DNA from: Emticicia aquatica
GTDB lineage: Bacteria > Bacteroidota > Bacteroidia > Cytophagales > Spirosomataceae
NCBI RefSeq assembly: GCF_923079645.1
Contig: NZ_CAKLPY010000002.1
Span: 744,001-808,000 of the forward strand
Length of the DNA stretch: 64,000 nt
Direction: 5' to 3'
Below the pieces are notes generated by a model that saw only the letters and a program-made list of their open reading frames with translations, was not told where the DNA came from and did no database searches. Every line of letters begins with the position of its first letter. Position 1 is the first letter of the stretch. Position numbers and translations under genes: made by a program. Positions 1 to 64,000 of the stretch are shown piece by piece.

Positions 1-547
1 AGCGAATTGGAAGAACGAGCTTTGGCAATGCCACTCCTTTTTCACTCAAAACAATGCCAATTCTGATGCTTACAACTCTTTCGGCAGCACTAATTTGTTG
101 TGCAGAAATTTCCCAAAGTTTGGTGCATTTTGCTAAAAAATCATTTCCAGCTTGACTACTTTCGTCAAGTTTTTTATCGCCTGTATCACCGCCATAAAAT
201 CCAATAGCCGAAGCCGAAATAAAACCTTTTAAACGAATACTTTTTTCTTGTAAATACTTATTTATCAATTCAATAGGTTCTATTCTTGAATCAATTATTT
301 CTTGCTTTCGTTTTTCTGTCCAACGTTTATCTGCAATGCCTGCACCGGCCAAATGAATCACATAGTCTGCATTTTCTAAAGCTCCAGTTTCAATAAATCC
401 TTTCTTAATATTCCATTGAAAAACCTCTACATTGGGTAATTTTTCTTTTTTTCGACTCAAATATGAAACTCGATGACCTTTTTCTAACAGCAACTCAGTT
501 AGGCGATGCCCAATCATTCCTGTACCACCCGTGATAAGAATATTCAT
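1..547 (-). CDS. TIGR01777-type NAD(P)-dependent epimerase, 3' part outside window
   Basis: The reverse strand encodes an open frame from the ATG at 545-547 to the window edge, so only the N-terminal ~182 residues are seen. The protein opens with a Rossmann glycine motif (TGGTGMIGHR). It continues with HLAGAGIADKRW and SASAIGFYGG, the latter two typical of the YfcH/SDR39U1 epimerase family (extended short-chain dehydrogenases whose natural substrate is mostly unknown). The gene is complete at its start and cut at its C-terminus by the window. It precedes nothing obviously related. Family assignment is secure; the reaction is not known. Confidence 0.85.
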   Translation of the reverse strand, partial: MNILITGGTGMIGHRLTELLLEKGHRVSYLSRKKEKLPNVEVFQWNIKKGFIETGALENADYVIHLAGAGIADKRWTEKRKQEIIDSRIEPIELINKYLQEKSIRLKGFISASAIGFYGGDTGDKKLDESSQAGNDFLAKCTKLWEISAQQISAAERVVSIRIGIVLSEKGVALPKLVLPIR

Positions 548-609
548 TTTTTTAGCTTTAGATAACAAACTTATAACGCTTTATGGAAGAGATTGTTCAA
601 ATGAAAAAA

Positions 610-1275
610 TTACAGCATGGGGTCTTTTTTGAGTTTCTTGAATTTCGCACGAAGACGATTCATAAATTCATCACCTGGGTCTGATTTAATGGTTTGATAA
701 TTTGGGTCGGTTTCTTTCCAAATCGAAGAACCTTTAAATCTGGTATATTCGTGGTGACCAATGAGATAATCGATTTTATACTTTTTTTGTAACCTCTTAA
801 TTAACAAATAATTAGCCAAAAACTGGGCTTCGGTTAACGGATTTTTTGTGCCATCACCCACATTTTCGATGCCAATTGCACAGTAATTTAAGCCAATTAC
901 ATGGCGAGCTAAAAGCGTATCAGGAAGCAGATGATAAATTGTTCCGTCACGGTCAACCAAATAATGAGCAGAAACATTTAATTGACTAGCATTTTTCAGT
1001 TCTGGACGAGCAATAGGTAATAAAGGCGAATTAAAAGCCAAAAAAGATTTTTCAAACGTTGAAATGGCTGTCCAATGGCAAACCACCATTTTAGGTTGAA
1101 TTATTGGCTCTGTTTGTAATATTCCATGCCGTTCTTTTAGGTATTCTAACGACAATGCTCTTCGAGTAGAATCCCAAATAATGGGTTTTTCAACGATTTT
1201 TAGCTTTTGCCCACATACTTGACCAGTCAGAATAAACAAGCAAAAGAAACAAAAATGAGTAATTTTAATAAACAT
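610..1275 (-). CDS. Secreted N-acetylmuramoyl-L-alanine amidase (Amidase_2/PGRP fold)
   Basis: A protein of about 221 residues with an N-terminal hydrophobic signal peptide (ends near VCGQ). The amidase_2 zinc fold is visible: VCHWTAI carries the first His ligand, HYLVDRDGTIYHL follows, then GIENVG, and GHHEYTRFKG with a late DPG motif. Enzymes of this fold cut the MurNAc-L-Ala amide in peptidoglycan in the periplasm. The ATG at 1275 heads the signal peptide; the longer reading from 1281 begins with TTG. It starts 2 nt after the stop of the YCII-domain gene, so the two are probably co-transcribed. A recycling versus remodelling role cannot be told from sequence. Confidence 0.85.
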   Translation of the reverse strand: MFIKITHFCFFCLFILTGQVCGQKLKIVEKPIIWDSTRRALSLEYLKERHGILQTEPIIQPKMVVCHWTAISTFEKSFLAFNSPLLPIARPELKNASQLNVSAHYLVDRDGTIYHLLPDTLLARHVIGLNYCAIGIENVGDGTKNPLTEAQFLANYLLIKRLQKKYKIDYLIGHHEYTRFKGSSIWKETDPNYQTIKSDPGDEFMNRLRAKFKKLKKDPML

Positions 1276-1277
1276 TT

Positions 1278-1805
1278 TCAAGGCTGTTTTTTAGCAAGTT
1301 TGGCATGAATTTCTGTTACTTTCAGCAAAGCCGCCGAACCGTACCACGGATGCAATTCCATTTCTAACGAACCAGCTTTGATTGCGGGGTCAGTTTCACA
1401 CAATTTCTGAGCTTCTTCAATGCTTTTTACATTAAAAACATAGATTCCTCTCAATTCAGTATTATCCAAAAATGGGCCAGCAACGACCAATTTTCCTTCG
1501 TCTGCCAAACGAACAATATTTTCCATGTGGGCTTTCTGAAGATTCGCAGCAGTTGCCGAATCAAGCATCCAACGTTTTGGCCCTTTTTTCAAAAAAGCCA
1601 TTACATAATTTTTCATACCATAATCGTCTGCTCCAAGTTGAGCAATCAAAACGCTGTCAATGCCAGAACCCGCTTCGGTAGTGTCAGTTTTTGTTACTTT
1701 TGCTTTTTCAGGAACTAAGCAACTATATGAAATTGAGGCGACGCTTACAAATGATAAAACTACGAAAAGTATTTTTTTGCGTGATTTCTGAACAAAAAAT
1801 AGCAT
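1278..1805 (-). CDS. YCII-related domain protein with membrane anchor or signal
   Basis: The protein of ~175 residues starts at the ATG at 1805; a longer frame from 1844 begins with TTG and adds nothing recognisable. An N-terminal hydrophobic segment ends in ISYSC, which could be a weak lipobox. The C-terminal ~95 residues resemble the YCII/dimeric alpha-beta barrel fold: MENIVRLADEGKLVVAGPF, then GIYVFNVKSIEEAQKLCETDPAI and a final MELHPWYG. YCII proteins are small, mostly uncharacterised and enzyme-like, with a conserved His-Asp pair. Here the domain appears exported. It lies immediately before the amidase. Function unknown. Confidence 0.75.
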   Translation of the reverse strand: MLFFVQKSRKKILFVVLSFVSVASISYSCLVPEKAKVTKTDTTEAGSGIDSVLIAQLGADDYGMKNYVMAFLKKGPKRWMLDSATAANLQKAHMENIVRLADEGKLVVAGPFLDNTELRGIYVFNVKSIEEAQKLCETDPAIKAGSLEMELHPWYGSAALLKVTEIHAKLAKKQP

Positions 1806-1907
1806 AATTTGATTTGTTATGAATGAATAAAATGACTTCTTCAAATATAAGGATAAATTGAGTAAATGGAAAATTCTACTTCGTGTACCAATATTGTATT
1901 AATTATT

Positions 1908-3266
1908 TTATTCTTGAATGACAAAAAAACACGCTCCAAAAGGCGGAATATTGAAGGTTATTTCCGATTGAAAAACTGTTGTTCGATTTTCTGGTTCTAA
2001 CAAATCTTTCATTGATGTTCCGTTAGGCAAATTTACTGATACTTTTACGGAAACTGCCTTTTCAGCAGCATTTACAGCCACAACAGCCAACGCTTCATTG
2101 GTATATCTCAAAAAAGCAAATTGCTGGTGTGTCAAATACAATTGTTTGTATTTCCCTTCTTGAAGAGCAATATTTGAATGCCTGATTACTGCCAATTGCT
2201 GAATATAATTATAAATAGGCGGATTCAGATGATTAGGAATTATTTCAAGCGATGGGCGTAAAGTAGAATCATCCTTGTTTTTAATGCCTTTTTGCCCCCT
2301 TTCGCTGCCATAATAGACAGACGGGATACCAGGCATTGCAAATAAAAGGGCATATAAAGGGAATAAATGAGCCTCATTATGAAGAATACTTGCAACACGA
2401 GTTACATCATGATTATCGGCAAAATTGTATAATTGCAAGTTTTTATAAATCCCATATTCACCGAATTGTCGATTGAAAGTATAGGCGATTTCAAAATAAT
2501 TTGCTTCGTTATGGCTCGAAAATAATCCTTTGTAAGCTTCATAATTGGTTGTTGAGTCTAGCATTTTATTATTGGCCAATTGGTTATAATCGCCGTGAAT
2601 CATTTCTCCCATTAACCAAAAACCTGCTTTCTTTTTTCGGCAAAAATCAGCTAATTCAGCTAAAAAAGATTTATCCATTACTTCTGCAACATCCAAACGT
2701 AGCCCATCAATGCCAAACTCATCCATCCACATCGCTACTGCTCCGAAAATATGACTTTTCACCTCTTCATTTTTTAAATTTAGTTTTACTAAATCATAAT
2801 GTCCACTCCAGCAATCATAACTAAAATTATCGCCATACGAACTTCTTTTATTGAAGTTTATTCCAGCAAACCAATCTTTAAATCGAGAAGATTCGCCATT
2901 GGAAAGCACGTCTTTAAAAGCCCAAAAATCTCTTCCAACATGGTTAAAAACGCCATCAAGTACCAGTTTTATACCATTTTTTCTTAAATGAAAACTCAGA
3001 TTTCTCAATGTTTGATTTGTACCCAGTCTTTTGTCAACATTGTAATAATCAGCAGTGTCATATCCGTGCGAACTCGACTCAAAAACTGGCCCTAAATACA
3101 AAGTATTACAACCCAAACTTGTCATATTCGGAATCCAATCTATTAATTTATTTAATCGCTCAATTGGTGGACTTGATGAAGCTGCTTGAAGCGGAGCATC
3201 GCACAATCCCAAAGGATAGATATGATAAAATATTGCTTTTGAAATCCAAGTTGGTTTTATGTTCAT
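1908..3266 (-). CDS. GH13 alpha-amylase-family glycosidase
   Basis: A 452-residue (beta/alpha)8 glycoside hydrolase with no signal peptide, so probably cytoplasmic. All four conserved GH13 regions are present: DGVFNHV (D104, N108, H109), GLRLDVAEV (R190, nucleophile D192), GEMIHG (acid/base E221) and FADNHD (H286, D287). The short C-terminal beta domain ends in NIPPFGACFF. It acts on alpha-glucans or maltodextrins; exact specificity is not readable. A TetR gene lies 105 nt upstream on the same strand, and a long perfect palindrome sits 6-47 nt before the start codon, suggesting direct control of this gene. Confidence 0.9.
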   Translation of the reverse strand: MNIKPTWISKAIFYHIYPLGLCDAPLQAASSSPPIERLNKLIDWIPNMTSLGCNTLYLGPVFESSSHGYDTADYYNVDKRLGTNQTLRNLSFHLRKNGIKLVLDGVFNHVGRDFWAFKDVLSNGESSRFKDWFAGINFNKRSSYGDNFSYDCWSGHYDLVKLNLKNEEVKSHIFGAVAMWMDEFGIDGLRLDVAEVMDKSFLAELADFCRKKKAGFWLMGEMIHGDYNQLANNKMLDSTTNYEAYKGLFSSHNEANYFEIAYTFNRQFGEYGIYKNLQLYNFADNHDVTRVASILHNEAHLFPLYALLFAMPGIPSVYYGSERGQKGIKNKDDSTLRPSLEIIPNHLNPPIYNYIQQLAVIRHSNIALQEGKYKQLYLTHQQFAFLRYTNEALAVVAVNAAEKAVSVKVSVNLPNGTSMKDLLEPENRTTVFQSEITFNIPPFGACFFVIQE

Positions 3267-3271
3267 ATTTT

Positions 3272-3313
3272 ATTTGCATTTATATACCTACCGTTCGGTA
3301 TATAAATGCAAAT
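3272..3313. promoter_or_regulatory. Perfect 17-bp inverted repeat, probable TetR operator
   Basis: The arm ATTTGCATTTATATACC (3272-3288) is repeated as its exact reverse complement at 3297-3313 around the 8-nt centre TACCGTTC. The centre with its flanks forms a nested TACCG-TT-CGGTA palindrome, the type of core many TetR/AcrR operators carry. It lies in the 105-nt gap between the TetR gene and the amylase and ends 6 nt before the amylase ATG, where a bound repressor would block transcription. No T-run follows in the minus direction, so it is not a classic terminator. Confidence 0.75.
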
Positions 3314-3371
3314 GTATAAAAAATTTGATAAAATAATGTTATTGCAGAAAAAAATAGCTGAGAAAAAGCGA

Positions 3372-3962
3372 TTATGAATAAATTCCGTAAGAAAACTGTC
3401 TAATAATATCGTATTTTATTTGATCAGGAATGTGTTCTTCTTTACTAAGATAATACCGTGAAATGACCGAATGAATTAAACTCAAAAATCCCATCGCATA
3501 AAGTTGTTTTCTACCCACCATATTTCCATGATTTTCGGCAGCACGCTCAAATAAGTTTTCAAATAATTGGTACTGACGAGTTAAAAAAGGCAAAGCAACT
3601 TCGTGGACATCACTTTGCGTAGGCGGGTTTTCTAAAGTCAACAATAAGCGATAACAGATTGGATTTATTTCCGCAAAATTGATATAAACATCAACCACTT
3701 TTTCTAAAGAATTGGGCAAATCTCCACTATAATTGGAAGCAATTTCTAAAAGAGAAAGAAATGGCGTGAATTTTTCGGAAATCACAATTTTTAGTAAACC
3801 TTCTTTGCTTCCAAAATAATGATACAACGTTGGTTTTGATATTTTGGCCATTTCGGTTATTTCACGCACAGATACGGCATCGTAGCCTCGTTGTGCGAAT
3901 AATGTCAATGCACAAGAAATAATAAAATCTCGGTTATTCGATGAAGTATTTTCTTGTTCCAA
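3372..3962 (-). CDS. TetR/AcrR-family transcriptional regulator
   Basis: A 196-residue protein with the TetR N-terminal helix-turn-helix at about residues 12-58 (ALTLFAQRGYDAVSVREI, then ISKPTLYHYFGSKEGLL) and an all-alpha ligand/dimer domain behind it. The first codon is TTG at 3962; there is no ATG ahead of the HTH, so TTG or an upstream non-ATG codon must be used. It stands directly upstream of the GH13 gene on the same strand, with the palindrome in between. Control of the amylase by this protein is inference from position. Confidence 0.88.
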   Translation of the reverse strand: MEQENTSSNNRDFIISCALTLFAQRGYDAVSVREITEMAKISKPTLYHYFGSKEGLLKIVISEKFTPFLSLLEIASNYSGDLPNSLEKVVDVYINFAEINPICYRLLLTLENPPTQSDVHEVALPFLTRQYQLFENLFERAAENHGNMVGRKQLYAMGFLSLIHSVISRYYLSKEEHIPDQIKYDIIRQFSYGIYS

Positions 3963-4113
3963 AATGAAGGACGGTGAAAATTTAGGTTTTTGATTATTTA
4001 TAAATTGAAGGCAAGTTATAAACTAAACTTTAAATATCATTCATTTGAATGGGGCAAAAAATTAATTCATGGCGTATTTTGCTAACGTTACGCCATGAAT
4101 TTAGCTAAACTTT

Positions 4114-5211
4114 CTACTTCAAAATACTCAAAATAGCTTCGCCAGTTGGTTTTTTTTCTGTGTCGGAGGCATTCATAAAATCAAAACCTAATAATTTTGC
4201 GGCCGTTCGAGCTACTTGATTTTGAAACAATTGACCTTCAGTTTTTACTTCGCCTAAAGGTTTTGTATCAGGCCCGATGGCTGCAATCCAAATTTGATAA
4301 CAATCCGAAACTCGCTGTCCGTGGCTCGTCCATTGCTTTTTTATTTTGTCACCTCGACCGTGGTCAGTCAAGAAAATAAAAGTTGTTTTGTCTTTATATT
4401 GCGGATGATTTTGGCAGAAATTCCATAAATCTGCAACATTTTTATCAAAATTATTTGCAGCAAAAAGGTATTCACGATATTTGGCTTCATGGGCAAATTC
4501 ATCAGTTTCGTCAAACGATAAAAACATCACTTTTGGCGTATTTTTCTTCACATATTCTTTGGCCAAATGATACGTCACGAAATCAAATCGATCGCTTGCA
4601 AAACTCGTAATATCAGTCTGAATTTGATTCAACAACTCTTCTTTTTCACTTAATTTCCCTTTTACAGTCTCAACCCCTGCATTGACAGGAACTCCGCTCC
4701 TATTTTCGTTGATGATAAAAGGAAAAACATCCCAAGTACCAAAAGCGGCAACTTTTCCCTTGAGTTTTGGTTGGTTGTTAAGAAACTCCAAAACGGTTGT
4801 ATTTTCATTTTGATTTTTGTTGTTTGAATTTATTTTATCATCGGGATAACCCGTCAAAACTTCGTTATAACCTGGATACGAAAACCAATAAGGATTCAAA
4901 ACATTGACTTTATTTCCTAACCAACGATTGCCATAAAGTTGTCCTTGTTTAGCTAATGTATTCCAGAAAAAAGGTAATAGTTTTTCGCGGCGTTCGGTAG
5001 CGGTTTTCGCCCAAAACTTTTGTACAGTTCGAGCCGAATCTGGCGTAAATTCTTTGCTAAAAATCAAGATAGAATCAGCTCCACCAAAAACCTCTTGCCA
5101 ACGAAAACCATCAGTCATTATGATGAACACATTTTCGGTTTTTGTTTGGGCAAAAATCGTTGGACTCGCCAAAAAGAAGCAAAGAAAAATAATTTTAGAA
5201 AAATATTTCAT
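4114..5211 (-). CDS. Periplasmic alkaline-phosphatase-superfamily hydrolase
   Basis: A 365-residue protein with a Sec signal peptide (cleavage after IFAQ). It carries a complete two-metal alkaline phosphatase-superfamily site: D34 (MTDGFRW), candidate nucleophile S111 (WFSYPGYNEVLTG), D237/H241 (DEFAH), D283/H284 (TDHGRGD) and H297 (TSHGQR). The spacing resembles nucleotide pyrophosphatase/phosphonoacetate hydrolase-type enzymes, which cleave phosphodiesters, phosphonate esters or C-P bonds. Its frame overlaps the end of the upstream PhnZ-like gene by 17 nt, so the two are translationally linked. Substrate not determined; a phosphonate or phospholipid head-group ester is an attractive guess from context. 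Confidence 0.82.
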   Translation of the reverse strand: MKYFSKIIFLCFFLASPTIFAQTKTENVFIIMTDGFRWQEVFGGADSILIFSKEFTPDSARTVQKFWAKTATERREKLLPFFWNTLAKQGQLYGNRWLGNKVNVLNPYWFSYPGYNEVLTGYPDDKINSNNKNQNENTTVLEFLNNQPKLKGKVAAFGTWDVFPFIINENRSGVPVNAGVETVKGKLSEKEELLNQIQTDITSFASDRFDFVTYHLAKEYVKKNTPKVMFLSFDETDEFAHEAKYREYLFAANNFDKNVADLWNFCQNHPQYKDKTTFIFLTDHGRGDKIKKQWTSHGQRVSDCYQIWIAAIGPDTKPLGEVKTEGQLFQNQVARTAAKLLGFDFMNASDTEKKPTGEAILSILK

Positions 5212-5776
5212 TGGTATTTTTGAAGGGGGAAAGATGTTTTTTACAAATATTGATAAAATATTCTAAATCTGGGAGTTCTATGTTTTCAACTTTGGCGGCT
5301 TCATCCCATCTTCGCATTTTTATGATTGTTTCAAAATAAGGGTTTAGTTCAAAAATTTTAGCTTCTTCGGCTGTCATTTTCCCACCTTGAAACGCCAAAG
5401 TTTTTTTGCTCGCATCAGATAAGTTATTGTAATATGCTTCATTGACAAAACATAAATAGCGTTTGGCATTGACATGATTTTCGATTAAAACAGCTATTTT
5501 CTCCGAAAAACCTCGTTCACGAAGCCAATCGGCAGCAACTGATTCGTGGTCTTTTCGGCCATAAACTTCCATTGTCTCTTCTTGCGAACTTACTGGCAAT
5601 AAATGCCCAATATCATGCAAAAAAGCGGCAATTTGTACCTCTTCATCAAATGCTTGCTTTTGTGCTAAAAGTGAAGCTTGAGCAGCGTGTTCAAACTGAC
5701 TGACGTTTTCGCCATAATATTCTTCGTTGCCTTGACTTTCAAAAAGTTGCCGAATTTCATTAATTACTTTTGTCAT
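5195..5776 (-). CDS. PhnZ-type HD-domain mixed-valence diiron oxygenase
   Basis: The protein is 193 residues from the ATG at 5776. The open frame extends to an ATG at 5821, but that codon abuts the T-run of a hairpin, so 5776 is preferred. It matches the phosphonate-operon HDIG family (TIGR03276). Ligands H30, H54-D55 (HDIGH), H77, H101 (NHVNAKRYL) and D158 (MRRWDEAAK) are spaced almost exactly as in PhnZ. Y20 and E23 of EYYGENVSQ correspond to PhnZ's substrate-gating Tyr/Glu. PhnZ/TmpB enzymes oxidatively cleave the C-P bond of 1-hydroxylated 2-aminoethylphosphonates. No PhnY/TmpA hydroxylase is in the window. Confidence 0.85.
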   Translation of the reverse strand: MTKVINEIRQLFESQGNEEYYGENVSQFEHAAQASLLAQKQAFDEEVQIAAFLHDIGHLLPVSSQEETMEVYGRKDHESVAADWLRERGFSEKIAVLIENHVNAKRYLCFVNEAYYNNLSDASKKTLAFQGGKMTAEEAKIFELNPYFETIIKMRRWDEAAKVENIELPDLEYFINICKKHLSPFKNTNEIFF

Positions 5777-5824
5777 AACAATCATTTGAATTTTATTTTG
5801 ACATAATTTATGTTGATTCATAAA

Positions 5825-5854
5825 AAAGTAGCGAAACAGTTGTTTCGCTACTTT
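5825..5854 (-). terminator. Hairpin plus T-run between susD and the PhnZ-like gene
   Basis: AAAGTAGCGAAACA (5825-5838) pairs with TGTTTCGCTACTTT (5841-5854). On the minus strand the stem is followed directly by six T residues. It lies 28 nt past the susD stop and ends at the longest possible start of the PhnZ-like gene. It should terminate or attenuate susCD transcripts before the two enzyme genes. Confidence 0.8.
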
Positions 5855-5882
5855 ACAAACTAAATCTATGATGGAACTATAA

Positions 5883-7382
5883 CTACTTTAATAACCAAAT
5901 TGATTCATTGATGTCATCATTTCCGCCTGAAAATTGACTTGTCAAAGCTGATTTAAGATTATCTTTATTTGTCGATAACTCCGAAGATGGATATTGCCAA
6001 CGTTTCGGAATTCTACCACTATTGCCGGTACCAACACCCACTAAGAAAGTTGGAACTCCAGTACGACGTTGGTTATACCAAGCTTCCATACCTGAATTTT
6101 GTGCAAAAGCTAAGTATTTTTGAGTTAATATTTGGGTCAAACCACTTGAAGTATTGCCAGTATATTTCACTAAATCTCCTGTTAAATAAGTATTTAACGC
6201 TGTTGCATCAACACCGTAAAAATTCATTGATGCAGAGATACCTTTCAGATAAAAATCTTCTGCCGAGCCAGTTGCCCAACCACGATTGATTCCTTCAGCA
6301 ATGTTAAAACAAGTTTCTGTATAAGAAATAATTGCAACTGCTTCACCAACATAATTGCTATAATATCTCTTTTTGCCTAAGAAAGAATATTCTCCTTTCA
6401 AGGCTTTTGTTGACATATCAGCTAAATCTTCGCCCGAACTTGCACCAACATAAGCAGCAAAATCAGTTGCTTTTAAACCTGCTTTCAATTTTGCATCGGC
6501 TGGTTCGGCAACAATAAACAAACGTGGGTCTTTGCGGTCAACTAATAAATCTATGTACGTTTTTGACATATTTTCACGCGTAGCATTGAATCCAAAATTA
6601 TCAGGATTACGAGGATATTTATTTACTGTATTATGAATATACTGTAAATTATCAGCCATGCTTGTCATTATCGGAAATTTGGTTGGATTGCCAACAATTT
6701 CAGCAAAACGAGCTTTGATGTTCAAGTCAGCATCCGTTTCTTTTTTACTCAAAGTCACTAATACTCTCAATTTGAAAGAGTTTACTACTTTTTGCCATTG
6801 ACGAAGGTTATTTCCTAAGTAAAAATCTCCTGCAAGGGTTTTATTACCATTGGCAATTAAAGTAGTTAAATCAGCATTCGATTCGTCGAGCCATTTTAAA
6901 ACTTGTACGTACACTTCTTTTTGTGTATTGTATTTAGGCGTTGCGTTATCCAAACCTTTCAAAGCATCAGTTAAAGGCAAATCTCCTACACGCTTTGTCA
7001 TATCTTCGTAGAAATAAGCACGGAAAAATTTACCCAAAGCTGTATAAGGATTTACCTCTGCTCCACCAGCAGCTTTAGCTTCTTCTTCCATTTTGATAAC
7101 GTTTTTTAACGTTGAGAAGCTAAGCCCAGTTGTTGTCCAACTATACTCGTTGGTTGCATAATAATCGTAGTTTGAGCAGTAAAATTGATTGTAGCGTTGT
7201 TGACTTCCCCACGGGCTTCCAGTTACACTATACATATCATTCAAGATTCCATTCAAAACCAATGATGCTGGAGCATTAACTGGGCGATTTGGGTCTTTTT
7301 CTAGTTCATCGAATGATTTTTCGCAACTTGTTAAAGAGAAAACTGCGATTGTCAAACCTAATAATATATTTTTGATTTTCAT
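5883..7382 (-). CDS. SusD/RagB-like outer-membrane lipoprotein (SusD-like_2 type)
   Basis: A ~499-residue lipoprotein starting at the ATG at 7382; the longer frame to 7445 runs through an inverted repeat and is unlikely to be translated. The signal ends in the lipobox SLTSC, followed by EKSFDELEKDPNRPV, the usual N-terminus of this SusD class. Helical TPR-like stretches and the C-terminal RRTGVPTF and RIPKRWQYPSSEL segments are typical. SusD proteins cap the SusC channel and bind the ligand at the cell surface. The susC gene is directly upstream. Context suggests a phosphonate or phosphorylated ligand rather than a glycan, but no sequence feature proves it. Confidence 0.9.
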   Translation of the reverse strand: MKIKNILLGLTIAVFSLTSCEKSFDELEKDPNRPVNAPASLVLNGILNDMYSVTGSPWGSQQRYNQFYCSNYDYYATNEYSWTTTGLSFSTLKNVIKMEEEAKAAGGAEVNPYTALGKFFRAYFYEDMTKRVGDLPLTDALKGLDNATPKYNTQKEVYVQVLKWLDESNADLTTLIANGNKTLAGDFYLGNNLRQWQKVVNSFKLRVLVTLSKKETDADLNIKARFAEIVGNPTKFPIMTSMADNLQYIHNTVNKYPRNPDNFGFNATRENMSKTYIDLLVDRKDPRLFIVAEPADAKLKAGLKATDFAAYVGASSGEDLADMSTKALKGEYSFLGKKRYYSNYVGEAVAIISYTETCFNIAEGINRGWATGSAEDFYLKGISASMNFYGVDATALNTYLTGDLVKYTGNTSSGLTQILTQKYLAFAQNSGMEAWYNQRRTGVPTFLVGVGTGNSGRIPKRWQYPSSELSTNKDNLKSALTSQFSGGNDDINESIWLLK

Positions 7383-7411
7383 TTTCTTGAGTGTTTTTGT
7401 GAAATATTTTG

Positions 7412-7450
7412 GGTAATTGGCAATTAATTTTAAACTAATTGCCAATTACC
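7412..7450. repeat. 15-bp perfect hairpin between susC and susD
   Basis: GGTAATTGGCAATTA (7412-7426) pairs with TAATTGCCAATTACC (7436-7450) across a 9-nt loop. It sits in the 82-nt spacer between the susC stop and the susD ATG. No T-run follows in the minus direction, so it looks more like an mRNA-stability or processing element than a terminator. Confidence 0.7.
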
Positions 7451-7464
7451 AAAGTCACTAATAA

Positions 7465-10400
7465 TTAAAATACCAAATTCAAGTTCATACCGAAGCGACG
7501 GGTAGTTGGCGTTTGTAAGCCAGAGCGTCCGCCCGATGTATATTGGTCTAAGTCAATGTCTTTACGTGCAGCAAAATACAATAAGTTACGAGCCACAAAC
7601 GAGATTGATGCTTGGTTCATGCCTATTTTCTTAGCGAAGCTTGAAGGTAAGTTATAACCTAAAACAACTTCACGGAGTTTTGCAAAGCTACGACTCATCA
7701 TATTTCCACCATTGAAGCCATAACGACGAGCAACATAATCTTGTAAGAATGTTTTGGTTGTATTTGGAGCAAATTGTAGTTCAGCATAATTTGTGATGTT
7801 TCCAAGAGCATCGTATTTGATTGCTACACCATTAGAAATCGCCACGCCATCACCTACGTAAGATTTTATGCCCAATACATCTTGGTCACGAGCAATACCC
7901 ATTTCGCCTTCAACAGTATTAATGATACGTCCACCTGCCCACGTTTTTTGTTCAACATAGTCAGAAATAACGCCACCTACACGGCCATCAAATTGGAAAC
8001 TAAAATTGATATTTTTGTAGTTAAATCTGTTGTTGATACCCCAAACCCAATCAGGGTTTGTGTAACCTAAAAATTGTGGTACAGGGTTGATAACTGGGCG
8101 TCCACCTGCATCATTGATAATTTGACCATCTGGCGTACGAGCGTAAGTTCGGTCAAAATATCCATCAACTCTATCACCAATATTTACGAATCTTGCACTG
8201 CTGCTACTTCCCACAAAATAATCAGATGATAATTGAGTGATTCCTGGATAAATTTCTTTTAGCGTTTCTTTGTATGTTGACCAGTTTGCTAAAATCGTCC
8301 AATTCAAACCACTTGTATTTTTAAGAACTTGGCCAGAAAGTGATAATTCAATACCTTTTTTCTGAGTTTTAATACCATTTACCAAAGCAGCCGAATAACC
8401 TGATGTTTGCGAGATTGGTAAGTTAAAAATACGTGGGCCTTCGTCACTTACGAAATAAGCCGCATCAAATACCAAACGATTTTTCAAGAAACGAATATCT
8501 AAGCCAATTTCTGACTGAGCCGTAGTATTTGGTTTGATGTTAGGGTTATTAAGCGTGTTTGTGTAATATGCCGCCGTTTGATTGTTATAAATCAAAGGGG
8601 TAGAATAAACTGCTGAGTTTTGGTAAGTTGGTCCACCATAAGATGATGAATAATTATCGCCATAACCTAATGGAAACGACAATCCTGGAGTAGAACCAAT
8701 CGTAGATTGCGTCAAACCATCTTTTACGTTTGCGTATGAAGCACGAAGTTTCAAGAATGAAATGGCTGCTGGTAATTTTACGTAATCCGAGACAACCGAA
8801 CTCATCGCTACCGATGGGTAGAAGAATGTATTGTTTCCTTTTGGTAGTGTAGAAAGTTTATCAACACGACCAGTCGTTGAAAGTGTCACGAAATCTTTTA
8901 CCGAGAAATCAGCCGAATAATATGCTGAATTTACTCTCATATCAGAGTTGAAATTTGAAGCAATTACAGGATTGGCTGAGTTTGCAAAATTATATACTCC
9001 TGGAACATTCAAATAATTAGTAGAAGCATAGTCCGAATTATAATTAAAAATACGCGTATTTGCTCCTGCAATAGCATTGATTGTTAATGCTGGGATTACT
9101 TTTTTGCTATATTTTAACAATAAATCGGTATTGCTATCAAACAAGTTTCTGCGGTCTTCACGATAATCTCCACGAGCTTCTTCACGACCATAAACTGTCA
9201 TTGAATAAGGGAACTTTTCGGTACGCAATAAATTCCAAGTCGAAAGTTGTGTACGAAGCGTAGCATCCAAACCATCTGCGATGTGATAACGCAATGAAGT
9301 TTGACCAATAATGTCAGTTTTGTAGTGTCCCCGCAACCATTCTTTTGCCATAAACCAAGGGTTGTTATAACGTTGGTACTCCGCATAAACTTGTTGTGTA
9401 CCCTCTTTACCTGGCTGCCAATAATTTTTAAGTTCGTCAATATCCCAGTCAGCACCACCCCAAATCGTGATGTTATAAATCATCGAATTTGGCCCATAAT
9501 TTACGTCAGGGAAATTTGGCGTGTACTGACGATTTACTTGTACATCACCCTCAAAACGCAATCTATCAGTAAAATTATAACCCGTAGTTACTTTAAAGTT
9601 TGTGCTGTTCAATTTTGTATTTGGCACGATTCCTTGTTGGTAATTATGCGAAACCGAAAAACGCAAATCATATTTTTCTCCCGAAGAAGAAATCGCAATG
9701 TTATTGGTTGAAAGAATACCCGTTTGAATAAATCTTCTCAAATTGTTTGCTCCTCTTGCAATATATGGCGTTGGTTGACGATTACTTGTAAAAGTACTAC
9801 CGTTTGGAAATTTAGTTGTAAAACTACCTCCATCAACTACTGGACTATCGTATTGTGGAATTAACTGGCCACTAAATTTTGGTCCCCAAATATCATAATC
9901 ACCATCGTTCAATCCACCACCACGACCATCAGCAAAAGCATAAACACCGTGGTCACCTGGGCCATATAAATCTTGTGTGTTTGGAATCGCTAAAAAGCCT
10001 TTGTCAAGCATTTGGCTACTATTTACCTCAACCGAGAAACCACGTTTATCTTTCGAGCCACGCTTCGTTGTAATCAAGATTGCTCCATTTTTTCCACGGA
10101 AACCATACAATGCAGATGCTGAAGCACCTTTCAAAACAGAATAAGTTTCTATATCATCAGGACTAATATTCCAAGTATCAGAGTTAACAGGCACACCATC
10201 AACTACAAAAAGCACATCACTATTTCCACGTAATACTATTTGCGGACGACCAAGCAACTCCGAAGATGCACCAATAGTAAGACCAGCAACTTTACCAACT
10301 AAGCCATTGATTGGATTTGGCTCACGAGCCTTTAATAACGAAGCAGCATCAACACTCTGAATCGAAACACCAGTAGTACGAATGTCTTTTCTGATACCCA

Positions 10401-10752
10401 ATGCAGTAACCACAACTTCATTTAATGTTTTGTTGTCTTCCTGTAAACTTACATTGATAATTGACTGACTACCAAGCACTTGCTCTTGCGTAACAAAACC
10501 AATAGAAGAGAAAACTAAAACCGTACGAGACGAAACTCCATTTAGTTTATAGTTTCCATTGGCATCTGTGTTTGTTCCTTGATTTGAACCTTTAACGAGT
10601 ACACTTACCCCTGGAATCGGGTCTCCATTTGGAGAAGAAACTTTGCCGCTAACATTTTGATTTTGAGCATTGGCATACATTACGGCCAACAACATACAAA
10701 ACAAAATTCTGAGAAAACCAGAAAACTTGGTTTTAAGTAAAGATTTGTTCAT
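7465..10752 (-). CDS. SusC/RagA-family TonB-dependent outer-membrane transporter
   Basis: A 1095-residue protein. The signal peptide (to YANAQ) is followed by a carboxypeptidase-regulatory-like beta domain (GKVSSPNGDPIPGVSVLVKG, residues ~33-110). Next come a TonB-box-like segment EVVVTALGI, a plug domain with the SusC-type VLFVVDGVPV and GRNGAILITT-like motifs, and a 22-strand barrel ending in NLVF. It imports large or scarce ligands using TonB energy. It pairs with the SusD downstream. Unlike a typical glycan locus there is no glycoside hydrolase beside it; the neighbours are phosphonate-type enzymes. Confidence 0.93.
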   Translation of the reverse strand: MNKSLLKTKFSGFLRILFCMLLAVMYANAQNQNVSGKVSSPNGDPIPGVSVLVKGSNQGTNTDANGNYKLNGVSSRTVLVFSSIGFVTQEQVLGSQSIINVSLQEDNKTLNEVVVTALGIRKDIRTTGVSIQSVDAASLLKAREPNPINGLVGKVAGLTIGASSELLGRPQIVLRGNSDVLFVVDGVPVNSDTWNISPDDIETYSVLKGASASALYGFRGKNGAILITTKRGSKDKRGFSVEVNSSQMLDKGFLAIPNTQDLYGPGDHGVYAFADGRGGGLNDGDYDIWGPKFSGQLIPQYDSPVVDGGSFTTKFPNGSTFTSNRQPTPYIARGANNLRRFIQTGILSTNNIAISSSGEKYDLRFSVSHNYQQGIVPNTKLNSTNFKVTTGYNFTDRLRFEGDVQVNRQYTPNFPDVNYGPNSMIYNITIWGGADWDIDELKNYWQPGKEGTQQVYAEYQRYNNPWFMAKEWLRGHYKTDIIGQTSLRYHIADGLDATLRTQLSTWNLLRTEKFPYSMTVYGREEARGDYREDRRNLFDSNTDLLLKYSKKVIPALTINAIAGANTRIFNYNSDYASTNYLNVPGVYNFANSANPVIASNFNSDMRVNSAYYSADFSVKDFVTLSTTGRVDKLSTLPKGNNTFFYPSVAMSSVVSDYVKLPAAISFLKLRASYANVKDGLTQSTIGSTPGLSFPLGYGDNYSSSYGGPTYQNSAVYSTPLIYNNQTAAYYTNTLNNPNIKPNTTAQSEIGLDIRFLKNRLVFDAAYFVSDEGPRIFNLPISQTSGYSAALVNGIKTQKKGIELSLSGQVLKNTSGLNWTILANWSTYKETLKEIYPGITQLSSDYFVGSSSSARFVNIGDRVDGYFDRTYARTPDGQIINDAGGRPVINPVPQFLGYTNPDWVWGINNRFNYKNINFSFQFDGRVGGVISDYVEQKTWAGGRIINTVEGEMGIARDQDVLGIKSYVGDGVAISNGVAIKYDALGNITNYAELQFAPNTTKTFLQDYVARRYGFNGGNMMSRSFAKLREVVLGYNLPSSFAKKIGMNQASISFVARNLLYFAARKDIDLDQYTSGGRSGLQTPTTRRFGMNLNLVF

Positions 10753-10833
10753 AAAAAGATGATTAGAATTATTTGGTTTATTTTACTGCTTTCAGCAAAA
10801 AGTAGGTTTTGAAAGCTTTAAATTTTGATGGTG

Positions 10834-10841
10834 CAAAGGTG
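10834..10841 (-). promoter_or_regulatory. Candidate -7 box of the susCD promoter
   Basis: On the minus strand CACCTTTG, followed by CACC, differs in one base from the Bacteroidota -7 consensus TAnnTTTG. It lies about 80 nt before the susC ATG. A matching -33 TTTG was not seen, so this is tentative. Confidence 0.35.
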
Positions 10842-10935
10842 CGGAACTTGTATAACCTGAATATGAAGCCAGTTTTAAGCTATTATGAAGGAATAGAGAG
10901 TTTTGTTAGGTTTGTGTTAAGTAATTTATGGTAAC

Positions 10936-11730
10936 TCACAAAACCAAAGCTACTTTTTCAATCCATTTTTCAAGGTTTTGCTCATAAATTTTTCGGTATT
11001 CTGCAATGATTGATTGATGTTTTTTCTGAAATGTAAAAGTCATTTTTTTACTAACTGACTTATCTCGAAGCACACATTCAAAATTATTGACTCTTCCTAC
11101 AAATAGTCTGTAATAATCACTCAAAGGAGTTTTATGCTGAAAATGATATGACTCATTTTCACAAAACTGAATCGCAGTTTCATTAATTGCCAAGCCTTTA
11201 GCAAGCCAGTTTTCATCTTTAGATAAACCTTCGTATCTAAAATATTTACCATAAAAGACGCCATTTTTCTTTTTTTCTGATGGTTTTGTGTAAAAAAGAT
11301 AATAGTCTGAATTTTCAATATCAATATAAAAGTGCTTGATTTTCATAGATTCAATCCATTGCCCAACAGTAAGTGGTTTTTGTTCATCCACAAAATAATC
11401 AAAAACGTATTCGTTGGCTTCATGCTGAATCAGCAAAGCCACATGAAAACCCCACGTAAGATAACCTTTGGGTGAAATCTCATTAGGGTCATGCAATTGA
11501 ATCGTCAATTTTGATACTTCGTCGAAACGAGTTGGGGCATAAATCCATATCTTCTTGTGCGAAACTCCATAATTCCGCAAAATCAACGACGCATAATGCG
11601 ATACATTATGACAGTTTCCTTGTTTATATCGAAATAATGGATTCAAATAATAGCGTAACTCTTCAAAATAGTTTTCAAAGTAATTAGTACCGTTTCGTAA
11701 CCCCAAAGATTGAATTGTCTCTAAAACCAT
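10936..11730 (-). CDS. Protein-glutaminase-like (papain-fold) protein
   Basis: The protein is 264 residues from the ATG at 11730; the longer frame begins with TTG at 11748. No signal peptide is visible. A cysteine-protease-like triad can be read: C40 in GNCHNVSHYASLIL, H96 in WGFHVALLI, and D111 or D115 in YVFDYFVDEQKPL followed by a conserved W in VGQWIESM. This order and the Asp-Pro-Leu-Trp context resemble protein-glutaminase (Gln_deamidase_2) or transglutaminase-like folds. The remainder is unlike anything recognised. It lies between the susC promoter and the divergent phosphonatase-like gene. Deamidase activity is inference only. Confidence 0.6.
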   Translation of the reverse strand: MVLETIQSLGLRNGTNYFENYFEELRYYLNPLFRYKQGNCHNVSHYASLILRNYGVSHKKIWIYAPTRFDEVSKLTIQLHDPNEISPKGYLTWGFHVALLIQHEANEYVFDYFVDEQKPLTVGQWIESMKIKHFYIDIENSDYYLFYTKPSEKKKNGVFYGKYFRYEGLSKDENWLAKGLAINETAIQFCENESYHFQHKTPLSDYYRLFVGRVNNFECVLRDKSVSKKMTFTFQKKHQSIIAEYRKIYEQNLEKWIEKVALVL

Positions 11731-11908
11731 TATAGCGTTTTTTGGCAAAAGTATAAGGTCGAAATTCGACGATTTCTATTTTTATTATTAAGTATTTGTT
11801 AATTATTAAAGCCTAATATTAGCTTAACAATTTCTTCATATTTAGGTAAAACCAAACTAATTTTAAAGGGTTTACTTTGCTAAAAAATAAGAACAAACAA
11901 CATCAACA

Positions 11909-12634
11909 ATGTCTGCAATAAAATTAGTTGTCTTCGATATGGCGGGAACAACCATCCAAGATAAAAAAGAGGTCGAAACTTGTTTTGCCCAAGCTTGCAA
12001 AAAGACAAATCTGGAGGTTACGGATGAAAGAATTTTAGCACTACAAGGCTACTCTAAAATTCATGTTTTCAAATTACTTTGGGGCGAACGCCTTGGCGAT
12101 TCTCATCCAGAATTGAAAGAAAAAGCTAATTTTTCATACGATGTTTTTACCGAAATTCTCGAAAACCACTATCACCAAAGTCCAATTTTACCGACTGATG
12201 GATGTTTAGAAACTTTATCTTTTCTAAGAGAAAATAATATAAAAATAGCTTTAACAACTGGTTTTTACCGAAAAGTAACCAATATTATATTAGGAAAACT
12301 CGGTTGGTTAGATGGTCTTGACAAAAATCATTTTAATACTTCTGGCACAAGTATCATTGATTTATCTATTACGAGTGATGAAGTTGAAAAAGGTCGCCCA
12401 GAGCCATTAATGATTCAGAAAGCGATGAAAATTTTCAATATTACAGACCCTAAAGAAGTCATCAATATCGGCGATACTCCCTCCGATTTACAATCAGGAG
12501 TACGAGCAGGTTGTCGATTATCTTTAGGTTTGACCAACGGAACTCATACGCAAGAGCAACTAAAAATCTATCGTAACGATGGCCTTTTATCATCTTTGAA
12601 CGAGTTAAAAGCAGTGATTCAACCATTAATTTAA
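11909..12634 (+). CDS. Phosphonatase-like HAD hydrolase (TIGR03351 type)
   Basis: A 241-residue HAD-superfamily enzyme. The nucleophile motif is FDMAGTT with D10 and A12, the DxAGT form that distinguishes phosphonatases from ordinary HADs. A cap-domain lysine (K50 in GYSKIHV) is placed like the Schiff-base Lys of PhnX. GRPEP supplies the Arg that replaces the usual HAD Lys, and GDTPSD binds Mg. PhnX cleaves phosphonoacetaldehyde to acetaldehyde and phosphate; this sister clade is predicted to use that or 1-hydroxy-phosphonoacetaldehyde. The next gene, 13 nt downstream, is the FAD oxidoreductase this clade is known to travel with. PhnW transaminase is absent. Confidence 0.85.
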   Translation: MSAIKLVVFDMAGTTIQDKKEVETCFAQACKKTNLEVTDERILALQGYSKIHVFKLLWGERLGDSHPELKEKANFSYDVFTEILENHYHQSPILPTDGCLETLSFLRENNIKIALTTGFYRKVTNIILGKLGWLDGLDKNHFNTSGTSIIDLSITSDEVEKGRPEPLMIQKAMKIFNITDPKEVINIGDTPSDLQSGVRAGCRLSLGLTNGTHTQEQLKIYRNDGLLSSLNELKAVIQPLI

Positions 12635-12647
12635 TTTGTAAATTTGT

Positions 12648-13790
12648 ATGAAATACGACTTAATTATTGTTGGCTCTGGCATACTCGGAACTGCTCACGC
12701 TTACCACGCAGCCAATCAAGGAAAAAAAGTTTTAATCTTAGAAAAAGATAATTTTCCTGTTGGCTCAACTGTTCGTAACTTCGGTCAAGCCGTTGCTTCT
12801 GGAATGGCAGGACGTTGGTTTGATTTTGGTGTAAAATCACTTAGAATTTACCAAGAAATTCAACAAAAATTCGATATTTCAGTCCGTAAAAATGGCAGTA
12901 TTTATATCGCTTCCGACGAGGATGAATGGCTTTTAGCCAATGAACTTTATCAACATCATCAAACGACAGGATATCCGTGTAATCTTTTATCAAAAAGACA
13001 GTGTTTAGAAATGTACCCTGAGCTAAAACCAGATTATGTGAGAGGTGCAATTTATTTTCCTGAAGATGCAAGTGTAGAACCTAATCTATTGATTTACAAG
13101 TTATTAAACTTCATTCAAGAACAAAAAAACGTTGCTTTTAGAAATAATACAACTGTTATTTCTTGCGAAGAAAATGCGGACGAAGTAATTATTAAAACTG
13201 CTGAAAACGAAAAGATTTCAGCTACAAAAGTGTTAGTTTGTTGCGGATACACTTTCAATATTCTCTTTCCAACTATTTTCAAGAATAGTGGATTAATTGT
13301 AAGCAAATTACAAATGCTTCAAACTGTACCGATGACCAATGTATTATTGTCAGGAAATATCCTAACAGGCTTGTCAATTCGTAGATATGAGTCTTTTGAA
13401 GCAATGCCTTCATATAAAAAAATTACAACTCCAGAACATTATTTAACACTCAAGAAATGGGGTATTCATATACTTTTCAAGCAAGCTATTGATGGCTCAA
13501 TTATCATCGGAGATTCGCATGAATATGCTCCCGTTGGTAAAACTGACGAACTCGGTTTTGATACAAAAGAGTTAATTGACGAGTTAATTTTGAAGGAAGC
13601 TGAAAGAATTGTGCATTTCCCAGTTAGAAAAATAGCTAGAAAATGGGCTGGATTTTACGCCCAACATCCTGACGAAATATTTGAGTATGACATCACTCCA
13701 AATATCCATATCTGCACTGGAATTGGTGGAAAAGGCATGACTTCAAGTCTAGGCTTTGCTGAATATAGCTTAGAAAAACTATTCAACTAA
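12648..13790 (+). CDS. TIGR03364-type FAD-dependent amino(phosphonate) oxidoreductase
   Basis: A 380-residue DAO-fold flavoprotein with an N-terminal dinucleotide motif (IVGSGILGTAHAYHAA) followed by an acidic strand end (LILEKD). A C-terminal flavin/substrate segment reads GIGGKGMTSSLGFAE. It is related to deaminating amino acid oxidases (PF01266) and belongs to the class repeatedly found next to phosphonatase-like HAD genes. The expected reaction is oxidative removal of the amine from 2-aminoethylphosphonate or N-methyl/hydroxy derivatives, supplying the aldehyde to the preceding gene's product. Same strand, 13 nt apart: an operon of two. Confidence 0.85.
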   Translation: MKYDLIIVGSGILGTAHAYHAANQGKKVLILEKDNFPVGSTVRNFGQAVASGMAGRWFDFGVKSLRIYQEIQQKFDISVRKNGSIYIASDEDEWLLANELYQHHQTTGYPCNLLSKRQCLEMYPELKPDYVRGAIYFPEDASVEPNLLIYKLLNFIQEQKNVAFRNNTTVISCEENADEVIIKTAENEKISATKVLVCCGYTFNILFPTIFKNSGLIVSKLQMLQTVPMTNVLLSGNILTGLSIRRYESFEAMPSYKKITTPEHYLTLKKWGIHILFKQAIDGSIIIGDSHEYAPVGKTDELGFDTKELIDELILKEAERIVHFPVRKIARKWAGFYAQHPDEIFEYDITPNIHICTGIGGKGMTSSLGFAEYSLEKLFN

Positions 13791-13866
13791 ATATCAAAAA
13801 CATATTTTTGAAGATATTTAACAATCAAAACCTCTAGTTAAAAGCATCGAAAAGTTAAAATACAAT

Positions 13867-13904
13867 ACATTATTTTCATTGAATTCTTACAATGAAAATA
13901 ATGT
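13867..13904. terminator. 15-bp inverted repeat between convergent genes
   Basis: ACATTATTTTCATTG (13867-13881) pairs with CAATGAAAATAATGT (13890-13904) across an 8-nt loop, in the gap where the FAD oxidoreductase (+) and the DUF5690 gene (-) converge. A weaker hairpin, TCAAAAA/TTTTTGA at 13794-13811, lies just after the oxidoreductase stop. They probably act as terminators, although T-runs are short. Confidence 0.55.
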
Positions 13905-13947
13905 TAACTCATACACTTACGAATTCTATTTTTGCTGCTAAATTATC

Positions 13948-15228
13948 TCAAACTGCAACTTCTATTTTGGTATTTAGTTTCCGAATAAAAAACCAAACTG
14001 AAATTCCCCAAAGAACAAAACTCAAAGTAAAAATCCCGTAACCAAGATTTACCAAGACATTTACCCAGCTCAATTCTTTCATAAAAAACTCACGGTACAT
14101 CATCAATAAAACGCTTCCGAGATAACCCATCGAATCGCAGATATAGACAAAAAAACCTGCGTTGGCGTTGAGTTTAAAAACTGCAATAAACCTTTCAAAA
14201 TATAAAGTTTGAATAAGTAAATAAGGTAAAAAGAAAGAAATTCCGAGCAGAATCATCCAATTATAAGCAGACAATGCTCCTTGTTGAAAGAACCAAGTGC
14301 TCAATCCACACGCCATAATTCCGAGCAAAATCAGTAATTGAATATACGCAAACGCTTTGTCGTTTTCTTTAATAAAACCAACACTTGCGAGTAAAATCAG
14401 CACAAAAAAACCAATCAACATTTCAGATTGTGCGAAAGTGTTTTTATCAAAATTCACATGCAAACTTCGCCAAATTTCGACTGAGAAATTATCTCTAAAA
14501 TCCCGAATCATGGTGAGCATAACATAAACTAAAGCGATTGCCCAAAAACCCCAAGAAAACTCTTGTAAAAGTTTATTTTTTCCCGATTTATTCATCGGAT
14601 TTCTCTTATTTCGAACTTGTAAATCTTCTGCATTGGGAGGTGGGATTTTTGCTAACATCCAAACAAAAAAAAGAAAAATTGGCAAAAATATTAATCCAAT
14701 GAAAGCAGGCATCCAAAACTCTGAAATCTGCATTAAACTACTGATAGTCAAATAAATAGTTTTCAAAATCCCCGAACCCATCACCAAATTTATACTCAAT
14801 CCGATAGCGATAAACTCTGTAATTCGACGACCTTCAAGAAAGCAAAAAATAACACCCCAAACCATTCCTAAAGGCAAACCATTGAACAACATACAAATCC
14901 AATTATACGAATAAGGAATCAGCCCAAATAATATCAAAGCGATTTCCGAAATTAATATTAAGCTGATAATCAGGGCAATACGTTGATTTGCTCGAAGTTC
15001 CGAAATTATTTTTATGCCCAAAACTTTAGAAAGCATATAACCCAAAACTTGAGTAATTATCAAAACTGTTTTATAACTTAATCCAAATAATTCGTAACCT
15101 TCATACAAGCCTGTATTAAATGGTTTTCGGAAAGCGTACATACAAAAATACGTTCCGAAGGCAGCAATAATACACCAAATTATAAGAAAAGATTGTTTTT
15201 GAAGAAGTGTTTTTAGAGTGTATTTCAT
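13948..15228 (-). CDS. DUF5690 family MFS-like inner-membrane transporter
   Basis: The protein is ~426 residues from the ATG at 15228 (the longer frame begins upstream at 15249) with about 12 predicted membrane spans. The start region reads YFCMYAFRKPFNTGLYEG, characteristic of the DUF5690 family of Bacteroidota; a charged RNKRNP loop divides the two halves. The MFS fold suggests solute import or export. Its place beside the phosphonatase-like/oxidoreductase pair, facing it tail to tail, makes it the best candidate for inner-membrane uptake of the locus substrate. Substrate not known. Confidence 0.75.
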   Translation of the reverse strand: MKYTLKTLLQKQSFLIIWCIIAAFGTYFCMYAFRKPFNTGLYEGYELFGLSYKTVLIITQVLGYMLSKVLGIKIISELRANQRIALIISLILISEIALILFGLIPYSYNWICMLFNGLPLGMVWGVIFCFLEGRRITEFIAIGLSINLVMGSGILKTIYLTISSLMQISEFWMPAFIGLIFLPIFLFFVWMLAKIPPPNAEDLQVRNKRNPMNKSGKNKLLQEFSWGFWAIALVYVMLTMIRDFRDNFSVEIWRSLHVNFDKNTFAQSEMLIGFFVLILLASVGFIKENDKAFAYIQLLILLGIMACGLSTWFFQQGALSAYNWMILLGISFFLPYLLIQTLYFERFIAVFKLNANAGFFVYICDSMGYLGSVLLMMYREFFMKELSWVNVLVNLGYGIFTLSFVLWGISVWFFIRKLNTKIEVAV

Positions 15229-15325
15229 TGATTTTTTTCGTAAAACCAAAGAAACTACTCTAATATTAACTAGCTATAAAGTACTGATTAACAAATAATT
15301 ATGAATTGTTTACTTCCCAAAAACC

Positions 15326-16774
15326 TTAAAATTGTACCGCTCCAGCAAACTGCAAAGTTGCAATTGCTTTTTCATACTTTGCTTTCAATGTTTCTAGTTT
15401 TGTTTGCATTTCTAGCCATTTACTTTCTCTCGAATTTATCAAAAAAAGTGTACTCTCGCCGATGTCAAATTTCTGTTTTTCGGCTTCTAACAACCTTAAT
15501 TGGCTCGAATTTGCAGAGGTTTGTTGTTCGATTTGGCGAGTCAGGTTTGTTACTTCATTGTAAGCACTTTCTATTTCTGTTTTGATTTCACGTGTAATAA
15601 TCGTTTTTTCTAAAGACGTTTGCAGTTGCTTTATTCTTACAGATTGAAGTTTTCCACGTTCTTTTCTCAGGAAAATCGGCATTGCGAAATCAAATCCAAA
15701 CTTATGATTATTCAGCAAAAAGGCATTTGCAAACGCATCTTTTTGGTAGTTTAAAGGAGCATTTAGCACATTAAAATTGAAATTCAGCTGCGGTTTCAAC
15801 ATTTCAACCCTAAACTTTTCTTCAATCGTCAGTTGTTTTTGTTTAAAAATTATTTTAGCAATTTCGGGATGATTGACTTCCAAATTTTTTAAAATCTCAT
15901 CTACTTTTTGCCGTTCCAAAACCATTGGTTGAATCAATTGTGGAATAAAATCAGTGTTCAATTCCAAAGGTTGTTCGCTAGCATTCCACAAATAATTTGA
16001 AAGTGCAAGCGTTGCATTCTGAAATTCCAACGTAGATTGTTCTTTTATAACCAATCTGTCTTGTACCGTAATACTCGCCTCTACGCTATCAATGGCTGCA
16101 ATTTCGCCGACTTTTGCTCTTTCACTTAACCATTTGAATCTATCTTCTGCAATTCGATAGGCTTCCTGATTTAATTTAAGTTTTTGATAAGTCAAATACC
16201 ATTCCCAATAATCTTTGGCTGCCGAAAAGATAAATTTATTGATGATTTTTTGTTTTTCAGAAATGGCAATATCATTCAAAATTTTTGCTTGAAGTAACGT
16301 ATTTCTTCGAGCATCAATCAATAATCCTTGTCCAATCGGCACAGTCACGCCGCTAAACAGCAAACTCGGAGATTCTTCGTTAAGTAGTTTTACTCCTGCA
16401 TTGCGTTCGTAACCACCTTTCAACTCGATTCCACTATAAATTGGCACTTTCAAAATCGACTCGAAACGATTATAGTAGTCTTTTCCTTCAAAAGCTTTTC
16501 GGTCAAAAACAACAGATATTTTTGGATCGAAAAGTCCTTTTGCTTGCATCAATTCGGCAGCAGCATCCTTTATATACAGATTCGCTTGCTTGACAACTGG
16601 ATGGTTTTTAAGAATAATTTCTTGAAAATCTTGAAAAGAAAAAACCTCTGTTTTTTGCGAAAAAGTCATTTGTGAGACCAATATTAAGGCAAAAAACATC
16701 CAAACCTTTGTTATTTTGTATCTATAAAACTTTACTACATTTGTCATTTTTATGCTAAAATAATAATCTTTCAT
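15326..16774 (-). CDS. TolC-family outer-membrane efflux protein
   Basis: A 482-residue protein with a signal peptide (cleavage after MTFSQ; an internal ATG at 16747 is an alternative start). The two OEP repeats are evident as long amphipathic helices: residues ~45-240 (QANLYIKDAAAELMQAKGLF, LYDP-like FDPKISV) and ~290-470 (TREIKTEIESAYNEVTNL). It forms the trimeric outer-membrane exit duct. It is the last gene of a minus-strand operon behind an HlyD adaptor (40-nt gap) and an ABC exporter, giving a full type I secretion set. Confidence 0.88.
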   Translation of the reverse strand: MKDYYFSIKMTNVVKFYRYKITKVWMFFALILVSQMTFSQKTEVFSFQDFQEIILKNHPVVKQANLYIKDAAAELMQAKGLFDPKISVVFDRKAFEGKDYYNRFESILKVPIYSGIELKGGYERNAGVKLLNEESPSLLFSGVTVPIGQGLLIDARRNTLLQAKILNDIAISEKQKIINKFIFSAAKDYWEWYLTYQKLKLNQEAYRIAEDRFKWLSERAKVGEIAAIDSVEASITVQDRLVIKEQSTLEFQNATLALSNYLWNASEQPLELNTDFIPQLIQPMVLERQKVDEILKNLEVNHPEIAKIIFKQKQLTIEEKFRVEMLKPQLNFNFNVLNAPLNYQKDAFANAFLLNNHKFGFDFAMPIFLRKERGKLQSVRIKQLQTSLEKTIITREIKTEIESAYNEVTNLTRQIEQQTSANSSQLRLLEAEKQKFDIGESTLFLINSRESKWLEMQTKLETLKAKYEKAIATLQFAGAVQF

Positions 16775-16814
16775 TCCCCAAAATTAGTACGTATAAAAAC
16801 GTGCTTTACATTTC

Positions 16815-18167
16815 TCATTTCTCTTTTTTGCTTTTTTCACCTTCTTCGGGAGCCGCTTTTAGACTTGGAGGAAAAGCATTTAACTGCCGCCATAATTCAT
16901 ACCAAACTGGCACATTATCGAGCATTATCCAGCCATAAACACCCGAACCCATCCGAAGTTGCTTTGGCCAATTTCCATTTTCTGGAGTAATTAAGAGTCG
17001 ATATTCACCATTTTTACTATCAATCATGTCTATCACTTTCACTTTGCCAGCAAAAGTTCCAACCGAAACTGACGGCCAACCCGAAAACTGGATTGCTGGC
17101 CAACCTTCAAATTCCAAGCGGGCAATTCGACCTTCCTGAATCAATGGAACATCCATTGCTTTGACGTAAAGTTCAACTGCTAAATTTGGATTTATTGGTT
17201 GCAACGTGCAAATCGACTCTGTTTCTTTGAGTGTTTCGCCAATTCCCGCTTTTAGGGCTTTTACAACATAGCCATCTTGCGGAGCTCTAACAATATAAAA
17301 TCCTCGACGAATATCAACACTTGCTTGTTTATTGAGCAGCTTTGATAACTCCGACTGCCCGTCTGAAAAAGCTGCCAAAGCAGTACTTCTATCGGAGCGA
17401 GCTTTGGCTATTTTTTCGGCATAATCGGCATTTACTGCATTCAACTCAATTTGGCTATTAATCAATTCTTGCCTTGAAATTGCCAATTTATTTTGTACTG
17501 AATTCAACTTATTTTGTGTTTCTTGCACTTTAAGTCTCCTCGTTTCCATTTCATTCAAAGATACAATCCCTTGTCTTTCCTGCGAAACGCCCCTTTGTAA
17601 TCTATCTTGAGCAACTTTTACTTGCCATTGTTCTGCTTGCACATCAACGCTATCAGCATTTACTTTTGACCGATTCTGCTTCACTTTATTTCTTGCTTTT
17701 TCTAGGCTCAACTCCCAGTTTTTCATCAAAGCCTCTTGTTGTTTTTGTAAAGCATCTGCTTTTGCTTGATAATTTTCTAAAGCAGTTTTTTTGGCCTGCA
17801 TTTGTTCGCTCAATCTGGCAGGAAGTTGCGGGTCAAAATAATCATCTTTTAACTCCGAAAGTACAACAAGCGTATCACCTTTTTTTACTAATTGTCCTTC
17901 TGTCACATTCCATTTTTCAATTCTTCCTGCTATCACATTTTGAATATTTTGTGGGCGTTCGGCTGGATTTAACGCCGTAAGCATACCTTTTCCGTTAATG
18001 TTTTGTTGCCACGGAAGAAATAATGTAATAATAAAAATGATAAAAAAACCCAAAAGCCAACGCTTTAATATGTGAGTTCCTTTGGGCGTACTAACTAATT
18101 CTTGGAGAAAAGTATCGCTTGAATCTTTCACCGAATTAGGAATATTATTTTTTGATAAATTAAGCAT
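16815..18167 (-). CDS. HlyD-family membrane-fusion protein
   Basis: A 450-residue periplasmic adaptor: a cytoplasmic N-terminus of ~35 residues, one membrane helix (WLLGFFIIFIITLFLPW), a lipoyl/biotinyl half-motif (AGRIEKWNVTEGQLVKKGD), about 180 residues of coiled coil, and the returning half (FYIVRAPQDGYVVKAL). A beta-barrel and the HlyD C-terminal region follow. It bridges the ABC exporter upstream and the TolC protein downstream. The tail is lysine/glutamate rich (EEGEKSKKEK). Confidence 0.88.
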   Translation of the reverse strand: MLNLSKNNIPNSVKDSSDTFLQELVSTPKGTHILKRWLLGFFIIFIITLFLPWQQNINGKGMLTALNPAERPQNIQNVIAGRIEKWNVTEGQLVKKGDTLVVLSELKDDYFDPQLPARLSEQMQAKKTALENYQAKADALQKQQEALMKNWELSLEKARNKVKQNRSKVNADSVDVQAEQWQVKVAQDRLQRGVSQERQGIVSLNEMETRRLKVQETQNKLNSVQNKLAISRQELINSQIELNAVNADYAEKIAKARSDRSTALAAFSDGQSELSKLLNKQASVDIRRGFYIVRAPQDGYVVKALKAGIGETLKETESICTLQPINPNLAVELYVKAMDVPLIQEGRIARLEFEGWPAIQFSGWPSVSVGTFAGKVKVIDMIDSKNGEYRLLITPENGNWPKQLRMGSGVYGWIMLDNVPVWYELWRQLNAFPPSLKAAPEEGEKSKKEK

Positions 18168-18220
18168 AAATCTTTATCTATTTAACGCCAAAAACTATTC
18201 TGCTTGAGAGTGTTTTTGGT

Positions 18221-20353
18221 TTAATACAAATAATTTTGAAAAGTTGGGTTTGATTTTAATTCACTTAGTTTTCCTTCTTGAACAATCTCTCCTTTGCCAA
18301 ATAAAATAACTCTATCACATTTTTCCATGATACTTTCTTTTTTGGTTTCAATCAAAATTGTACAAGCATTATCGGAAGAAAGAATAAACGAAGAAATAGC
18401 CGCCAATTCTTGTTGACTAAATGAATCAAAACAGTTGGAAAGTATCAATAACCTTGGCTGAAAAAGTAGGCAACGAGCCAAGATAAGTTTGGTTTTAAAA
18501 CTATCCGAGAATCGTCTTCCTCCTGAGAGAATTTGGGTTTGAAGTCCTTCTTTTAATTTGCCAATGCTTTCGGTCAACTGTAAACCTTCCAATGTTTTTC
18601 TAATAACTTGGTCGTCAATTCCTGGTCGGTTTAAGGTAATATTTTCTAAGATTGTACCATCGAAAATAGCATCAACTGTTTGATTTTTTTTCACATACGT
18701 AAAAAAATGCTCTTGCTGAATATCTCGAATCGAAATACCGTCGTAAACTATTAATCCTTGATAATCACCTAAAATTCCTGCTAAAACTTTCAAAAATGTT
18801 TCTTTTCCCGAACCATTCATTCCAGAAATAGCTATTTTTTCTGATGCTTTTACCTTTAGATTAATATTGTTCAAAACTGGTTCTTCACTATCTTGAAATT
18901 TATATTTAAGACCTTTCAAGTCTATTTCGATACCCTGTTGACGGTTTCCTAAATGCTTCAAAACACCTTTGTGGTTTTCGAGTGGCAAATCCGAAATATG
19001 ACCTAATTTATCAACTGCTGTCAATAAATCGAATATCGAATCAAACGAAAGCAAGATTTTTTCAACTGAGCCAACCACCAAAACAATTACGATTTCGGAA
19101 GCCACAAACTGACCAATTGTAATTTGAAGATTTACGACTAAATATGTGCCTAAAACTAATAATCCACCAACTACTAAAACCTTGAAGAATACAGCATTAT
19201 AAAATAATATAAGCAAATAATTGAAGTATTTTTTACGATATTTTAAATAATTGCCAACCAAATATTCCATTTTTTGCAACGGAAAATTATTACTTCCCGA
19301 TACTTTAAATACCGAAACCATACGAGCCATATCTTGCAACCAATAGGCTATTTTGAATTTATATTTAGACTTCACAATATTGGCATCGAGCAATCTTCTA
19401 CCATAAATTCTGATTATAATGATGATTATAAGCAACGTCAAAAGAGCAAAACCAATAAATAAAGGATGATACGCCGACAGTAATAACAAGCCGAAAATGA
19501 TTTGAATAACGGCTGCCGTAACATCAATCAAAACTTTGGGTAATGTTTTTTGAACTGTAATTATATCAAAAAAACGATTCATCAATTCGGGTGGATAATA
19601 ATTTCGGAGGCTTTCAGTTTTGATATTTGTTATTCTGTAAGTGTATTCAAAAGCTGATTTGGCAAATAATCGTTCTTGCAAATATTCAACAATTGTCAAT
19701 TGCATCACTTGCATAACGCCCGAAAGTGTAAGTGCCAAAATAACCAATCCTATCAGGATATAAATCGAACTAAAAAAGACGCCACCTTGTACAAGCCCAA
19801 TAATTGCCTGAATACCTAAAGGCAACGAAAGGCTAATTGTACCAATTAAAATAGCATAAACATAAATCGAAATGATGTCACGTCGCTCAATTCGGAGCAT
19901 ATTAATCAGCCTTTTAAATGGCGTAAGCTTAGCCGAATTTATCGGAGAATCTTCGGCTATTGACTCAACTGGAAAAAAAGTAAAAAGCTGGACATTTCCA
20001 GAGGATTCGCCCAGCTTTTCAAAAATATCTTTTACTTCCACTAATTCATTCCCATTGACAACGAATGTTTTCTTCTGTTTAGTTTTCTTTGCTGGAATAA
20101 ACAAGCAAATATCTCCACCACCACTATCAAAGAAGAAAAAAGGTGTTGTAGTTTTTTTCTCAAACTCAATTACTTGAGCTTTTGAAACTTCATTTTCAAT
20201 CAATAATACCCCTTTTTTTTCAATATTGGTACGCAATTCGCCAATAAATTGTTCGGGTGTATCAAACGTTGTGCTTACTTGATTTGTATAATGGCTAAAA
20301 TCAAAATATAAAGCTAATTTTTCTAAAACCTTGGATAACAATCTTTCATTCAT
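18221..20353 (-). CDS. HlyB/PCAT-like ABC exporter with degenerate ATPase domain
   Basis: A 710-residue protein. An N-terminal ~130-residue soluble domain in the place of a C39 peptidase lacks a catalytic Cys/His pair. A six-span type-1 transmembrane domain covers ~160-440 and a nucleotide-binding domain ~475-710. The signature LSGG (609-612) is intact, but other motifs are altered. Walker A is GMNGSGKE, with E518 in place of Ser/Thr. Walker B reads LLILSN, with S639/N640 in place of Asp/Glu. The H-loop region (TILIETKKES) has no His. A catalytically weak or ATP-binding-only exporter subunit is implied. First gene of the secretion operon; no cargo gene recognised nearby. Confidence 0.85.
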   Translation of the reverse strand: MNERLLSKVLEKLALYFDFSHYTNQVSTTFDTPEQFIGELRTNIEKKGVLLIENEVSKAQVIEFEKKTTTPFFFFDSGGGDICLFIPAKKTKQKKTFVVNGNELVEVKDIFEKLGESSGNVQLFTFFPVESIAEDSPINSAKLTPFKRLINMLRIERRDIISIYVYAILIGTISLSLPLGIQAIIGLVQGGVFFSSIYILIGLVILALTLSGVMQVMQLTIVEYLQERLFAKSAFEYTYRITNIKTESLRNYYPPELMNRFFDIITVQKTLPKVLIDVTAAVIQIIFGLLLLSAYHPLFIGFALLTLLIIIIIIRIYGRRLLDANIVKSKYKFKIAYWLQDMARMVSVFKVSGSNNFPLQKMEYLVGNYLKYRKKYFNYLLILFYNAVFFKVLVVGGLLVLGTYLVVNLQITIGQFVASEIVIVLVVGSVEKILLSFDSIFDLLTAVDKLGHISDLPLENHKGVLKHLGNRQQGIEIDLKGLKYKFQDSEEPVLNNINLKVKASEKIAISGMNGSGKETFLKVLAGILGDYQGLIVYDGISIRDIQQEHFFTYVKKNQTVDAIFDGTILENITLNRPGIDDQVIRKTLEGLQLTESIGKLKEGLQTQILSGGRRFSDSFKTKLILARCLLFQPRLLILSNCFDSFSQQELAAISSFILSSDNACTILIETKKESIMEKCDRVILFGKGEIVQEGKLSELKSNPTFQNYLY

Positions 20354-20518
20354 ACTACTTCTATTTTCATTATTTTAAGCAAAAAGCATTAAATACCTTT
20401 TGCATTTCTAAACAAAATTATAGATTAAAATGTTTTAATGGACATTAATTTTTATTCACTCAAATGAGTTTTAGTTTTATTCCTAACGATGAAATTATTA
20501 GATTATTTAACTGTTTTC

Positions 20519-21850
20519 TCACTTTTCTATCAAACTTTTAGTAAAATCAAGTACAGTATCTTCTCCTCGCATAAAATCCGAATAACTTTGGTGAACTTCA
20601 TATTTCGGTATTAATTGTAGTTCGGTTGTGGTATTATAGTTGATTTTGAGCAAAGGCAAATTGACCGTAAATTTAGTGTTTGGTAAGGTAAAAGAAGTAA
20701 ATTCGCCCGCTGATGAGCCATCGGCAGCTCCGCCGCACGTAGTTCCGATGAGCGTTCCAATTTGTTGGTTTTTGAGATGAGCCGCCAAATAAACTGCTGT
20801 CGAAAAAGTACCTTCATTTACTAAAACATAGACATTTCCTGCAAATAGATAACTGTTTGAAGGCTCATAAAAACGGCTCGCTGTAAAGCTTTTTTTCTTT
20901 TCTCTGATAGTTGAGCTACTACTAATTTGGTATTTTTGATATGGTTTATTTAGCAGATATTTTAATACTTCATCGGCATAATCTAATCCACCACCTGCAT
21001 TGTTGCGTACATCAATAATCAAGTTTTTTGTTTGTTTTTGGGCGATTTTTTTGAAAATATTCAGAATTTCAGTTCTAAAATTACCATTTTCAAACTCATT
21101 TCCATCGAAACTTCTGATTCGTAAAATATCTGTTTTTGCGTTTAGTTCACTCAAGTAAATATTCTTATAAAACTCCGCATTTCGGATTGGATTTCGCTCG
21201 GCTTCCATTTCTCGTAAATAGGCCAATGGTTGTGTTTTCACACGTACATTTTTCACTTCTTTGTTGATTTTTACTTTAAGATTCAATTCATCTTGTTCAT
21301 CAAAAAACAGATAAAGCAGCCGTCTAAAATTTCGTTGCAGATAATATAATTCTACATCTGAGTTTTTCCCATCGCCATTTTGAAAGGTATATTTTGACAA
21401 ATTTTTAATCAATTTTCCAATCGGAATTTCTTCAATTTCAATAATTTCAGTTCCTTTTATTAACAGATTATTTTCAGACAGATTTCTCGAAACGTAAACT
21501 TTATTATCAAAAATAGCTACATCCATCGGTAAAAATTTTGGATTTACATTATTTGGTCGAATCAAACGTTCATCAACCAAAATTGAAGAATGACCACATT
21601 GAATGGCACGCGTGAGATTCAAAAAATGTGTAAATGTTTGCTTGACTGTGAGTGATTTCTCAACCCGATACAACGAATCGTAGATTTGTTGAAAATGGTT
21701 TTGTTCAATAAATTTGTAGGGATTAGGGTGAATTTCCTCAATTCTCTCCTTTAAAAAAGCCAAATCTGCATGAATTTCGGTTGGGGTAAACGTTTGCCCA
21801 AAGCCATTCATACAGATAAGTAAGAAGCAAATAAAGAAATTTTTGGGCAT
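20519..21850 (-). CDS. Secreted S41-family peptidase
   Basis: A 443-residue protein with a signal peptide (to NGFGQ), a helical N-terminal bundle and a tail-specific-protease core. The core shows LIIDVRNNAGGG at ~280 and NEGTFSTAVYLAAHL at ~338, the serine of GTFSTA being the nucleophile candidate. GTLIGTTCGGAADGSSAGE follows, where the classical CtpA enzymes have a GK catalytic Lys. A Ser-His-Glu-type relay, as in the non-PDZ S41 group, is therefore more likely. No PDZ domain is apparent. Monocistronic as far as can be seen; substrate unknown. Confidence 0.82.
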   Translation of the reverse strand: MPKNFFICFLLICMNGFGQTFTPTEIHADLAFLKERIEEIHPNPYKFIEQNHFQQIYDSLYRVEKSLTVKQTFTHFLNLTRAIQCGHSSILVDERLIRPNNVNPKFLPMDVAIFDNKVYVSRNLSENNLLIKGTEIIEIEEIPIGKLIKNLSKYTFQNGDGKNSDVELYYLQRNFRRLLYLFFDEQDELNLKVKINKEVKNVRVKTQPLAYLREMEAERNPIRNAEFYKNIYLSELNAKTDILRIRSFDGNEFENGNFRTEILNIFKKIAQKQTKNLIIDVRNNAGGGLDYADEVLKYLLNKPYQKYQISSSSTIREKKKSFTASRFYEPSNSYLFAGNVYVLVNEGTFSTAVYLAAHLKNQQIGTLIGTTCGGAADGSSAGEFTSFTLPNTKFTVNLPLLKINYNTTTELQLIPKYEVHQSYSDFMRGEDTVLDFTKSLIEK

Positions 21851-21941
21851 TTATTATTAGGGTTTCAAGTAATCAAATTAACGTTAAAATGGCTAAAATA
21901 TTAGTTTTATTACCGAATTATTTCGATTCATTTAAAAAAAA

Positions 21942-21969
21942 AAGAGTCGTATAAAATTATCCGACTCTT
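21942..21969 (-). terminator. Terminator after the molybdoenzyme gene
   Basis: AAGAGTCG (21942-21949) pairs with CGACTCTT (21962-21969) across 12 nt. On the minus strand the stem is followed by about ten T residues. It lies 22 nt past the stop of the gene ending at 21991. Confidence 0.8.
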
Positions 21970-21990
21970 CTCAAAAACTATCAATTCTTC

Positions 21991-22683
21991 TCAACTATAC
22001 CTATCATTTCGCCAAGGATAAGCAGTATTTGAGTAACCTCTTTCTTCCCAAAAACCTAGTTTGTTTTTTGGTAAAAATTCAATTCTTTTTATCCATTTTG
22101 AGCCTTTCCATGCGTAAAGTTGCGGTGTAATCATGCGAGCAGGCCCACCATGTTCTTTCGTTAAAGGTTCGTTATAAACTGTATGAGCAATCAAAACATC
22201 TGGTTTCAAGGCTTCTTCAAGCGAAACATTGGTTGTGTAAGTATCATAACCATAACACATGATATGAGTAGCAGTTTCTTTGGGTTGTACCAAAGCAGCC
22301 AAATCAACCAAACGTACACCTTTCCAAACCATGTCCATTTTCGACCAAGTGGTTACGCAATGAAAATCGCTCGTGTCTTCTACTTGCGGCAAAGCCATGA
22401 AATCCTCCCACGTTAAAATTACTGGATTTTCAACTTCGCCATTAATGGTCAATCGCCAACGCTCAAGTGTAATATCAGGATGATAACCCAAATCAAGCAC
22501 AGGCCATTTGATGGTTTTTGTCTGCCCAGTAGGTAATTGTGGCATTCCATGACGATTGACAGCTCCAGTTCCCATTGGCTTATGATCGGCCATCGAAGGC
22601 GTATTTTTCATTTTATCCTCAAATCGAGTTTTCAACTTCATTCTCGCCTCGATTATTCGGTCTAATTTACTTTGTTCTTCCAT
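21991..22683 (-). CDS. Sulfite-oxidase-like molybdopterin oxidoreductase (cytoplasmic)
   Basis: A 230-residue protein consisting of the oxidoreductase molybdopterin-binding domain only (PF00174). The Mo-coordinating cysteine is C109 in DFHCVTTWSKMD; VWKGVRLVDLAALV and PARMITPQLYAWKGSKWIK follow, then the C-terminal WEERGYSN. Unlike MsrP/YedY there is no Tat signal, so it probably stays in the cytoplasm. Members are common in bacteria but their substrate is not established. It is a single-gene unit with its own terminator. Confidence 0.85.
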   Translation of the reverse strand: MEEQSKLDRIIEARMKLKTRFEDKMKNTPSMADHKPMGTGAVNRHGMPQLPTGQTKTIKWPVLDLGYHPDITLERWRLTINGEVENPVILTWEDFMALPQVEDTSDFHCVTTWSKMDMVWKGVRLVDLAALVQPKETATHIMCYGYDTYTTNVSLEEALKPDVLIAHTVYNEPLTKEHGGPARMITPQLYAWKGSKWIKRIEFLPKNKLGFWEERGYSNTAYPWRNDRYS

Positions 22684-22779
22684 GGTTGTATAGAAATAAG
22701 AAACAAATGATATAATTACTCAACAATTTTATTGCTCTTTTGTTCTCACATCATTTTCCTGATATATTCTTGATTAATT

Positions 22780-24411
22780 TTATTCTTCCCCTAAAAATGG
22801 ATATTTATAGTCAGTTGGAGAAACGAAGGTTTCTTTGATTGTGCGAGGTTGAACCCAACGGAAAAGGTTCAAAATTGAGCCAGCTTTGTCATTTGTTCCA
22901 GATGCTCTTGCTCCTCCAAAAGGTTGTTGGCCCACCACAGCACCTGTTGGTTTATCATTGATATAAAAATTACCTGCTGAATTAACTAATTTCTTCATTG
23001 CTAAGTCAACGGCGTATCTATCTTGTGAGAAAATTGCTCCTGTGAGTGCATACGGCGATGTTGCATCAACCAATTCTAGCGTTTTTTCAAAGTCTTTTGG
23101 TTCGTAAACATAGATTGTTAATACTGGGCCAAAAATCTCTTCACACATGGTTGTATAATTTGGGTCAGAAGTTTGCAATACTGTTGGTTCAACAAAATAT
23201 CCTTTCGATTTATCTCCATTTCCACCCGCAATCACTGTGATTTTGTCGCTTTTCTTTGCATTATTAATATAGCCCATTATTTTATCAAAAGATTTTTCGT
23301 CAATAACTGAATTCACGAAATTTGAAAAATCTTCTGTGCCACCCATTTTGATTTCTTTCAAATCGGCAATTACTTGTTCTTTTACTGCTGGCCAAAGATT
23401 TGACGGAATATATGCACGTGAAGCTGCCGAACATTTCTGCCCTTGATACTCAAATGCACCACGTACTAAACCAGTAGCCAAAGCCTTCACATCGGCCGAC
23501 TCGTGAGCCATTACAAAGTCTTTTCCACCAGTTTCGCCTACAATTCGTGGATAAGTTTTGTATTTGGTGATATTTTCACCGATTGTTTGCCAAATAGTTT
23601 GGAAAACTTTCGTACTACCTGTAAAATGAATTCCTGCAAAATCTGGATGTTTAAAGATAATATCACCAGCCACTGGGCCATCTACATAAATTAAGTTAAT
23701 AACTCCATCGGGCAAGCCCGCTTCACGCAAAACCTCCATGATAACATTAGCCGAATAGATTTGTGGATATGCTGGTTTCCAGACAGTTACGTTGCCCATC
23801 ATGGCAACACACGCTGGCAGATTTCCTGCGATGGCTGTAAAATTGAAAGGTGTTAAAGCAAAAACAAATCCTTCAAGTGGACGATATTCTACACGATTCC
23901 ACAAACCACGCACCGACTCAGGTTGGTTTGTATAAATTTGCTGCATAAATGCTACATTGAAACGCAAAAAGTCAATAAATTCACAAGCAGCGTCAATTTC
24001 GGCTTGATACGCATTTTTCGACTGCCCTAACATTGTAGCCGCATTAATTTTTGCTCGATATGGGCCAGCCAAAAGGTCAGCCGCTTTCAAGAAAATGCTT
24101 GCTCGTTGTTCCCAAGAAAGATTTGCCCAAGCAGTTCGAGCATCCAAAGCAGCATCAATGGCTTTTTTAACGTGGGTTGCATCTCCTTCGCTGGCATAAC
24201 CTAAAATATGTTGGTGGTCGTGAGGAGGAGAAAGTTTGATTTTATTATCTGTATAAATAAGCTCACTGCCTATATACATCGGCACTTCGATGACCTTAGA
24301 GCGAGCTTCAGCAATTGCTTTTTTGAGGGCGATTTTTTCGGAAGAACCCGCTGCATAATTTAAAACAGGCTCATTAATAGGCGTTGGTACTTTAAAAAAG
24401 GCATTATTCAT
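22780..24411 (-). CDS. pruA: L-glutamate gamma-semialdehyde dehydrogenase
   Basis: A 543-residue aldehyde dehydrogenase of the eukaryote-like P5CDH class. Recognisable elements are TPFNFTAIAGNLP, the NAD-binding FTGSTKVFQ, the general base in IVGETGGKDFV, the catalytic Cys in GQKCSAASRAY and the C-terminal PFGGARASGTNDKAG. It oxidises P5C/glutamate semialdehyde to glutamate, the last step of proline (and arginine/ornithine) catabolism in the cytoplasm. No proline dehydrogenase gene is adjacent. An AraC regulator gene lies 94 nt upstream on the same strand. Confidence 0.93.
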   Translation of the reverse strand: MNNAFFKVPTPINEPVLNYAAGSSEKIALKKAIAEARSKVIEVPMYIGSELIYTDNKIKLSPPHDHQHILGYASEGDATHVKKAIDAALDARTAWANLSWEQRASIFLKAADLLAGPYRAKINAATMLGQSKNAYQAEIDAACEFIDFLRFNVAFMQQIYTNQPESVRGLWNRVEYRPLEGFVFALTPFNFTAIAGNLPACVAMMGNVTVWKPAYPQIYSANVIMEVLREAGLPDGVINLIYVDGPVAGDIIFKHPDFAGIHFTGSTKVFQTIWQTIGENITKYKTYPRIVGETGGKDFVMAHESADVKALATGLVRGAFEYQGQKCSAASRAYIPSNLWPAVKEQVIADLKEIKMGGTEDFSNFVNSVIDEKSFDKIMGYINNAKKSDKITVIAGGNGDKSKGYFVEPTVLQTSDPNYTTMCEEIFGPVLTIYVYEPKDFEKTLELVDATSPYALTGAIFSQDRYAVDLAMKKLVNSAGNFYINDKPTGAVVGQQPFGGARASGTNDKAGSILNLFRWVQPRTIKETFVSPTDYKYPFLGEE

Positions 24412-24505
24412 TGTTGATGTAAGTTTTGATGATTTGTTGGGCGAAATTACTGAAAAGATTTGAAATTACTCGTAGAGGCGTGGTTGCGTATCTTCTCTAC
24501 ATATA

Positions 24506-25351
24506 TTAATTTTCCATTGCTGTTTTATATTCTCTTGGACTTTTTCCTTTGAGCTGCTTAAAGGTTTTATTGAAATGTGATATATTATTAAATCCTACTT
24601 CAAAACATATATCAGCAATGGGTTTATTCTCGAATAACAAACGACAAGCCTGATTAATTCGATATTCATTCACAAAGTTTGTATAAGTAAGGTGGGTAAT
24701 TTTTTTGAAATATCTACAAAATGAAGGAATCGTTAGGTTGGTCAAATCAGCCACTACTTGAATATCAACACTTTGTTGATAATTGTGTTCAACATATTCA
24801 TAAACTTTATTGATGCGGTCTTCATCTTTGTGGCTAAAATCGAAGCGTTTGTCGGCGGCATTTAACACCAAAAATTCGGCCGTTGTAGCGAGCGTATGGA
24901 AAATATTAAGCAGTTCGACTAACCTTTCAAAATGAGAAAGTGCCAACATCCTTTGAAGTTTAGATGCCACTATTTTACGGGCTTTTCCGTGAAACGAAAG
25001 TCCTTGTTTGGCTCGTTCAAAAAGTATTCGGATATGTTCCATCTCAGGTTTTTGCATAAAATCTTCTCCCAAAAAATCTTTGCGAAGTTGTACCACAATT
25101 TCTTCGTGTTCACCGATTACTCCATAACCAAAACCTGTGTGTGGCAAATCAGGGCCAATAAAAACCAATTCACCTTCTTCGTAATTTTTGAGATGCTCGC
25201 CAATGTGTAGTTTTCCCGAACCTTTTTTTACGAATACAATTTCGTATTCAGGATGATAATGCCAAAAATAACGGTCATTTTCTGACTTCCAATTGATTAA
25301 TCGGAATGAACTGCCAGTATCAGGAGATATTTTTTCGTACTCAACTTTCAT
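24506..25351 (-). CDS. AraC-family transcriptional regulator with N-terminal cupin
   Basis: A 281-residue protein: a cupin sensor (~25-110, WHYHPEYEIVFVKKGSGK, EGELVFIGPDLPH) and two HTH motifs of the AraC/XylS domain (~185-278, VADLTNLTIPSFCRYFKKIT, ADICFEVGFNNISHFNKTFK, then SPREYK). It is clearly paralogous to the regulator at 41783-42646, sharing WHYHPEYEIV and an ERxKxGLSF linker. Being upstream of pruA on the same strand it may regulate that gene or belong to its transcript; the ligand is unknown. Confidence 0.88.
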   Translation of the reverse strand: MKVEYEKISPDTGSSFRLINWKSENDRYFWHYHPEYEIVFVKKGSGKLHIGEHLKNYEEGELVFIGPDLPHTGFGYGVIGEHEEIVVQLRKDFLGEDFMQKPEMEHIRILFERAKQGLSFHGKARKIVASKLQRMLALSHFERLVELLNIFHTLATTAEFLVLNAADKRFDFSHKDEDRINKVYEYVEHNYQQSVDIQVVADLTNLTIPSFCRYFKKITHLTYTNFVNEYRINQACRLLFENKPIADICFEVGFNNISHFNKTFKQLKGKSPREYKTAMEN

Positions 25352-25524
25352 GCTTTATTACCATTATACTTGTAGCAAATGTATATCAAATGTTAATAAG
25401 GCACAAGTATTTGATAATAATGGAATAGTTTTTTTGTCAGAATTACTTCAACTTTGCATCAGAAAAAAGAGTTGATTACCTTTCTGAGACAATCAGAAAT
25501 ACTTTTACCTATGAAGAGTTTTTG

Positions 25525-25550
25525 AGCGAAACCAATGGTTTCGCTTTTTT
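25525..25550 (+). terminator. Hairpin with plus-strand T-run, no plus-strand gene before it
   Basis: AGCGAAACC (25525-25533) pairs with GGTTTCGCT (25537-25545) across AAT, followed on the plus strand by a run of T. On the minus strand, where rdgB ends at 25550, the hairpin is not followed by T residues. As drawn it is an intrinsic terminator for plus-strand transcription, yet no plus-strand coding region precedes it. Confidence 0.65.
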
Positions 25551-26125
25551 TATGCTTCTTTTAGAAATGCTATCATCTTTGCCACAGCCAAACCACGATG
25601 GCTGATTGGATTTTTTTCTATAATACTCATCTCAGCAAAAGTGCGGTCGTACCCTTCAGGAATAAACAGCGGGTCATAACCAAATCCTTGCGAGCCACGT
25701 TTTTCGTGAATGATTTTTCCACGAATAATTCCTTCAAAATGATGAGCAATCCCATTGATAATCAACGTAATAACACTTCTAAATTGAGCAGCACGGTTTT
25801 CGACTCCTTCCAGATTTTTGAGTAGTTTTTGCATATTATTTTCATGATTTCCATGTTCGCCAGCATAACGAGCCGAAAAAACACCTGGTTCTCCACCCAA
25901 AGCGTCAACTTCTAAGCCCGAATCATCGGCAATACAATCAATCTGAAAACGCTCCCAAACATACATGGCTTTTTGTAACGAATTGCCATCGAAAGTATCA
26001 GCCGTTTCTGGTATATCATCAAAACAACCTATTTCATTTAATGTCTGTAATTGAAATTTTTCGCCAAGAAGTGATTGTAATTCTTCAATTTTATGGGCGT
26101 TGTTGGTTGCGAGGCAGAGTTTCAT
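25550..26125 (-). CDS. rdgB: XTP/dITP diphosphatase (non-canonical purine NTP pyrophosphatase)
   Basis: A 191-residue Ham1/RdgB-family protein of normal length: CLATNNAHKIEEL at the N-terminus, DDSGLEVDALGGEPGVFSARYAG at ~65-88, FGYDPLFIPEG, and SHRGLAVAKM near the end. It hydrolyses XTP, ITP and dITP to the monophosphates, cleaning the nucleotide pool in the cytoplasm. The gene for a small protein follows 86 nt upstream of it in genome order (stop at 26212), same strand. Confidence 0.95.
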   Translation of the reverse strand: MKLCLATNNAHKIEELQSLLGEKFQLQTLNEIGCFDDIPETADTFDGNSLQKAMYVWERFQIDCIADDSGLEVDALGGEPGVFSARYAGEHGNHENNMQKLLKNLEGVENRAAQFRSVITLIINGIAHHFEGIIRGKIIHEKRGSQGFGYDPLFIPEGYDRTFAEMSIIEKNPISHRGLAVAKMIAFLKEA

Positions 26126-26150
26126 ATTAAAAATAAATAGAGAAGAAATA

Positions 26151-26202
26151 AGGTTGTTTGGAGTTTTTTGAACGAATTACCAAAATTTCTCGCAAACAAC
26201 CT
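26151..26202. repeat. 10-bp inverted repeat with long loop
   Basis: AGGTTGTTTG (26151-26160) and CAAACAACCT (26193-26202) flank a 32-nt loop just after the stop of the small gene at 26212. It may be a weak terminator for that gene; no strong T-run follows. Confidence 0.4.
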
Positions 26203-26211
26203 CATAAAAAA

Positions 26212-26541
26212 TTACATGGTTGAGAACCAAATAACTTGTCCGTTTCTTAGGGCATCCAAATCTAATTGAACTGGACGTAAACTCATTGGACACATTATTG
26301 CGTCTTTTGTTTCTTGGTTACCATCGGCATCAGTAACGTCGATTGTTGTTTCTTGACATTCATCACCGCCTAATTCTAATGTATTATCCCACTCATTTTC
26401 GTCATATCCGAGCCAAACGATAGAATCTAAATCGTCGGTATAATACAATGAATAAAGCATCCATGTGTTACCGTCGCTTGTAACGGCATACATTGAATTA
26501 AAATAGTGTTCTTCGGTGATGTCAGTTGGAGTTGTTTCCAT
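26212..26541 (-). CDS. Small acidic hypothetical protein
   Basis: The protein is 109 residues from the ATG at 26541; the longer open frame to 26610 adds a hydrophobic stretch translated from the prfA spacer and is less likely. It is strongly acidic (ITEEHYFNSMYAVTSDG, DENEWDNTLELGGDECQE) and ends in ALRNGQVIWFSTM. Composition and codon use look like real coding sequence, and it lies between prfA and rdgB on the same strand. No family recognised; cytoplasmic by lack of a signal in the shorter form. Confidence 0.65.
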   Translation of the reverse strand: METTPTDITEEHYFNSMYAVTSDGNTWMLYSLYYTDDLDSIVWLGYDENEWDNTLELGGDECQETTIDVTDADGNQETKDAIMCPMSLRPVQLDLDALRNGQVIWFSTM

Positions 26542-26646
26542 TGTGATTAGGTATATAAATTGGTTAAGTGTAAAAATGCTAACAAAACTGTTGTTCGTGA
26601 ACGCACGCACAAATCGCTCAATCTCCTCAAATTCAAAACTTTACAC

Positions 26647-27723
26647 TTATACCATCATTCCCTCTTTCATTTTATCAGCATTATCCGCAATACGGAGTTG
26701 CTCGATAAAACCACCAATTTCTCCTTCCATTACTGTTGGTAAATTATAAACAGTGTAACCAATTCGGTGGTCGGTTACACGGCTTTGAGCATAATTATAA
26801 GTTCTTATTTTGTCCGAACGGTCGCCTTTGCCAATCAAACCTTTTCGTTCGGCCGAAATAGCATCATTGTGTTTTGTCATTTCCATTTCGTATAATCTCG
26901 AACGCAAAACCGACAATGCTTTTTCACGATTTTTGATTTGAGAACGCTCATCTTGGCAAGAAACCGTAATTCCTGAAGGTAGATGCACCATTCTAACAGC
27001 AGAATATGTTGTATTTACTGACTGTCCACCAGCACCTGACGAACAGAATGTATCAATTCTTACATCGTTCATATTGATTGTTAAATCAACCTCATCTGCC
27101 TCAGGTAAAGCCGCGACCGATGCCGCCGATGTGTGTACACGGCCTTGAGATTCGGTGGCTGGTACACGCTGCACACGATGCACGCCAGACTCATATTTGA
27201 GTTTTCCATAAACATCATCGCCTTCTACTTGAATCACAATTTCTTTGTATCCACCAGCCGTTCCTTCATTGTGGTCGAGTAAAGTCATTGACCAACCTGG
27301 TTGTTTTTCGATAAAACGTTGGTACATTCTAAACAAATCTCCAGCAAAAATTGACGCTTCATCTCCGCCAGTTCCTGCTCTGATTTCAAGAATTACATTT
27401 TTACTATCATTTGGGTCTTTCGGAATTAGCATTTCTTTCAAAATTGCTTCCATTTCATCTCTTTGTGGCACAAGCGAGTCTAATTCTTCTTTTGCCATTT
27501 CACGCATATCCTCGTCTTTTTCGTTGGCAATGATATCTTTTGCATCATCAATATTAGAGAGTACATTTTTGTAAACTTTCAACTGATTTACAATTTTCTC
27601 CAAATCTTTGTATTCTTTGCTCAAACGGGTAAATTTCGTCATGTCCGATACTATTTCAGGCATCGTCATTTGCTGCGAAACTTCCTCAAATCGTTCTTTT
27701 ATGGCTTCTAATTGTTCTAACAT
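26647..27723 (-). CDS. prfA: Peptide chain release factor 1
   Basis: A 358-residue class-I release factor of standard length. The stop-codon recognition motif is PAT (RVPATESQGRVHTSA), marking RF1 rather than RF2 (SPF). The peptidyl-hydrolysis GGQ motif is in SSGAGGQSVNTTYSAVR. It recognises UAA and UAG on the ribosome. The ATG at 27723 starts MLEQLEAIKERFEEV, the usual N-terminus. Confidence 0.96.
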   Translation of the reverse strand: MLEQLEAIKERFEEVSQQMTMPEIVSDMTKFTRLSKEYKDLEKIVNQLKVYKNVLSNIDDAKDIIANEKDEDMREMAKEELDSLVPQRDEMEAILKEMLIPKDPNDSKNVILEIRAGTGGDEASIFAGDLFRMYQRFIEKQPGWSMTLLDHNEGTAGGYKEIVIQVEGDDVYGKLKYESGVHRVQRVPATESQGRVHTSAASVAALPEADEVDLTINMNDVRIDTFCSSGAGGQSVNTTYSAVRMVHLPSGITVSCQDERSQIKNREKALSVLRSRLYEMEMTKHNDAISAERKGLIGKGDRSDKIRTYNYAQSRVTDHRIGYTVYNLPTVMEGEIGGFIEQLRIADNADKMKEGMMV

Positions 27724-27839
27724 AATTGTATTTCAATATAACAAATCGTTCTATAATTTAATGTTTTACAACGATTTTTCGTTCATTTCTTTGGCAAATT
27801 TTGGTTAAAATTCGCAATTTTTCTTACAAATTTTGCTAA

Positions 27840-28694
27840 TCAATATCCTTTTTTACACTGTGAAAGTACCGCTTGATTTAATTTTATATACGCATCGTCA
27901 CCTGCTTTCTTGGCTAATTCCATTGATTTTTCTGCATTCGGAATAGCCACAGCACAATTATTTTGTTTCGCCGCAATGCGTGCAACCAATTGATACGTCC
28001 AATATTCTTTGTCTTTTTCCAACACTTTATTTGCCCATTCTAAAGCTTGGTCAAGTTTGATTCCTTTTTGGTAATAGTAATCCGCTGCCGAAAAATAGGT
28101 ATCGGTCGTAACATCTGCTTTTGATGTTTTTTCAGTAATTTCTGCTAAAATTTTCTCCTCAACTTTCTGTTCAATTTTGAATCTTACTTCGGTACTTTCC
28201 CATTTAATTGACAAAAATGCCGTTGTAGGCGTAAATTCTACAAAATCAATGGTCATTTTTTCGGCAAATTCTTGCGGTTGCATCGGTTGAACATTGAATC
28301 GAATCACATCTTTATTGATGTCGTAGCCGTAAGACCCCCATTGTTTATCATCACGGTTGAAAATAATCGTCCATTCATTTTTTCCTGGAATGGTATAAAG
28401 TCCGTAGCTTCCTGCTTTCATTGCAGCACCATTAACTAAAACATCATCATCAAATTTGATTGACGTAATCTTGTTTGCTCCAGTACGCCAAATTTTCCCA
28501 TAAGGCACTAAATCACCAAATATTTTTCGTCCTTTTACCGAAGGTCGGCTATAATCAATCGTAATTTTTGTTAAACCTAAAGACTGTGTTAAAGTAGTTG
28601 ACGGACTCGCCGCTGGCGTATTGATTTGGGCAAAAGTCTGAGTCGATACAATGATTAAAATTATATACAGCAAAAATTTAGTAAAACGCTTCAT
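27840..28694 (-). CDS. DUF2911 domain secreted protein
   Basis: The protein is ~284 residues from the ATG at 28694 (the frame to 28700 begins with TTG), with a signal peptide to TFAQ. The DUF2911 domain spans ~30-180: LTKITIDYSRPSVKGRKIFG, PYGKIWRTGANK, GSYGLYTIPGKNEWTIIFN. A short helical, TPR-like C-terminus (ALEWANKVLEKDKEYWTYQL) follows. The family is abundant in Bacteroidota; its function is not known. Divergent from the acyl-CoA synthetase gene. Confidence 0.85.
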   Translation of the reverse strand: MKRFTKFLLYIILIIVSTQTFAQINTPAASPSTTLTQSLGLTKITIDYSRPSVKGRKIFGDLVPYGKIWRTGANKITSIKFDDDVLVNGAAMKAGSYGLYTIPGKNEWTIIFNRDDKQWGSYGYDINKDVIRFNVQPMQPQEFAEKMTIDFVEFTPTTAFLSIKWESTEVRFKIEQKVEEKILAEITEKTSKADVTTDTYFSAADYYYQKGIKLDQALEWANKVLEKDKEYWTYQLVARIAAKQNNCAVAIPNAEKSMELAKKAGDDAYIKLNQAVLSQCKKGY

Positions 28695-28918
28695 TTTCAA
28701 GATGATTTTAGGTTTGTATTGAAGTGTAAAGTTAAGACTTATCTTTCGTTGACGAGTAGTTTTTGAATAGATTTTTGTTTTTCACTCTAAAAAAACGTCG
28801 TTTTATAATCAATTTTTGAATAATTACCACAAATATATATTCCCAAAAAACAAATAAATCTTTTCAAAATACTATTTTAATCATAAATTGCGATGATTAA
28901 TTTAACCCTTCATTGACT

Positions 28919-30466
28919 ATGTTTAACCTATCGACTGTTCTAGAACACCACGCCCGTAACTCTCCAAGTAAAGAAGCACTTATATTTGCTGATAAACGAA
29001 TTACTTTTAGTCAACTAGATGCTGCTGCTAATCAAGTTGCCAACGGATTAAAAAACCTAGGTATTGGGCATGGTGATAAAGTAGCTCTGACTTGTCCAAA
29101 TTTGCCTTATTTTCCGATGATATATTTCGGAATTTTGAAAACTGGGGCAACCGTTGTGCCTTTAAGTGTTTTACTTAAACGCCACGAAATTGCTTATCAT
29201 TTACAAGATTCGGATGCAAAAGCCTATTTTTGCTTTGTTGGAACACCTGAAATGCCAATGGGACAAGAAGGACACGCTGGGTTTGAAATGGCAGATTCTT
29301 GTGAAAACTTTTTTATAATTACACCTTCGCCAACTGATGCATCTCCGATTGTAGGGACAAAAACAATGGGGATGCTAATGGCAGGACAATCACCAACATT
29401 TCAAAGTTTTTTTACATCGCCTGACGATACAGCCGTAATCATTTATACTTCAGGAACAACGGGGCGTCCGAAAGGAGCTGAATTAACACACTCAAACCTT
29501 TTCTTGAATGCCAATTTGAGTAAAGATTTGCAAGATTTAAACTACAATGATAAAACGATGCTCGTATTACCGCTTTTCCATATTTTTGGACAAGTTGTTT
29601 GTATGATTGCCAGCATTTATCGTGGAGCAACGGCCGTTCTTGTACCAAGATTTGACGCAGAAATGGTTTTGTCTTTACTTCAAAATGAAAAAATTACGCA
29701 TTTTGCAGGCGTTCCAACCATGTATTGGGGACTATTGAGTTATCCTAACATCGAAAAATTTGATTTACAAGCCATCAAAAGTACACTTCGAGTGTGTTTA
29801 TCGGGTGGAGCTGCTTTGCCCGTACAAGTTTTGAAAGATTTTGAAGCAAAATTTGAAGTTGCCATTTTGGAAGGTTACGGAATGTCAGAAGGCTCGCCGG
29901 TTGTTACTTTCAATCATCCTGACAGAGTGAGAAAACCAGGTTCGGTTGGTACACCCGTTTGGGGCGTGGAAGTTTGTATCAAAGACGAAAACGGCAATGA
30001 ATTAGGAGCGAACGAAAAAGGAGAAATTTGTTATCGTGGACATAACGTAATGAAAGGATATTACAACCGCTCAGATGCCACCGCCGAAAGTATCAGAAAT
30101 GGTTGGTTACATTCGGGTGATATTGGTATTCGTGATGAAGATGGTTATTACTTTATTGTTGACCGCACCAAAGATATGATTATTCGTGGGGGTTATAATG
30201 TATATCCACGAGAAGTTGAGGAAGTGATGATTCAAAATCCTGCCATTTCGATGGTAGCAGTAATTGGTATTCCAAGTGACGAGTATGGAGAAGAAATAAA
30301 GGCTTGTGTAGTTCTAAAACCTGAAACTACTATTACTGAAACTGAATTAATTGCTTGGACGAAAGAGCGAATCGCTTCATATAAATATCCTCGTATTATC
30401 GAATTTATGAATGCCCTTCCAATGGGGGCTTCGGGTAAGATTTTGAAAAGAGAATTAAGAAAATAA
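28919..30466 (+). CDS. Long-chain fatty-acid--CoA ligase (AMP-forming)
   Basis: The protein is ~515 residues from the ATG at 28919 (a TTG two codons upstream also opens the frame). ANL-superfamily motifs are complete: P-loop IIYTSGTTGRPKGAELTHSN, A5 GYGMSEGSP, WLHSGDIG (the ATP-ribose Asp), hinge IVDRTKDMIIRGGYNVYPREVEE and the C-terminal catalytic Lys in MGASGKILKREL. It activates carboxylic acids to acyl-CoA; chain length is not certain, though the sequence is closest to FadD-type enzymes. Single-gene unit ending before a bidirectional-looking hairpin. Confidence 0.88.
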   Translation: MFNLSTVLEHHARNSPSKEALIFADKRITFSQLDAAANQVANGLKNLGIGHGDKVALTCPNLPYFPMIYFGILKTGATVVPLSVLLKRHEIAYHLQDSDAKAYFCFVGTPEMPMGQEGHAGFEMADSCENFFIITPSPTDASPIVGTKTMGMLMAGQSPTFQSFFTSPDDTAVIIYTSGTTGRPKGAELTHSNLFLNANLSKDLQDLNYNDKTMLVLPLFHIFGQVVCMIASIYRGATAVLVPRFDAEMVLSLLQNEKITHFAGVPTMYWGLLSYPNIEKFDLQAIKSTLRVCLSGGAALPVQVLKDFEAKFEVAILEGYGMSEGSPVVTFNHPDRVRKPGSVGTPVWGVEVCIKDENGNELGANEKGEICYRGHNVMKGYYNRSDATAESIRNGWLHSGDIGIRDEDGYYFIVDRTKDMIIRGGYNVYPREVEEVMIQNPAISMVAVIGIPSDEYGEEIKACVVLKPETTITETELIAWTKERIASYKYPRIIEFMNALPMGASGKILKRELRK

Positions 30467-30471
30467 AAAAA

Positions 30472-30497
30472 TAGGGGTTCAAAATCTTGAACCCCTA
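30472..30497 (-). terminator. Terminator of the DUF1080/GH3/Gfo-Idh operon
   Basis: TAGGGGTTCAA (30472-30482) pairs with TTGAACCCCTA (30487-30497) across AATC, followed on the minus strand by TTTTTTTATTTTC. It lies between convergent genes, 26 nt past the oxidoreductase stop at 30523 and 6 nt past the ligase stop, so it may serve both. Confidence 0.85.
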
Positions 30498-30522
30498 CAC
30501 ATATATTTCGGTCGGTAAAATA

Positions 30523-31857
30523 TCAATACTTAAACGGTTTTCCGCCAGCCATTACTTCTTGCGTTTTTTCATCGAAAGTTACTTTCAAACCAGTACGATA
30601 AGCTGCTGTTGCCATGATATTTGCAATCGAGTGCGAATAACCTGCTTCAATCGGAGCATTTGGTGTTTTACGGCTACGTACGCATTCCATCCAGTTTTTG
30701 ATGTGGTTGAATGTCAATGGATCTCCACCAGTATTGGCATCAGTTGCTACTTTATCACCTTGTAAAGTTAATTTTGGCAATAAATTCGCTTTCATTCCCA
30801 TTGTTTTTGCATGACTTTCTGTCAAACCACCTGTTGGAGAAATTTCGTTCGTATCCAAATTAATCATTCCACCATTTGAGTAATACAATTCTTTGGTTTC
30901 GCCAGCTGAGTTTGAGAAACGAGAAGTAAACTGCACTTGGAAACCAGATGTAGGGTCATTAGCTGGGCCGTAATCAAATACAACTGTCATTGTATCAGCA
31001 TTTGTGCGACCATCTTTCCATTGATAAATTCCTCCGTTAGCAACTGCACTTCTTGGGTGAGCAAGACCGCTAAACCAGTGAACTGTATCAATTTGATGAC
31101 TCATCCATTGGCCTGGAATACCCGAAGAATATGGCCAAAATAAACGATATTCTAAGTATTTACGTGGGTCGAACGCTTCAAAAGGGCGGTTCATTAAATA
31201 ACGTTTCCAATCAATGTCCGATTCTTTCAAATCTTTTACTAATTCTGGGCGTCTCCAACGTTCTGGCTGATTCACATTCCACATCAATTCAACCATTACG
31301 ATTGGACCAAATTTACCAGATTTAATAAAATCTTCAGCGGCAAAATAGTTTGCTCCACTGCGGCGTTGTGAACCAATTTGGACAATTTTACCCGATTGTT
31401 TCACGGCTTTCAAAACTGCACGAGCATCAGACATTGTTTCTGCCAAAGGCTTTTCGGCATATACGTCACAACCTGCTTTTACAGCCTCAATTGTGTGTAA
31501 AGCATGTTGAAAATCGGCTGTACTCATAAATACAGCATCAACCATTTTAGAATCGTACAATTCTTCGTTGTTTCTGAACGCTTTTACGTCAGTACCCAAT
31601 TGTTTTTGGTAAAATGCTTTCCCTTCTTCACGACGACGACTCCATAAATCAGAAACCGCAACCATTTCAAAGTTCATACTTTTGGCAAGTTCCTTGAAAG
31701 GCCCAACGTGAGAAGCACGGTGACGGTCAGAAAAACCGATTGTTCCGACACGCACACGGTCGTTTGCACCAATGATTTTGCCATAACTCTTTGCTGAAAA
31801 ACCAGTGGCTACTCCAGCCATAACTGATTTGATAATAAAATCTCTACGGGTTGTCAT
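30523..31857 (-). CDS. Tat-exported Gfo/Idh/MocA-family oxidoreductase
   Basis: A 444-residue protein with a twin-arginine signal (TTRRDFIIKSVMAG). The Rossmann domain (VGTIGFSDRHRASH) has the family's EKP motif (AEKPLAETMSDA, the Lys that positions substrate) and the C-terminal alpha/beta substrate domain. Members oxidise sugar hydroxyls with a tightly held NAD(P); export suggests a bound, recycled cofactor. In this locus it is the last gene after DUF1080 and GH3 and is well placed to form or reduce 3-keto sugars. Substrate inferred from context only. Confidence 0.87.
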   Translation of the reverse strand: MTTRRDFIIKSVMAGVATGFSAKSYGKIIGANDRVRVGTIGFSDRHRASHVGPFKELAKSMNFEMVAVSDLWSRRREEGKAFYQKQLGTDVKAFRNNEELYDSKMVDAVFMSTADFQHALHTIEAVKAGCDVYAEKPLAETMSDARAVLKAVKQSGKIVQIGSQRRSGANYFAAEDFIKSGKFGPIVMVELMWNVNQPERWRRPELVKDLKESDIDWKRYLMNRPFEAFDPRKYLEYRLFWPYSSGIPGQWMSHQIDTVHWFSGLAHPRSAVANGGIYQWKDGRTNADTMTVVFDYGPANDPTSGFQVQFTSRFSNSAGETKELYYSNGGMINLDTNEISPTGGLTESHAKTMGMKANLLPKLTLQGDKVATDANTGGDPLTFNHIKNWMECVRSRKTPNAPIEAGYSHSIANIMATAAYRTGLKVTFDEKTQEVMAGGKPFKY

Positions 31858-31946
31858 AGTTTTTATATTGATTGAATATTGCTTATTGTAATGTTGTAAA
31901 TTTAATAATTTTTTTAATCGTTTACGAGCCTTTTTCTACCAAATTA

Positions 31947-33962
31947 CTAATAACTAAGTCCATCTCCGAATTTGAATAGAGCATAATTTGGTTCCATAAA
32001 ACCTGGTACATCAGATTTGTTTTCTTCAACAGCTTTCATTGATTTTGGGGTTGTAAAAGGCATTTTTCCAGTAGGTTTAAAAGCTCCACTTACAATATCC
32101 AAAAGTGCATCTTGAGTTGTACCAAAAGTAGCCAAAACAGTTTGGGCTTTCCCTTTATCAATTTCATCAATTACCCACGGATTTGTAAAGTTTATTGCCA
32201 AAATTGTTGGTTTTGAGTTCAAGATTTCATTGACATGAGCCACATCAATTTTGTTTTTTGAAAGACTTAATTCAATGGCTTGCCCACCTGAACTAAACAA
32301 ACCGCCGCCGCTTGGAATCAACCATAATAATACTAAATCGGCTTCTTCTTTAGTCGAAACAAATTCGATATTTGAATTTTGAATAATAGGCTTATTTACA
32401 TTAATAGCCGAACCTTGTGCTTGTCCTCTACCGCCACTTTCTTTGTAGGTTTCAAAATATACCTTCGTTTTTTTTGAGATAGGCAGTAGTTTTTCATCAT
32501 TTCTAAGCAAAACAATTGATTTTCTAAGAGCCAAATCAGCCTTTTTCTGAAATTCAGCATTACCAACAATTTTCGTGGCAGCATCGGCATCAACATAAGG
32601 ATTTTCAAACAAACCTAAATCGAATTTCTCTTTCAAAAGCCGAGCAATTGATTCGTTGATTCTGGTTTCTGAAACTAAGCCTGTTTTCACAGTTTCGAGT
32701 AATAAAGCTGGGTCAGCACCGCCCGAAAAAATATCAACTCCTGCATCAAGGGCTTTTTGGTAGCGTTGCACTATCGTCAGATTTTCAACACCCCAAGGCA
32801 TCATATCAATCGGGCCAGTATCAGAGTTAATAATACCTTTGAAACCAAGCTTTTTTCTCAATAAATCTTGAATAATTGCTTTGTTGTACGAGAATCCAAC
32901 TTCTTCCATGTTCTTGTCTTTCGGAGCAGAATAATAAGGCATGATTGAAGATGTACCCGCATTGATGGCTGCAATAAATGGTTTTACGTGATAATCGAAC
33001 ATTCCGCCTGGGTAATGAGCATTTTTTCCCCAATCGAAATGCGAATCTTGACCGCCAACTTGGGGGCCACCGCCTGGGAAATGTTTGGTAGTCATCGCTA
33101 CCGAATTTTTATTGAGTTTAGTGCCTTGAAAACCCAACACTATTTCACGAATCATGCTTGAAGCTAAGTCGGCATCTTCGCCGAAAGTTCCTTCAATTCG
33201 TTGCCAACGTGGCTCAGTCGATAAATCGGCCATGTACATATAGCCTTTTCGGAGTCCAACTGACGCCCATTCTTTAGCGGCGATTTCGGCAAATTCACGA
33301 GTCAATTTCAAATCTCGCATAGCTGCCATGCCCAATTCGCCTGGCCATTTTGAGAAAACCGTTGTTCCTACGCTCAAACCAACCGAAGCATCAACCGTTA
33401 CGTGATTTCGTGGATTTGAGGCAACTATTGCAGGAATTCCCAAACGTGAGGTTTCGCACAAGGCTTGTAGATTATTCGACCAATCAGCCATGATTTTGGC
33501 ATTTGTATTTGCTCGCAAAATAAAATGACGAAGATTATAAGTCATTACGCCCTTGGTTGTTCCTGCTGACGACATCATCGGCACGGGCAAAGGTTTGCGA
33601 GTAAACATGTTATTTGGTTGAATCAAATCTTCCTCGTTGAAACTGCTCGTAATTTCAGTTCTTGGGGCATTTTGTTGAAATATCAAGTCGCCACCCATTC
33701 GGGTTGTACTGATAATCATGAAACCGATTTTTTCCTCCAAAGTCATTTGCGAAATCAAATCTTTGACTCTAACTTCTTGCGGTAAACGCCAGTCTTCGTA
33801 CTTGTCAAGTTTGCCGTTTTTATTAAGGTCTTTAAATTCTAAACCGTTAATTTTCAGGGTTTTAACTGAACGAAAACCAAGACTCGGCTGAACTGGCTTT
33901 TGGGCAAAACTAATGCTTACACTCAAAAACAAAGTGATTGCAAAACTATATTTTCTTTTCAT
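31947..33962 (-). CDS. GH3 family beta-glycosidase, secreted
   Basis: A 671-residue protein with a signal peptide (ISFAQ). The GH3 N-terminal barrel is seen as TKHFPGGGPQVGGQDSHFDW (substrate-binding KHF) and the nucleophile Asp in GIINSDTGPIDMMPWG (~ residue 385). The (alpha/beta)6 sandwich follows (ADLALRKSIVLLRNDEKLLP, then GGLFSSGGQAIEL). The C-terminal FnIII domain common in longer GH3 enzymes is missing, as in shorter relatives. It releases beta-linked glucose or xylose in the periplasm. It starts 20 nt after the DUF1080 gene: same operon. Confidence 0.88.
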   Translation of the reverse strand: MKRKYSFAITLFLSVSISFAQKPVQPSLGFRSVKTLKINGLEFKDLNKNGKLDKYEDWRLPQEVRVKDLISQMTLEEKIGFMIISTTRMGGDLIFQQNAPRTEITSSFNEEDLIQPNNMFTRKPLPVPMMSSAGTTKGVMTYNLRHFILRANTNAKIMADWSNNLQALCETSRLGIPAIVASNPRNHVTVDASVGLSVGTTVFSKWPGELGMAAMRDLKLTREFAEIAAKEWASVGLRKGYMYMADLSTEPRWQRIEGTFGEDADLASSMIREIVLGFQGTKLNKNSVAMTTKHFPGGGPQVGGQDSHFDWGKNAHYPGGMFDYHVKPFIAAINAGTSSIMPYYSAPKDKNMEEVGFSYNKAIIQDLLRKKLGFKGIINSDTGPIDMMPWGVENLTIVQRYQKALDAGVDIFSGGADPALLLETVKTGLVSETRINESIARLLKEKFDLGLFENPYVDADAATKIVGNAEFQKKADLALRKSIVLLRNDEKLLPISKKTKVYFETYKESGGRGQAQGSAINVNKPIIQNSNIEFVSTKEEADLVLLWLIPSGGGLFSSGGQAIELSLSKNKIDVAHVNEILNSKPTILAINFTNPWVIDEIDKGKAQTVLATFGTTQDALLDIVSGAFKPTGKMPFTTPKSMKAVEENKSDVPGFMEPNYALFKFGDGLSY

Positions 33963-33982
33963 TTGAAATGTTATTTTGAAAA

Positions 33983-35386
33983 TTATTTCAATTCACGAAT
34001 TTTTATATTCTTGAAAGAAACATTATTACCGTGGTCTTGTAGCAATATATTTCCTTTATCTCCAGCTCCAAAACCGTTGTAATCTTTGTATTTACTACGA
34101 GCGACCAAAGCATTAAAAATATTGCTTTTACGTTCGTATTCAAGTACTTTAAAGCCATTTAACCAATGTTGAACAATGTTATTTGGATAAACGATTACTC
34201 GCCCTTGATTCCAATCACCAATTTTTTTAATGAAACGTCCATCCATTTTTAAATCTTTGTCGATTTTATACGACGGAATCAAATCATACAAACTCGCCAA
34301 CGTACGATTTCCAACTACTCCCATTTTTGCATCTGGATGTTTTACATCATCCAATACTTGAAATTCAAGTCCAACTCCTGATTTTCCACCCGAATCAAAA
34401 GCTTCGTTTACAAAGTATTTTACGCCTGAGTTTGCTCCTTCGGTTAGTTTAAATTCAAAAACTAATTCAAAAGCTCCATACTGCTCATTTGTTACAATAT
34501 CATTGCCAGTTTCTGAACCATCCGACGGACTAACGTTGATTGTTCCATCAATTACGCTCCAATGTTTTTGTGGCATTTCTGTTCCATGAACTGCTCTCCA
34601 GCCAGTAAAATCTTTGCCATTAAAGAGCATTTTGAAACCCTGTGCTTCTTCTTGTTCAGAAAGATTATTCAGCATCAAATTTACCACTGGACAATTATCC
34701 GTTGGACTAGGTTTGAGGTTTTCAGTTTGAATTTTGATATTTTTCCAACGAATTTTCATGCCTTCTTTCATTGGCCCATAAATTGAATGCACTTGTAAAG
34801 CAATGAATCCTTTGGCCGTCATGTCATCAATTAAATGTGCGGTTGGCACACCATTAATAAATGTACGAAGGGTATTTCCAATAGCCTCGATGCGGTACTT
34901 ATTCCATTGTCCTACAGGTTTGAAAGCCTTTTTACCTTCTGGATTAATATTTGGAATATAAAGCCAATCACGGCGACCTTCGTCATAAATTGCACCAGAC
35001 CAAGCACGTGCCGATGGGTCAACTTCCATTTGATAGCCATGTACACGACCATTTTGGTAATCAGGTTTTGAAAGACTACGAAACTGTACACCGCCGTTCA
35101 TTTCGTTATCAAGTTTTAGGTCGAGTTCGAGGATAAAATCACCGTAGTCTTTTTCGGTACACAAAAATGAATTTGGTGTATCTTTTACGGTAGTACCTAC
35201 GATTTCACCATTTTCAACGATATAAGTAGCATTGCCACCACGTTGAGTCCAGCCTTTTAAATCTTTCCCATTAAATAAGTTTGTCCACCGAGCCTCGGTT
35301 CGATTTTGAGCAGAACTTAATTGGGAGAATGATAAAATGAGTGCCGCAATAGATATTGAATAGACAATAATGAGTGTTTTTTTCAT
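33983..35386 (-). CDS. Double DUF1080 (3-keto-disaccharide hydrolase domain) secreted protein
   Basis: A 467-residue protein with a signal peptide (LSSAQ) and two tandem PF06439 concanavalin-like domains. The first (~32-215) opens LFNGKDLKGWTQRGG and has FILELDLKLDNEMNGGVQFRS. The second (~252-466) opens LFNGKDFTGWRAVHG and has KLTEGANSGVKYFVNE. The repeats are clearly duplicates of one module. Members hydrolyse or bind 3-keto-glycosides, or act as carbohydrate-binding LamG-like folds. Placement with a Gfo/Idh/MocA oxidoreductase and a sugar isomerase-like protein supports the first role. Confidence 0.86.
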   Translation of the reverse strand: MKKTLIIVYSISIAALILSFSQLSSAQNRTEARWTNLFNGKDLKGWTQRGGNATYIVENGEIVGTTVKDTPNSFLCTEKDYGDFILELDLKLDNEMNGGVQFRSLSKPDYQNGRVHGYQMEVDPSARAWSGAIYDEGRRDWLYIPNINPEGKKAFKPVGQWNKYRIEAIGNTLRTFINGVPTAHLIDDMTAKGFIALQVHSIYGPMKEGMKIRWKNIKIQTENLKPSPTDNCPVVNLMLNNLSEQEEAQGFKMLFNGKDFTGWRAVHGTEMPQKHWSVIDGTINVSPSDGSETGNDIVTNEQYGAFELVFEFKLTEGANSGVKYFVNEAFDSGGKSGVGLEFQVLDDVKHPDAKMGVVGNRTLASLYDLIPSYKIDKDLKMDGRFIKKIGDWNQGRVIVYPNNIVQHWLNGFKVLEYERKSNIFNALVARSKYKDYNGFGAGDKGNILLQDHGNNVSFKNIKIRELK

Positions 35387-35411
35387 GCTTGTGTCGGGTT
35401 AAATAATGAAT

Positions 35412-35438
35412 CAAAATTAGTGATTAAAGGAATACCAA
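35412..35438 (-). promoter_or_regulatory. Candidate promoter of the DUF1080 operon
   Basis: On the minus strand TTG (35438-35436) and TAATTTTG (35419-35412) are 16 nt apart, matching the Bacteroidota TTTG/TAnnTTTG pattern with an exact -7 box. It is 26 nt before the ATG and downstream of the terminator that follows the isomerase-like gene, so a separate promoter is needed here. Confidence 0.5.
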
Positions 35439-35576
35439 TCTAATACCCATTTAACTAAAAGTATTAAGATTTTGATATTTTATTGACCTAAAATAATTTT
35501 TATGGACATAGTTTTAGTATCAAAATTTATTATTATGAAAATCACTTTTTCTTGAAAGAGAAATTTTTATATCAAA

Positions 35577-35604
35577 AAAGCAGTCAAAAAAATTTGACTG
35601 CTTT
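35577..35604 (-). terminator. Terminator after the isomerase-like gene
   Basis: AAAGCAGTCAAA (35577-35588) pairs with TTTGACTGCTTT (35593-35604) across AAAA, followed by T-rich minus-strand sequence. It lies 23 nt past the stop at 35627 and splits the locus into two transcription units. Confidence 0.8.
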
Positions 35605-35626
35605 AACTCATTTAGAAGAAAACTAA

Positions 35627-36511
35627 TTAAAATTTAACTTTTATCGACTCCAAATATTTTTTACTAGTTTGTCCACATTCGAGAGCTGTCCGACCTTTTA
35701 CAGGCACAGAGTCTAGTTCAATAATATTCCATCCTTTAAATTTCACTTTTTCAAGAGCCTCAAAAACCGCTGGAAAATCAACTCTTCCTTGTCCCAATTC
35801 GACAAATTGATAACCAGATTTGCTATCCGCTACTTTCGTATCTTTTATGTGAGTAGCGTATAAAATATCTTTGTACTTCAATACCGCTTCGGCTGGATTT
35901 CCTCCACCTTGTGTGTAATGTGCAACGTCAAGCAAAGCCAAGATATAGTCATGGTTCATTTCGCTAAAAATAATATCAACCTCTTCAGGAGTTTCGCCAA
36001 GTTGGTGCATGTGATTATGATACGATGGTTGTATTCCTGTTTCAGATTTCACAACTTTTGCTACTTCACTCATATTTTTAGCATACTTCTTGAGTTCTTC
36101 AATTGTTGGAAGTCTGTCTTTTGGACGAGCATTATTAGTAATTTGCAGGGAGTTTCCACCTAAAGCTTTGATAAATTTGGCATGATTGAGGTGCGTTTCA
36201 ATATCTTTTGAAATATCATCTTGAATACCCACATTTCCACTCGAAAACATCGCCAGAGTGAGTTTGTTTTTATCTAAAGTATCTTTCAAATCTTGGGGTT
36301 TGTCTTTAAACGGAGCGTAAGTATTAGCTCTGAGCTGAATACCCTTAAAACCCAAAGCAGCAATATCGCCAATGGCTACCAAATCGTTTCCGTTCCAAGT
36401 AATGGCAGAGTATGCAATTTTGAATTTAGATTTTGCGGCTAAAGCCTCCAATGAAAACAACGAAGAAGCAGTAAATATTGATGCTTGTGTGAGAAAATCT
36501 CTTCTGTTCAT
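35627..36511 (-). CDS. Tat-exported sugar phosphate isomerase/epimerase-like TIM barrel
   Basis: A 294-residue AP-endonuclease-2-type TIM barrel with a twin-arginine signal (MNRRDFLTQASIF). Metal-site segments are visible: SYHNHMHQLG, LLDVAHYTQGGG, ATHIKDTKV and GWNIIELDSV (Glu ligand near the C-terminus). Such proteins act as keto-sugar isomerases, epimerases or 3-keto-2-hydroxyglucal hydratases/lyases on unphosphorylated sugars. It follows susD in the same direction with a 178-nt spacer that holds two hairpins. Confidence 0.84.
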   Translation of the reverse strand: MNRRDFLTQASIFTASSLFSLEALAAKSKFKIAYSAITWNGNDLVAIGDIAALGFKGIQLRANTYAPFKDKPQDLKDTLDKNKLTLAMFSSGNVGIQDDISKDIETHLNHAKFIKALGGNSLQITNNARPKDRLPTIEELKKYAKNMSEVAKVVKSETGIQPSYHNHMHQLGETPEEVDIIFSEMNHDYILALLDVAHYTQGGGNPAEAVLKYKDILYATHIKDTKVADSKSGYQFVELGQGRVDFPAVFEALEKVKFKGWNIIELDSVPVKGRTALECGQTSKKYLESIKVKF

Positions 36512-36570
36512 GGTTTGAAAGAATTGAGGTTTGATGATTGATGAATATTCAGAAAGTTATCTAAAAAAAA

Positions 36571-36660
36571 GTGCCACAACTAATTATTTATTTAACAAGT
36601 TGTGGCACAATAATATTTCTCGTAAAAAGAGAGAACTCCTCGAAACGGAGGAGTCTCTCC
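36571..36660 (-). terminator. Two tandem hairpins downstream of susD
   Basis: GTGCCACAACT (36571-36581) pairs with AGTTGTGGCAC (36598-36608), followed on the minus strand by TTTTTTTT: an intrinsic terminator. Upstream of it in transcript order lies a second stem, ACTCCTC (36635-36641) with GAGGAGT (36648-36654), extended by GAGAG/CTCTC around a bulge. Partial termination here would raise susCD over the enzyme genes. Confidence 0.75.
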
Positions 36661-36689
36661 ATTAAACTATGATGAAACAAAACTACAAA

Positions 36690-38369
36690 TTAATATCCTG
36701 GGTTTTGAGCAAAAACACCTGCGTTTGAACGGTCAATTTGTGTCTGAGGAATAGGGCGAACATTATGTTTATCTGCAACATTAACCGCCGCTTGAGGGTT
36801 GTATTTTTTTACTCTTTCAACTAAATTACCCCAACGTTTCAAATCCATCCAACGTGTTTGCTCACCAGCTAACTCTCTTGCTCTTTCTTCAACTAAGAAA
36901 TCAAAAGTCATGTCTGCTTCTGTAATCAACATTGCATCTTTTTTGCCTGGCCACCCTGCTCTTGCACGTACTACATTGATAGCAGCTGTTGCATCCGAAA
37001 TATTTCCAGCTTTCAATTGAGCTTCTGCTAACATTAAATAAACATCTGCTAAACGGAAAACAAAATAATCACGACTTCCCGACTCATAAGTTTTATCAGG
37101 GCGTTTTGTATCAAAGAATTTCATCAAGGTAGGAAATAAAGCCTCGCTGTATTTGCTTGGTACCAATACTTGGTATGGTTTCTTTGCACGTTCTTCTTTA
37201 GTCATTTCATATCCTGGAATAAAGATAGTTGTATCTCCTGCTGCAAAAGTGACTTTTGCTTTTGAATCATCAAACGCTGTGTTATAAGTACCTGGCAAAT
37301 TACTTTTCCAAGTATCTCTAAATGTTTTCTTATAACGAGAATCATTTGTACGGTCGCTGAAACAAGTTTCTAATAAATACTTAGTAGGACGCAAACGCTT
37401 AAACGGACGACCATAGAAAACATCACGTTGCATACCTGCTTGTACGTCATACTGCATTCCAAAGAAAAGATGTAGGTTATTTCCTCCATTAACTGCACCA
37501 GTATTATTAGTTAGGTTAGTCAAAGGGTCGGCTGTGTATTGAACTGCAAATACTATTTCGCTATTTTCTTGATTATTTTCATCGAAAACACTGGCAAAAT
37601 CATCTTGTAATTTAAATCCATAAGCAGTTGTTACGGTTTTACATAATTCGGCTGCTTTTGAAAAATCATCAGCCGCTTTAGCAGTTGAATAAGCTTTTGC
37701 TAGATAAACTTTCGCTAAAAGTGTTTCTGCAGCAGGTTTAGTTGCACGACCATAATCAGACGACTTCGCTTTTGCTTCCAATGCGGGAATCGCAGCAGTC
37801 AAATCGTCGATGATTGCTTTATACATTTCAGCATCTGATGCTCTTTTTGTATCTTTAGTCGGAAGCAATGTTTCGCTTAGTCTTAAATCAACACCTCCAA
37901 ATTGTTGGTGTAATATATAATAATAGTGAGCTCTCAAGAATTTAGCTTCAGCTACTCTTATTTTTTTGATTGATTCTGTGACTGTGGCTGCAGGAGCTCT
38001 TTCAATTACTGCATTACAAGTATTAATACCACGGTACAATTCGTCCCATGTATTACCTAAATAATCAACAGTTGGCTGCAATTGGGTATCATAGAAATGA
38101 AATCCTTTATAACCACCGTCAGCACCTGTTGCATAAATATCAGTGCCATATTCTGTGAGTGTCAATCCTTGTTGAGTGCCATAATAATATCTGAGCGATG
38201 AATACGCTGATTTTACAGCATCTTCAAAGCCTTTTGGTGTATTGATATAATCATTACCAATACCTGATATTACTGTTTCGTCCAATATATCTTTACATGA
38301 TTGAGTTGTAAATAACAACGCTACTACACCAAAGATTTTGATTGGTTTCAATATATTTTTTACTTTCAT
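36690..38369 (-). CDS. SusD/RagB-family surface lipoprotein
   Basis: A 559-residue lipoprotein with the lipobox TTQSC at ~27 and the canonical RagB/SusD architecture: TPR-like N-terminal helices (GFEDAVKSAYSSLRYYYG, VAEAKFLRAHYYYILHQQFGGVDL) and a C-terminal region ending TRWMDLKRWG, then NVRPIPQTQIDRS. It binds a glycan at the surface and caps the SusC gene product encoded 40 nt upstream. Part of the glycoside utilisation locus. Confidence 0.94.
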   Translation of the reverse strand: MKVKNILKPIKIFGVVALLFTTQSCKDILDETVISGIGNDYINTPKGFEDAVKSAYSSLRYYYGTQQGLTLTEYGTDIYATGADGGYKGFHFYDTQLQPTVDYLGNTWDELYRGINTCNAVIERAPAATVTESIKKIRVAEAKFLRAHYYYILHQQFGGVDLRLSETLLPTKDTKRASDAEMYKAIIDDLTAAIPALEAKAKSSDYGRATKPAAETLLAKVYLAKAYSTAKAADDFSKAAELCKTVTTAYGFKLQDDFASVFDENNQENSEIVFAVQYTADPLTNLTNNTGAVNGGNNLHLFFGMQYDVQAGMQRDVFYGRPFKRLRPTKYLLETCFSDRTNDSRYKKTFRDTWKSNLPGTYNTAFDDSKAKVTFAAGDTTIFIPGYEMTKEERAKKPYQVLVPSKYSEALFPTLMKFFDTKRPDKTYESGSRDYFVFRLADVYLMLAEAQLKAGNISDATAAINVVRARAGWPGKKDAMLITEADMTFDFLVEERARELAGEQTRWMDLKRWGNLVERVKKYNPQAAVNVADKHNVRPIPQTQIDRSNAGVFAQNPGY

Positions 38370-38409
38370 TTTATTTAATGTTTAAAATTCTTCATTTAAA
38401 AATTGCCAA

Positions 38410-41400
38410 TTAGAATCTAATATTCAAACCAAAGGTAGTAACTGATGTTGCTGGTGTAACACCTGAGCCAACATTCGTTGTTCCAGTACCTGATGATGTG
38501 ATTGTTGCTTCTGGGTCAATTCCATTATATTTGCTACGGTATTCTGACCAAATTTTAGGTTGTTGAATACTTGTAAACAAACGCAATGATTCCATTCCCA
38601 TTTTCTTGGCAATGCTTTGAGGGAATGTATAACCAAAGTTGATATTTCTTAATTTGATAAATGTACCATCAAAATAAATCAAAGTGGTATTATATACTGG
38701 AAATTCTTGAGTACTCTTAGGGCGAGGGAATTCATTAGTTGGATTATTTGGTGTCCAATAATCAACCTTGATTTGTTGGTATCTACCAGCTAAAGCATTA
38801 TTATTTTGGTGGAAACCACTCACAATCATGTTCCCAAAACGACCAAATAAGAAAAATGATAAGTCAAAACCTTTATAGTTAAATCTATTAGTAATACCTG
38901 CACTAAAGTTAGGAATATCAGAGCCCAATAAAACTCTATCTGCGGCTGTAATTTTACCATCACCATTTGTGTCTTGAACTTTGATTTGGCCTACTTCACT
39001 ACCAAACGATTTTGCTAAATCAGCTTCGTTTGTTTGCCAAATACCAACTTTTTTGTAATCATAAAAAGAGTTCAAAGGCTGTCCGATAAACCAACGGTTA
39101 CCTAAATCATCAACTTTTCCATTGTAAAGAGATATGATTTCTTCTTTATTTTTAGTAAATGTAAAATCAGATGTCCACTTAAAGCCACTCGCATTACTCA
39201 TGTTCACAGTTGTAAAGCCTAATTCAATACCTTTATTTCTTGTTTGTCCAACGTTTCTGGTTACTGCACTAAAACCTATTGAACCTGGAAGTTGGTCAGA
39301 TAATAACAAGTCGGTAGTATTAGTTTCATATAACTCTAATGAACCTTGGATACGGCCTCTCAAGAAACTGAAATCTAAACCAATATTAGCTGTTGCTGAA
39401 GTCTCCCATTTCAAATCAGGATTTCCGATAGTATTTGGTCTATAACCATAAGCTGCATTGTTGCCCCAAGCATAAGCTGTTCTGCTTAATAAACCTTGAG
39501 TTTGATATGGTGCAACCCCTTGGTTACCTACTTTACCCCAGCCTGCTCTTAATTTCAATAAATCAATCCATGAAATTTGTTTTAAAAATGCCTCATTGCT
39601 GATATTCCAACCTAAAGCCACACCTGGAAAATTACCATACTTTGTGTTTTCACCAAATCGACTCGAACCATCACGACGCATTGTTGCAGTAAGTAAATAT
39701 TTGTCATTAAAGTCATAATTAATACGTGCCATGTATGAGTTGATAGTCCACTGTGTTAATTGACTGGCTGTTCCCAGTGGTAAACTTGCAGAACCTAAAC
39801 TATAAAATGTTTGGCTTTCAGCAGGAACACCTTGTACATCAGCACTATAACGCTCAAAATTATCTCTTTGAATTGATTGCAATAAAGTAGCTCCAAAATT
39901 ATGCTTTGCCGCAAAAGTCTTGTTGTAAGTCACGATATTTTCAAGTGTCCAATTAAATCCAAGGTTATTTTGAGTAGATGCTTGTGAATCTCCACCTTTA
40001 CGGGCATTTGTTGCTGCACCAATAAATCTACCCCATCTTGAAATCGTAAAATCAGGACCAAAGTTCACTCTATATTTCAAACCTTCCATGATTTTAAATT
40101 CCGAGTAAATGCTATTGAAGATTCTATATTTCTTAGTCTCATCAATTTGAGCACCAGGGACTATCTCTGCTAATGGATTTGTAAGCAAAGCATCATTTGT
40201 TGGTGCAAAAATAATATTACCATTTGCATCATAAGGAGCTGCTAAGGGATTTTGTTGAATAGTAAAGCTATAAGGATTAAGGTTTTCGCCATTTCTAACA
40301 CTATACATTGTATAAGACGAAAGCCCGACTTTCAACCAGCTATTTACGTTATGGTCAATATTTGCTCTCAAAGACATACGGGTATAATCTAAGCCATCAG
40401 AAATACCTTTATCTTGGAAGAATCCACCAGAAATATAAAACTGTGTTTTATCGTTACCACCTTGAATACCTAACGAGTGATTTTGCATCAACCCATTGTG
40501 TAAAATTAAATCTTGCCAATTTGTATTAGTTCCAGCTGCTAGTCCTTTCGCCACGTTAGGGTCACCACCCAAAACTGCTACTTTTGCATCAGCCGCAGCA
40601 TCAGCTACGCCCGTAGGAACAGCAACTCCATTAGCATCTTTATATAAACCAGTCGCACGGTAAGCTTCTCTTACATATTCAGCAAATTCAGGACCACTAA
40701 ATAAGTTGATTTTATCTAATGGTTTTGAAACACCACCATAAGTATCAAAACTTACTGTTGTTTTTCCTTTCACAGCACCTCTTTTAGTTGTTACTAAAAC
40801 TACACCATTGGCACCTCTTGCACCATAAATAGCCGTTGCAGTTGCATCTTTCAACACCTCCATTGATTGAATGTCACTCGGATTTAAATCTTCGTATCCT
40901 GCTGACAATGGAATACCATCAACTACATACAAAGGGTCGTTACCTGCATTGAATGAACGACGACCACGAATCAAAATCTTTGGCACAGAACCTGGCTTAG
41001 AACCCGATTGTGAAACGTCAACACCCGCAACACGTCCTTGCATTGCTTGACCTAAGCTAGTGATAGGCATTTCTTGAATTTGCTTTGCACTTACTTGCGA
41101 AATCGCACCTGTTGTTTGGCTCTTCTTTTGAGAACCATAACCAACTACAATAACCTCGCTCAAAGCCGCAGCATCTTCTTCCATAGTAATGTTTACAGTG
41201 CTTTGCCCTCCAACTTTCACTTCTTGTGCTTTGTAGCCAATGTAGCTAAATACCAAAGTTACATTGTTGGCAGCTTGCACCGAATACTTACCTGCTGCAT
41301 CCGAAATAGCACCTTGTGACGTTCCTTTTACTGTTACGCTAACACCTGGTAGCGGATTGCCACCAGCATCTGAGACCTTACCCGATACTGCTCGGTTTTG

Positions 41401-41469
41401 GGCATCGGCTATTTGCCAGCTAAACAAAATAGCTAAGCCTAGCACCATCTTTTGTAGTAATTGTTTCAT
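38410..41469 (-). CDS. SusC/RagA-family TonB-dependent transporter
   Basis: The protein is ~1019 residues from the ATG at 41469 (the frame to 41475 begins with TTG). Signal peptide to IADAQ; carboxypeptidase-like domain (GKVSDAGGNPLPGVSVTVKG); TonB-box region SEVIVVGYGSQKK; plug with PLYVVDGIPLS and ATAIYGARGANGVVLVTTKRG, the SusC hallmark; barrel ending in TTFGLNIRF. It imports oligosaccharides with TonB energy. First gene of the locus, divergent from the AraC gene. Confidence 0.95.
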   Translation of the reverse strand: MKQLLQKMVLGLAILFSWQIADAQNRAVSGKVSDAGGNPLPGVSVTVKGTSQGAISDAAGKYSVQAANNVTLVFSYIGYKAQEVKVGGQSTVNITMEEDAAALSEVIVVGYGSQKKSQTTGAISQVSAKQIQEMPITSLGQAMQGRVAGVDVSQSGSKPGSVPKILIRGRRSFNAGNDPLYVVDGIPLSAGYEDLNPSDIQSMEVLKDATATAIYGARGANGVVLVTTKRGAVKGKTTVSFDTYGGVSKPLDKINLFSGPEFAEYVREAYRATGLYKDANGVAVPTGVADAAADAKVAVLGGDPNVAKGLAAGTNTNWQDLILHNGLMQNHSLGIQGGNDKTQFYISGGFFQDKGISDGLDYTRMSLRANIDHNVNSWLKVGLSSYTMYSVRNGENLNPYSFTIQQNPLAAPYDANGNIIFAPTNDALLTNPLAEIVPGAQIDETKKYRIFNSIYSEFKIMEGLKYRVNFGPDFTISRWGRFIGAATNARKGGDSQASTQNNLGFNWTLENIVTYNKTFAAKHNFGATLLQSIQRDNFERYSADVQGVPAESQTFYSLGSASLPLGTASQLTQWTINSYMARINYDFNDKYLLTATMRRDGSSRFGENTKYGNFPGVALGWNISNEAFLKQISWIDLLKLRAGWGKVGNQGVAPYQTQGLLSRTAYAWGNNAAYGYRPNTIGNPDLKWETSATANIGLDFSFLRGRIQGSLELYETNTTDLLLSDQLPGSIGFSAVTRNVGQTRNKGIELGFTTVNMSNASGFKWTSDFTFTKNKEEIISLYNGKVDDLGNRWFIGQPLNSFYDYKKVGIWQTNEADLAKSFGSEVGQIKVQDTNGDGKITAADRVLLGSDIPNFSAGITNRFNYKGFDLSFFLFGRFGNMIVSGFHQNNNALAGRYQQIKVDYWTPNNPTNEFPRPKSTQEFPVYNTTLIYFDGTFIKLRNINFGYTFPQSIAKKMGMESLRLFTSIQQPKIWSEYRSKYNGIDPEATITSSGTGTTNVGSGVTPATSVTTFGLNIRF

Positions 41470-41782
41470 ACTCAATTAATAGAGGATTAAGTTAATAAAT
41501 AAAAGGTAAAATAGAATGAACTAAAAAAAAGTAAATTTTTAATTAGAATAATTACAAAACTACTTCTTTAAATATTTTTTCACCACTAAAATTTAATCAA
41601 TTTCTAATATTTTTTTGACGAATAATACCAATAAATAAACATTTAGTACTATTTATGTAGTAATTTAGCTGTCGCAGTTCAATAATCATTTCACATACCT
41701 TGATTGTTTCTGATATTTATTCATAAAAAATGATAGTCTAAAATAATGTTCTGGAACGCATTTAAAATGATTTTTTGAAAAA
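41470..41782. other. Divergent intergenic control region of the glycoside locus
   Basis: The 313-nt A+T-rich spacer between susC (-) and the AraC gene (+). On the minus strand TAGTTTTG at 41562-41555 is an exact TAnnTTTG -7 box about 86 nt before the susC ATG; a convincing -33 element was not found. No open frame or RNA gene is visible. Binding sites for the AraC protein are expected here but no clear direct repeat was seen. Confidence 0.45.
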
Positions 41783-42646
41783 ATGAAACCTCAATTACTA
41801 AAAATATCAAACCCTGCTGACGCATCATTTAATCTATTTGTTCAAGAAACACCTTACTTTTCAACACCTTGGCATTATCATCCAGAGTACGAAATAGTAT
41901 TAGTTTTGGAAAGCACAGGAAAACGATTTGTCGGTAGTTGTATCACCGATTTTAAGGCTGGTGATTTGTGCATGATTGGTGCTTATTTGCCACATTATTA
42001 CCGCAATGACGATGATTTTTATGTGAAAGAATCTAAGCTCAAAGCTAGGTCTTTAGTGATTCACTTTTTAGAGGATTTCATGGGCGATAAATTTCTCCAA
42101 TTACCTGAAAGTCAAGCCATTAAAGCATTGTTGGAACGTTCAAAAAGAGGGTTAAGTTTTGGTGAAAAAACAGTAGCGAAAGTTACACCAAAATTTAAAA
42201 ACCTACCCAATTTAACAGGCATGGAACGCTTGCTCGAAATGATTTCAATTCTAACAATTTTGTGCGAAAGTGAAGATAAACAAGATTTGACAACCAATCC
42301 TATTTCGTTGCGAAACGAGGTTGACTCAGCTCGAATGAATAAAGTTTTTGAGTTTGTGATGCTAAAATACCAAGAAGAAATTCAACTCAAAGATGTAGCC
42401 GATTTGGCAAATATGAGCGAATCGGCATTTAGTAGATATTTTAAAAAACGTACTCGCCGCACTTTCACCCAGTTTTTGGCTGAAATTCGTATCGAACACG
42501 CTTGCAAATTATTGATGGTTGATAAAATGAGTGTTGCCGAGATTTCTTTTGAAAGCGGTTTCAACAATCTTTCAAATTTCAATCGTCAATTTAAGGCTAT
42601 CAAGAAAATTACGCCTTTGGCTTATAGAACTAAGTTTTTAGAATAA
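41783..42646 (+). CDS. AraC-family regulator of the glycoside locus
   Basis: A 287-residue protein with an N-terminal cupin (FSTPWHYHPEYEIVLVLEST, KAGDLCMIGAYLPHYY) and a C-terminal AraC HTH pair (DVADLANMSESAFSRYFKKRT, VAEISFESGFNNLSNFNRQFK, TPLAYR). It is divergent from susC and is the likely activator of the locus, probably sensing a sugar in the cupin. Paralogue of the regulator at 24506-25351. Confidence 0.88.
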   Translation: MKPQLLKISNPADASFNLFVQETPYFSTPWHYHPEYEIVLVLESTGKRFVGSCITDFKAGDLCMIGAYLPHYYRNDDDFYVKESKLKARSLVIHFLEDFMGDKFLQLPESQAIKALLERSKRGLSFGEKTVAKVTPKFKNLPNLTGMERLLEMISILTILCESEDKQDLTTNPISLRNEVDSARMNKVFEFVMLKYQEEIQLKDVADLANMSESAFSRYFKKRTRRTFTQFLAEIRIEHACKLLMVDKMSVAEISFESGFNNLSNFNRQFKAIKKITPLAYRTKFLE

Positions 42647-42663
42647 ATTTTATGCTCTTTGTG

Positions 42664-42706
42664 GTCGAAAGTCATTCATCAACGAGGTTATTTTTTGACT
42701 TTCGAC
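42664..42706. terminator. Inverted repeat between convergent genes
   Basis: GTCGAAAGTCA (42664-42674) pairs with TGACTTTCGAC (42696-42706) across 21 nt, in the gap between the AraC gene (+) and the small secreted-protein gene (-). Likely a shared terminator. Confidence 0.5.
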
Positions 42707-42719
42707 TGCAAAGAAATAA

Positions 42720-42932
42720 TTAATGTTTAGGACAATCGCATTGACTTTTTCCTCTAAAAATACCCCACATAAATCCTTTCTTTTTACGATACGCTCCACT
42801 CTTTTTTCTACGACCACCACCATTAGTTTTCTGAATTTCGGTCTTACTAACTATCTTATTTTCAGATGCTTGCGAAAACTCTGGCATCAAAAAAAGCATT
42901 CCTAACAAGAGTAATATTACTGTTTTTTTCAT
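42720..42932 (-). CDS. Small secreted basic protein
   Basis: A 70-residue protein: a clean Sec signal peptide (MKKTVILLLLGMLFLMPEFS, cleavage near SQAS) and a ~47-residue mature part. The mature part is very rich in Lys/Arg (GGGRRKKSGAYRKKKGFMWG) and ends with a Cys-x-Cys motif, SQCDCPKH. Similar short signal-plus-basic proteins with this tail occur in other Bacteroidota as I recall, without known function. The two Cys and terminal His could bind metal. Single-gene unit. Confidence 0.7.
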   Translation of the reverse strand: MKKTVILLLLGMLFLMPEFSQASENKIVSKTEIQKTNGGGRRKKSGAYRKKKGFMWGIFRGKSQCDCPKH

Positions 42933-43044
42933 TTTCTGAAAAGCTAAATTGATTAGGTTCTAATCAATCAATTGAATATAAAATGTAAATCTTAAAACCT
43001 CATTTCGAGATTATTACTTAATCAACGCAAAAAATCATTAAAAA

Positions 43045-43338
43045 TTACGCAACGGTCAGGCTTTCGACTGAAAACGCAAGTGGTTTTTCGGCAAATAGAA
43101 CTTTTGTTTTGGCCCAAGTAGTTTTAAATAATTCAGAGTCTCGATAATTATTCAAATCAGTTTCGGTATCCCAATGACTATGCGTCATAAAAACATTAGG
43201 TTGATTAATATCACGCATCAATTCGAGATATTGACACCCTTTCATTGCTCTAATTTTATCTTTTGAGGCATTAAATATCTCCTGAAATTCGTCTGTTTTT
43301 TGTTCCAGAAATGTCATTCTTACATACCTTATCAACAT
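43045..43338 (-). CDS. Antibiotic-biosynthesis-monooxygenase (ABM) domain protein
   Basis: A 97-residue single ABM domain, a ferredoxin-like dimeric alpha-beta fold: IRYVRMTFLEQKTDEFQEIF, then MKGCQYLELMRDINQPNVFM and HSHWDTETDLNNYRDSELFK. Such proteins include quinol monooxygenases and many of unknown role. It starts 5 nt after the stop of the hybrid kinase gene, so it is translated from the same transcript; a link to the kinase's signalling is unproven. Confidence 0.8.
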   Translation of the reverse strand: MLIRYVRMTFLEQKTDEFQEIFNASKDKIRAMKGCQYLELMRDINQPNVFMTHSHWDTETDLNNYRDSELFKTTWAKTKVLFAEKPLAFSVESLTVA

Positions 43339-43343
43339 CTTGT

Positions 43344-46300
43344 TTAGTAGTTTTTATCCTCAAAAAGATCAATTATATCTAATAATTCTTGCTTAAACGC
43401 CCCAAATTTTTTTTTTACCTCTGCACTAATCGACTGGTTTTTTGCACTATTTTCGAGTTGTTCCAAATAATTTACTTCTTTCGTTAATTGAAACATTGAT
43501 AAAGATGGCTTCATATCATGTGTTAATCGCTTGATATTAGCATAATTTTCATCATCAACCAATTGTTCTAACAAATCTAAATCATTTGGTATTTTATGAA
43601 CAAATAAATCAATCATTTCATCTCTAAAATCGACATTTCCTCCCGAAAGTTCATCTAAGTATGAAAAATCAACATTTCTAGTTGATAAATTGTCATTAAA
43701 TAAATAATCTTTTGGGCGGCTATCCATTACGGTTTGAATTCTATCTAATAATTCTTGCTGCTTAAATGGTTTTGCCACGTAACCATTCATCCCAATATCA
43801 AAGCATTTTTGTTGTTCGCCGACCAATGAATGAGCCGTCATCGCAATGATTGGAATATCTAATTTCAGCTCTTTTCGAATACTTATTGTAGTCTGATAAC
43901 CATCTTTTACTGGCATTTGTAAATCCATCAAAATGAGGTCATATTCATTTTTCAAAAGTAAATCAATTCCTTCTTGACCATTATTTGCTATATCCAAGTC
44001 GAAACCAAATTTTTCAATCACATTTCTTGCCAATTTCTGATTCAGAATATTATCCTCACATAGCAAAATCGACAGTTTTCCCATTGATTTTCGGTTGGTA
44101 TGATTTTCTCTAATCATCTCTACTATGGCCGAATCAACTTTTTTGAAATCTAATGAGAAATAAAACTCTGACCCTCGACCTATTTTACTTTTGACTTGAA
44201 TTTGTCCATTCTGTAATTCAACTAATTGTTTTACAATGCTTAATCCGAGGCCTGTTCCACCAAACTTACGTGTAGTACTAATTTCTGCCTGTGTGAAACG
44301 GTCAAAAATAGTCTCTAATTTATCTTCAGGAATCCCAATTCCTGTATCTTTTACAGAAAATTTAAGTGTGTAATAATCTGCTGTTTCTGCGGTCTTTTTC
44401 ACTGAAATAGTAACCTCACCATCTTCAGTAAATTTGATAGCATTTCCTGCAAGATTCATTATTATTTGATTGATTCGACCTTTGTCGCCATTTACATATT
44501 CGGGCATATTGGCGTCCAAAAACAAGTTAAATTCGAGGTTATTTTTCTCTGCTTTAACTCGTAACAAATCATATACGTGCTTTAAAGTACTTCTGAGATT
44601 AAACGGATGAGATTCGATTTCTAATTGCCCACATTCGATTTTTGATAAATCCAAAATATCATTGACAATCAGCAACAAATTATCTCCAGCTACCTGAATA
44701 TTACTTAAAAATTCGGATTGAAGTTTATCAAGATTGCTTTGGGCTAAAATTTCGGTAAAGCCAATAATCGCATTTAATGGTGTACGTATTTCGTGGCTCA
44801 TATTTGCCAAGAAACTATCTTTGGCAAAAACCGCTTGTTCAGCCAAATTTTTAGCATTGATGAGTTCTAATTCTGCTTGTTTTTTGATTGTATAATCTTC
44901 GGCCACACCTAAAAAGCCCAAAATTGTTCCTTCTGGATTTTTAATACAGGTTACGCTTAACCAAACTGGAATCCGTCTGCCTGATTTGGTAATATATGTC
45001 CATTCATTAGAATCAACATTATTTGCCCCTCTAGTTTTAGCTACAAATGATTCAAAACCTGGTTCAATTTCATAGCCTAATTCTAAACTCAATACTTTTG
45101 AGCGTCTTACAACTTCATCTATATCATGGAAGGCTGCTGGAGTCATCTTTCCGACAACCTCTTCTGCTGAATATTCAATCATATTCAACCCAGCTTTATT
45201 TATTCTTTTAATAATGCCATTCAAATCCGTAAAAATAACCGCATGGCCTACACCATTAAAAATAGCCGTTTGGGTTGCAATTAAGTTAGCAATATTCAAA
45301 TCCTTTTTCTTTTTCTCAGTAATATCAGATTCTATCGCAATAAAATTGATTAATTCATCTGTATCATTAAAAATAGGGCTAATATTAATTTCAAGCCAAT
45401 ACGTTTTGCCGTATTTGCTTCGATTTTTAATTTCTCCCTTAAATGACACATTATTATTTAAGGCCTCTCTGATTTGTGCAATGGTATTTCTGTCAGTTTC
45501 TTCATATTGTAGTAGCCTGCTTGGTCTTTTACCAATAACTTCTTCCAAAGTATAGCCAGTTAAAGTCTCAAAAGGCTGATTAACCCATTCGATTTTTCGA
45601 TCTTTATCTGTTATTACAACGATGTTATCGGTTCCTTTAGCCACTAACGAAAGTCGCTTATTTTCTTCATTAATTTTCTTGCTAATGGTAATATCACGGG
45701 CAATGGCATACAAAAGTTTGGTTTCTTGGTCAGGAGATGCGTTCCAGTTTAGTAGTTTAAAATCTCCATTTTTACATTTGAATCTCGTTTCAAAGTTAAT
45801 GCTAGTGAAACCTTGAGCTAATTTAGCAATCTCATTTTTCGTTTTTGCAACATCTTCTTCATGGATAAACTCAAAAAAAGGATTTCCTTTCAACTCTTCA
45901 TTTGTAAAGCCTAATTCACGAGCGAAAGTTGGACTTATGGTTTCAAAATAACCTGAAGTATTAGCAACACACAAATAATCTAAGGATAGATTGAAAAACT
46001 GATTTATTTTTGTTTCTTCTTGTTTTTGCTTGGTAATATCTCTCTTAATGACAACATACTTGAGGGGATTTCTTTTTTCATCCAAAAACGGAACAATGGT
46101 TGTATCTGCCCAATAAAATGTGCCATCCTTTGCTTTATTTCTTACTTCATTCTTCCACACTTCGCCAGATAATACAGTTTTCCATAAATCAGTAAAAAAT
46201 TCTTTCGGATGAAGCCCCGAATTAAATATTCGGTTGTTTTGTCCAATCAGCTCTTCTCTCGAATATTTGGTAATTGAACAAGTCGTATCATTCACAAAAT

Positions 46301-46931
46301 TTATTACCCCTTCTTTATCAGTAATAACAACACTTGAGGTTTCATCTAAGGCTAATTTATAACTATTCAGCTCAAGCGTAATTGTTTCTAATGCTTTTTG
46401 TGATAAGCTTTCGACTTCGTTTTTTAGTTCAAAATTTTTCTTCCTTAACTCCAATTGCATTATAACGTGCTTTGCAAGTGTCGAAAGAGCCTGTTTTTGC
46501 TCATCATTGAGTCCCTTTGGAACATTATCCATCACACACAAAGTACCAATGTTATAACCTTCTGGCGTTGTGAGCGGAACTCCCGCATAAAACCGCACAT
46601 TGGGTTTCTCTGTTACGAGTGGCGTATTTTGAAACGTTTCATTTTCAAGTGCGTCGACAACTTCAAATATTCCATTATCCATGATGGCATGTTGACAAAA
46701 CGAAATGTTACGGGGAGTTTCGGTTATATCAAGCCCGATGCGAGATTTGAACCATTGCCGTTTTTCATCAATTAAAGATATAAGAGCAATAGGAACTTGA
46801 CAGATGTATGAAGCTAATTTGGTAATATCATCAAATTCATCTTCCGAAAAAGTATCCAATACATTATAATTCAATAATGCGTTAAGTCTTTCTTTTTCGT
46901 TAAAAGGGAAAGGGACTTTCTTTTGTGTCAT
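43344..46931 (-). CDS. GAF/multi-PAS hybrid histidine kinase with receiver and HPt
   Basis: A 1195-residue cytoplasmic sensor without membrane spans. Order: GAF (~28-165), four PAS/PAC units (~190-305, 310-425, 430-550, 560-695; each ends in a DITxxK-type helix), HisKA with H713 in NMSHEIRTPLN, HATPase (DTGIGIPEDK, GGTGLGLSIVKQL), receiver with D1003 in LMDLQMPVKDG, and HPt with H1138 in LTHDMKP. This is a complete internal phosphorelay. The output partner is not in the window. GAF and PAS suggest sensing of small molecules, redox or light, but the ligands are not readable. Confidence 0.9.
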   Translation of the reverse strand: MTQKKVPFPFNEKERLNALLNYNVLDTFSEDEFDDITKLASYICQVPIALISLIDEKRQWFKSRIGLDITETPRNISFCQHAIMDNGIFEVVDALENETFQNTPLVTEKPNVRFYAGVPLTTPEGYNIGTLCVMDNVPKGLNDEQKQALSTLAKHVIMQLELRKKNFELKNEVESLSQKALETITLELNSYKLALDETSSVVITDKEGVINFVNDTTCSITKYSREELIGQNNRIFNSGLHPKEFFTDLWKTVLSGEVWKNEVRNKAKDGTFYWADTTIVPFLDEKRNPLKYVVIKRDITKQKQEETKINQFFNLSLDYLCVANTSGYFETISPTFARELGFTNEELKGNPFFEFIHEEDVAKTKNEIAKLAQGFTSINFETRFKCKNGDFKLLNWNASPDQETKLLYAIARDITISKKINEENKRLSLVAKGTDNIVVITDKDRKIEWVNQPFETLTGYTLEEVIGKRPSRLLQYEETDRNTIAQIREALNNNVSFKGEIKNRSKYGKTYWLEINISPIFNDTDELINFIAIESDITEKKKKDLNIANLIATQTAIFNGVGHAVIFTDLNGIIKRINKAGLNMIEYSAEEVVGKMTPAAFHDIDEVVRRSKVLSLELGYEIEPGFESFVAKTRGANNVDSNEWTYITKSGRRIPVWLSVTCIKNPEGTILGFLGVAEDYTIKKQAELELINAKNLAEQAVFAKDSFLANMSHEIRTPLNAIIGFTEILAQSNLDKLQSEFLSNIQVAGDNLLLIVNDILDLSKIECGQLEIESHPFNLRSTLKHVYDLLRVKAEKNNLEFNLFLDANMPEYVNGDKGRINQIIMNLAGNAIKFTEDGEVTISVKKTAETADYYTLKFSVKDTGIGIPEDKLETIFDRFTQAEISTTRKFGGTGLGLSIVKQLVELQNGQIQVKSKIGRGSEFYFSLDFKKVDSAIVEMIRENHTNRKSMGKLSILLCEDNILNQKLARNVIEKFGFDLDIANNGQEGIDLLLKNEYDLILMDLQMPVKDGYQTTISIRKELKLDIPIIAMTAHSLVGEQQKCFDIGMNGYVAKPFKQQELLDRIQTVMDSRPKDYLFNDNLSTRNVDFSYLDELSGGNVDFRDEMIDLFVHKIPNDLDLLEQLVDDENYANIKRLTHDMKPSLSMFQLTKEVNYLEQLENSAKNQSISAEVKKKFGAFKQELLDIIDLFEDKNY

Positions 46932-47309
46932 AATAGGAAAAGCATTAAAAATTGCTACATTGATAGAACAGCTTGGTAAATTCTTAAAAGTGATTAAATC
47001 TGAGCATTCGTTAGTATTGCTAAGGCAATTTGCTCTTAAATCGGTATAAGTTTTCTATTCTACATACGTCTAAGTTGAGCATGACGTATTTTTTTGGGCT
47101 ATTTATACTTGGTTATGCGTAAAGGACTTAAAAAAATCTTCCTTTCTTTACAATATAGACCAAAATCATGCCAAATCTAAATTAATTGATGTAACGCATT
47201 TACTTTGATTTATTCTCAATTATGACCAATACAAAATCTCATTCAAGAATAATTATTTCGCATTTCAACTATTCCAAAAAGTTATAATATATTTAGGGAA
47301 AATATACCA
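46932..47309. other. Intergenic region between kinase and LysR genes
   Basis: A 378-nt A+T-rich spacer between divergent genes. It presumably holds promoters of the kinase operon (-) and the LysR gene (+). I see no open frame longer than a few dozen codons, no tRNA and no strong hairpin. No convincing TTTG/TAnnTTTG pair was identified. Confidence 0.4.
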
Positions 47310-48206
47310 ATGGACGATTTTAGATTAAAGGTTTTTTATTCCGTAAGCAAGAATCAAAGCTTTACAAAAGCAGCTGCAGAATTGTATATTTCGCAACCTG
47401 CCATCACAAAACATATCAAACTTTTGGAAGAATCATTGGGTTGCAGGCTCTTTGAGCGGAAAGGAAATTGCATCAATTTGACGGCATCTGGTGAAGTCCT
47501 TTTCAAATATGCTACCGAGATTTTTCAACTCTACCAAGAAGCTCTTTTTGAATTAGGTGCGATGAAAAATCAGTTTCAAGGACAGTTTCGATTAGGGGCA
47601 AGCACAACCGTTAGTCAATACTTAATTTCGCCAATTCTAGCTTCTTTTTACGAAAAATTCCCTCAAATTAAGCTGACACTTCTCAACGGAAACAGCGAAA
47701 TTATTGAAAATGCGGTACTTTCAAAAAGTATTGATTTAGGTATTGTTGAAGGAAAAAAACACAATTCTAGCTTAAAATACACAGATTTTGTTCAAGATGA
47801 ACTCGTAGCTGTTGTCCATGCTAAAAGTAGATTTTCCAACAAAAACACCATCCAACTAAGCGACTTAACTACTATTCCACTCGTGCTACGTGAGCGAGGT
47901 TCGGGAACGCTCGAAGTTATCCAAAGTTCGTTGAAAGAAAACGGCATAAAACTATCCAATCTTTCTATCGTTATGCACTTGGGTAGCACAGAAAGTATTA
48001 AATCATTTTTAGAATATTCAAATGCCTTATCATTCGTGTCAATTAGAGCAATAAAAAAGGAATTAAAATACGGCGAACTCAAAATTATTAATATTGAAAA
48101 CCTCAAGATGTTACGTACATTTTCGTTCGTAACACTACATGGTCAGCAAGAAAATATTGCATCAGCATTTATACAATTTACAAATCGACATTATAACAAT
48201 AAGTAA
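47310..48206 (+). CDS. LysR-family transcriptional regulator
   Basis: A 298-residue LTTR: a winged HTH at ~2-60 (VFYSVSKNQSFTKAAAELYI, SQPAITKHIKLLEESLGC) and a periplasmic-binding-like effector domain (GQFRLGASTTVSQYLISPIL, IDLGIVEG). It resembles the CysL/CbbR-like group that accompanies YeiH exporters. It lies upstream of and co-directional with yeiH and sulfite dehydrogenase genes, which it probably activates in response to a sulfur compound. Confidence 0.88.
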   Translation: MDDFRLKVFYSVSKNQSFTKAAAELYISQPAITKHIKLLEESLGCRLFERKGNCINLTASGEVLFKYATEIFQLYQEALFELGAMKNQFQGQFRLGASTTVSQYLISPILASFYEKFPQIKLTLLNGNSEIIENAVLSKSIDLGIVEGKKHNSSLKYTDFVQDELVAVVHAKSRFSNKNTIQLSDLTTIPLVLRERGSGTLEVIQSSLKENGIKLSNLSIVMHLGSTESIKSFLEYSNALSFVSIRAIKKELKYGELKIINIENLKMLRTFSFVTLHGQQENIASAFIQFTNRHYNNK

Positions 48207-48263
48207 TTGACAATAAAAAAACACGATTTGTTTACAACGCCATTGTGCTAGTACATTTGGTAC

Positions 48264-49187
48264 ATGAAAAAACAAACAATCATTTTATTAGCCTTGGCAA
48301 TTGTCTGCTGTTTTTCGTTTATTAACGCAACTTGGGCTTTAATGATCGGTCTAACTTTTGCATTAATCGTTGGAAACCAGAACCAAGAAAAAACGAATCT
48401 TTGGGGCGGATATTTACTCAAAACCTCTGTAATTGGACTAGGTTTTGGCATAAATATTCAGGTTTTAGCAAAAGCTGGCCAAGAAAATATCGGAACAACT
48501 GCCTTTTTTGTACTTGGCGTTTTAACTTTAGGTTTTTTACTCGGGAAACTCTTGAAACTCGACAAAACCATTACTTTGCTCATTTCGGCAGGAACGGCCA
48601 TTTGTGGCGGTAGTGCTATTGCGGCTGTTGGCTCAGTTATTAAAGCCGACGCTAATCAATTATCTGTTTCAACGGGAGTTGTATTTCTGCTCAATGCCGT
48701 TGCCTTATTTGTTTTCCCTAGTATTGGCCATTGGTTAGGACTTTCACAAGAGCAATTTGGTACTTGGGTCGCCATAGCCATTCACGATACAAGCTCGGTT
48801 GTAGGTGCAGCAGCAAAATATGGAGATATTGCTCTCAGCATTGCATCTATCACCAAAATGCTTCGAATTATTTGGATTATTCCTCTTTCGTTAATTTTAG
48901 TGTTTGGTATTTCAGAAAGTCGAGAATCTTTCAAGATTCCATCTTTTATCATCGGTTTTGTTTTGGCTTCTTGTTTTTTTAGTTTTTTGCCAATTTATAA
49001 AAGCTTTTATCAGCTATTTTATCATATTTCTAAGCAAATGATGGTCGTAAGTTTGTATTTAATCGGCACTGGAATTTCAATAGAAAATATCAGGAAAGTT
49101 GGTAGAAAAGTTCTTTTTCAAGCAGTTGGGTTATGGTTGATTGTTTGTATTGTATCTTTGTATTTTGTGACACATTTTCAACACTAA
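48264..49187 (+). CDS. YeiH-family putative sulfate/sulfite exporter
   Basis: A 307-residue membrane protein of the Cons_hypoth698/YeiH family with ~9-10 spans. It shows the conserved SAGTAICGGSAIAAVGSVIKAD segment and WVAIAIHDTSSVVGAAAKYG. Members are annotated as putative sulfate exporters by genetic association with sulfite metabolism. Here it lies between a LysR regulator and a sulfite dehydrogenase (7-nt gap), so moving sulfite or sulfate across the inner membrane is the obvious hypothesis. Confidence 0.85.
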   Translation: MKKQTIILLALAIVCCFSFINATWALMIGLTFALIVGNQNQEKTNLWGGYLLKTSVIGLGFGINIQVLAKAGQENIGTTAFFVLGVLTLGFLLGKLLKLDKTITLLISAGTAICGGSAIAAVGSVIKADANQLSVSTGVVFLLNAVALFVFPSIGHWLGLSQEQFGTWVAIAIHDTSSVVGAAAKYGDIALSIASITKMLRIIWIIPLSLILVFGISESRESFKIPSFIIGFVLASCFFSFLPIYKSFYQLFYHISKQMMVVSLYLIGTGISIENIRKVGRKVLFQAVGLWLIVCIVSLYFVTHFQH

Positions 49188-49194
49188 TACTTTA

Positions 49195-50421
49195 ATGAAA
49201 TCTATTAATAATCGTCGTTCTTTTATTCAAAAAACGTTATTAGGAATTACTTCGATTCTTGGAAGTGAGGTGGTTTTCGCCAAAAATCTACCTAAAAACA
49301 CGCAACTTTTAGGCGAAAGTGCATTTATTGACTTGCCCGAAGGAAAACACAAAGATTTGATGTTGCTCAACGACCGTCCTTGGAATGTTGAAACACCTCC
49401 ACATTTATTGGACGACGAAATTACACCTGCCGATAAAATGTTTGTTCGTAACAATGGTAATTTACCCGAAACCATTGATGTTTCAAAATGGAAATTAGTA
49501 ATTGATGGCGAATCAGCAAAGACGATTAAAACGTTTTCATTAGAAGATTTAAAAACAAAATTTAAAACATATACATATCAACTTACGCTCGAATGTGCTG
49601 GAAATGGCCGCTATGGTTTCAGTCCACAAACTTCAGGGAATCAATGGCAAGACGGAGCCGTAAGTTGTGCCGAATGGACAGGTGTAAGACTTCGAGATGT
49701 ACTTGAAAGTGTCGGTATTAAAGACGATGCTGTATACATTGGCTATTATGGAAAAGACATTCATTTAAGCGGAGATGCCACAAAATCACCGATTTCGAGA
49801 GGCGTTCCGATGAAAAAAGCACTCGAAGATGAAACACTATTGGCTTGGGCAATGAATGGAAAAGATATTCCAATAATGCACGGATTTCCACTAAGATTAG
49901 TTGTGGGTGGTTGGCCAGCATCAGTTTCTGGGAAATGGTTAAGTAAAATTTCTATCAGAAATAAAATACATGACGGTGAAAAAATGAGCGGACATAGTTA
50001 CCGTGTCCCAGAATTTCCCATTGAAGCTGGTGGAAAAGTTGATGACAGTGATTTGAAAATTATTGAATCAATGCCTGTAAAATCAGTAATTACATTCCCA
50101 AAATCAGGAGCAATAATTGAAGAAAATCATACGCTCGATTTACGTGGACACGCTTGGGCAGGCGATTTTGAAGTAAAAGAAATGATGGTTTCAATTGATT
50201 TTGGAGCAACTTGGCAAAAATGTGATTTAAGAAAACCCAAAAATCGTTTGGCTTGGCAACATTGGAGTACAAAAATAAGTTTTCCGAAAAAAGGTTATTA
50301 TGAAGTTTGGGCAAGAGCAACCGATGCAAATGGCACTACTCAACCAATGGTGATACCAGCTTGGAATCCAGGTGGTTACCTTAATAATTCTTGTCATCGA
50401 ATTGCAATAAAAATCGGATAA
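49195..50421 (+). CDS. Periplasmic sulfite dehydrogenase, molybdenum subunit (SorA-like)
   Basis: A 408-residue protein with a twin-arginine-type signal (NNRRSFIQKTLLG), a sulfite-oxidase molybdopterin domain with Mo-ligand C134 in TLECAGNGRYGF, and the C-terminal Mo-co dimerisation Ig-like domain (HAWAGDFEVKEMMVSID, RATDANGTTQPMV). It oxidises sulfite to sulfate in the periplasm, passing electrons to a cytochrome c. The next gene, 9 nt downstream, encodes a mono-haem c-type protein, matching the SorAB arrangement. Confidence 0.88.
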   Translation: MKSINNRRSFIQKTLLGITSILGSEVVFAKNLPKNTQLLGESAFIDLPEGKHKDLMLLNDRPWNVETPPHLLDDEITPADKMFVRNNGNLPETIDVSKWKLVIDGESAKTIKTFSLEDLKTKFKTYTYQLTLECAGNGRYGFSPQTSGNQWQDGAVSCAEWTGVRLRDVLESVGIKDDAVYIGYYGKDIHLSGDATKSPISRGVPMKKALEDETLLAWAMNGKDIPIMHGFPLRLVVGGWPASVSGKWLSKISIRNKIHDGEKMSGHSYRVPEFPIEAGGKVDDSDLKIIESMPVKSVITFPKSGAIIEENHTLDLRGHAWAGDFEVKEMMVSIDFGATWQKCDLRKPKNRLAWQHWSTKISFPKKGYYEVWARATDANGTTQPMVIPAWNPGGYLNNSCHRIAIKIG

Positions 50422-50430
50422 TACCTAACT

Positions 50431-50835
50431 ATGAAACATTTACACAAAATATCGTTGCTCATAATCAGTAGTTTGTTAATGATTAGTGCAAGCCTGAAAG
50501 AAGAGCATTCTAGTCTAAAAAGCAATGAAAAAATAGCAGTTACCGATTCTACTATTCATATCGACAAAGCAACCGGTTTAGTTGTTGATAAAGGGCTTGA
50601 TGTTGTAACGGCTCATTGTACAGGTTGTCATTCGAGCAAACTCATCACGCAATTTCATACCGACCGAGCGGGTTGGCTCGAAAAAATAAGATGGATGCAA
50701 CAAAAACAAAAATTATGGAATTTGGGCGAAGCCGAACCAGTAATTTTGGATTATTTGGCCAAAAACTATCCAGCTTCAGCAATCGTGCATAGAAGAGCCG
50801 CTTTGAAAGGAATCGAATGGTATAGGTTGAAATAA
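50431..50835 (+). CDS. Mono-haem cytochrome c (SorB-like)
   Basis: A 134-residue protein with a signal peptide and one CxxCH haem site (C63, C66, H67 in HCTGCHSS). A downstream WMQQKQKLW offers the Met axial ligand. The haem domain resembles sulfite dehydrogenase cytochrome subunits rather than respiratory class-I cytochromes. It is the last gene of the LysR-YeiH-SorA run and the presumed electron acceptor of the preceding enzyme. Confidence 0.82.
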   Translation: MKHLHKISLLIISSLLMISASLKEEHSSLKSNEKIAVTDSTIHIDKATGLVVDKGLDVVTAHCTGCHSSKLITQFHTDRAGWLEKIRWMQQKQKLWNLGEAEPVILDYLAKNYPASAIVHRRAALKGIEWYRLK

Positions 50836-50854
50836 AAATCCTATACCACTCGAT
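50812..50854. terminator. Hairpin spanning the cytochrome stop codon
   Basis: ATCGAATGGTATAGG (50812-50826) pairs with CCTATACCACTCGAT (50840-50854) with one mismatch that is G-U on the minus RNA. It lies between the convergent cytochrome (+) and LOG (-) genes and may be a shared terminator; T-runs are weak. Confidence 0.5.
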
Positions 50855-50873
50855 GGGGAGAAGTGTTTATCTA

Positions 50874-51455
50874 TTAAATTTGTTCTCGATTTAACCATTT
50901 TTCGTGATATGTTGCCTTGAAATTTGACATTTTTTCCATCAAATCTTCAATATTATCCGATACAATCACTAATTCTCGGTTTTGAGATTTCAAAAAACCA
51001 TCCTCAACCATCACGTCCAGTTGTTTCAATAAGTGGTCATAAAATCCATTTACATTGAGTAACCCGACCGGTTTTTGGTGCAATCCCAATTGAGACCAAG
51101 ATAAAATCTCAAAAAGTTCATCCATACTTCCGTAACCGCCTGGAAGCGTGATAATTCCGTCACAAAGTTTTTCCATGAGAGCTTTTCGCTCGTGCATGGT
51201 TTCAACTTTATAAATTTCTGTAAGGTTTTTATGTCCAACCTCCATTCGGTCTAAAAAATGCGGAATAATGCCTGTAACCTCACCGTTATTTGCCAAAACT
51301 GCATCTGCAATTATGCCCATTAAACCTAGGCTTCCACCACCATAAATGAGGCGAATATTATTATCTGCTAGGGTTTTTCCAAGTTTTTCAGCAGTTTCTT
51401 TATAGATTGGTTTTGTTCCTGGATTTGCTCCACAATAAACTAAAATTGCTTGCAT
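50874..51455 (-). CDS. LOG-family protein (nucleoside-monophosphate phosphoribohydrolase)
   Basis: A 193-residue Rossmann-fold protein of the TIGR00730/LOG family with both catalytic signatures: the GGGSLGLMG loop and PGGYGSMDE. Family members release free bases from cytokinin-like or ordinary nucleoside monophosphates; many bacterial ones act on AMP or IMP. Normal length, cytoplasmic. Transcribed alone after the terminator of the DUF72 gene. Confidence 0.88.
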   Translation of the reverse strand: MQAILVYCGANPGTKPIYKETAEKLGKTLADNNIRLIYGGGSLGLMGIIADAVLANNGEVTGIIPHFLDRMEVGHKNLTEIYKVETMHERKALMEKLCDGIITLPGGYGSMDELFEILSWSQLGLHQKPVGLLNVNGFYDHLLKQLDVMVEDGFLKSQNRELVIVSDNIEDLMEKMSNFKATYHEKWLNREQI

Positions 51456-51521
51456 TTTTTTTTTGTATTTATTGCTTGATGATTATTTTCGATAAAATGA
51501 CTTTTTGTTAAAAAAATAAAA

Positions 51522-51538
51522 CCCGACAAAGCGTCGGG
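51522..51538 (-). terminator. Intrinsic terminator
   Basis: CCCGAC (51522-51527) pairs with GTCGGG (51533-51538) across AAAGC; on the minus strand TTTTATTTTTTT follows. It lies 112 nt past the DUF72 stop and before the LOG gene. Confidence 0.8.
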
Positions 51539-51649
51539 CTTATTTTGTTCGCTAAATTTGTCAGGAAAAAAAATCTTTGTTGTTTAGTGGATAGATTATA
51601 CGAATTTCGTGCAATTTATAGACTTGCACAATATAATGCAACATTTTTT

Positions 51650-52558
51650 TCAGAAGAGACTTCCTTGCACTACTTGTTGGATTATTTTTGGTTCTTTTAT
51701 AGCCAAATTTGTCATTGAATTCAATCGATTTATCCAATATTTTGTTAGTTCTGGTGCGAACATATTTTCGCCACAATGAACAAAAATATATGCACTTTCT
51801 AAGCCCTCATCCAGCCATTTAACCAAGCGATTACACCAATCGTTAATGCGGAAATAATCTGTTGTATGCAATTCATTTCCGACAAATCGTAGCGTAAGAT
51901 TAGGTGTTGTTAGTGTTGAATGAACAACATCACGCCTGCCCGAAACATCCGAAATGACAGTTCCAACCTTCATTTCAACCAACATCTCGCAAGTTTTTGT
52001 CCAAACTTTTTCATCTTTGAACCAATCTGGGTGACGAAATTCGACTGAAACTGGAAAATTTGGTGGTAATGATTTTAAATAATTTTCCAATATTTTTAGT
52101 TTTTTTGGCTCAAACATTGGAGAAAGTTGCAGGAAAGTCATACCAAGATGGTCTTCTAAGCCTAAAACTGCTTGGCAAAATTGATTGGTAAGAAACTCAC
52201 AACCGAGCAATTGGCGGTCATGGCTAATGACCTGCGGAAATTTCGGGCAAAATTTAAAACCATCAACAGCCGCATCTTTCCAACGTTGAATCGTTTCAGG
52301 TGTTGGAATTTGATAATGCGTTACATTCAGTTCAATTGTATTGAATTGCTGCGTAAAATAGGGCAGAAAATCTTTTTCTTTAATGTTAGTTGGATAAATT
52401 TTACCTATCCAATCTTTATTCGCCCAAATAGGCGGACCAAAATATAAGGCTGGTTTTGAAACTTTTGGAGAAAAATCTAAGGTTTTTGTAGTCAGCGGAT
52501 TATCGGGAGGTAATGTAAAATCTACATTTGAAATATCTTGCAGTTTTCCGAAATCCAT
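51650..52558 (-). CDS. DUF72 (YecE-like) TIM-barrel protein
   Basis: A 302-residue protein of the DUF72 family: YFGPPIWANKDWIGKIYP, FNTIELNVTHYQIPTPETI, FPVSVEFRHPDWF and LTLRFVGN. The last usual motif (AYIFVHCGENMFAPE) is a variant of the family's YAYFNN-type end. The fold is a TIM barrel of unknown activity. It lies 73 nt downstream of the GH13-like gene on the same strand and may be co-transcribed with it. Confidence 0.82.
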   Translation of the reverse strand: MDFGKLQDISNVDFTLPPDNPLTTKTLDFSPKVSKPALYFGPPIWANKDWIGKIYPTNIKEKDFLPYFTQQFNTIELNVTHYQIPTPETIQRWKDAAVDGFKFCPKFPQVISHDRQLLGCEFLTNQFCQAVLGLEDHLGMTFLQLSPMFEPKKLKILENYLKSLPPNFPVSVEFRHPDWFKDEKVWTKTCEMLVEMKVGTVISDVSGRRDVVHSTLTTPNLTLRFVGNELHTTDYFRINDWCNRLVKWLDEGLESAYIFVHCGENMFAPELTKYWINRLNSMTNLAIKEPKIIQQVVQGSLF

Positions 52559-52631
52559 TTTTTTGATTATTGAATCTGCACAAATTCTAACAAATCTGTG
52601 CAGATTATTTGATTTAAAATTGATAAGTTAA

Positions 52632-54641
52632 TTATTCAGCCAAGCAATAAACCCTACATTCGTGCTGTTGGCTGTACGGGCCTGTGCTATACATTAAGTG
52701 TAGCGGATGATTGAAGGTTTTTTCACGCAAAAGATTTTCATCAATTCCATTTCTTGCATCAATATTAGCCACAAAAATGTATTTTGGATTATCTTGCAAT
52801 GTCCAAATCATTAATTTTTGATGTTCATTGGGTTCTAATAACCATCTTACTTTTCGTCCTTTTATTTCATCCCAAATGTTTTCAGCCAAGGTATGTAAAT
52901 GTTGAAAAACATAAAATTGATGATGATTTTTTCCCCAAATAAATGGACCATGCGTTACTTTATCACGTTCGTTGTCATCTCTAATCGAAAAAACATATAA
53001 TTTAGTATATTCTTCATTTTTGCCTCTTTCTAGATGTAAGTTACGGGTTTCAAAGCCCAAACCTACATAACTTGGCATATCTGTCAAAAATAAAGATACA
53101 AAAAAACGAAAATGATTAGCCGTTCGATAAAACTCATCAAATCGTGGGTCATCTTTATCGGCAGTCATTACGGTGAAATTTGGAGCAAAATTTCGACTTT
53201 GTAAGAGTTTCAAATACTTTGTAAATCTCTCCATAAAATCAGTTGACCCAACCACCGACGATTGTAAATCTCCAAGCGTTGAATCAGCATCAATCGCCTC
53301 TAAATGGTCGAATTCATCACCATAACCCATAAAGTCAGGTTCAACTAAAAATGTTTCCGCAAAAAAACCAAAATGCTTAACTCCATGTTTCTGAACATAT
53401 CTTTTTACAGCCATCAAAGGGTCATAGAATTCATCTGGCTGTTTCGGCACGCCCGTTGGACGTGGCTGAACATGAGCCATATCGCCCCTCATGAAATCTA
53501 AATTATATGTTTTTTGGCAATCATACACTTTCTCACAAAAATACGCCCAAGCATACTTATTAGGGTTTTCAAAATCTAATTCCCAATTTGAATTATCATC
53601 TTTTGAATGAAAAAATTTGTAGCGAGCCAATGGACCAAAAACACGCGACATGGCTTGAGGTTCGTCAAATTCGTAAGTGTACCAACGATTTCCATTTTCA
53701 TCAATCACAAATTCATCGGCATTGATATGCAAGCCTCGATATGGTGGAGCCATAGTCATTGGCAACGTTTCATAGCCTTGATAAATCATTTCGTGCATCA
53801 ATTCCACTCGACGACGAAGCCTTCCTTGAAAATCATCTTTATGCCCAAATATAATTTCTAATCTTTGAGCATCACTCAAAATGGGTATATCGGGCGAAAA
53901 AAGCGTATTTTTTGAATATGAAATAGGTGTGCCATTGGCTGTGCCATTGCGTCCTAAATAGTGCCAAATAATTTCTTCAACTTCACGGTAAATTGACTCC
54001 GAATTGCTCGTTATTCGTCCACCAACTCTTCTTACCCATTCAAAAAAGCGTGGATACGCAATGACCATCTCAGAAAATCGGTCTGTATGCGGAATTACGT
54101 CCATTCCCACACTTTTACCCATTACATGCAGGATATTAACGACGAATTTTAGTTGTTTTTCAATTGTGTTCAAAGTGGGAATAGCCGCAACTAATTCATG
54201 GCTAAAAAACTCTGGATTGATATTAAAACTAGTCATTCCGTAGAGGCTTCCCACTACACCTGGCTCCCAAATTGGAAGTAAGTGAATAGAATCTTGTGAT
54301 TTTGGAATGGTTAGAGCGTATTTTATTACATTAAAAAAATTACCGATGGTTCGCACATTTATGCCAACCATATTTGATTTTTTTAACCATTCACTGTTAT
54401 TAAAATGCCCAACGGGGCTTTCGATACCACGATTTGGGTCAATGGCTCGTTGCAAGATGTCATTCCCGAATCGGCGTTGAAGAATGTCTAAAACTTCATA
54501 GACATTCAATTGAACGGCAATTTCGGGCAACAAATTTTCGATGTACGACGTTTGGTGCGTAGTATATTTATCTTTATATAAATAATGATTCTGACGCCAC
54601 AAATCGAACATCGAAGGTTGTGTATAAGTATCAGTTGTCAT
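52632..54641 (-). CDS. Divergent alpha-amylase-superfamily (GH13-like) protein
   Basis: A 669-residue cytoplasmic protein. An N-terminal ~115-residue helical part precedes a barrel whose motifs mirror GH13: HLLPIWEPG...LYGMTSFNINPEF (first strand), GMDVIPHTD (D181, H185; region I), FMRGDMAHV (R385, D387; region II) and GFFAETFLV (E429; region III). ADKDDPRF (D497/D498) stands in place of the HD of region IV. A ~200-residue insertion separates regions I and II. Nucleophile and acid/base candidates are present, so it is probably active, but the region IV His is missing. I do not recognise the subfamily. Confidence 0.7.
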   Translation of the reverse strand: MTTDTYTQPSMFDLWRQNHYLYKDKYTTHQTSYIENLLPEIAVQLNVYEVLDILQRRFGNDILQRAIDPNRGIESPVGHFNNSEWLKKSNMVGINVRTIGNFFNVIKYALTIPKSQDSIHLLPIWEPGVVGSLYGMTSFNINPEFFSHELVAAIPTLNTIEKQLKFVVNILHVMGKSVGMDVIPHTDRFSEMVIAYPRFFEWVRRVGGRITSNSESIYREVEEIIWHYLGRNGTANGTPISYSKNTLFSPDIPILSDAQRLEIIFGHKDDFQGRLRRRVELMHEMIYQGYETLPMTMAPPYRGLHINADEFVIDENGNRWYTYEFDEPQAMSRVFGPLARYKFFHSKDDNSNWELDFENPNKYAWAYFCEKVYDCQKTYNLDFMRGDMAHVQPRPTGVPKQPDEFYDPLMAVKRYVQKHGVKHFGFFAETFLVEPDFMGYGDEFDHLEAIDADSTLGDLQSSVVGSTDFMERFTKYLKLLQSRNFAPNFTVMTADKDDPRFDEFYRTANHFRFFVSLFLTDMPSYVGLGFETRNLHLERGKNEEYTKLYVFSIRDDNERDKVTHGPFIWGKNHHQFYVFQHLHTLAENIWDEIKGRKVRWLLEPNEHQKLMIWTLQDNPKYIFVANIDARNGIDENLLREKTFNHPLHLMYSTGPYSQQHECRVYCLAE

Positions 54642-54716
54642 CGATTTTCATCACAGGTTATATACAAAGTTATAAAATACCGATAAAAACAAAACAGTTT
54701 AGTTACAAAAAAAAAG

Positions 54717-54749
54717 AAAACCCTACTTGATATGTTCAAATAGGGTTTT
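54717..54749 (-). terminator. Terminator after the Prc-type protease gene
   Basis: AAAACCCTA (54717-54725) pairs with TAGGGTTTT (54741-54749), with an inner TTGA/TCAA stem in the loop. The minus strand continues with ten or so T residues. It lies 29 nt past the stop at 54778. Confidence 0.85.
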
Positions 54750-54777
54750 GATAGAGATGTATTTTGTGTAATATCTA

Positions 54778-56847
54778 CTATTTTTGTGCTGAAATTAAAT
54801 CACATAAAATACGTTCTGATTCTGTTAATATTAAGTCTTTTTCCTTCGCATCTTTCTCGCCAGAACTCAATTTATTGACGGCCTTTCTACGTTTTTCGTT
54901 TTCGTCACGCTCTTGTTTACGTTTGGCTTCATTGAGTGAAATGATGGTAATATCTTTGATTTTTCGGTATTCAGCCAAATCATCGGTCAATTGTTTCAAA
55001 TCAGCATCTGACTTCAATCGAGCTTGATATTTTTCCTGAATTTTCAATAAAACTTTATCAGAAATTGCCGTAGTTTTTTCGTAATCAGACGTTTTTATTT
55101 GGTCATAAGGCAAAGCACTTGGTTGCGAACTTTCGCCCATTTCTTCTGGGTCAAATGGCGTTGGTAATTGAACATCAGCTGCTACACCTTTGCGTTGCGT
55201 ACTATTACCTGTGATGCGATAAAACTTTTCAGTTGTTAATTTCAGTTGTCCGTATCTTTCTTTTTGGTCGAAGCCAACAGATGTCTTTTTATCGGTTGAT
55301 GCGGTACGTGGAGCTAGCAAAAATTGGTCTAAATCAACTAATTGCTGAACTGTTCCTTTCCCGAAAGATTGTTCTCCAACAATAACTCCTCTTTTATAAT
55401 CTTGAATAGCTCCCGCAAAAATCTCCGATGCCGATGCACTGAAACGATTTTGTAATATTACTAATGGGCCATTATAAACTAATTCAGCATCTGTATCGCT
55501 TTCAACATCAATGCCGCCATTGTTGTCACGGCGTTGTACAACTGGGCCTTTTGTAATAAACAAACCTGTCAAGTTGATTGCTTCAGTCAACGAACCGCCA
55601 CCATTGTTGCGTAAGTCAATCACTACACCATCAACACCTTTAGACTTAAATTCGGTTAAGAAGCGTTTTACATCTTTTGTTGTACTTTGAAAATCTCCTC
55701 CTTTACGGGCATCTTCAAAATCACGGTAAAACATCGGAATATCAATTACGCCAAGTTTGTAATCTTTGCCATCTTTTTTCATCGGCACGACTTCTCCTTT
55801 GGCAACTGCTTCTTCAAGTTTTACTTTTTCTCGAACCAAACGTAATTCTTTGGTTGGCGAACCTGCAGGTGCATCACCTGGTAATAATCTAATTCGTACA
55901 ACTGTGCCTTTTGTACCCCTAATTAATTTTACGGCATCATCAGTTAACCAACCAACAATGTCTTGCCAAGCTCCATTATCTCCTTGAGCAACCGCCACAA
56001 TCCTATCATTTTTAGTGGTTTTCCCATCTTTAAATAAAGGTCCGCCTGGAATAATTTCAGCAATCATCACATAGTCTCCTTCATTTCTCAATGAAGCACC
56101 AATTCCTTCAACTGATTGGCTCATTTCAATGTTAAATTGAGCCGCAGTACTTGGAATCATGTAGTTCGTATGTGGGTCGATTGTTTCCGAGAAAGCATTC
56201 ATAAATGACTGAAAAACATCATCTGCTCTCCATTTCGCAATTCGTCCTTCCCAACGCTTGTATCGGTCTTTTAAAGTCGCTACCGTTGCACTGTCTTTGC
56301 TACCACTCAATTTCAAATCCAATACTTGGCTTTTAACTATTTTACGCCAAACATCATCCAATTCATCGGTTGATTTTGCCCAATCAGTCTTTTCACGGTC
56401 TGTTTCATAGGTTTCATCAATACTAAAATCAAAAGGTTTATCTAACAATGACATGATATAATCATGGCGTTCTTTGTAGCGTTTGCGATAAAGATTATAT
56501 ACTTCAAACGGAGCTGTTAAGTCTCCTTCAAGCAGATCTTCGTCGATTCCATCACGATATTTTTCAAATGATTTAATGTCGCTTTCTATAAAATAAGAGT
56601 GTCCACCATCAACATCTTTCAAAAAATTATCCCAAACTTTTGAAGAAAAATCATCGTCCAATTTAAACTTTTGGTAATGATGATAACTCAAAAACTGCGT
56701 AGCAAACTGCTCTACTTGTTCTTGTGTACGAGTCGGTTTCAAGTCGTTATAGCCATACGTTGGCGACGACGAACTTTGGTTTTGGGCTTTATTTTCAAAG
56801 CAGCCAAAAAGTCCAGTTAAAGTAAAGAGAACGATGATTTTTTTCAT
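54778..56847 (-). CDS. Carboxy-terminal processing protease (Prc/Tsp, S41A)
   Basis: The protein is ~689 residues from the ATG at 56847, which heads a lipoprotein signal (TLTGLFGC); a longer frame from 56865 begins with GTG. Domains: an N-terminal Tsp helical domain (~40-225), PDZ (~235-330, VEGIGASLRNEGDYVMIAEI), the S41 core with VIDLRNNGGGSL, catalytic Ser in FSASASEIFAGAI and Lys in GEQSFGKGTVQ, and a C-terminal Prc-type DUF3340 extension. It degrades or trims periplasmic proteins from the C-terminus. Confidence 0.93.
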   Translation of the reverse strand: MKKIIVLFTLTGLFGCFENKAQNQSSSSPTYGYNDLKPTRTQEQVEQFATQFLSYHHYQKFKLDDDFSSKVWDNFLKDVDGGHSYFIESDIKSFEKYRDGIDEDLLEGDLTAPFEVYNLYRKRYKERHDYIMSLLDKPFDFSIDETYETDREKTDWAKSTDELDDVWRKIVKSQVLDLKLSGSKDSATVATLKDRYKRWEGRIAKWRADDVFQSFMNAFSETIDPHTNYMIPSTAAQFNIEMSQSVEGIGASLRNEGDYVMIAEIIPGGPLFKDGKTTKNDRIVAVAQGDNGAWQDIVGWLTDDAVKLIRGTKGTVVRIRLLPGDAPAGSPTKELRLVREKVKLEEAVAKGEVVPMKKDGKDYKLGVIDIPMFYRDFEDARKGGDFQSTTKDVKRFLTEFKSKGVDGVVIDLRNNGGGSLTEAINLTGLFITKGPVVQRRDNNGGIDVESDTDAELVYNGPLVILQNRFSASASEIFAGAIQDYKRGVIVGEQSFGKGTVQQLVDLDQFLLAPRTASTDKKTSVGFDQKERYGQLKLTTEKFYRITGNSTQRKGVAADVQLPTPFDPEEMGESSQPSALPYDQIKTSDYEKTTAISDKVLLKIQEKYQARLKSDADLKQLTDDLAEYRKIKDITIISLNEAKRKQERDENEKRRKAVNKLSSGEKDAKEKDLILTESERILCDLISAQK

Positions 56848-56912
56848 AATTTGTATCATAACCACCCGAGCGTCGGTCGCTTAAACCCTTAATGGGGAAT
56901 ATTATTCATAAT

Positions 56913-57668
56913 TTATTTTACAATATCAAGTAATTCTACTTCAAAAATCAAAACTTGATTTGGTCCAATACTTGGCGGGCCTTGTGGACCATAAGCTAAA
57001 TTTGCAGGAATAAATAATTTCCATTTTGAACCAACTGGCATTAATTGAAGTGCTTCAACCCAACCTTGAATAACTTGTGTTACACCAAATTCGGCTGGCT
57101 GTCCACGTTCAACTGAACTATCAAAAACAGAACCGTCGATTAGCGTTCCATGATAATGTACTCTCACTTTATCAGAAGAGGCTGGTTTTGCACCACTTGC
57201 TTCTTTCATTATTTGATACTGCAACCCACTTGGCAACGTAACAACGCCTGCTTTAGTTTTATTTTCGGCTAAAAACTTCTCTCCAACTTTTAGATTAGCC
57301 GCTCCTTTTTTCATTGATTCATTCTGAAAATAGCTTTGAATATAAACATTTGCAGCATTTGCTTCCATCCAAGTTGGTTGTCCATTTAAAACTTGGTCAA
57401 TAGCTTTTGCCATCATTTCTGAATTAACTTTCAGGTTTTGTTGTTTTAAATTTCCAGCTATATTCATACCAATAGCATAACTAATAGAATCTACTCCATT
57501 TTTCATGCCATCAACCGAAACAGATGGAGTTGATACTGCAACTTTATTTGCTACAACCGGTTTTGAAGCTGGGGCTTTTGGCTTTGCAACTGGTGTTTTT
57601 GTGCCTTGTGCATAAGAAAATTGTGTAAGGAAAATGCTAGCAGCGAAAGCAATAATTGTTTTTTTCAT
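56913..57668 (-). CDS. FKBP-type peptidyl-prolyl cis-trans isomerase
   Basis: The protein is ~251 residues from the ATG at 57668 (the frame to 57713 lacks a signal), with a signal peptide to SYAQ. A Lys/Pro/Ala-rich linker (~22-50) precedes an FkpA/Mip-type dimerisation helix region (ISYAIGMNIAGNLKQ, MMAKAIDQVLNGQP) and the FKBP domain (~150-250: VRVHYHGTLIDGSVFDSS, PVGSKWKLFIPANLAYG, LIFEVELLDI). A periplasmic folding catalyst. 66 nt downstream of the Prc-like gene's start in the opposite order, same strand. Confidence 0.92.
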   Translation of the reverse strand: MKKTIIAFAASIFLTQFSYAQGTKTPVAKPKAPASKPVVANKVAVSTPSVSVDGMKNGVDSISYAIGMNIAGNLKQQNLKVNSEMMAKAIDQVLNGQPTWMEANAANVYIQSYFQNESMKKGAANLKVGEKFLAENKTKAGVVTLPSGLQYQIMKEASGAKPASSDKVRVHYHGTLIDGSVFDSSVERGQPAEFGVTQVIQGWVEALQLMPVGSKWKLFIPANLAYGPQGPPSIGPNQVLIFEVELLDIVK

Positions 57669-57906
57669 TTCGTCAGATATACTTATTTTGGATAAACTTT
57701 TTATAAATAACAAATAAACGTACTTTTAGTCTAAAAATTAGTATTTCTGAAAAAAAACTGCGTAATATTTAGAAAATTATTAAGCTTAAAATACTCATGA
57801 AGCTTTAAAATGCCCATTTTTGTTATGTGAGGAAGAAAAAACTTGCTGTGAAGGTGTCATCGTTATGATGAAATATAATAGTTAGTTTTAAAATTGAAAA
57901 TAAAAT

Positions 57907-58968
57907 ATGCTTACGACCGACGAATACCGAAGATATAACCGCCAAATGTTGATGCCTGAGTTTGGTTTGCAAGGGCAAGAAAAACTCAAAAACGCTAAGG
58001 TTTTAGTAATTGGTTGCGGTGGTCTTGGCAGCCCTATTTTATTATATCTTACTGCCGCAGGTATTGGTACACTAGGTATTGTTGAAAACGACAAAGTTGA
58101 TATTAGTAATCTCCAACGTCAAATCTTATTTAGCTCACTATCAGTTGGTTATGGAAAAATTTCGGAAACAGCTAAACGCCTCAATGAACTCAATCCCTTA
58201 GTTAAAATTAATCAATATCCTTCTCATTTCTGTGCAGAAAATGCTTTAGAAATCATTAAAGATTATGATATTGTGATTGACGGAACGGATAATTTCCCAA
58301 CTCGATATTTGGTTAATGATGCTTGTGTTTTGCTCAATAAACCCTTTGTTTATGGTGCGATTCATCGTTTTGAAGGGCAAGTTGCTGTTTTTAACTATAA
58401 AAATTCAACTACTTACAGAGATTTATTTCCGAGTCCACCGCCACCAGAGCAAGCTCCAAATTGTGCAGAAGCGGGTGTTTTAGGTGTTCTTCCAGGTATC
58501 ATTGGCTCAATGCAAGCCCTCGAAGCAATAAAAATAATCACTGATATTGGTGAACCATTAGCAGGGAAATTATTGGTTCTAGATACGCTTTCGATGCAAA
58601 GTAGAATCATAAAAATCCCCAAAATGCCTGACACGCCAAAAATCACACATCTAATTGATTATGAGGCATTTTGTGGATTAAAAAGCAACATAGAAATTAG
58701 TTTTGAATTGCTAAAAACACACGCTAATTATCAACTGATTGATGTTCGAGAACCGCAAGAATATGCTGTAAAAAATTTGGGAGGTGAATTAATGCCACTT
58801 TCTGAAATTGAAAAACATTTACCAAAAATTAGTCGAGATAAAACAGTAGTTGTCCATTGCCAAAGCGGAATTCGGAGCTTAAAAGCGATTAAAATTTTAC
58901 AGGAAAAATATGGTTTTGACAATTTATTAAACTTAACAGGAGGTATAAACGCAATTTTGGATAAATAA
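57907..58968 (+). CDS. MoeB/ThiF/HesA adenylyltransferase with C-terminal rhodanese domain
   Basis: A 353-residue fusion. The E1-like domain (~1-235) has the ATP-binding VLVIGCGGLGSP, DISNLQRQ, DGTDNFPTRYLVND and APNCAEAGVLGVLPG. The rhodanese domain (~255-352) has the active Cys in VVHCQSGIRS. It activates MoaD or ThiS C-termini for sulfur transfer in molybdopterin or thiamine synthesis, the rhodanese half providing persulfide. The usual zinc CxxC pairs are not apparent: only a single Cys in YEAFCGL follows the domain. Molybdoenzymes at 21991 and 49195 give a use for MPT. Confidence 0.86.
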   Translation: MLTTDEYRRYNRQMLMPEFGLQGQEKLKNAKVLVIGCGGLGSPILLYLTAAGIGTLGIVENDKVDISNLQRQILFSSLSVGYGKISETAKRLNELNPLVKINQYPSHFCAENALEIIKDYDIVIDGTDNFPTRYLVNDACVLLNKPFVYGAIHRFEGQVAVFNYKNSTTYRDLFPSPPPPEQAPNCAEAGVLGVLPGIIGSMQALEAIKIITDIGEPLAGKLLVLDTLSMQSRIIKIPKMPDTPKITHLIDYEAFCGLKSNIEISFELLKTHANYQLIDVREPQEYAVKNLGGELMPLSEIEKHLPKISRDKTVVVHCQSGIRSLKAIKILQEKYGFDNLLNLTGGINAILDK

Positions 58969-59028
58969 ATTAGAACTTTTATATCCAATTTTTTTATTCA
59001 AATATTTAATTTCCCCTTATTAAAACAC

Positions 59029-59472
59029 ATGAAATCACAGCTTTTAGAAACCATAAAAGAGTTTATTGAAAACCGAATGAAAACTTCTTGGGATGCAATG
59101 GAAGCAGCCAAAAATTCGGCAAATGAAGAAGGAAAAAGTTCGGCTGGAGATAAATACGAAACCGCAAGAGCAATGGGGCAACTTGACCGCGAAATGAACG
59201 GCCGAATGTATGAACAAGCTCGCCAAGAAAGATTATCACTTGATAAAATTGACCCTGAAGCTATTTTTTCAAAGGTTGCTTTTGGAGCTTTAGTCGAAAC
59301 TTCAATGGGTATATTCTTTGTTTCTATCGGAGCTGGAGTAATTGATTTTGATTCAAAAAAAATCATGGCAATTTCCCCACAATCACCTATTGGACAGGTT
59401 ATAATGGGGAAAGTCAATGGAGATTCTTTTGATTTTCGAGGAAAAACTCAGAGAATAATATCCATAAGTTAG
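59029..59472 (+). CDS. Gre-like transcription factor (GreA/GreB C-terminal fold)
   Basis: A 147-residue protein. An N-terminal coiled coil (~5-75) holds SSAGDKYETARAMGQLDRE, and a C-terminal FKBP-like beta domain (~80-147) ends ISPQSPIGQVIMGKVNGD, matching the SPIGxALLGxxxGD signature of GreA/GreB/Rnk. Proteins of this type in Bacteroidota are often mislabelled 3-oxoacyl-ACP synthase; nothing in the sequence supports that. It may bind the RNA polymerase secondary channel. The acidic tip pair of true GreA is not clearly present. Confidence 0.7.
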   Translation: MKSQLLETIKEFIENRMKTSWDAMEAAKNSANEEGKSSAGDKYETARAMGQLDREMNGRMYEQARQERLSLDKIDPEAIFSKVAFGALVETSMGIFFVSIGAGVIDFDSKKIMAISPQSPIGQVIMGKVNGDSFDFRGKTQRIISIS

Positions 59473-59474
59473 CT

Positions 59475-60218
59475 TCAAACAAACCACTGCAAAACCTTTG
59501 ATAGTGGCTTTGCGTACAGCGTGTACCAGCGTGGTTTCAGCCCATTCATTTCCCAAGCTCGACGGTCTTCTTTATTCGCTCTGATTCGATTTTTGAGTGA
59601 AGCATTGCCTGTTCCTCCTGTTCGCATTTTCATTAAAACGGCTGGTATATAATGCGAAGAAACTTTGTATTTATACAACATTCTGAGCATCAATTCATAA
59701 TCGCCTGCACTGCGGTACGACGTATCATACAAGCCATAAGTGTCATAAGCTGATTTTTTCAGGAAAAACGTTGTGTGTGGCGGCATCCAGCCGTTCAAAA
59801 AACGTTCACGTTTGTATTCACCAGACTTCCAATTTCTTACAATTTTATTAGTATCTTCCGCATCAACATAGTATAAATCACCATAAACTGAATCAGCTTC
59901 TGACTCTTCAAATGCTTTTACAACCTTACTAATCACTTGATTATCAGGATAAAAATCATCTGCTCCCATCACGCCAATTGCTTCTCCAGTTGCCATTTTT
60001 ACTCCTTTACTCATGGCTTCATAAATTCCACCATCTTTTTCAGAAATCCACTTAATTTTATCCCCATAAGATTTCAAAATCTCGACTGTTCCATCTTTTG
60101 AACCACCATCAGCAATCACATATTCAATATCTGGATAATCTTGAGAAAGAACACTTTCGATTGTTTCTTTGATGGTTGCCGCAGCATTATACGCAGCCGT
60201 TACAATTGATATTTTCAT
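59475..60218 (-). CDS. Family 2 glycosyltransferase
   Basis: A 247-residue GT-A enzyme: TAAYNAAATIKETIESVLSQ, IEYVIADGGSKDGT (nucleotide-binding Asp), a DxD-like MGADDF, and the acceptor-side GDYELMLRMLYKY. Similar to WcaA/colanic-acid or O-antigen glycosyltransferases. No membrane spans, so a peripheral cytoplasmic enzyme. Convergent with the Gre-like gene with 2 nt between stop codons. Sugar donor unknown. Confidence 0.9.
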   Translation of the reverse strand: MKISIVTAAYNAAATIKETIESVLSQDYPDIEYVIADGGSKDGTVEILKSYGDKIKWISEKDGGIYEAMSKGVKMATGEAIGVMGADDFYPDNQVISKVVKAFEESEADSVYGDLYYVDAEDTNKIVRNWKSGEYKRERFLNGWMPPHTTFFLKKSAYDTYGLYDTSYRSAGDYELMLRMLYKYKVSSHYIPAVLMKMRTGGTGNASLKNRIRANKEDRRAWEMNGLKPRWYTLYAKPLSKVLQWFV

Positions 60219-60264
60219 TACTTTATACGCTTCGGAGTCTAATAATAAATTAGATTATCCAAGA

Positions 60265-61533
60265 CTATTTAATTTTTAAACCCTCAAATCTACTAACATC
60301 AAGCGTAGGAATGGCCACTTTTATCGAATTTTTATAATTATCATTGATTACCTTAATTATTTCATTGGCAATTACCGCCGACCCTCTTGGCGTTGGATGT
60401 ATTCCATCTAAACTAAAAAAGCTACCAGTCATTAATGAATTGTCGAACTTAATTCCATTAACTATAAAAGATTTGTTTTTTACTTGTTTGTACAAATTAT
60501 TCAAATCGAAAACAGGAATTGATCTTTTATTTGCTTCAAAATTCAAAACACCGTTAAAATCGTTTAGTCGAGCAGCCACAGCATTTATTTCATCTTTATC
60601 GAGTACTTCTTCATTTGAAAGCGGGTATGATGCCAAATGACCTTTTTTTTGACCTAAACCATTACTTTTTCCAACATTCGAAATAGCATCTAAGAGAATC
60701 TTATCTTCTGATGTTGCCAATCGAATAATACCATTTCCAGTTGTGATGTAAATGCCTAAAACACCTATTTTCTTGGCTATTTCATCAAATGAATAATAAT
60801 TAAAATAAGGTAAATCGAGTATATTTGGCAAATTCGTTACAATTCCTTGGGCTTTATTAACTACCAAAGCATCGAAAAGTTTTTGACAATTTAAAGCAAA
60901 AACGGACGTTTCTGTCATAGAATTTCGACCACCCGAAGCTGCAAAAGTTAGCATATCATAATCACCAATACTAGCAGTAAAAAACGTAAAATTACTCGCT
61001 TTTACTAATTCAATGTAAGATAAATCTTCTTTCCCAGTTGGTAAAATCCGTTCAAAATATGGATTAAATCCTTGTATTTTGACATTCCCTAATCCTGTTT
61101 TATTGACATCCGACATCCGTAAATTTACAATCCCATAATTTCCTAAATTGCCCGAATATTTTGAAAAAAGTAAAGGAGTAGTACTAATTATTCCTGTTTT
61201 ATCAACAACTTTGTCAAATTGAGTTGAGCTATTTCCCGCCGAAGTTATCAAAAAACCAGTGCCATTTTCTTGTCCAATCGGAAAGAGTGCTTGCTCGAAT
61301 GAAACTCCCGCTTGTTTAGCAATTAAGTTTGGATAAGATGCTTCTTGACCGTCACGATATAAACCTCCATTCGTATATCCCGCCACCAAAGAGCCACCAA
61401 TAGACACATATTTGGCAAAAATTTCGGGCTGTTGAGCATCAGCCAATATGATGTTTTCTGTTTGCACATCACAACTGGTGATGAATACAAATACGGAAAA
61501 TATGCCGAACAATATTTTTATTGAAGGTCTCAT
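60265..61533 (-). CDS. SGNH/GDSL-hydrolase-like lipoprotein
   Basis: A 422-residue lipoprotein with the lipobox VFITSC. Block I is VSIGGSLVAGYTNGG, that is GGSL instead of GDSL but with the nucleophile Ser kept. Block III is ASIGDYDML in place of GxND, and block V is DGIHPTPRG with the catalytic Asp and His. Such proteins are esterases or acyl hydrolases at the cell envelope; substitutions in blocks I and III make activity uncertain. Single gene. Confidence 0.78.
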   Translation of the reverse strand: MRPSIKILFGIFSVFVFITSCDVQTENIILADAQQPEIFAKYVSIGGSLVAGYTNGGLYRDGQEASYPNLIAKQAGVSFEQALFPIGQENGTGFLITSAGNSSTQFDKVVDKTGIISTTPLLFSKYSGNLGNYGIVNLRMSDVNKTGLGNVKIQGFNPYFERILPTGKEDLSYIELVKASNFTFFTASIGDYDMLTFAASGGRNSMTETSVFALNCQKLFDALVVNKAQGIVTNLPNILDLPYFNYYSFDEIAKKIGVLGIYITTGNGIIRLATSEDKILLDAISNVGKSNGLGQKKGHLASYPLSNEEVLDKDEINAVAARLNDFNGVLNFEANKRSIPVFDLNNLYKQVKNKSFIVNGIKFDNSLMTGSFFSLDGIHPTPRGSAVIANEIIKVINDNYKNSIKVAIPTLDVSRFEGLKIK

Positions 61534-61621
61534 AAATAGGCGTATTTAGCATAAAACGTTTTTGTTGCACTACCAAATAAATGATTCAATTTTAGTAAAA
61601 AAGGTTGTAATTTCCCAAAAA

Positions 61622-62245
61622 TTAAAACACTAAACGCTGGATTCCAAAAAAGCAAATTTGCAAAATCAGTAACCATAATGATATTTTATTGTCTTTTCGA
61701 AATGGTAACAGATGAAACAAAGTCAGTAGAAATGCAGAAACGAAAAACCAACCGATATAATTTTGCAAAGGTGGAAGGCCACCAGTCCACGACCACATAT
61801 CTAGTTGAATGGCAATGGGTTCAGCCAAAAAATCAAACATTGTCATCAATAATGCTCCGTAAAGCACTTTAAAATAAAGTGGCTTTGTAACCCGACAAAA
61901 CGAACTTCCAACACAATAAACTAATAAAAGCCAATTGACACCAATTACAGGCGGAACACTTAGAAACTTAAAACCGAGCGTTGTTTCATATTGATATTCT
62001 CCGAAAATCAAGCCTGTTTTCACACCGATTACTTCTATAAAATAACCTGTCAAAAAAGTTAACACAATGAATATCAGAAAGTTACGATTCCATTCTTGAT
62101 GAAAATACAACAAAATAGCACACGATGCTAATAGGTTGAATGGTGTGAGAAATCTAAAAAGTTCGGCAGCGGCATTTACATTTAGGCCAATGATTCCTGC
62201 CACATACATCGAGGTTAGGAGATAGAGATACGGTTTATGTTTCAC
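61622..62245 (-). CDS. Carotenoid biosynthesis (CruF/DUF422) membrane protein
   Basis: A 207-residue integral membrane protein with ~7 spans. It starts at a GTG (62245), as no ATG precedes the first span. Family markers are GLIFGEYQYETTLGFK, VPPVIGVNWLLLVY, MFDFLAEPIAIQLDMWSWTGG and QNYIGWFF. PF04240 proteins hydrate or modify carotenoid ends (CruF, bisanhydrobacterioruberin hydratase). No other carotenoid gene is in the window, so its substrate is open. Confidence 0.83.
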   Translation of the reverse strand: MKHKPYLYLLTSMYVAGIIGLNVNAAAELFRFLTPFNLLASCAILLYFHQEWNRNFLIFIVLTFLTGYFIEVIGVKTGLIFGEYQYETTLGFKFLSVPPVIGVNWLLLVYCVGSSFCRVTKPLYFKVLYGALLMTMFDFLAEPIAIQLDMWSWTGGLPPLQNYIGWFFVSAFLLTLFHLLPFRKDNKISLWLLILQICFFGIQRLVF

Positions 62246-62290
62246 TTAGGTTTGATATTTTCTTCAAATTTAACTACTCAATTCACATAA

Positions 62291-62325
62291 AACAAAAGGT
62301 CAAGCAAAATGCTTGACCTTTTGTT
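62291..62325. terminator. 16-bp terminator hairpin after rpoC
   Basis: AACAAAAGGTCAAGCA (62291-62306) pairs perfectly with TGCTTGACCTTTTGTT (62310-62325) across AAA, and the minus strand continues TTTTATG. It lies 30 nt past the rpoC stop and ends the rpoC transcript before the carotenoid-type gene. Confidence 0.85.
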
Positions 62326-62354
62326 AATTTATTAAAGAGAGACGTTCATTTTGA

Positions 62355-64000
62355 TTAAACGTATTCTCTGCGTTGTTTTGCTGCATCTTGAGCTTTCTTC
62401 TTTTCAGCGGCGGCTTCAAGTTCTGCTTTGCTTCCAACGATAATATTTTGGTATTTACGATTACCTGTTCCAGCAGGAATCAAGTGACCAACAATAACGT
62501 TTTCTTTCAAACCTTCGAGTGTATCACGCTTACCTCTTACGGCAGCTTCTGACAACACTTTCGTAGTTTCTTGGAACGATGCCGCTGACATAAATGATTC
62601 TGTACCTAACGACGCAGCAGTGATACCTTGTAATGTTGGACGAGCTACGGCTGGCATGGCGTCACGCACAACGATTTGTGCTAAGTCAGCACGCTTCAAT
62701 CGGCTATTTTCGTCACGCATTTCACGGCCTGTAATAATTTGACCAGGCTTGAATTTATCCGAAGCACCAGCGTCCATTACTACTTTTTTATCCAAAATTT
62801 TATCATTTCCTGCACGTACTAACCATTTGTCAATCATCTGATTATCCAAGAAGAGTGTATCGCCTGAGTCAATAACCTCAACTTTTTGCATCATTTGACG
62901 AACAATCGTTTCAATGTGCTTATCTGAGATTTTTACCCCTTGTTGGCGATAAACGGCTTGTACTTCGTTTACCAAATATTCTTGTACAGCGGTTGGCCCT
63001 TTAATACGAAGAATATCGGCTGGCGTAATTGCACCGTCAGAAAGAGGGTCACCTGCCAATACGAAATCTCCATCTTGTACTAAGAATAATTTCGATAATG
63101 GCACCATGTATTTCATTTTGATTCCGTCTTTTGCTTCAACAAAAATCTCACGATTACCACGTTTGATAGCACCATATTGTACGATACCATCAATTTCAGA
63201 TACAACCGCTGGATTTGAAGGATTACGAGCTTCAAACAATTCGGTGATACGAGGTAAACCACCTGTAATATCTCGGTTCATGTTGATAGCACGTGGAATC
63301 TTAGCTAAAATCTGACCAGCTTTGATGATTTTTCCATCCTCAACTGTCAAACGAGCTAATACTGGCAAGTTATACGCTTTTTCTTCCTCACCATTGCTAG
63401 AACGCACAATGATTGAAGGGTTTTTAGTACGGTCTTTCGATTCGATGATAACTTTATCACGGAAACCAGTTTGTTCATCGGCTTCTTCCTTGAAAGTTAT
63501 ATTTTCTTCGATAGCATCGTATTCAATTACACCATCAATGTCTGAAAGGATAACGGCATTAAATTGGTCCCAATGGCACATTACGTCACCTTTGTTAATT
63601 TTTTGTCCGTCTTTTACTTCCAAAGTAGCTCCGTAAGGTACGTTATTCACGATAAGTACGTTATTTGTACCTGTTTCGATGATACGAATCTCACCACGAC
63701 GACCCAATACAGTTGTAATTGCATTACCTTCACGGTCGGTTGACTGTACGGTACGCATTTCTTCTAATTGTATTGTTCCAGCGAATTTAGCTTTGATATT
63801 TGCTTCTGAGGCAACGTTTTGGGCAGTACCCCCTGTGTGGAATGTACGAAGTGTTAACTGTGTACCTGGCTCACCAATTGATTGAGAGGCAATTACACCA
63901 ACGGCTTCCCCACCTTCCGCCATACGGCCAGTTGCAAGGTTACGTCCATAACATTTCGCACAAACACCTGTTTGCGTTTCGCAAGTCAATGCCGAGCGAA
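62355..64000 (-). CDS. rpoC: RNA polymerase beta' subunit, C-terminal part
   Basis: The last ~548 residues of RpoC; the 5' part lies outside the window. At the edge the reading is [21 protein letters not shown], containing two Cys of the second zinc site. [21 protein letters not shown] (bridge/trigger-loop region) follows, then the beta'-specific insert, [36 protein letters not shown] and the C-terminal [10 protein letters not shown]. Catalytic core of RNA polymerase. Last gene of the rpoB-rpoC transcript, followed by a strong terminator. Confidence 0.97.

What the first reader, a model, noticed from the sequence alone, without database searches (positions are those of the whole stretch)
4114..15228. 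Putative organophosphonate-use locus joining a SusCD pair to three phosphonate-type enzymes
Seen: susC, susD, a PhnZ-type HD oxygenase and a secreted alkaline-phosphatase-superfamily hydrolase on one strand; a phosphonatase-like HAD enzyme (DxAGT, cap Lys), a TIGR03364-type FAD oxidoreductase and a DUF5690 MFS protein beside them. Known: the HAD/FAD pair and the HD oxygenase family are both named from phosphonate operons. Inference: the SusCD pair imports a phosphonate or phosphonolipid head group, the periplasmic hydrolase frees it, the MFS protein brings it inward, and two different C-P cleaving routes act on it. A SusCD system dedicated to phosphonates rather than glycans would be new as far as I know.
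Basis: partly seen in the sequence, partly recalled or inferred. Interest (0 to 1): 0.88.

Follow-up and report, generated by a model that had tools for sequence, protein, structure and literature searches.

The report
Aminophosphonate import and breakdown gene cluster
A bacterium carries a gene cluster, also found in many relatives, that very probably takes in aminoethylphosphonate-type molecules through an outer-membrane importer usually linked to sugars and breaks their carbon-phosphorus bond for phosphate.

Summary
In detail: all seven genes are present.

In 295 class genomes, 10 of 11 close SusD homologues (window included) lie near a PhnZ-type gene that only 30 genomes have. In the order, 58 of 81 close SusD loci have a C-P enzyme within about 10 kb; 22 of the other 23 genomes hold one elsewhere. 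More distant SusD: 2 of 23. One relative has the same transport set beside canonical phnW-phnY-phnA; a Hymenobacter plasmid carries the set.

New here: DUF5690 tracks phosphonate enzymes (36 of 38 genomes) and folds like GlpT/G6PT, so is probably the inner-membrane permease; Pho-box-like CTTAACA repeats precede susC and HAD.

Not shown: ligand, periplasmic step, induction. SusCD is missing from 14 of 50 full-length FAD loci. Phosphate-starvation SusCD (PusCD), stated to be co-localised also with phosphonate-degrading enzymes, were reported in Flavobacterium (PMC8115612), so the idea is not wholly new. Verdict: a well-supported, widespread new variant of that kind.

The parts
3372..3962 (-). 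TetR-type regulator beyond the AP gene on the same strand (membership in the system uncertain)
   Evidence: PF00440 66.1 bits; a 77% identical gene at the same place in L033
4114..5211 (-). Alkaline-phosphatase-superfamily hydrolase with a signal peptide seen by eye; proposed periplasmic phosphodiesterase or phosphonate-ester hydrolase
   Evidence: PF01676; D34, S111, D237, H241, D283, H284, H297 invariant in 17 sequences; AF2 pLDDT 85.3; Foldseek LtaS/LtaP, sulfatases, YejM, ENPP6, NPP
5195..5821 (-). PhnZ-type HD di-iron oxygenase
   Evidence: TIGR03276 above cut-off; best solved relative PhnZ 4n71/4mlm; ligand positions conserved in 90 or 91 of 91 rows
5883..7445 (-). SusD-like outer-membrane lipoprotein (start probably the ATG at 7382)
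   Evidence: PF12771, PF12741; close homologues linked to C-P enzymes; start codon
7465..10752 (-). SusC/RagA TonB-dependent transporter
   Evidence: TIGR04056 and TIGR04057 above cut-off
10904..10921 (-). Pho-box-like tandem repeat (13 of 14 to CTTAACA-N4-CTTAACA), 169 bases upstream of the susC ATG
10936..11748 (-). Gln_deamidase_2 protein, lineage-specific neighbour, role unknown
11812..11829 (+). Pho-box-like tandem repeat (12 of 14), 97 bases upstream of the HAD gene
11909..12634 (+). Phosphonatase-like HAD hydrolase (nearest TIGR03351, below its cut-off)
   Evidence: D10 and cap K50 in 105 of 105 aligned rows
12648..13790 (+). FAD amine oxidoreductase, TIGR03364 (PbfD type)
   Evidence: 366.6 bits, cut-off 285.1; TIGR03364 member PbfD1 oxidises N-methyl-AEP (PMC10590968)
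13948..15249 (-). DUF5690 MFS protein, proposed inner-membrane aminophosphonate permease (start probably the ATG at 15228)
   Evidence: PF18943; co-occurrence; AF2 pLDDT 89.2; Foldseek top hits G6PT/SLC37A4, GlpT rank 13

Best explanation
An aminophosphonate-scavenging locus. SusCD imports AEP-type compounds (2-aminoethylphosphonate, its N-methyl and 1-hydroxy forms), probably still esterified to a glycan or lipid head group [inferred]. The periplasmic AP-superfamily enzyme cuts the ester and frees the phosphonate [inferred]. The GlpT-like DUF5690 permease carries it inward [inferred from co-occurrence and fold]. In the cytoplasm the PbfD-type FAD enzyme oxidises N-methyl-AEP or AEP to phosphonoacetaldehyde, which the HAD phosphonatase splits to acetaldehyde and phosphate [chemistry known for family members; residues intact here]. 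In parallel the PhnZ-type oxygenase splits 1-hydroxy-AEP to glycine and phosphate [same basis]. Transcription of susC and of HAD-FAD is probably raised by the phosphate-starvation regulator through CTTAACA repeats [inferred from a motif].
For: Reverse test from SusD: 10 of 11 class genomes, window included; 58 of 81 order loci, with enzymes elsewhere in 22 of the other 23 genomes against 5 of 26 SusD-negative genomes; more distant SusD 2 of 23. Exchange of the C-P module beside the same SusCD-AP-HD set: phnA, phosphonoacetaldehyde dehydrogenase and phnW in L094, all over curated cut-offs. PbfA (692.8, cut-off 525), which acts on 1-hydroxy-AEP, in loci that share FAD and DUF5690 but lack the HD gene and SusCD. 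A Hymenobacter plasmid carries SusC, SusD (47% to the window's), an AP homologue (50%), HD, HAD and FAD together. An Acinetobacter plasmid puts TIGR03364 beside a 2-AEP ABC transporter, phnW and phosphonoacetaldehyde hydrolase. Catalytic residues intact. DUF5690 in 24 of 24 FAD genomes and 28 of 30 HD genomes, and beside PhnX-, PhnZ- and PhnW-type genes without SusCD (L116-L118). Box motif enriched before susC and HAD, mainly at the 11-base period. AEP and N-methyl-AEP occur on invertebrate and protist glycans (PMC6994554, passages).
Against: No ligand, activity or expression data. HAD below both curated cut-offs. 14 of 50 full-length FAD loci have no SusCD nearby. L093 (G035) and L202 (G423) hold this SusCD in genomes without a TIGR03364 or TIGR03276 match. 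The motif was found before only 24 of 86 linked susC genes, 13 of the 22 stronger ones from Pedobacter and kin, and its consensus was read by eye from Emticicia promoters. A phosphoesterase of the four types was found near 49 of the 58 linked order loci, not all. No AEP alpha-hydroxylase was identified, so the HD enzyme would need ready-made 1-hydroxy-AEP.
Confidence: 0.75

Rival explanations
1. The SusCD-AP part is a general organophosphate (phosphodiester) scavenger of the PusCD type; the phosphonate enzymes are merely co-regulated neighbours in one phosphate-starvation island.
For: SusCD-AP without C-P enzymes in L093; weaker SusD homologues lie beside NPP phosphodiesterases (L217-L221, L224) or a protein family whose one searched member is a Y_phosphatase3 (L202; family in L204, L206, L210, L212, L215 by clustering); Flavobacterium PusCD sit beside phosphatases and phosphodiesterases; the same motif precedes PHO4 and GDPD genes.
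Against: Linkage to C-P enzymes is far above that of more distant SusD (58 of 81 against 2 of 23); 22 of 23 genomes with unlinked SusCD keep phosphonate genes elsewhere; SusCD-AP-HD stays when the C-P module is exchanged.
Confidence: 0.17
2. An ordinary glycan-utilisation pair that happens to lie beside phosphonate genes.
For: SusD-like proteins usually bind glycans; a GH13-type alpha-amylase gene lies about 0.85 kb beyond the AP gene (1908-3266), also in L033.
Against: No glycoside hydrolase in the operon; the amylase gene was seen in only 1 of the 62 FAD loci, L033, though several of these loci end before that place; linkage to phosphonate enzymes across families.
Confidence: 0.04
3. The HAD and FAD enzymes handle a compound other than AEP-type phosphonates.
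For: HAD below the phosphonatase cut-offs; a phosphonatase-like HAD subfamily without catalysis is known (PcrP, PMC12632274, passages).
Against: Nucleophile Asp and cap Lys in 105 of 105, both reported missing in PcrP; phnWYA beside the same SusCD set and PbfA beside FAD and DUF5690.
Confidence: 0.04

Closest known systems
PusCD / PUS clusters of Flavobacterium (PMC8115612; passages and section 19 read)
   Same: SusCD pair with periplasmic phosphoesterases, tied to phosphorus supply; [quoted passage not shown]
   Different: Here one SusD clade is tied across several families to PbfD/PhnX/PhnZ-type enzymes and DUF5690, with the C-P module exchanged beside it; phosphate induction was shown there, not here. 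I had no PusD sequences to compare
PbfD-PhnX aminophosphonate clusters (PMC10590968; abstract, passages, sections 8, 15 part 1 and 19 read)
   Same: TIGR03364-type FAD enzyme beside a phosphonatase, phnW often absent
   Different: No SusCD, AP-superfamily hydrolase or DUF5690 came up in what I read; the HAD here is nearest TIGR03351 and below its cut-off
PhnY-PhnZ oxidative pathway
   Same: PhnZ-type oxygenase with conserved ligand positions
   Different: No PhnY hydroxylase identified in the locus or among the genome's three PhyH proteins
AepP, GlpT-related 2-AEP permease of Pseudomonas putida (PMC8316502; passages read)
   Same: MFS carrier tied to aminophosphonate use; GlpT-like
   Different: DUF5690 is a separate Pfam family with no detectable profile match to solved transporters; AepP itself was not compared with it

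Membership tests
PusCD / phosphate utilisation system | SusC plus SusD pair | tested here: met
PusCD / phosphate utilisation system | co-localised periplasmic phosphomonoesterase or phosphodiesterase | tested here: met
   AP-superfamily gene with intact metal-ligand positions; activity untested
PusCD / phosphate utilisation system | induced by phosphate depletion | not testable with these tools
   only a Pho-box-like motif at susC and HAD
Glycan PUL | carbohydrate-active enzymes in the susCD operon | tested here: not met
   nearest is an amylase gene 1908-3266 beyond AP and TetR
TIGR03364 / PbfD | score above curated cut-off | tested here: met
   366.6 against 285.1
TIGR03364 / PbfD | oxidation of N-methyl-AEP | not testable with these tools
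   needs the purified enzyme
PhnX / TIGR03351 phosphonatase | score above curated cut-off | tested here: not met
   162.6 against 218.9 and 93.6 against 220; a homologue in L056 does pass TIGR03351 (225.8)
PhnX / TIGR03351 phosphonatase | DxAGT nucleophile and cap Schiff-base Lys | tested here: met
   D10 and K50 in 105 of 105; K50 aligns with the residue that differs between 2iof (K) and 2ioh (R)
PhnZ / TIGR03276 | score above curated cut-off | tested here: met
   216 against 214.6
PhnZ / TIGR03276 | di-iron ligands, Tyr24 and Glu27 equivalents (which residues these are is recalled) | tested here: met
   Y35 E38 H45 H69 D70 H92 H116 D173 in 90 or 91 of 91; alignment to 4n71
PhnZ / TIGR03276 | PhnY-type hydroxylase partner | tested here: inconclusive
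   three PhyH proteins in the genome, none near and none matching a phosphonate model at E 1e-8; I did not check that the library holds a PhnY hydroxylase model
GlpT / organophosphate antiporters (DUF5690) | fold | tested here: met
   Foldseek ranks 1-7 G6PT, GlpT rank 13, TM by query 0.63-0.67; other MFS carriers score nearly as well
GlpT / organophosphate antiporters (DUF5690) | two substrate-binding Arg in TM1 and TM7 (recalled) | tested here: inconclusive
   R34 (with K35) and R242 invariant in 21; no residue-level superposition
GlpT / organophosphate antiporters (DUF5690) | profile-level sequence match to a solved member | tested here: not met
   0 hits at E 10
Alkaline phosphatase superfamily | metal ligands and nucleophile (motif recalled) | tested here: met
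   nucleotide pyrophosphatase/phosphodiesterase best by profile, E 0.0064

The most novel reading that the evidence does not exclude
A widespread SusCD clade of Bacteroidota is dedicated to phosphonate-decorated glycans or lipids: an outer-membrane importer, a periplasmic ester hydrolase, a new organophosphonate permease family (DUF5690) and exchangeable C-P modules, under a Bacteroidota Pho box of CTTAACA repeats. It would be the first outer-membrane route defined for aminophosphonates as conjugates rather than as free small molecules.
Probability: 0.42. Interest if true: 0.82.

Novelty: new variant of a known kind. Interest (0 to 1): 0.64.

Why it matters
SusCD pairs are a main import route of Bacteroidota and are usually read as glycan importers, so a clade that marks aminophosphonate use would change how many loci are annotated and would show how these bacteria enter the phosphonate part of the phosphorus cycle. 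It offers a role for DUF5690 (no paper in the held library contains that term) and a candidate Pho box for the group. It also makes one question directly testable: whether the AEP and N-methyl-AEP that decorate glycans and lipids of invertebrates and protists are a phosphate source for bacteria.

Tried and rejected
Rejected: chance adjacency. Rejected: strict exchange of the PhnZ-type gene by PbfA at genome level. No locus held both (0 of 62), but 3 of the 4 class genomes with PbfA also have a PhnZ-type gene elsewhere. The five PbfA loci of that set have no SusCD nearby, so there the shared carrier is DUF5690, not SusCD.

Own error, corrected: the neighbour annotations chose the longest ORF and hid genes under antisense ORFs (seen in L199, L151, L213, L214). 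redid it with all ORFs; where I quote 32, 40, 56 or 73, counts are lower bounds.

Bias: loci L031-L092 were fetched with the FAD enzyme, so they do not tell whether SusCD implies phosphonate enzymes; for that I use only. In the tree rows from L031-L092 count as linked by construction. The order test used 104 of the 118 SusD matches (window excluded); the 14 not fetched are 32-38% identical, except the second piece of one split gene, which lies in a fetched region. Three of the 23 unlinked loci are contigs under 8 kb (L143, L162, L198), one is a 10 kb contig (L204), two genomes (G435, G604) hold a linked copy as well, and in G577 the enzymes lie about 30 kb away. The presence of TIGR03364 or TIGR03276 in the 26 SusD-negative genomes (5) is an imperfect control: only 3 to 5 SusD candidates per genome were scored, and G500, counted negative, has another SusCD (33% to the window's SusD) between its FAD and HD genes (L235).

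Motif: consensus read by eye from Emticicia susC promoters, then tested with these left out, at other periods, on shuffles and on control genes. For susC and HAD period 11 stands out; for NPP (13 of 38 at period 11, 11 of 38 at period 10) and DUF5690 (12 of 92 at both 8 and 11) it does not. Control genes also peak at 11 (44 of 1018). Rows are related, so the Fisher values overstate independence and are not quoted. Of the 10 control genes at 12 or more of 14, seven are phosphate-linked on a generous count (PHO4, GDPD, the TonB receptor beside it, two calcineurin-type phosphoesterases, Exo_endo_phos, Y_phosphatase3), five on a strict one (without the receptor and Exo_endo_phos); three are not. 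Of 10 random control genes one was. This was judged after the fact.

Led nowhere: profile search of DUF5690 against PDB sequences; phmmer of the AP protein; papers for a Bacteroidota Pho box (listings only, none opened but PMC4415409, which gives no Bacteroidota consensus in the passages seen).
Full report
WHAT IS THERE. The window is C2:744001-808000 of an unnamed 4.94 Mb genome. The FAD enzyme is closest to Emticicia (69-72% identity), so an Emticicia-like member of the Cytophagales is inferred. On the minus strand lie susC, susD, a PhnZ-type HD gene and an AP-superfamily gene, the last two overlapping by 17 bases. HAD and FAD follow each other on the plus strand 13 bases apart; DUF5690 faces them. 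A Gln_deamidase_2 gene lies between susC and HAD. The assignments stand, except that the HAD scores below the curated lines of both phosphonatase models.

RESIDUES. The HD protein's solved relatives are PhnZ (E 2.8e-42) and TmpB. The positions matching PhnZ's ligands (which residues these are is recalled) are kept in 90 or 91 of 91 rows. The HAD keeps nucleophile D10 and cap K50 in 105 of 105; K50 aligns with the residue that is K in 2iof and R in 2ioh. This sets it apart from the catalytically dead PcrP type (PMC12632274, passages). The AP protein keeps D34, S111, D237, H241, D283, H284 and H297 in 17 of 17. Its model (pLDDT 85.3) matches LtaS/LtaP, sulfatases, YejM, ENPP6 and NPP, and its profile is nearest NPP in the PDB (E 0.0064). 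That fits a phosphodiesterase-like enzyme but does not fix the substrate.

IS SUSCD REALLY TIED TO PHOSPHONATES? Starting from SusD in 295 class genomes, 11 genomes, the window's own among them, have a homologue at 49% identity or more. Ten lie within 15 kb of a TIGR03276 gene, which 30 of 295 genomes have at E 1e-30 (16 over the curated cut-off); 7 lie within 15 kb of TIGR03364 and 7 of DUF5690. The three weaker matches (37-38%) are near none. The exception is G035 (L093), which keeps AP-SusD-SusC alone. In 390 order genomes I examined 104 of 118 matches. With SusD at 400 bits or more, 58 of 81 loci have a C-P enzyme within about 10 kb (57 the HD gene, 46 FAD); at 300-400 bits 1 of 8; below 300 1 of 15. 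Of the 23 without, 22 belong to genomes with TIGR03364 or TIGR03276 elsewhere, against 5 of 26 SusD-negative genomes. Sixteen of the 23 are one genus (g158). Fifteen of these form a SusD clade nested inside the linked clade, and one of these genomes carries HAD-FAD-NPP-PbfA-DUF5690 with an XRE regulator as a separate cluster (L234). The simplest reading is one move of susCD away from its partners.

MODULES ARE EXCHANGED. In L094 the same susC-susD-AP-HD set is followed by PhnA (495.8, cut-off 407.55), phosphonoacetaldehyde dehydrogenase (665, cut-off 635.65), PhnW (485.3, cut-off 400.8), another FAD enzyme and DUF5690. In five other loci PbfA (692.8 in the one scanned, cut-off 525), which acts on (R)-1-hydroxy-AEP, is present where the HD gene is not; these share FAD and DUF5690 with the window but have no SusCD nearby, and at genome level PbfA and the HD gene can coexist. 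Among 62 FAD loci, SusC is near in 43, SusD in 40 (32 of the window's clade at 400 bits or more, 8 more distant), HAD in 40, DUF5690 in 43, HD in 19 and one of four unrelated phosphoesterase types in 46. Of 50 full-length loci 36 have SusC or SusD, so SusCD is frequent, not obligatory. A Hymenobacter plasmid carries HD, SusC (49%), SusD (47%, 441 bits), an AP homologue (50%), an NPP-type protein, HAD (57%), XRE and FAD (45%) in a row. An Acinetobacter plasmid has TIGR03364 with a 2-AEP ABC transporter, phnW and phosphonoacetaldehyde hydrolase.

DUF5690. It is present in 24 of 24 FAD genomes, 28 of 30 HD genomes and 36 of 38 genomes with either, and in 42 of 295 overall. It also sits beside PhnX-, PhnZ- and PhnW-type genes where no SusCD was found in the stretch (L116-L118). 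The model (pLDDT 89.2) gives G6PT/SLC37A4 as Foldseek ranks 1-7 and GlpT at rank 13, though other MFS carriers score close. R34, K35 and R242 are invariant in 21 sequences, at the places where GlpT has its phosphate-binding arginines (recalled, not superposed). AepP, a GlpT-related 2-AEP permease, is a precedent (PMC8316502, passages). A role as aminophosphonate permease is likely. No paper in the library holds the term DUF5690.

REGULATION. Two copies of CTTAACA at an 11-base period, the architecture of a Pho box (PMC4415409, passages), occur upstream of susC at 11 or more of 14 matches in 24 of 86 linked and 16 of 22 unlinked close homologues (shuffles 2.3% and 0%). By contrast they occur in 1 of 32 more distant susC, 50 of 1054 control genes, 2 of 83 HD, 0 of 46 AP and 10 of 118 FAD genes; HAD has 28 of 95, DUF5690 14 of 98, NPP 13 of 38 and PbfA 5 of 5. 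With Emticicia-type loci left out, linked susC has 18 of 80 and unlinked 16 of 22, and period 11 stands out against 8-15 for susC and HAD. Linked susC genes thus mostly lack a detectable box, and many positives are Pedobacter. In the window susC scores 13 and HAD 12. Of 10 control genes with strong matches five to seven are phosphate-linked, against one of 10 random ones. I read this as a likely Pho box; binding is not shown.

MECHANISM. FAD enzymes of this family oxidise N-methyl-AEP, some also AEP, to phosphonoacetaldehyde, and related ones occur with phnX alone (PMC10590968). TIGR02326 finds no PhnW over its cut-off in this genome, so FAD plus HAD would be the whole hydrolytic route. The HD enzyme would take 1-hydroxy-AEP directly, as no hydroxylase was identified. 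AEP and N-methyl-AEP occur as glycan and glycolipid decorations in gastropods, AEP also in locust, jellyfish and protists (PMC6994554, passages), which would explain a SusCD plus ester hydrolase; this step is inference.

KNOWN AND NEW. PMC8115612 (passages and section 19) reports Pi-induced SusCD (PusCD) in Flavobacterium and states in one clause that the six PusCD complexes are co-localised with PMEs, PDEs and phosphonate-degrading enzymes. Searches for SusC, SusD, SusCD or TonB-dependent with phosphonate terms (partial listings, passages of six listed papers opened) gave no experimental phosphonate SusCD in what I saw. So the kind is known in outline. The clade, its conserved module across families, the exchange of C-P modules, the DUF5690 assignment and the motif are new as far as those searches reach.

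Noticed in passing
   Followed up: partly
L236 (Hymenobacter sp. NBH84 plasmid, 125.5 kb): A plasmid carries the whole set HD-SusC-SusD-AP-NPP-HAD-XRE-FAD, with a second TonB receptor and SusD pair about 5 kb beyond FAD: the module can travel.
   Followed up: partly
L054, L055, L065, L091, L105, L235: A second, distant SusCD subfamily (about 30% to the window) takes a like place beside FAD/HD genes.
   Followed up: partly
L217-L221, L224; L202, L204, L206, L210, L212, L215: Weaker SusD homologues lie beside NPP-type phosphodiesterases or a protein family whose one searched member is Y_phosphatase3; the wider SusD group may be an organophosphorus lineage.
   Followed up: partly
L156:7010-8473, L033:16023-19781: CTTAACA repeats with the 11-base period precede a PHO4 phosphate transporter, a GDPD gene and a TonB receptor beside it.
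   Followed up: partly
G000 C2:537394-538527: A second DUF5690 gene in the window's genome; context not examined.
   Followed up: no
L054, L055, L064-L066, L085, L087, L091, L104, L105, L116-L118, L121, L167, L199, L222: A PHP-domain protein recurs in these 17 loci; possibly another phosphoesterase.
   Followed up: no
31947-42646: A second SusCD pair (SusD_RagB type) with a GH3 gene, a 3-keto-disaccharide hydrolase-domain gene and an AraC-type regulator: looks like an ordinary glycan locus.
   Followed up: no
47310-50421: LysR regulator, Cons_hypoth698 protein and a sulfite-oxidase-type molybdoenzyme in a row; another Oxidored_molyb gene at 21991-22683.
   Followed up: no
15326-20353: By eye, a TolC-like, an HlyD-like and an ABC-exporter-like gene in a row next to DUF5690; not searched against families.
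   Followed up: no
1908-3962: GH13-type amylase gene and TetR gene beyond the AP gene, both also in L033 at 76-77% identity.
   Followed up: partly
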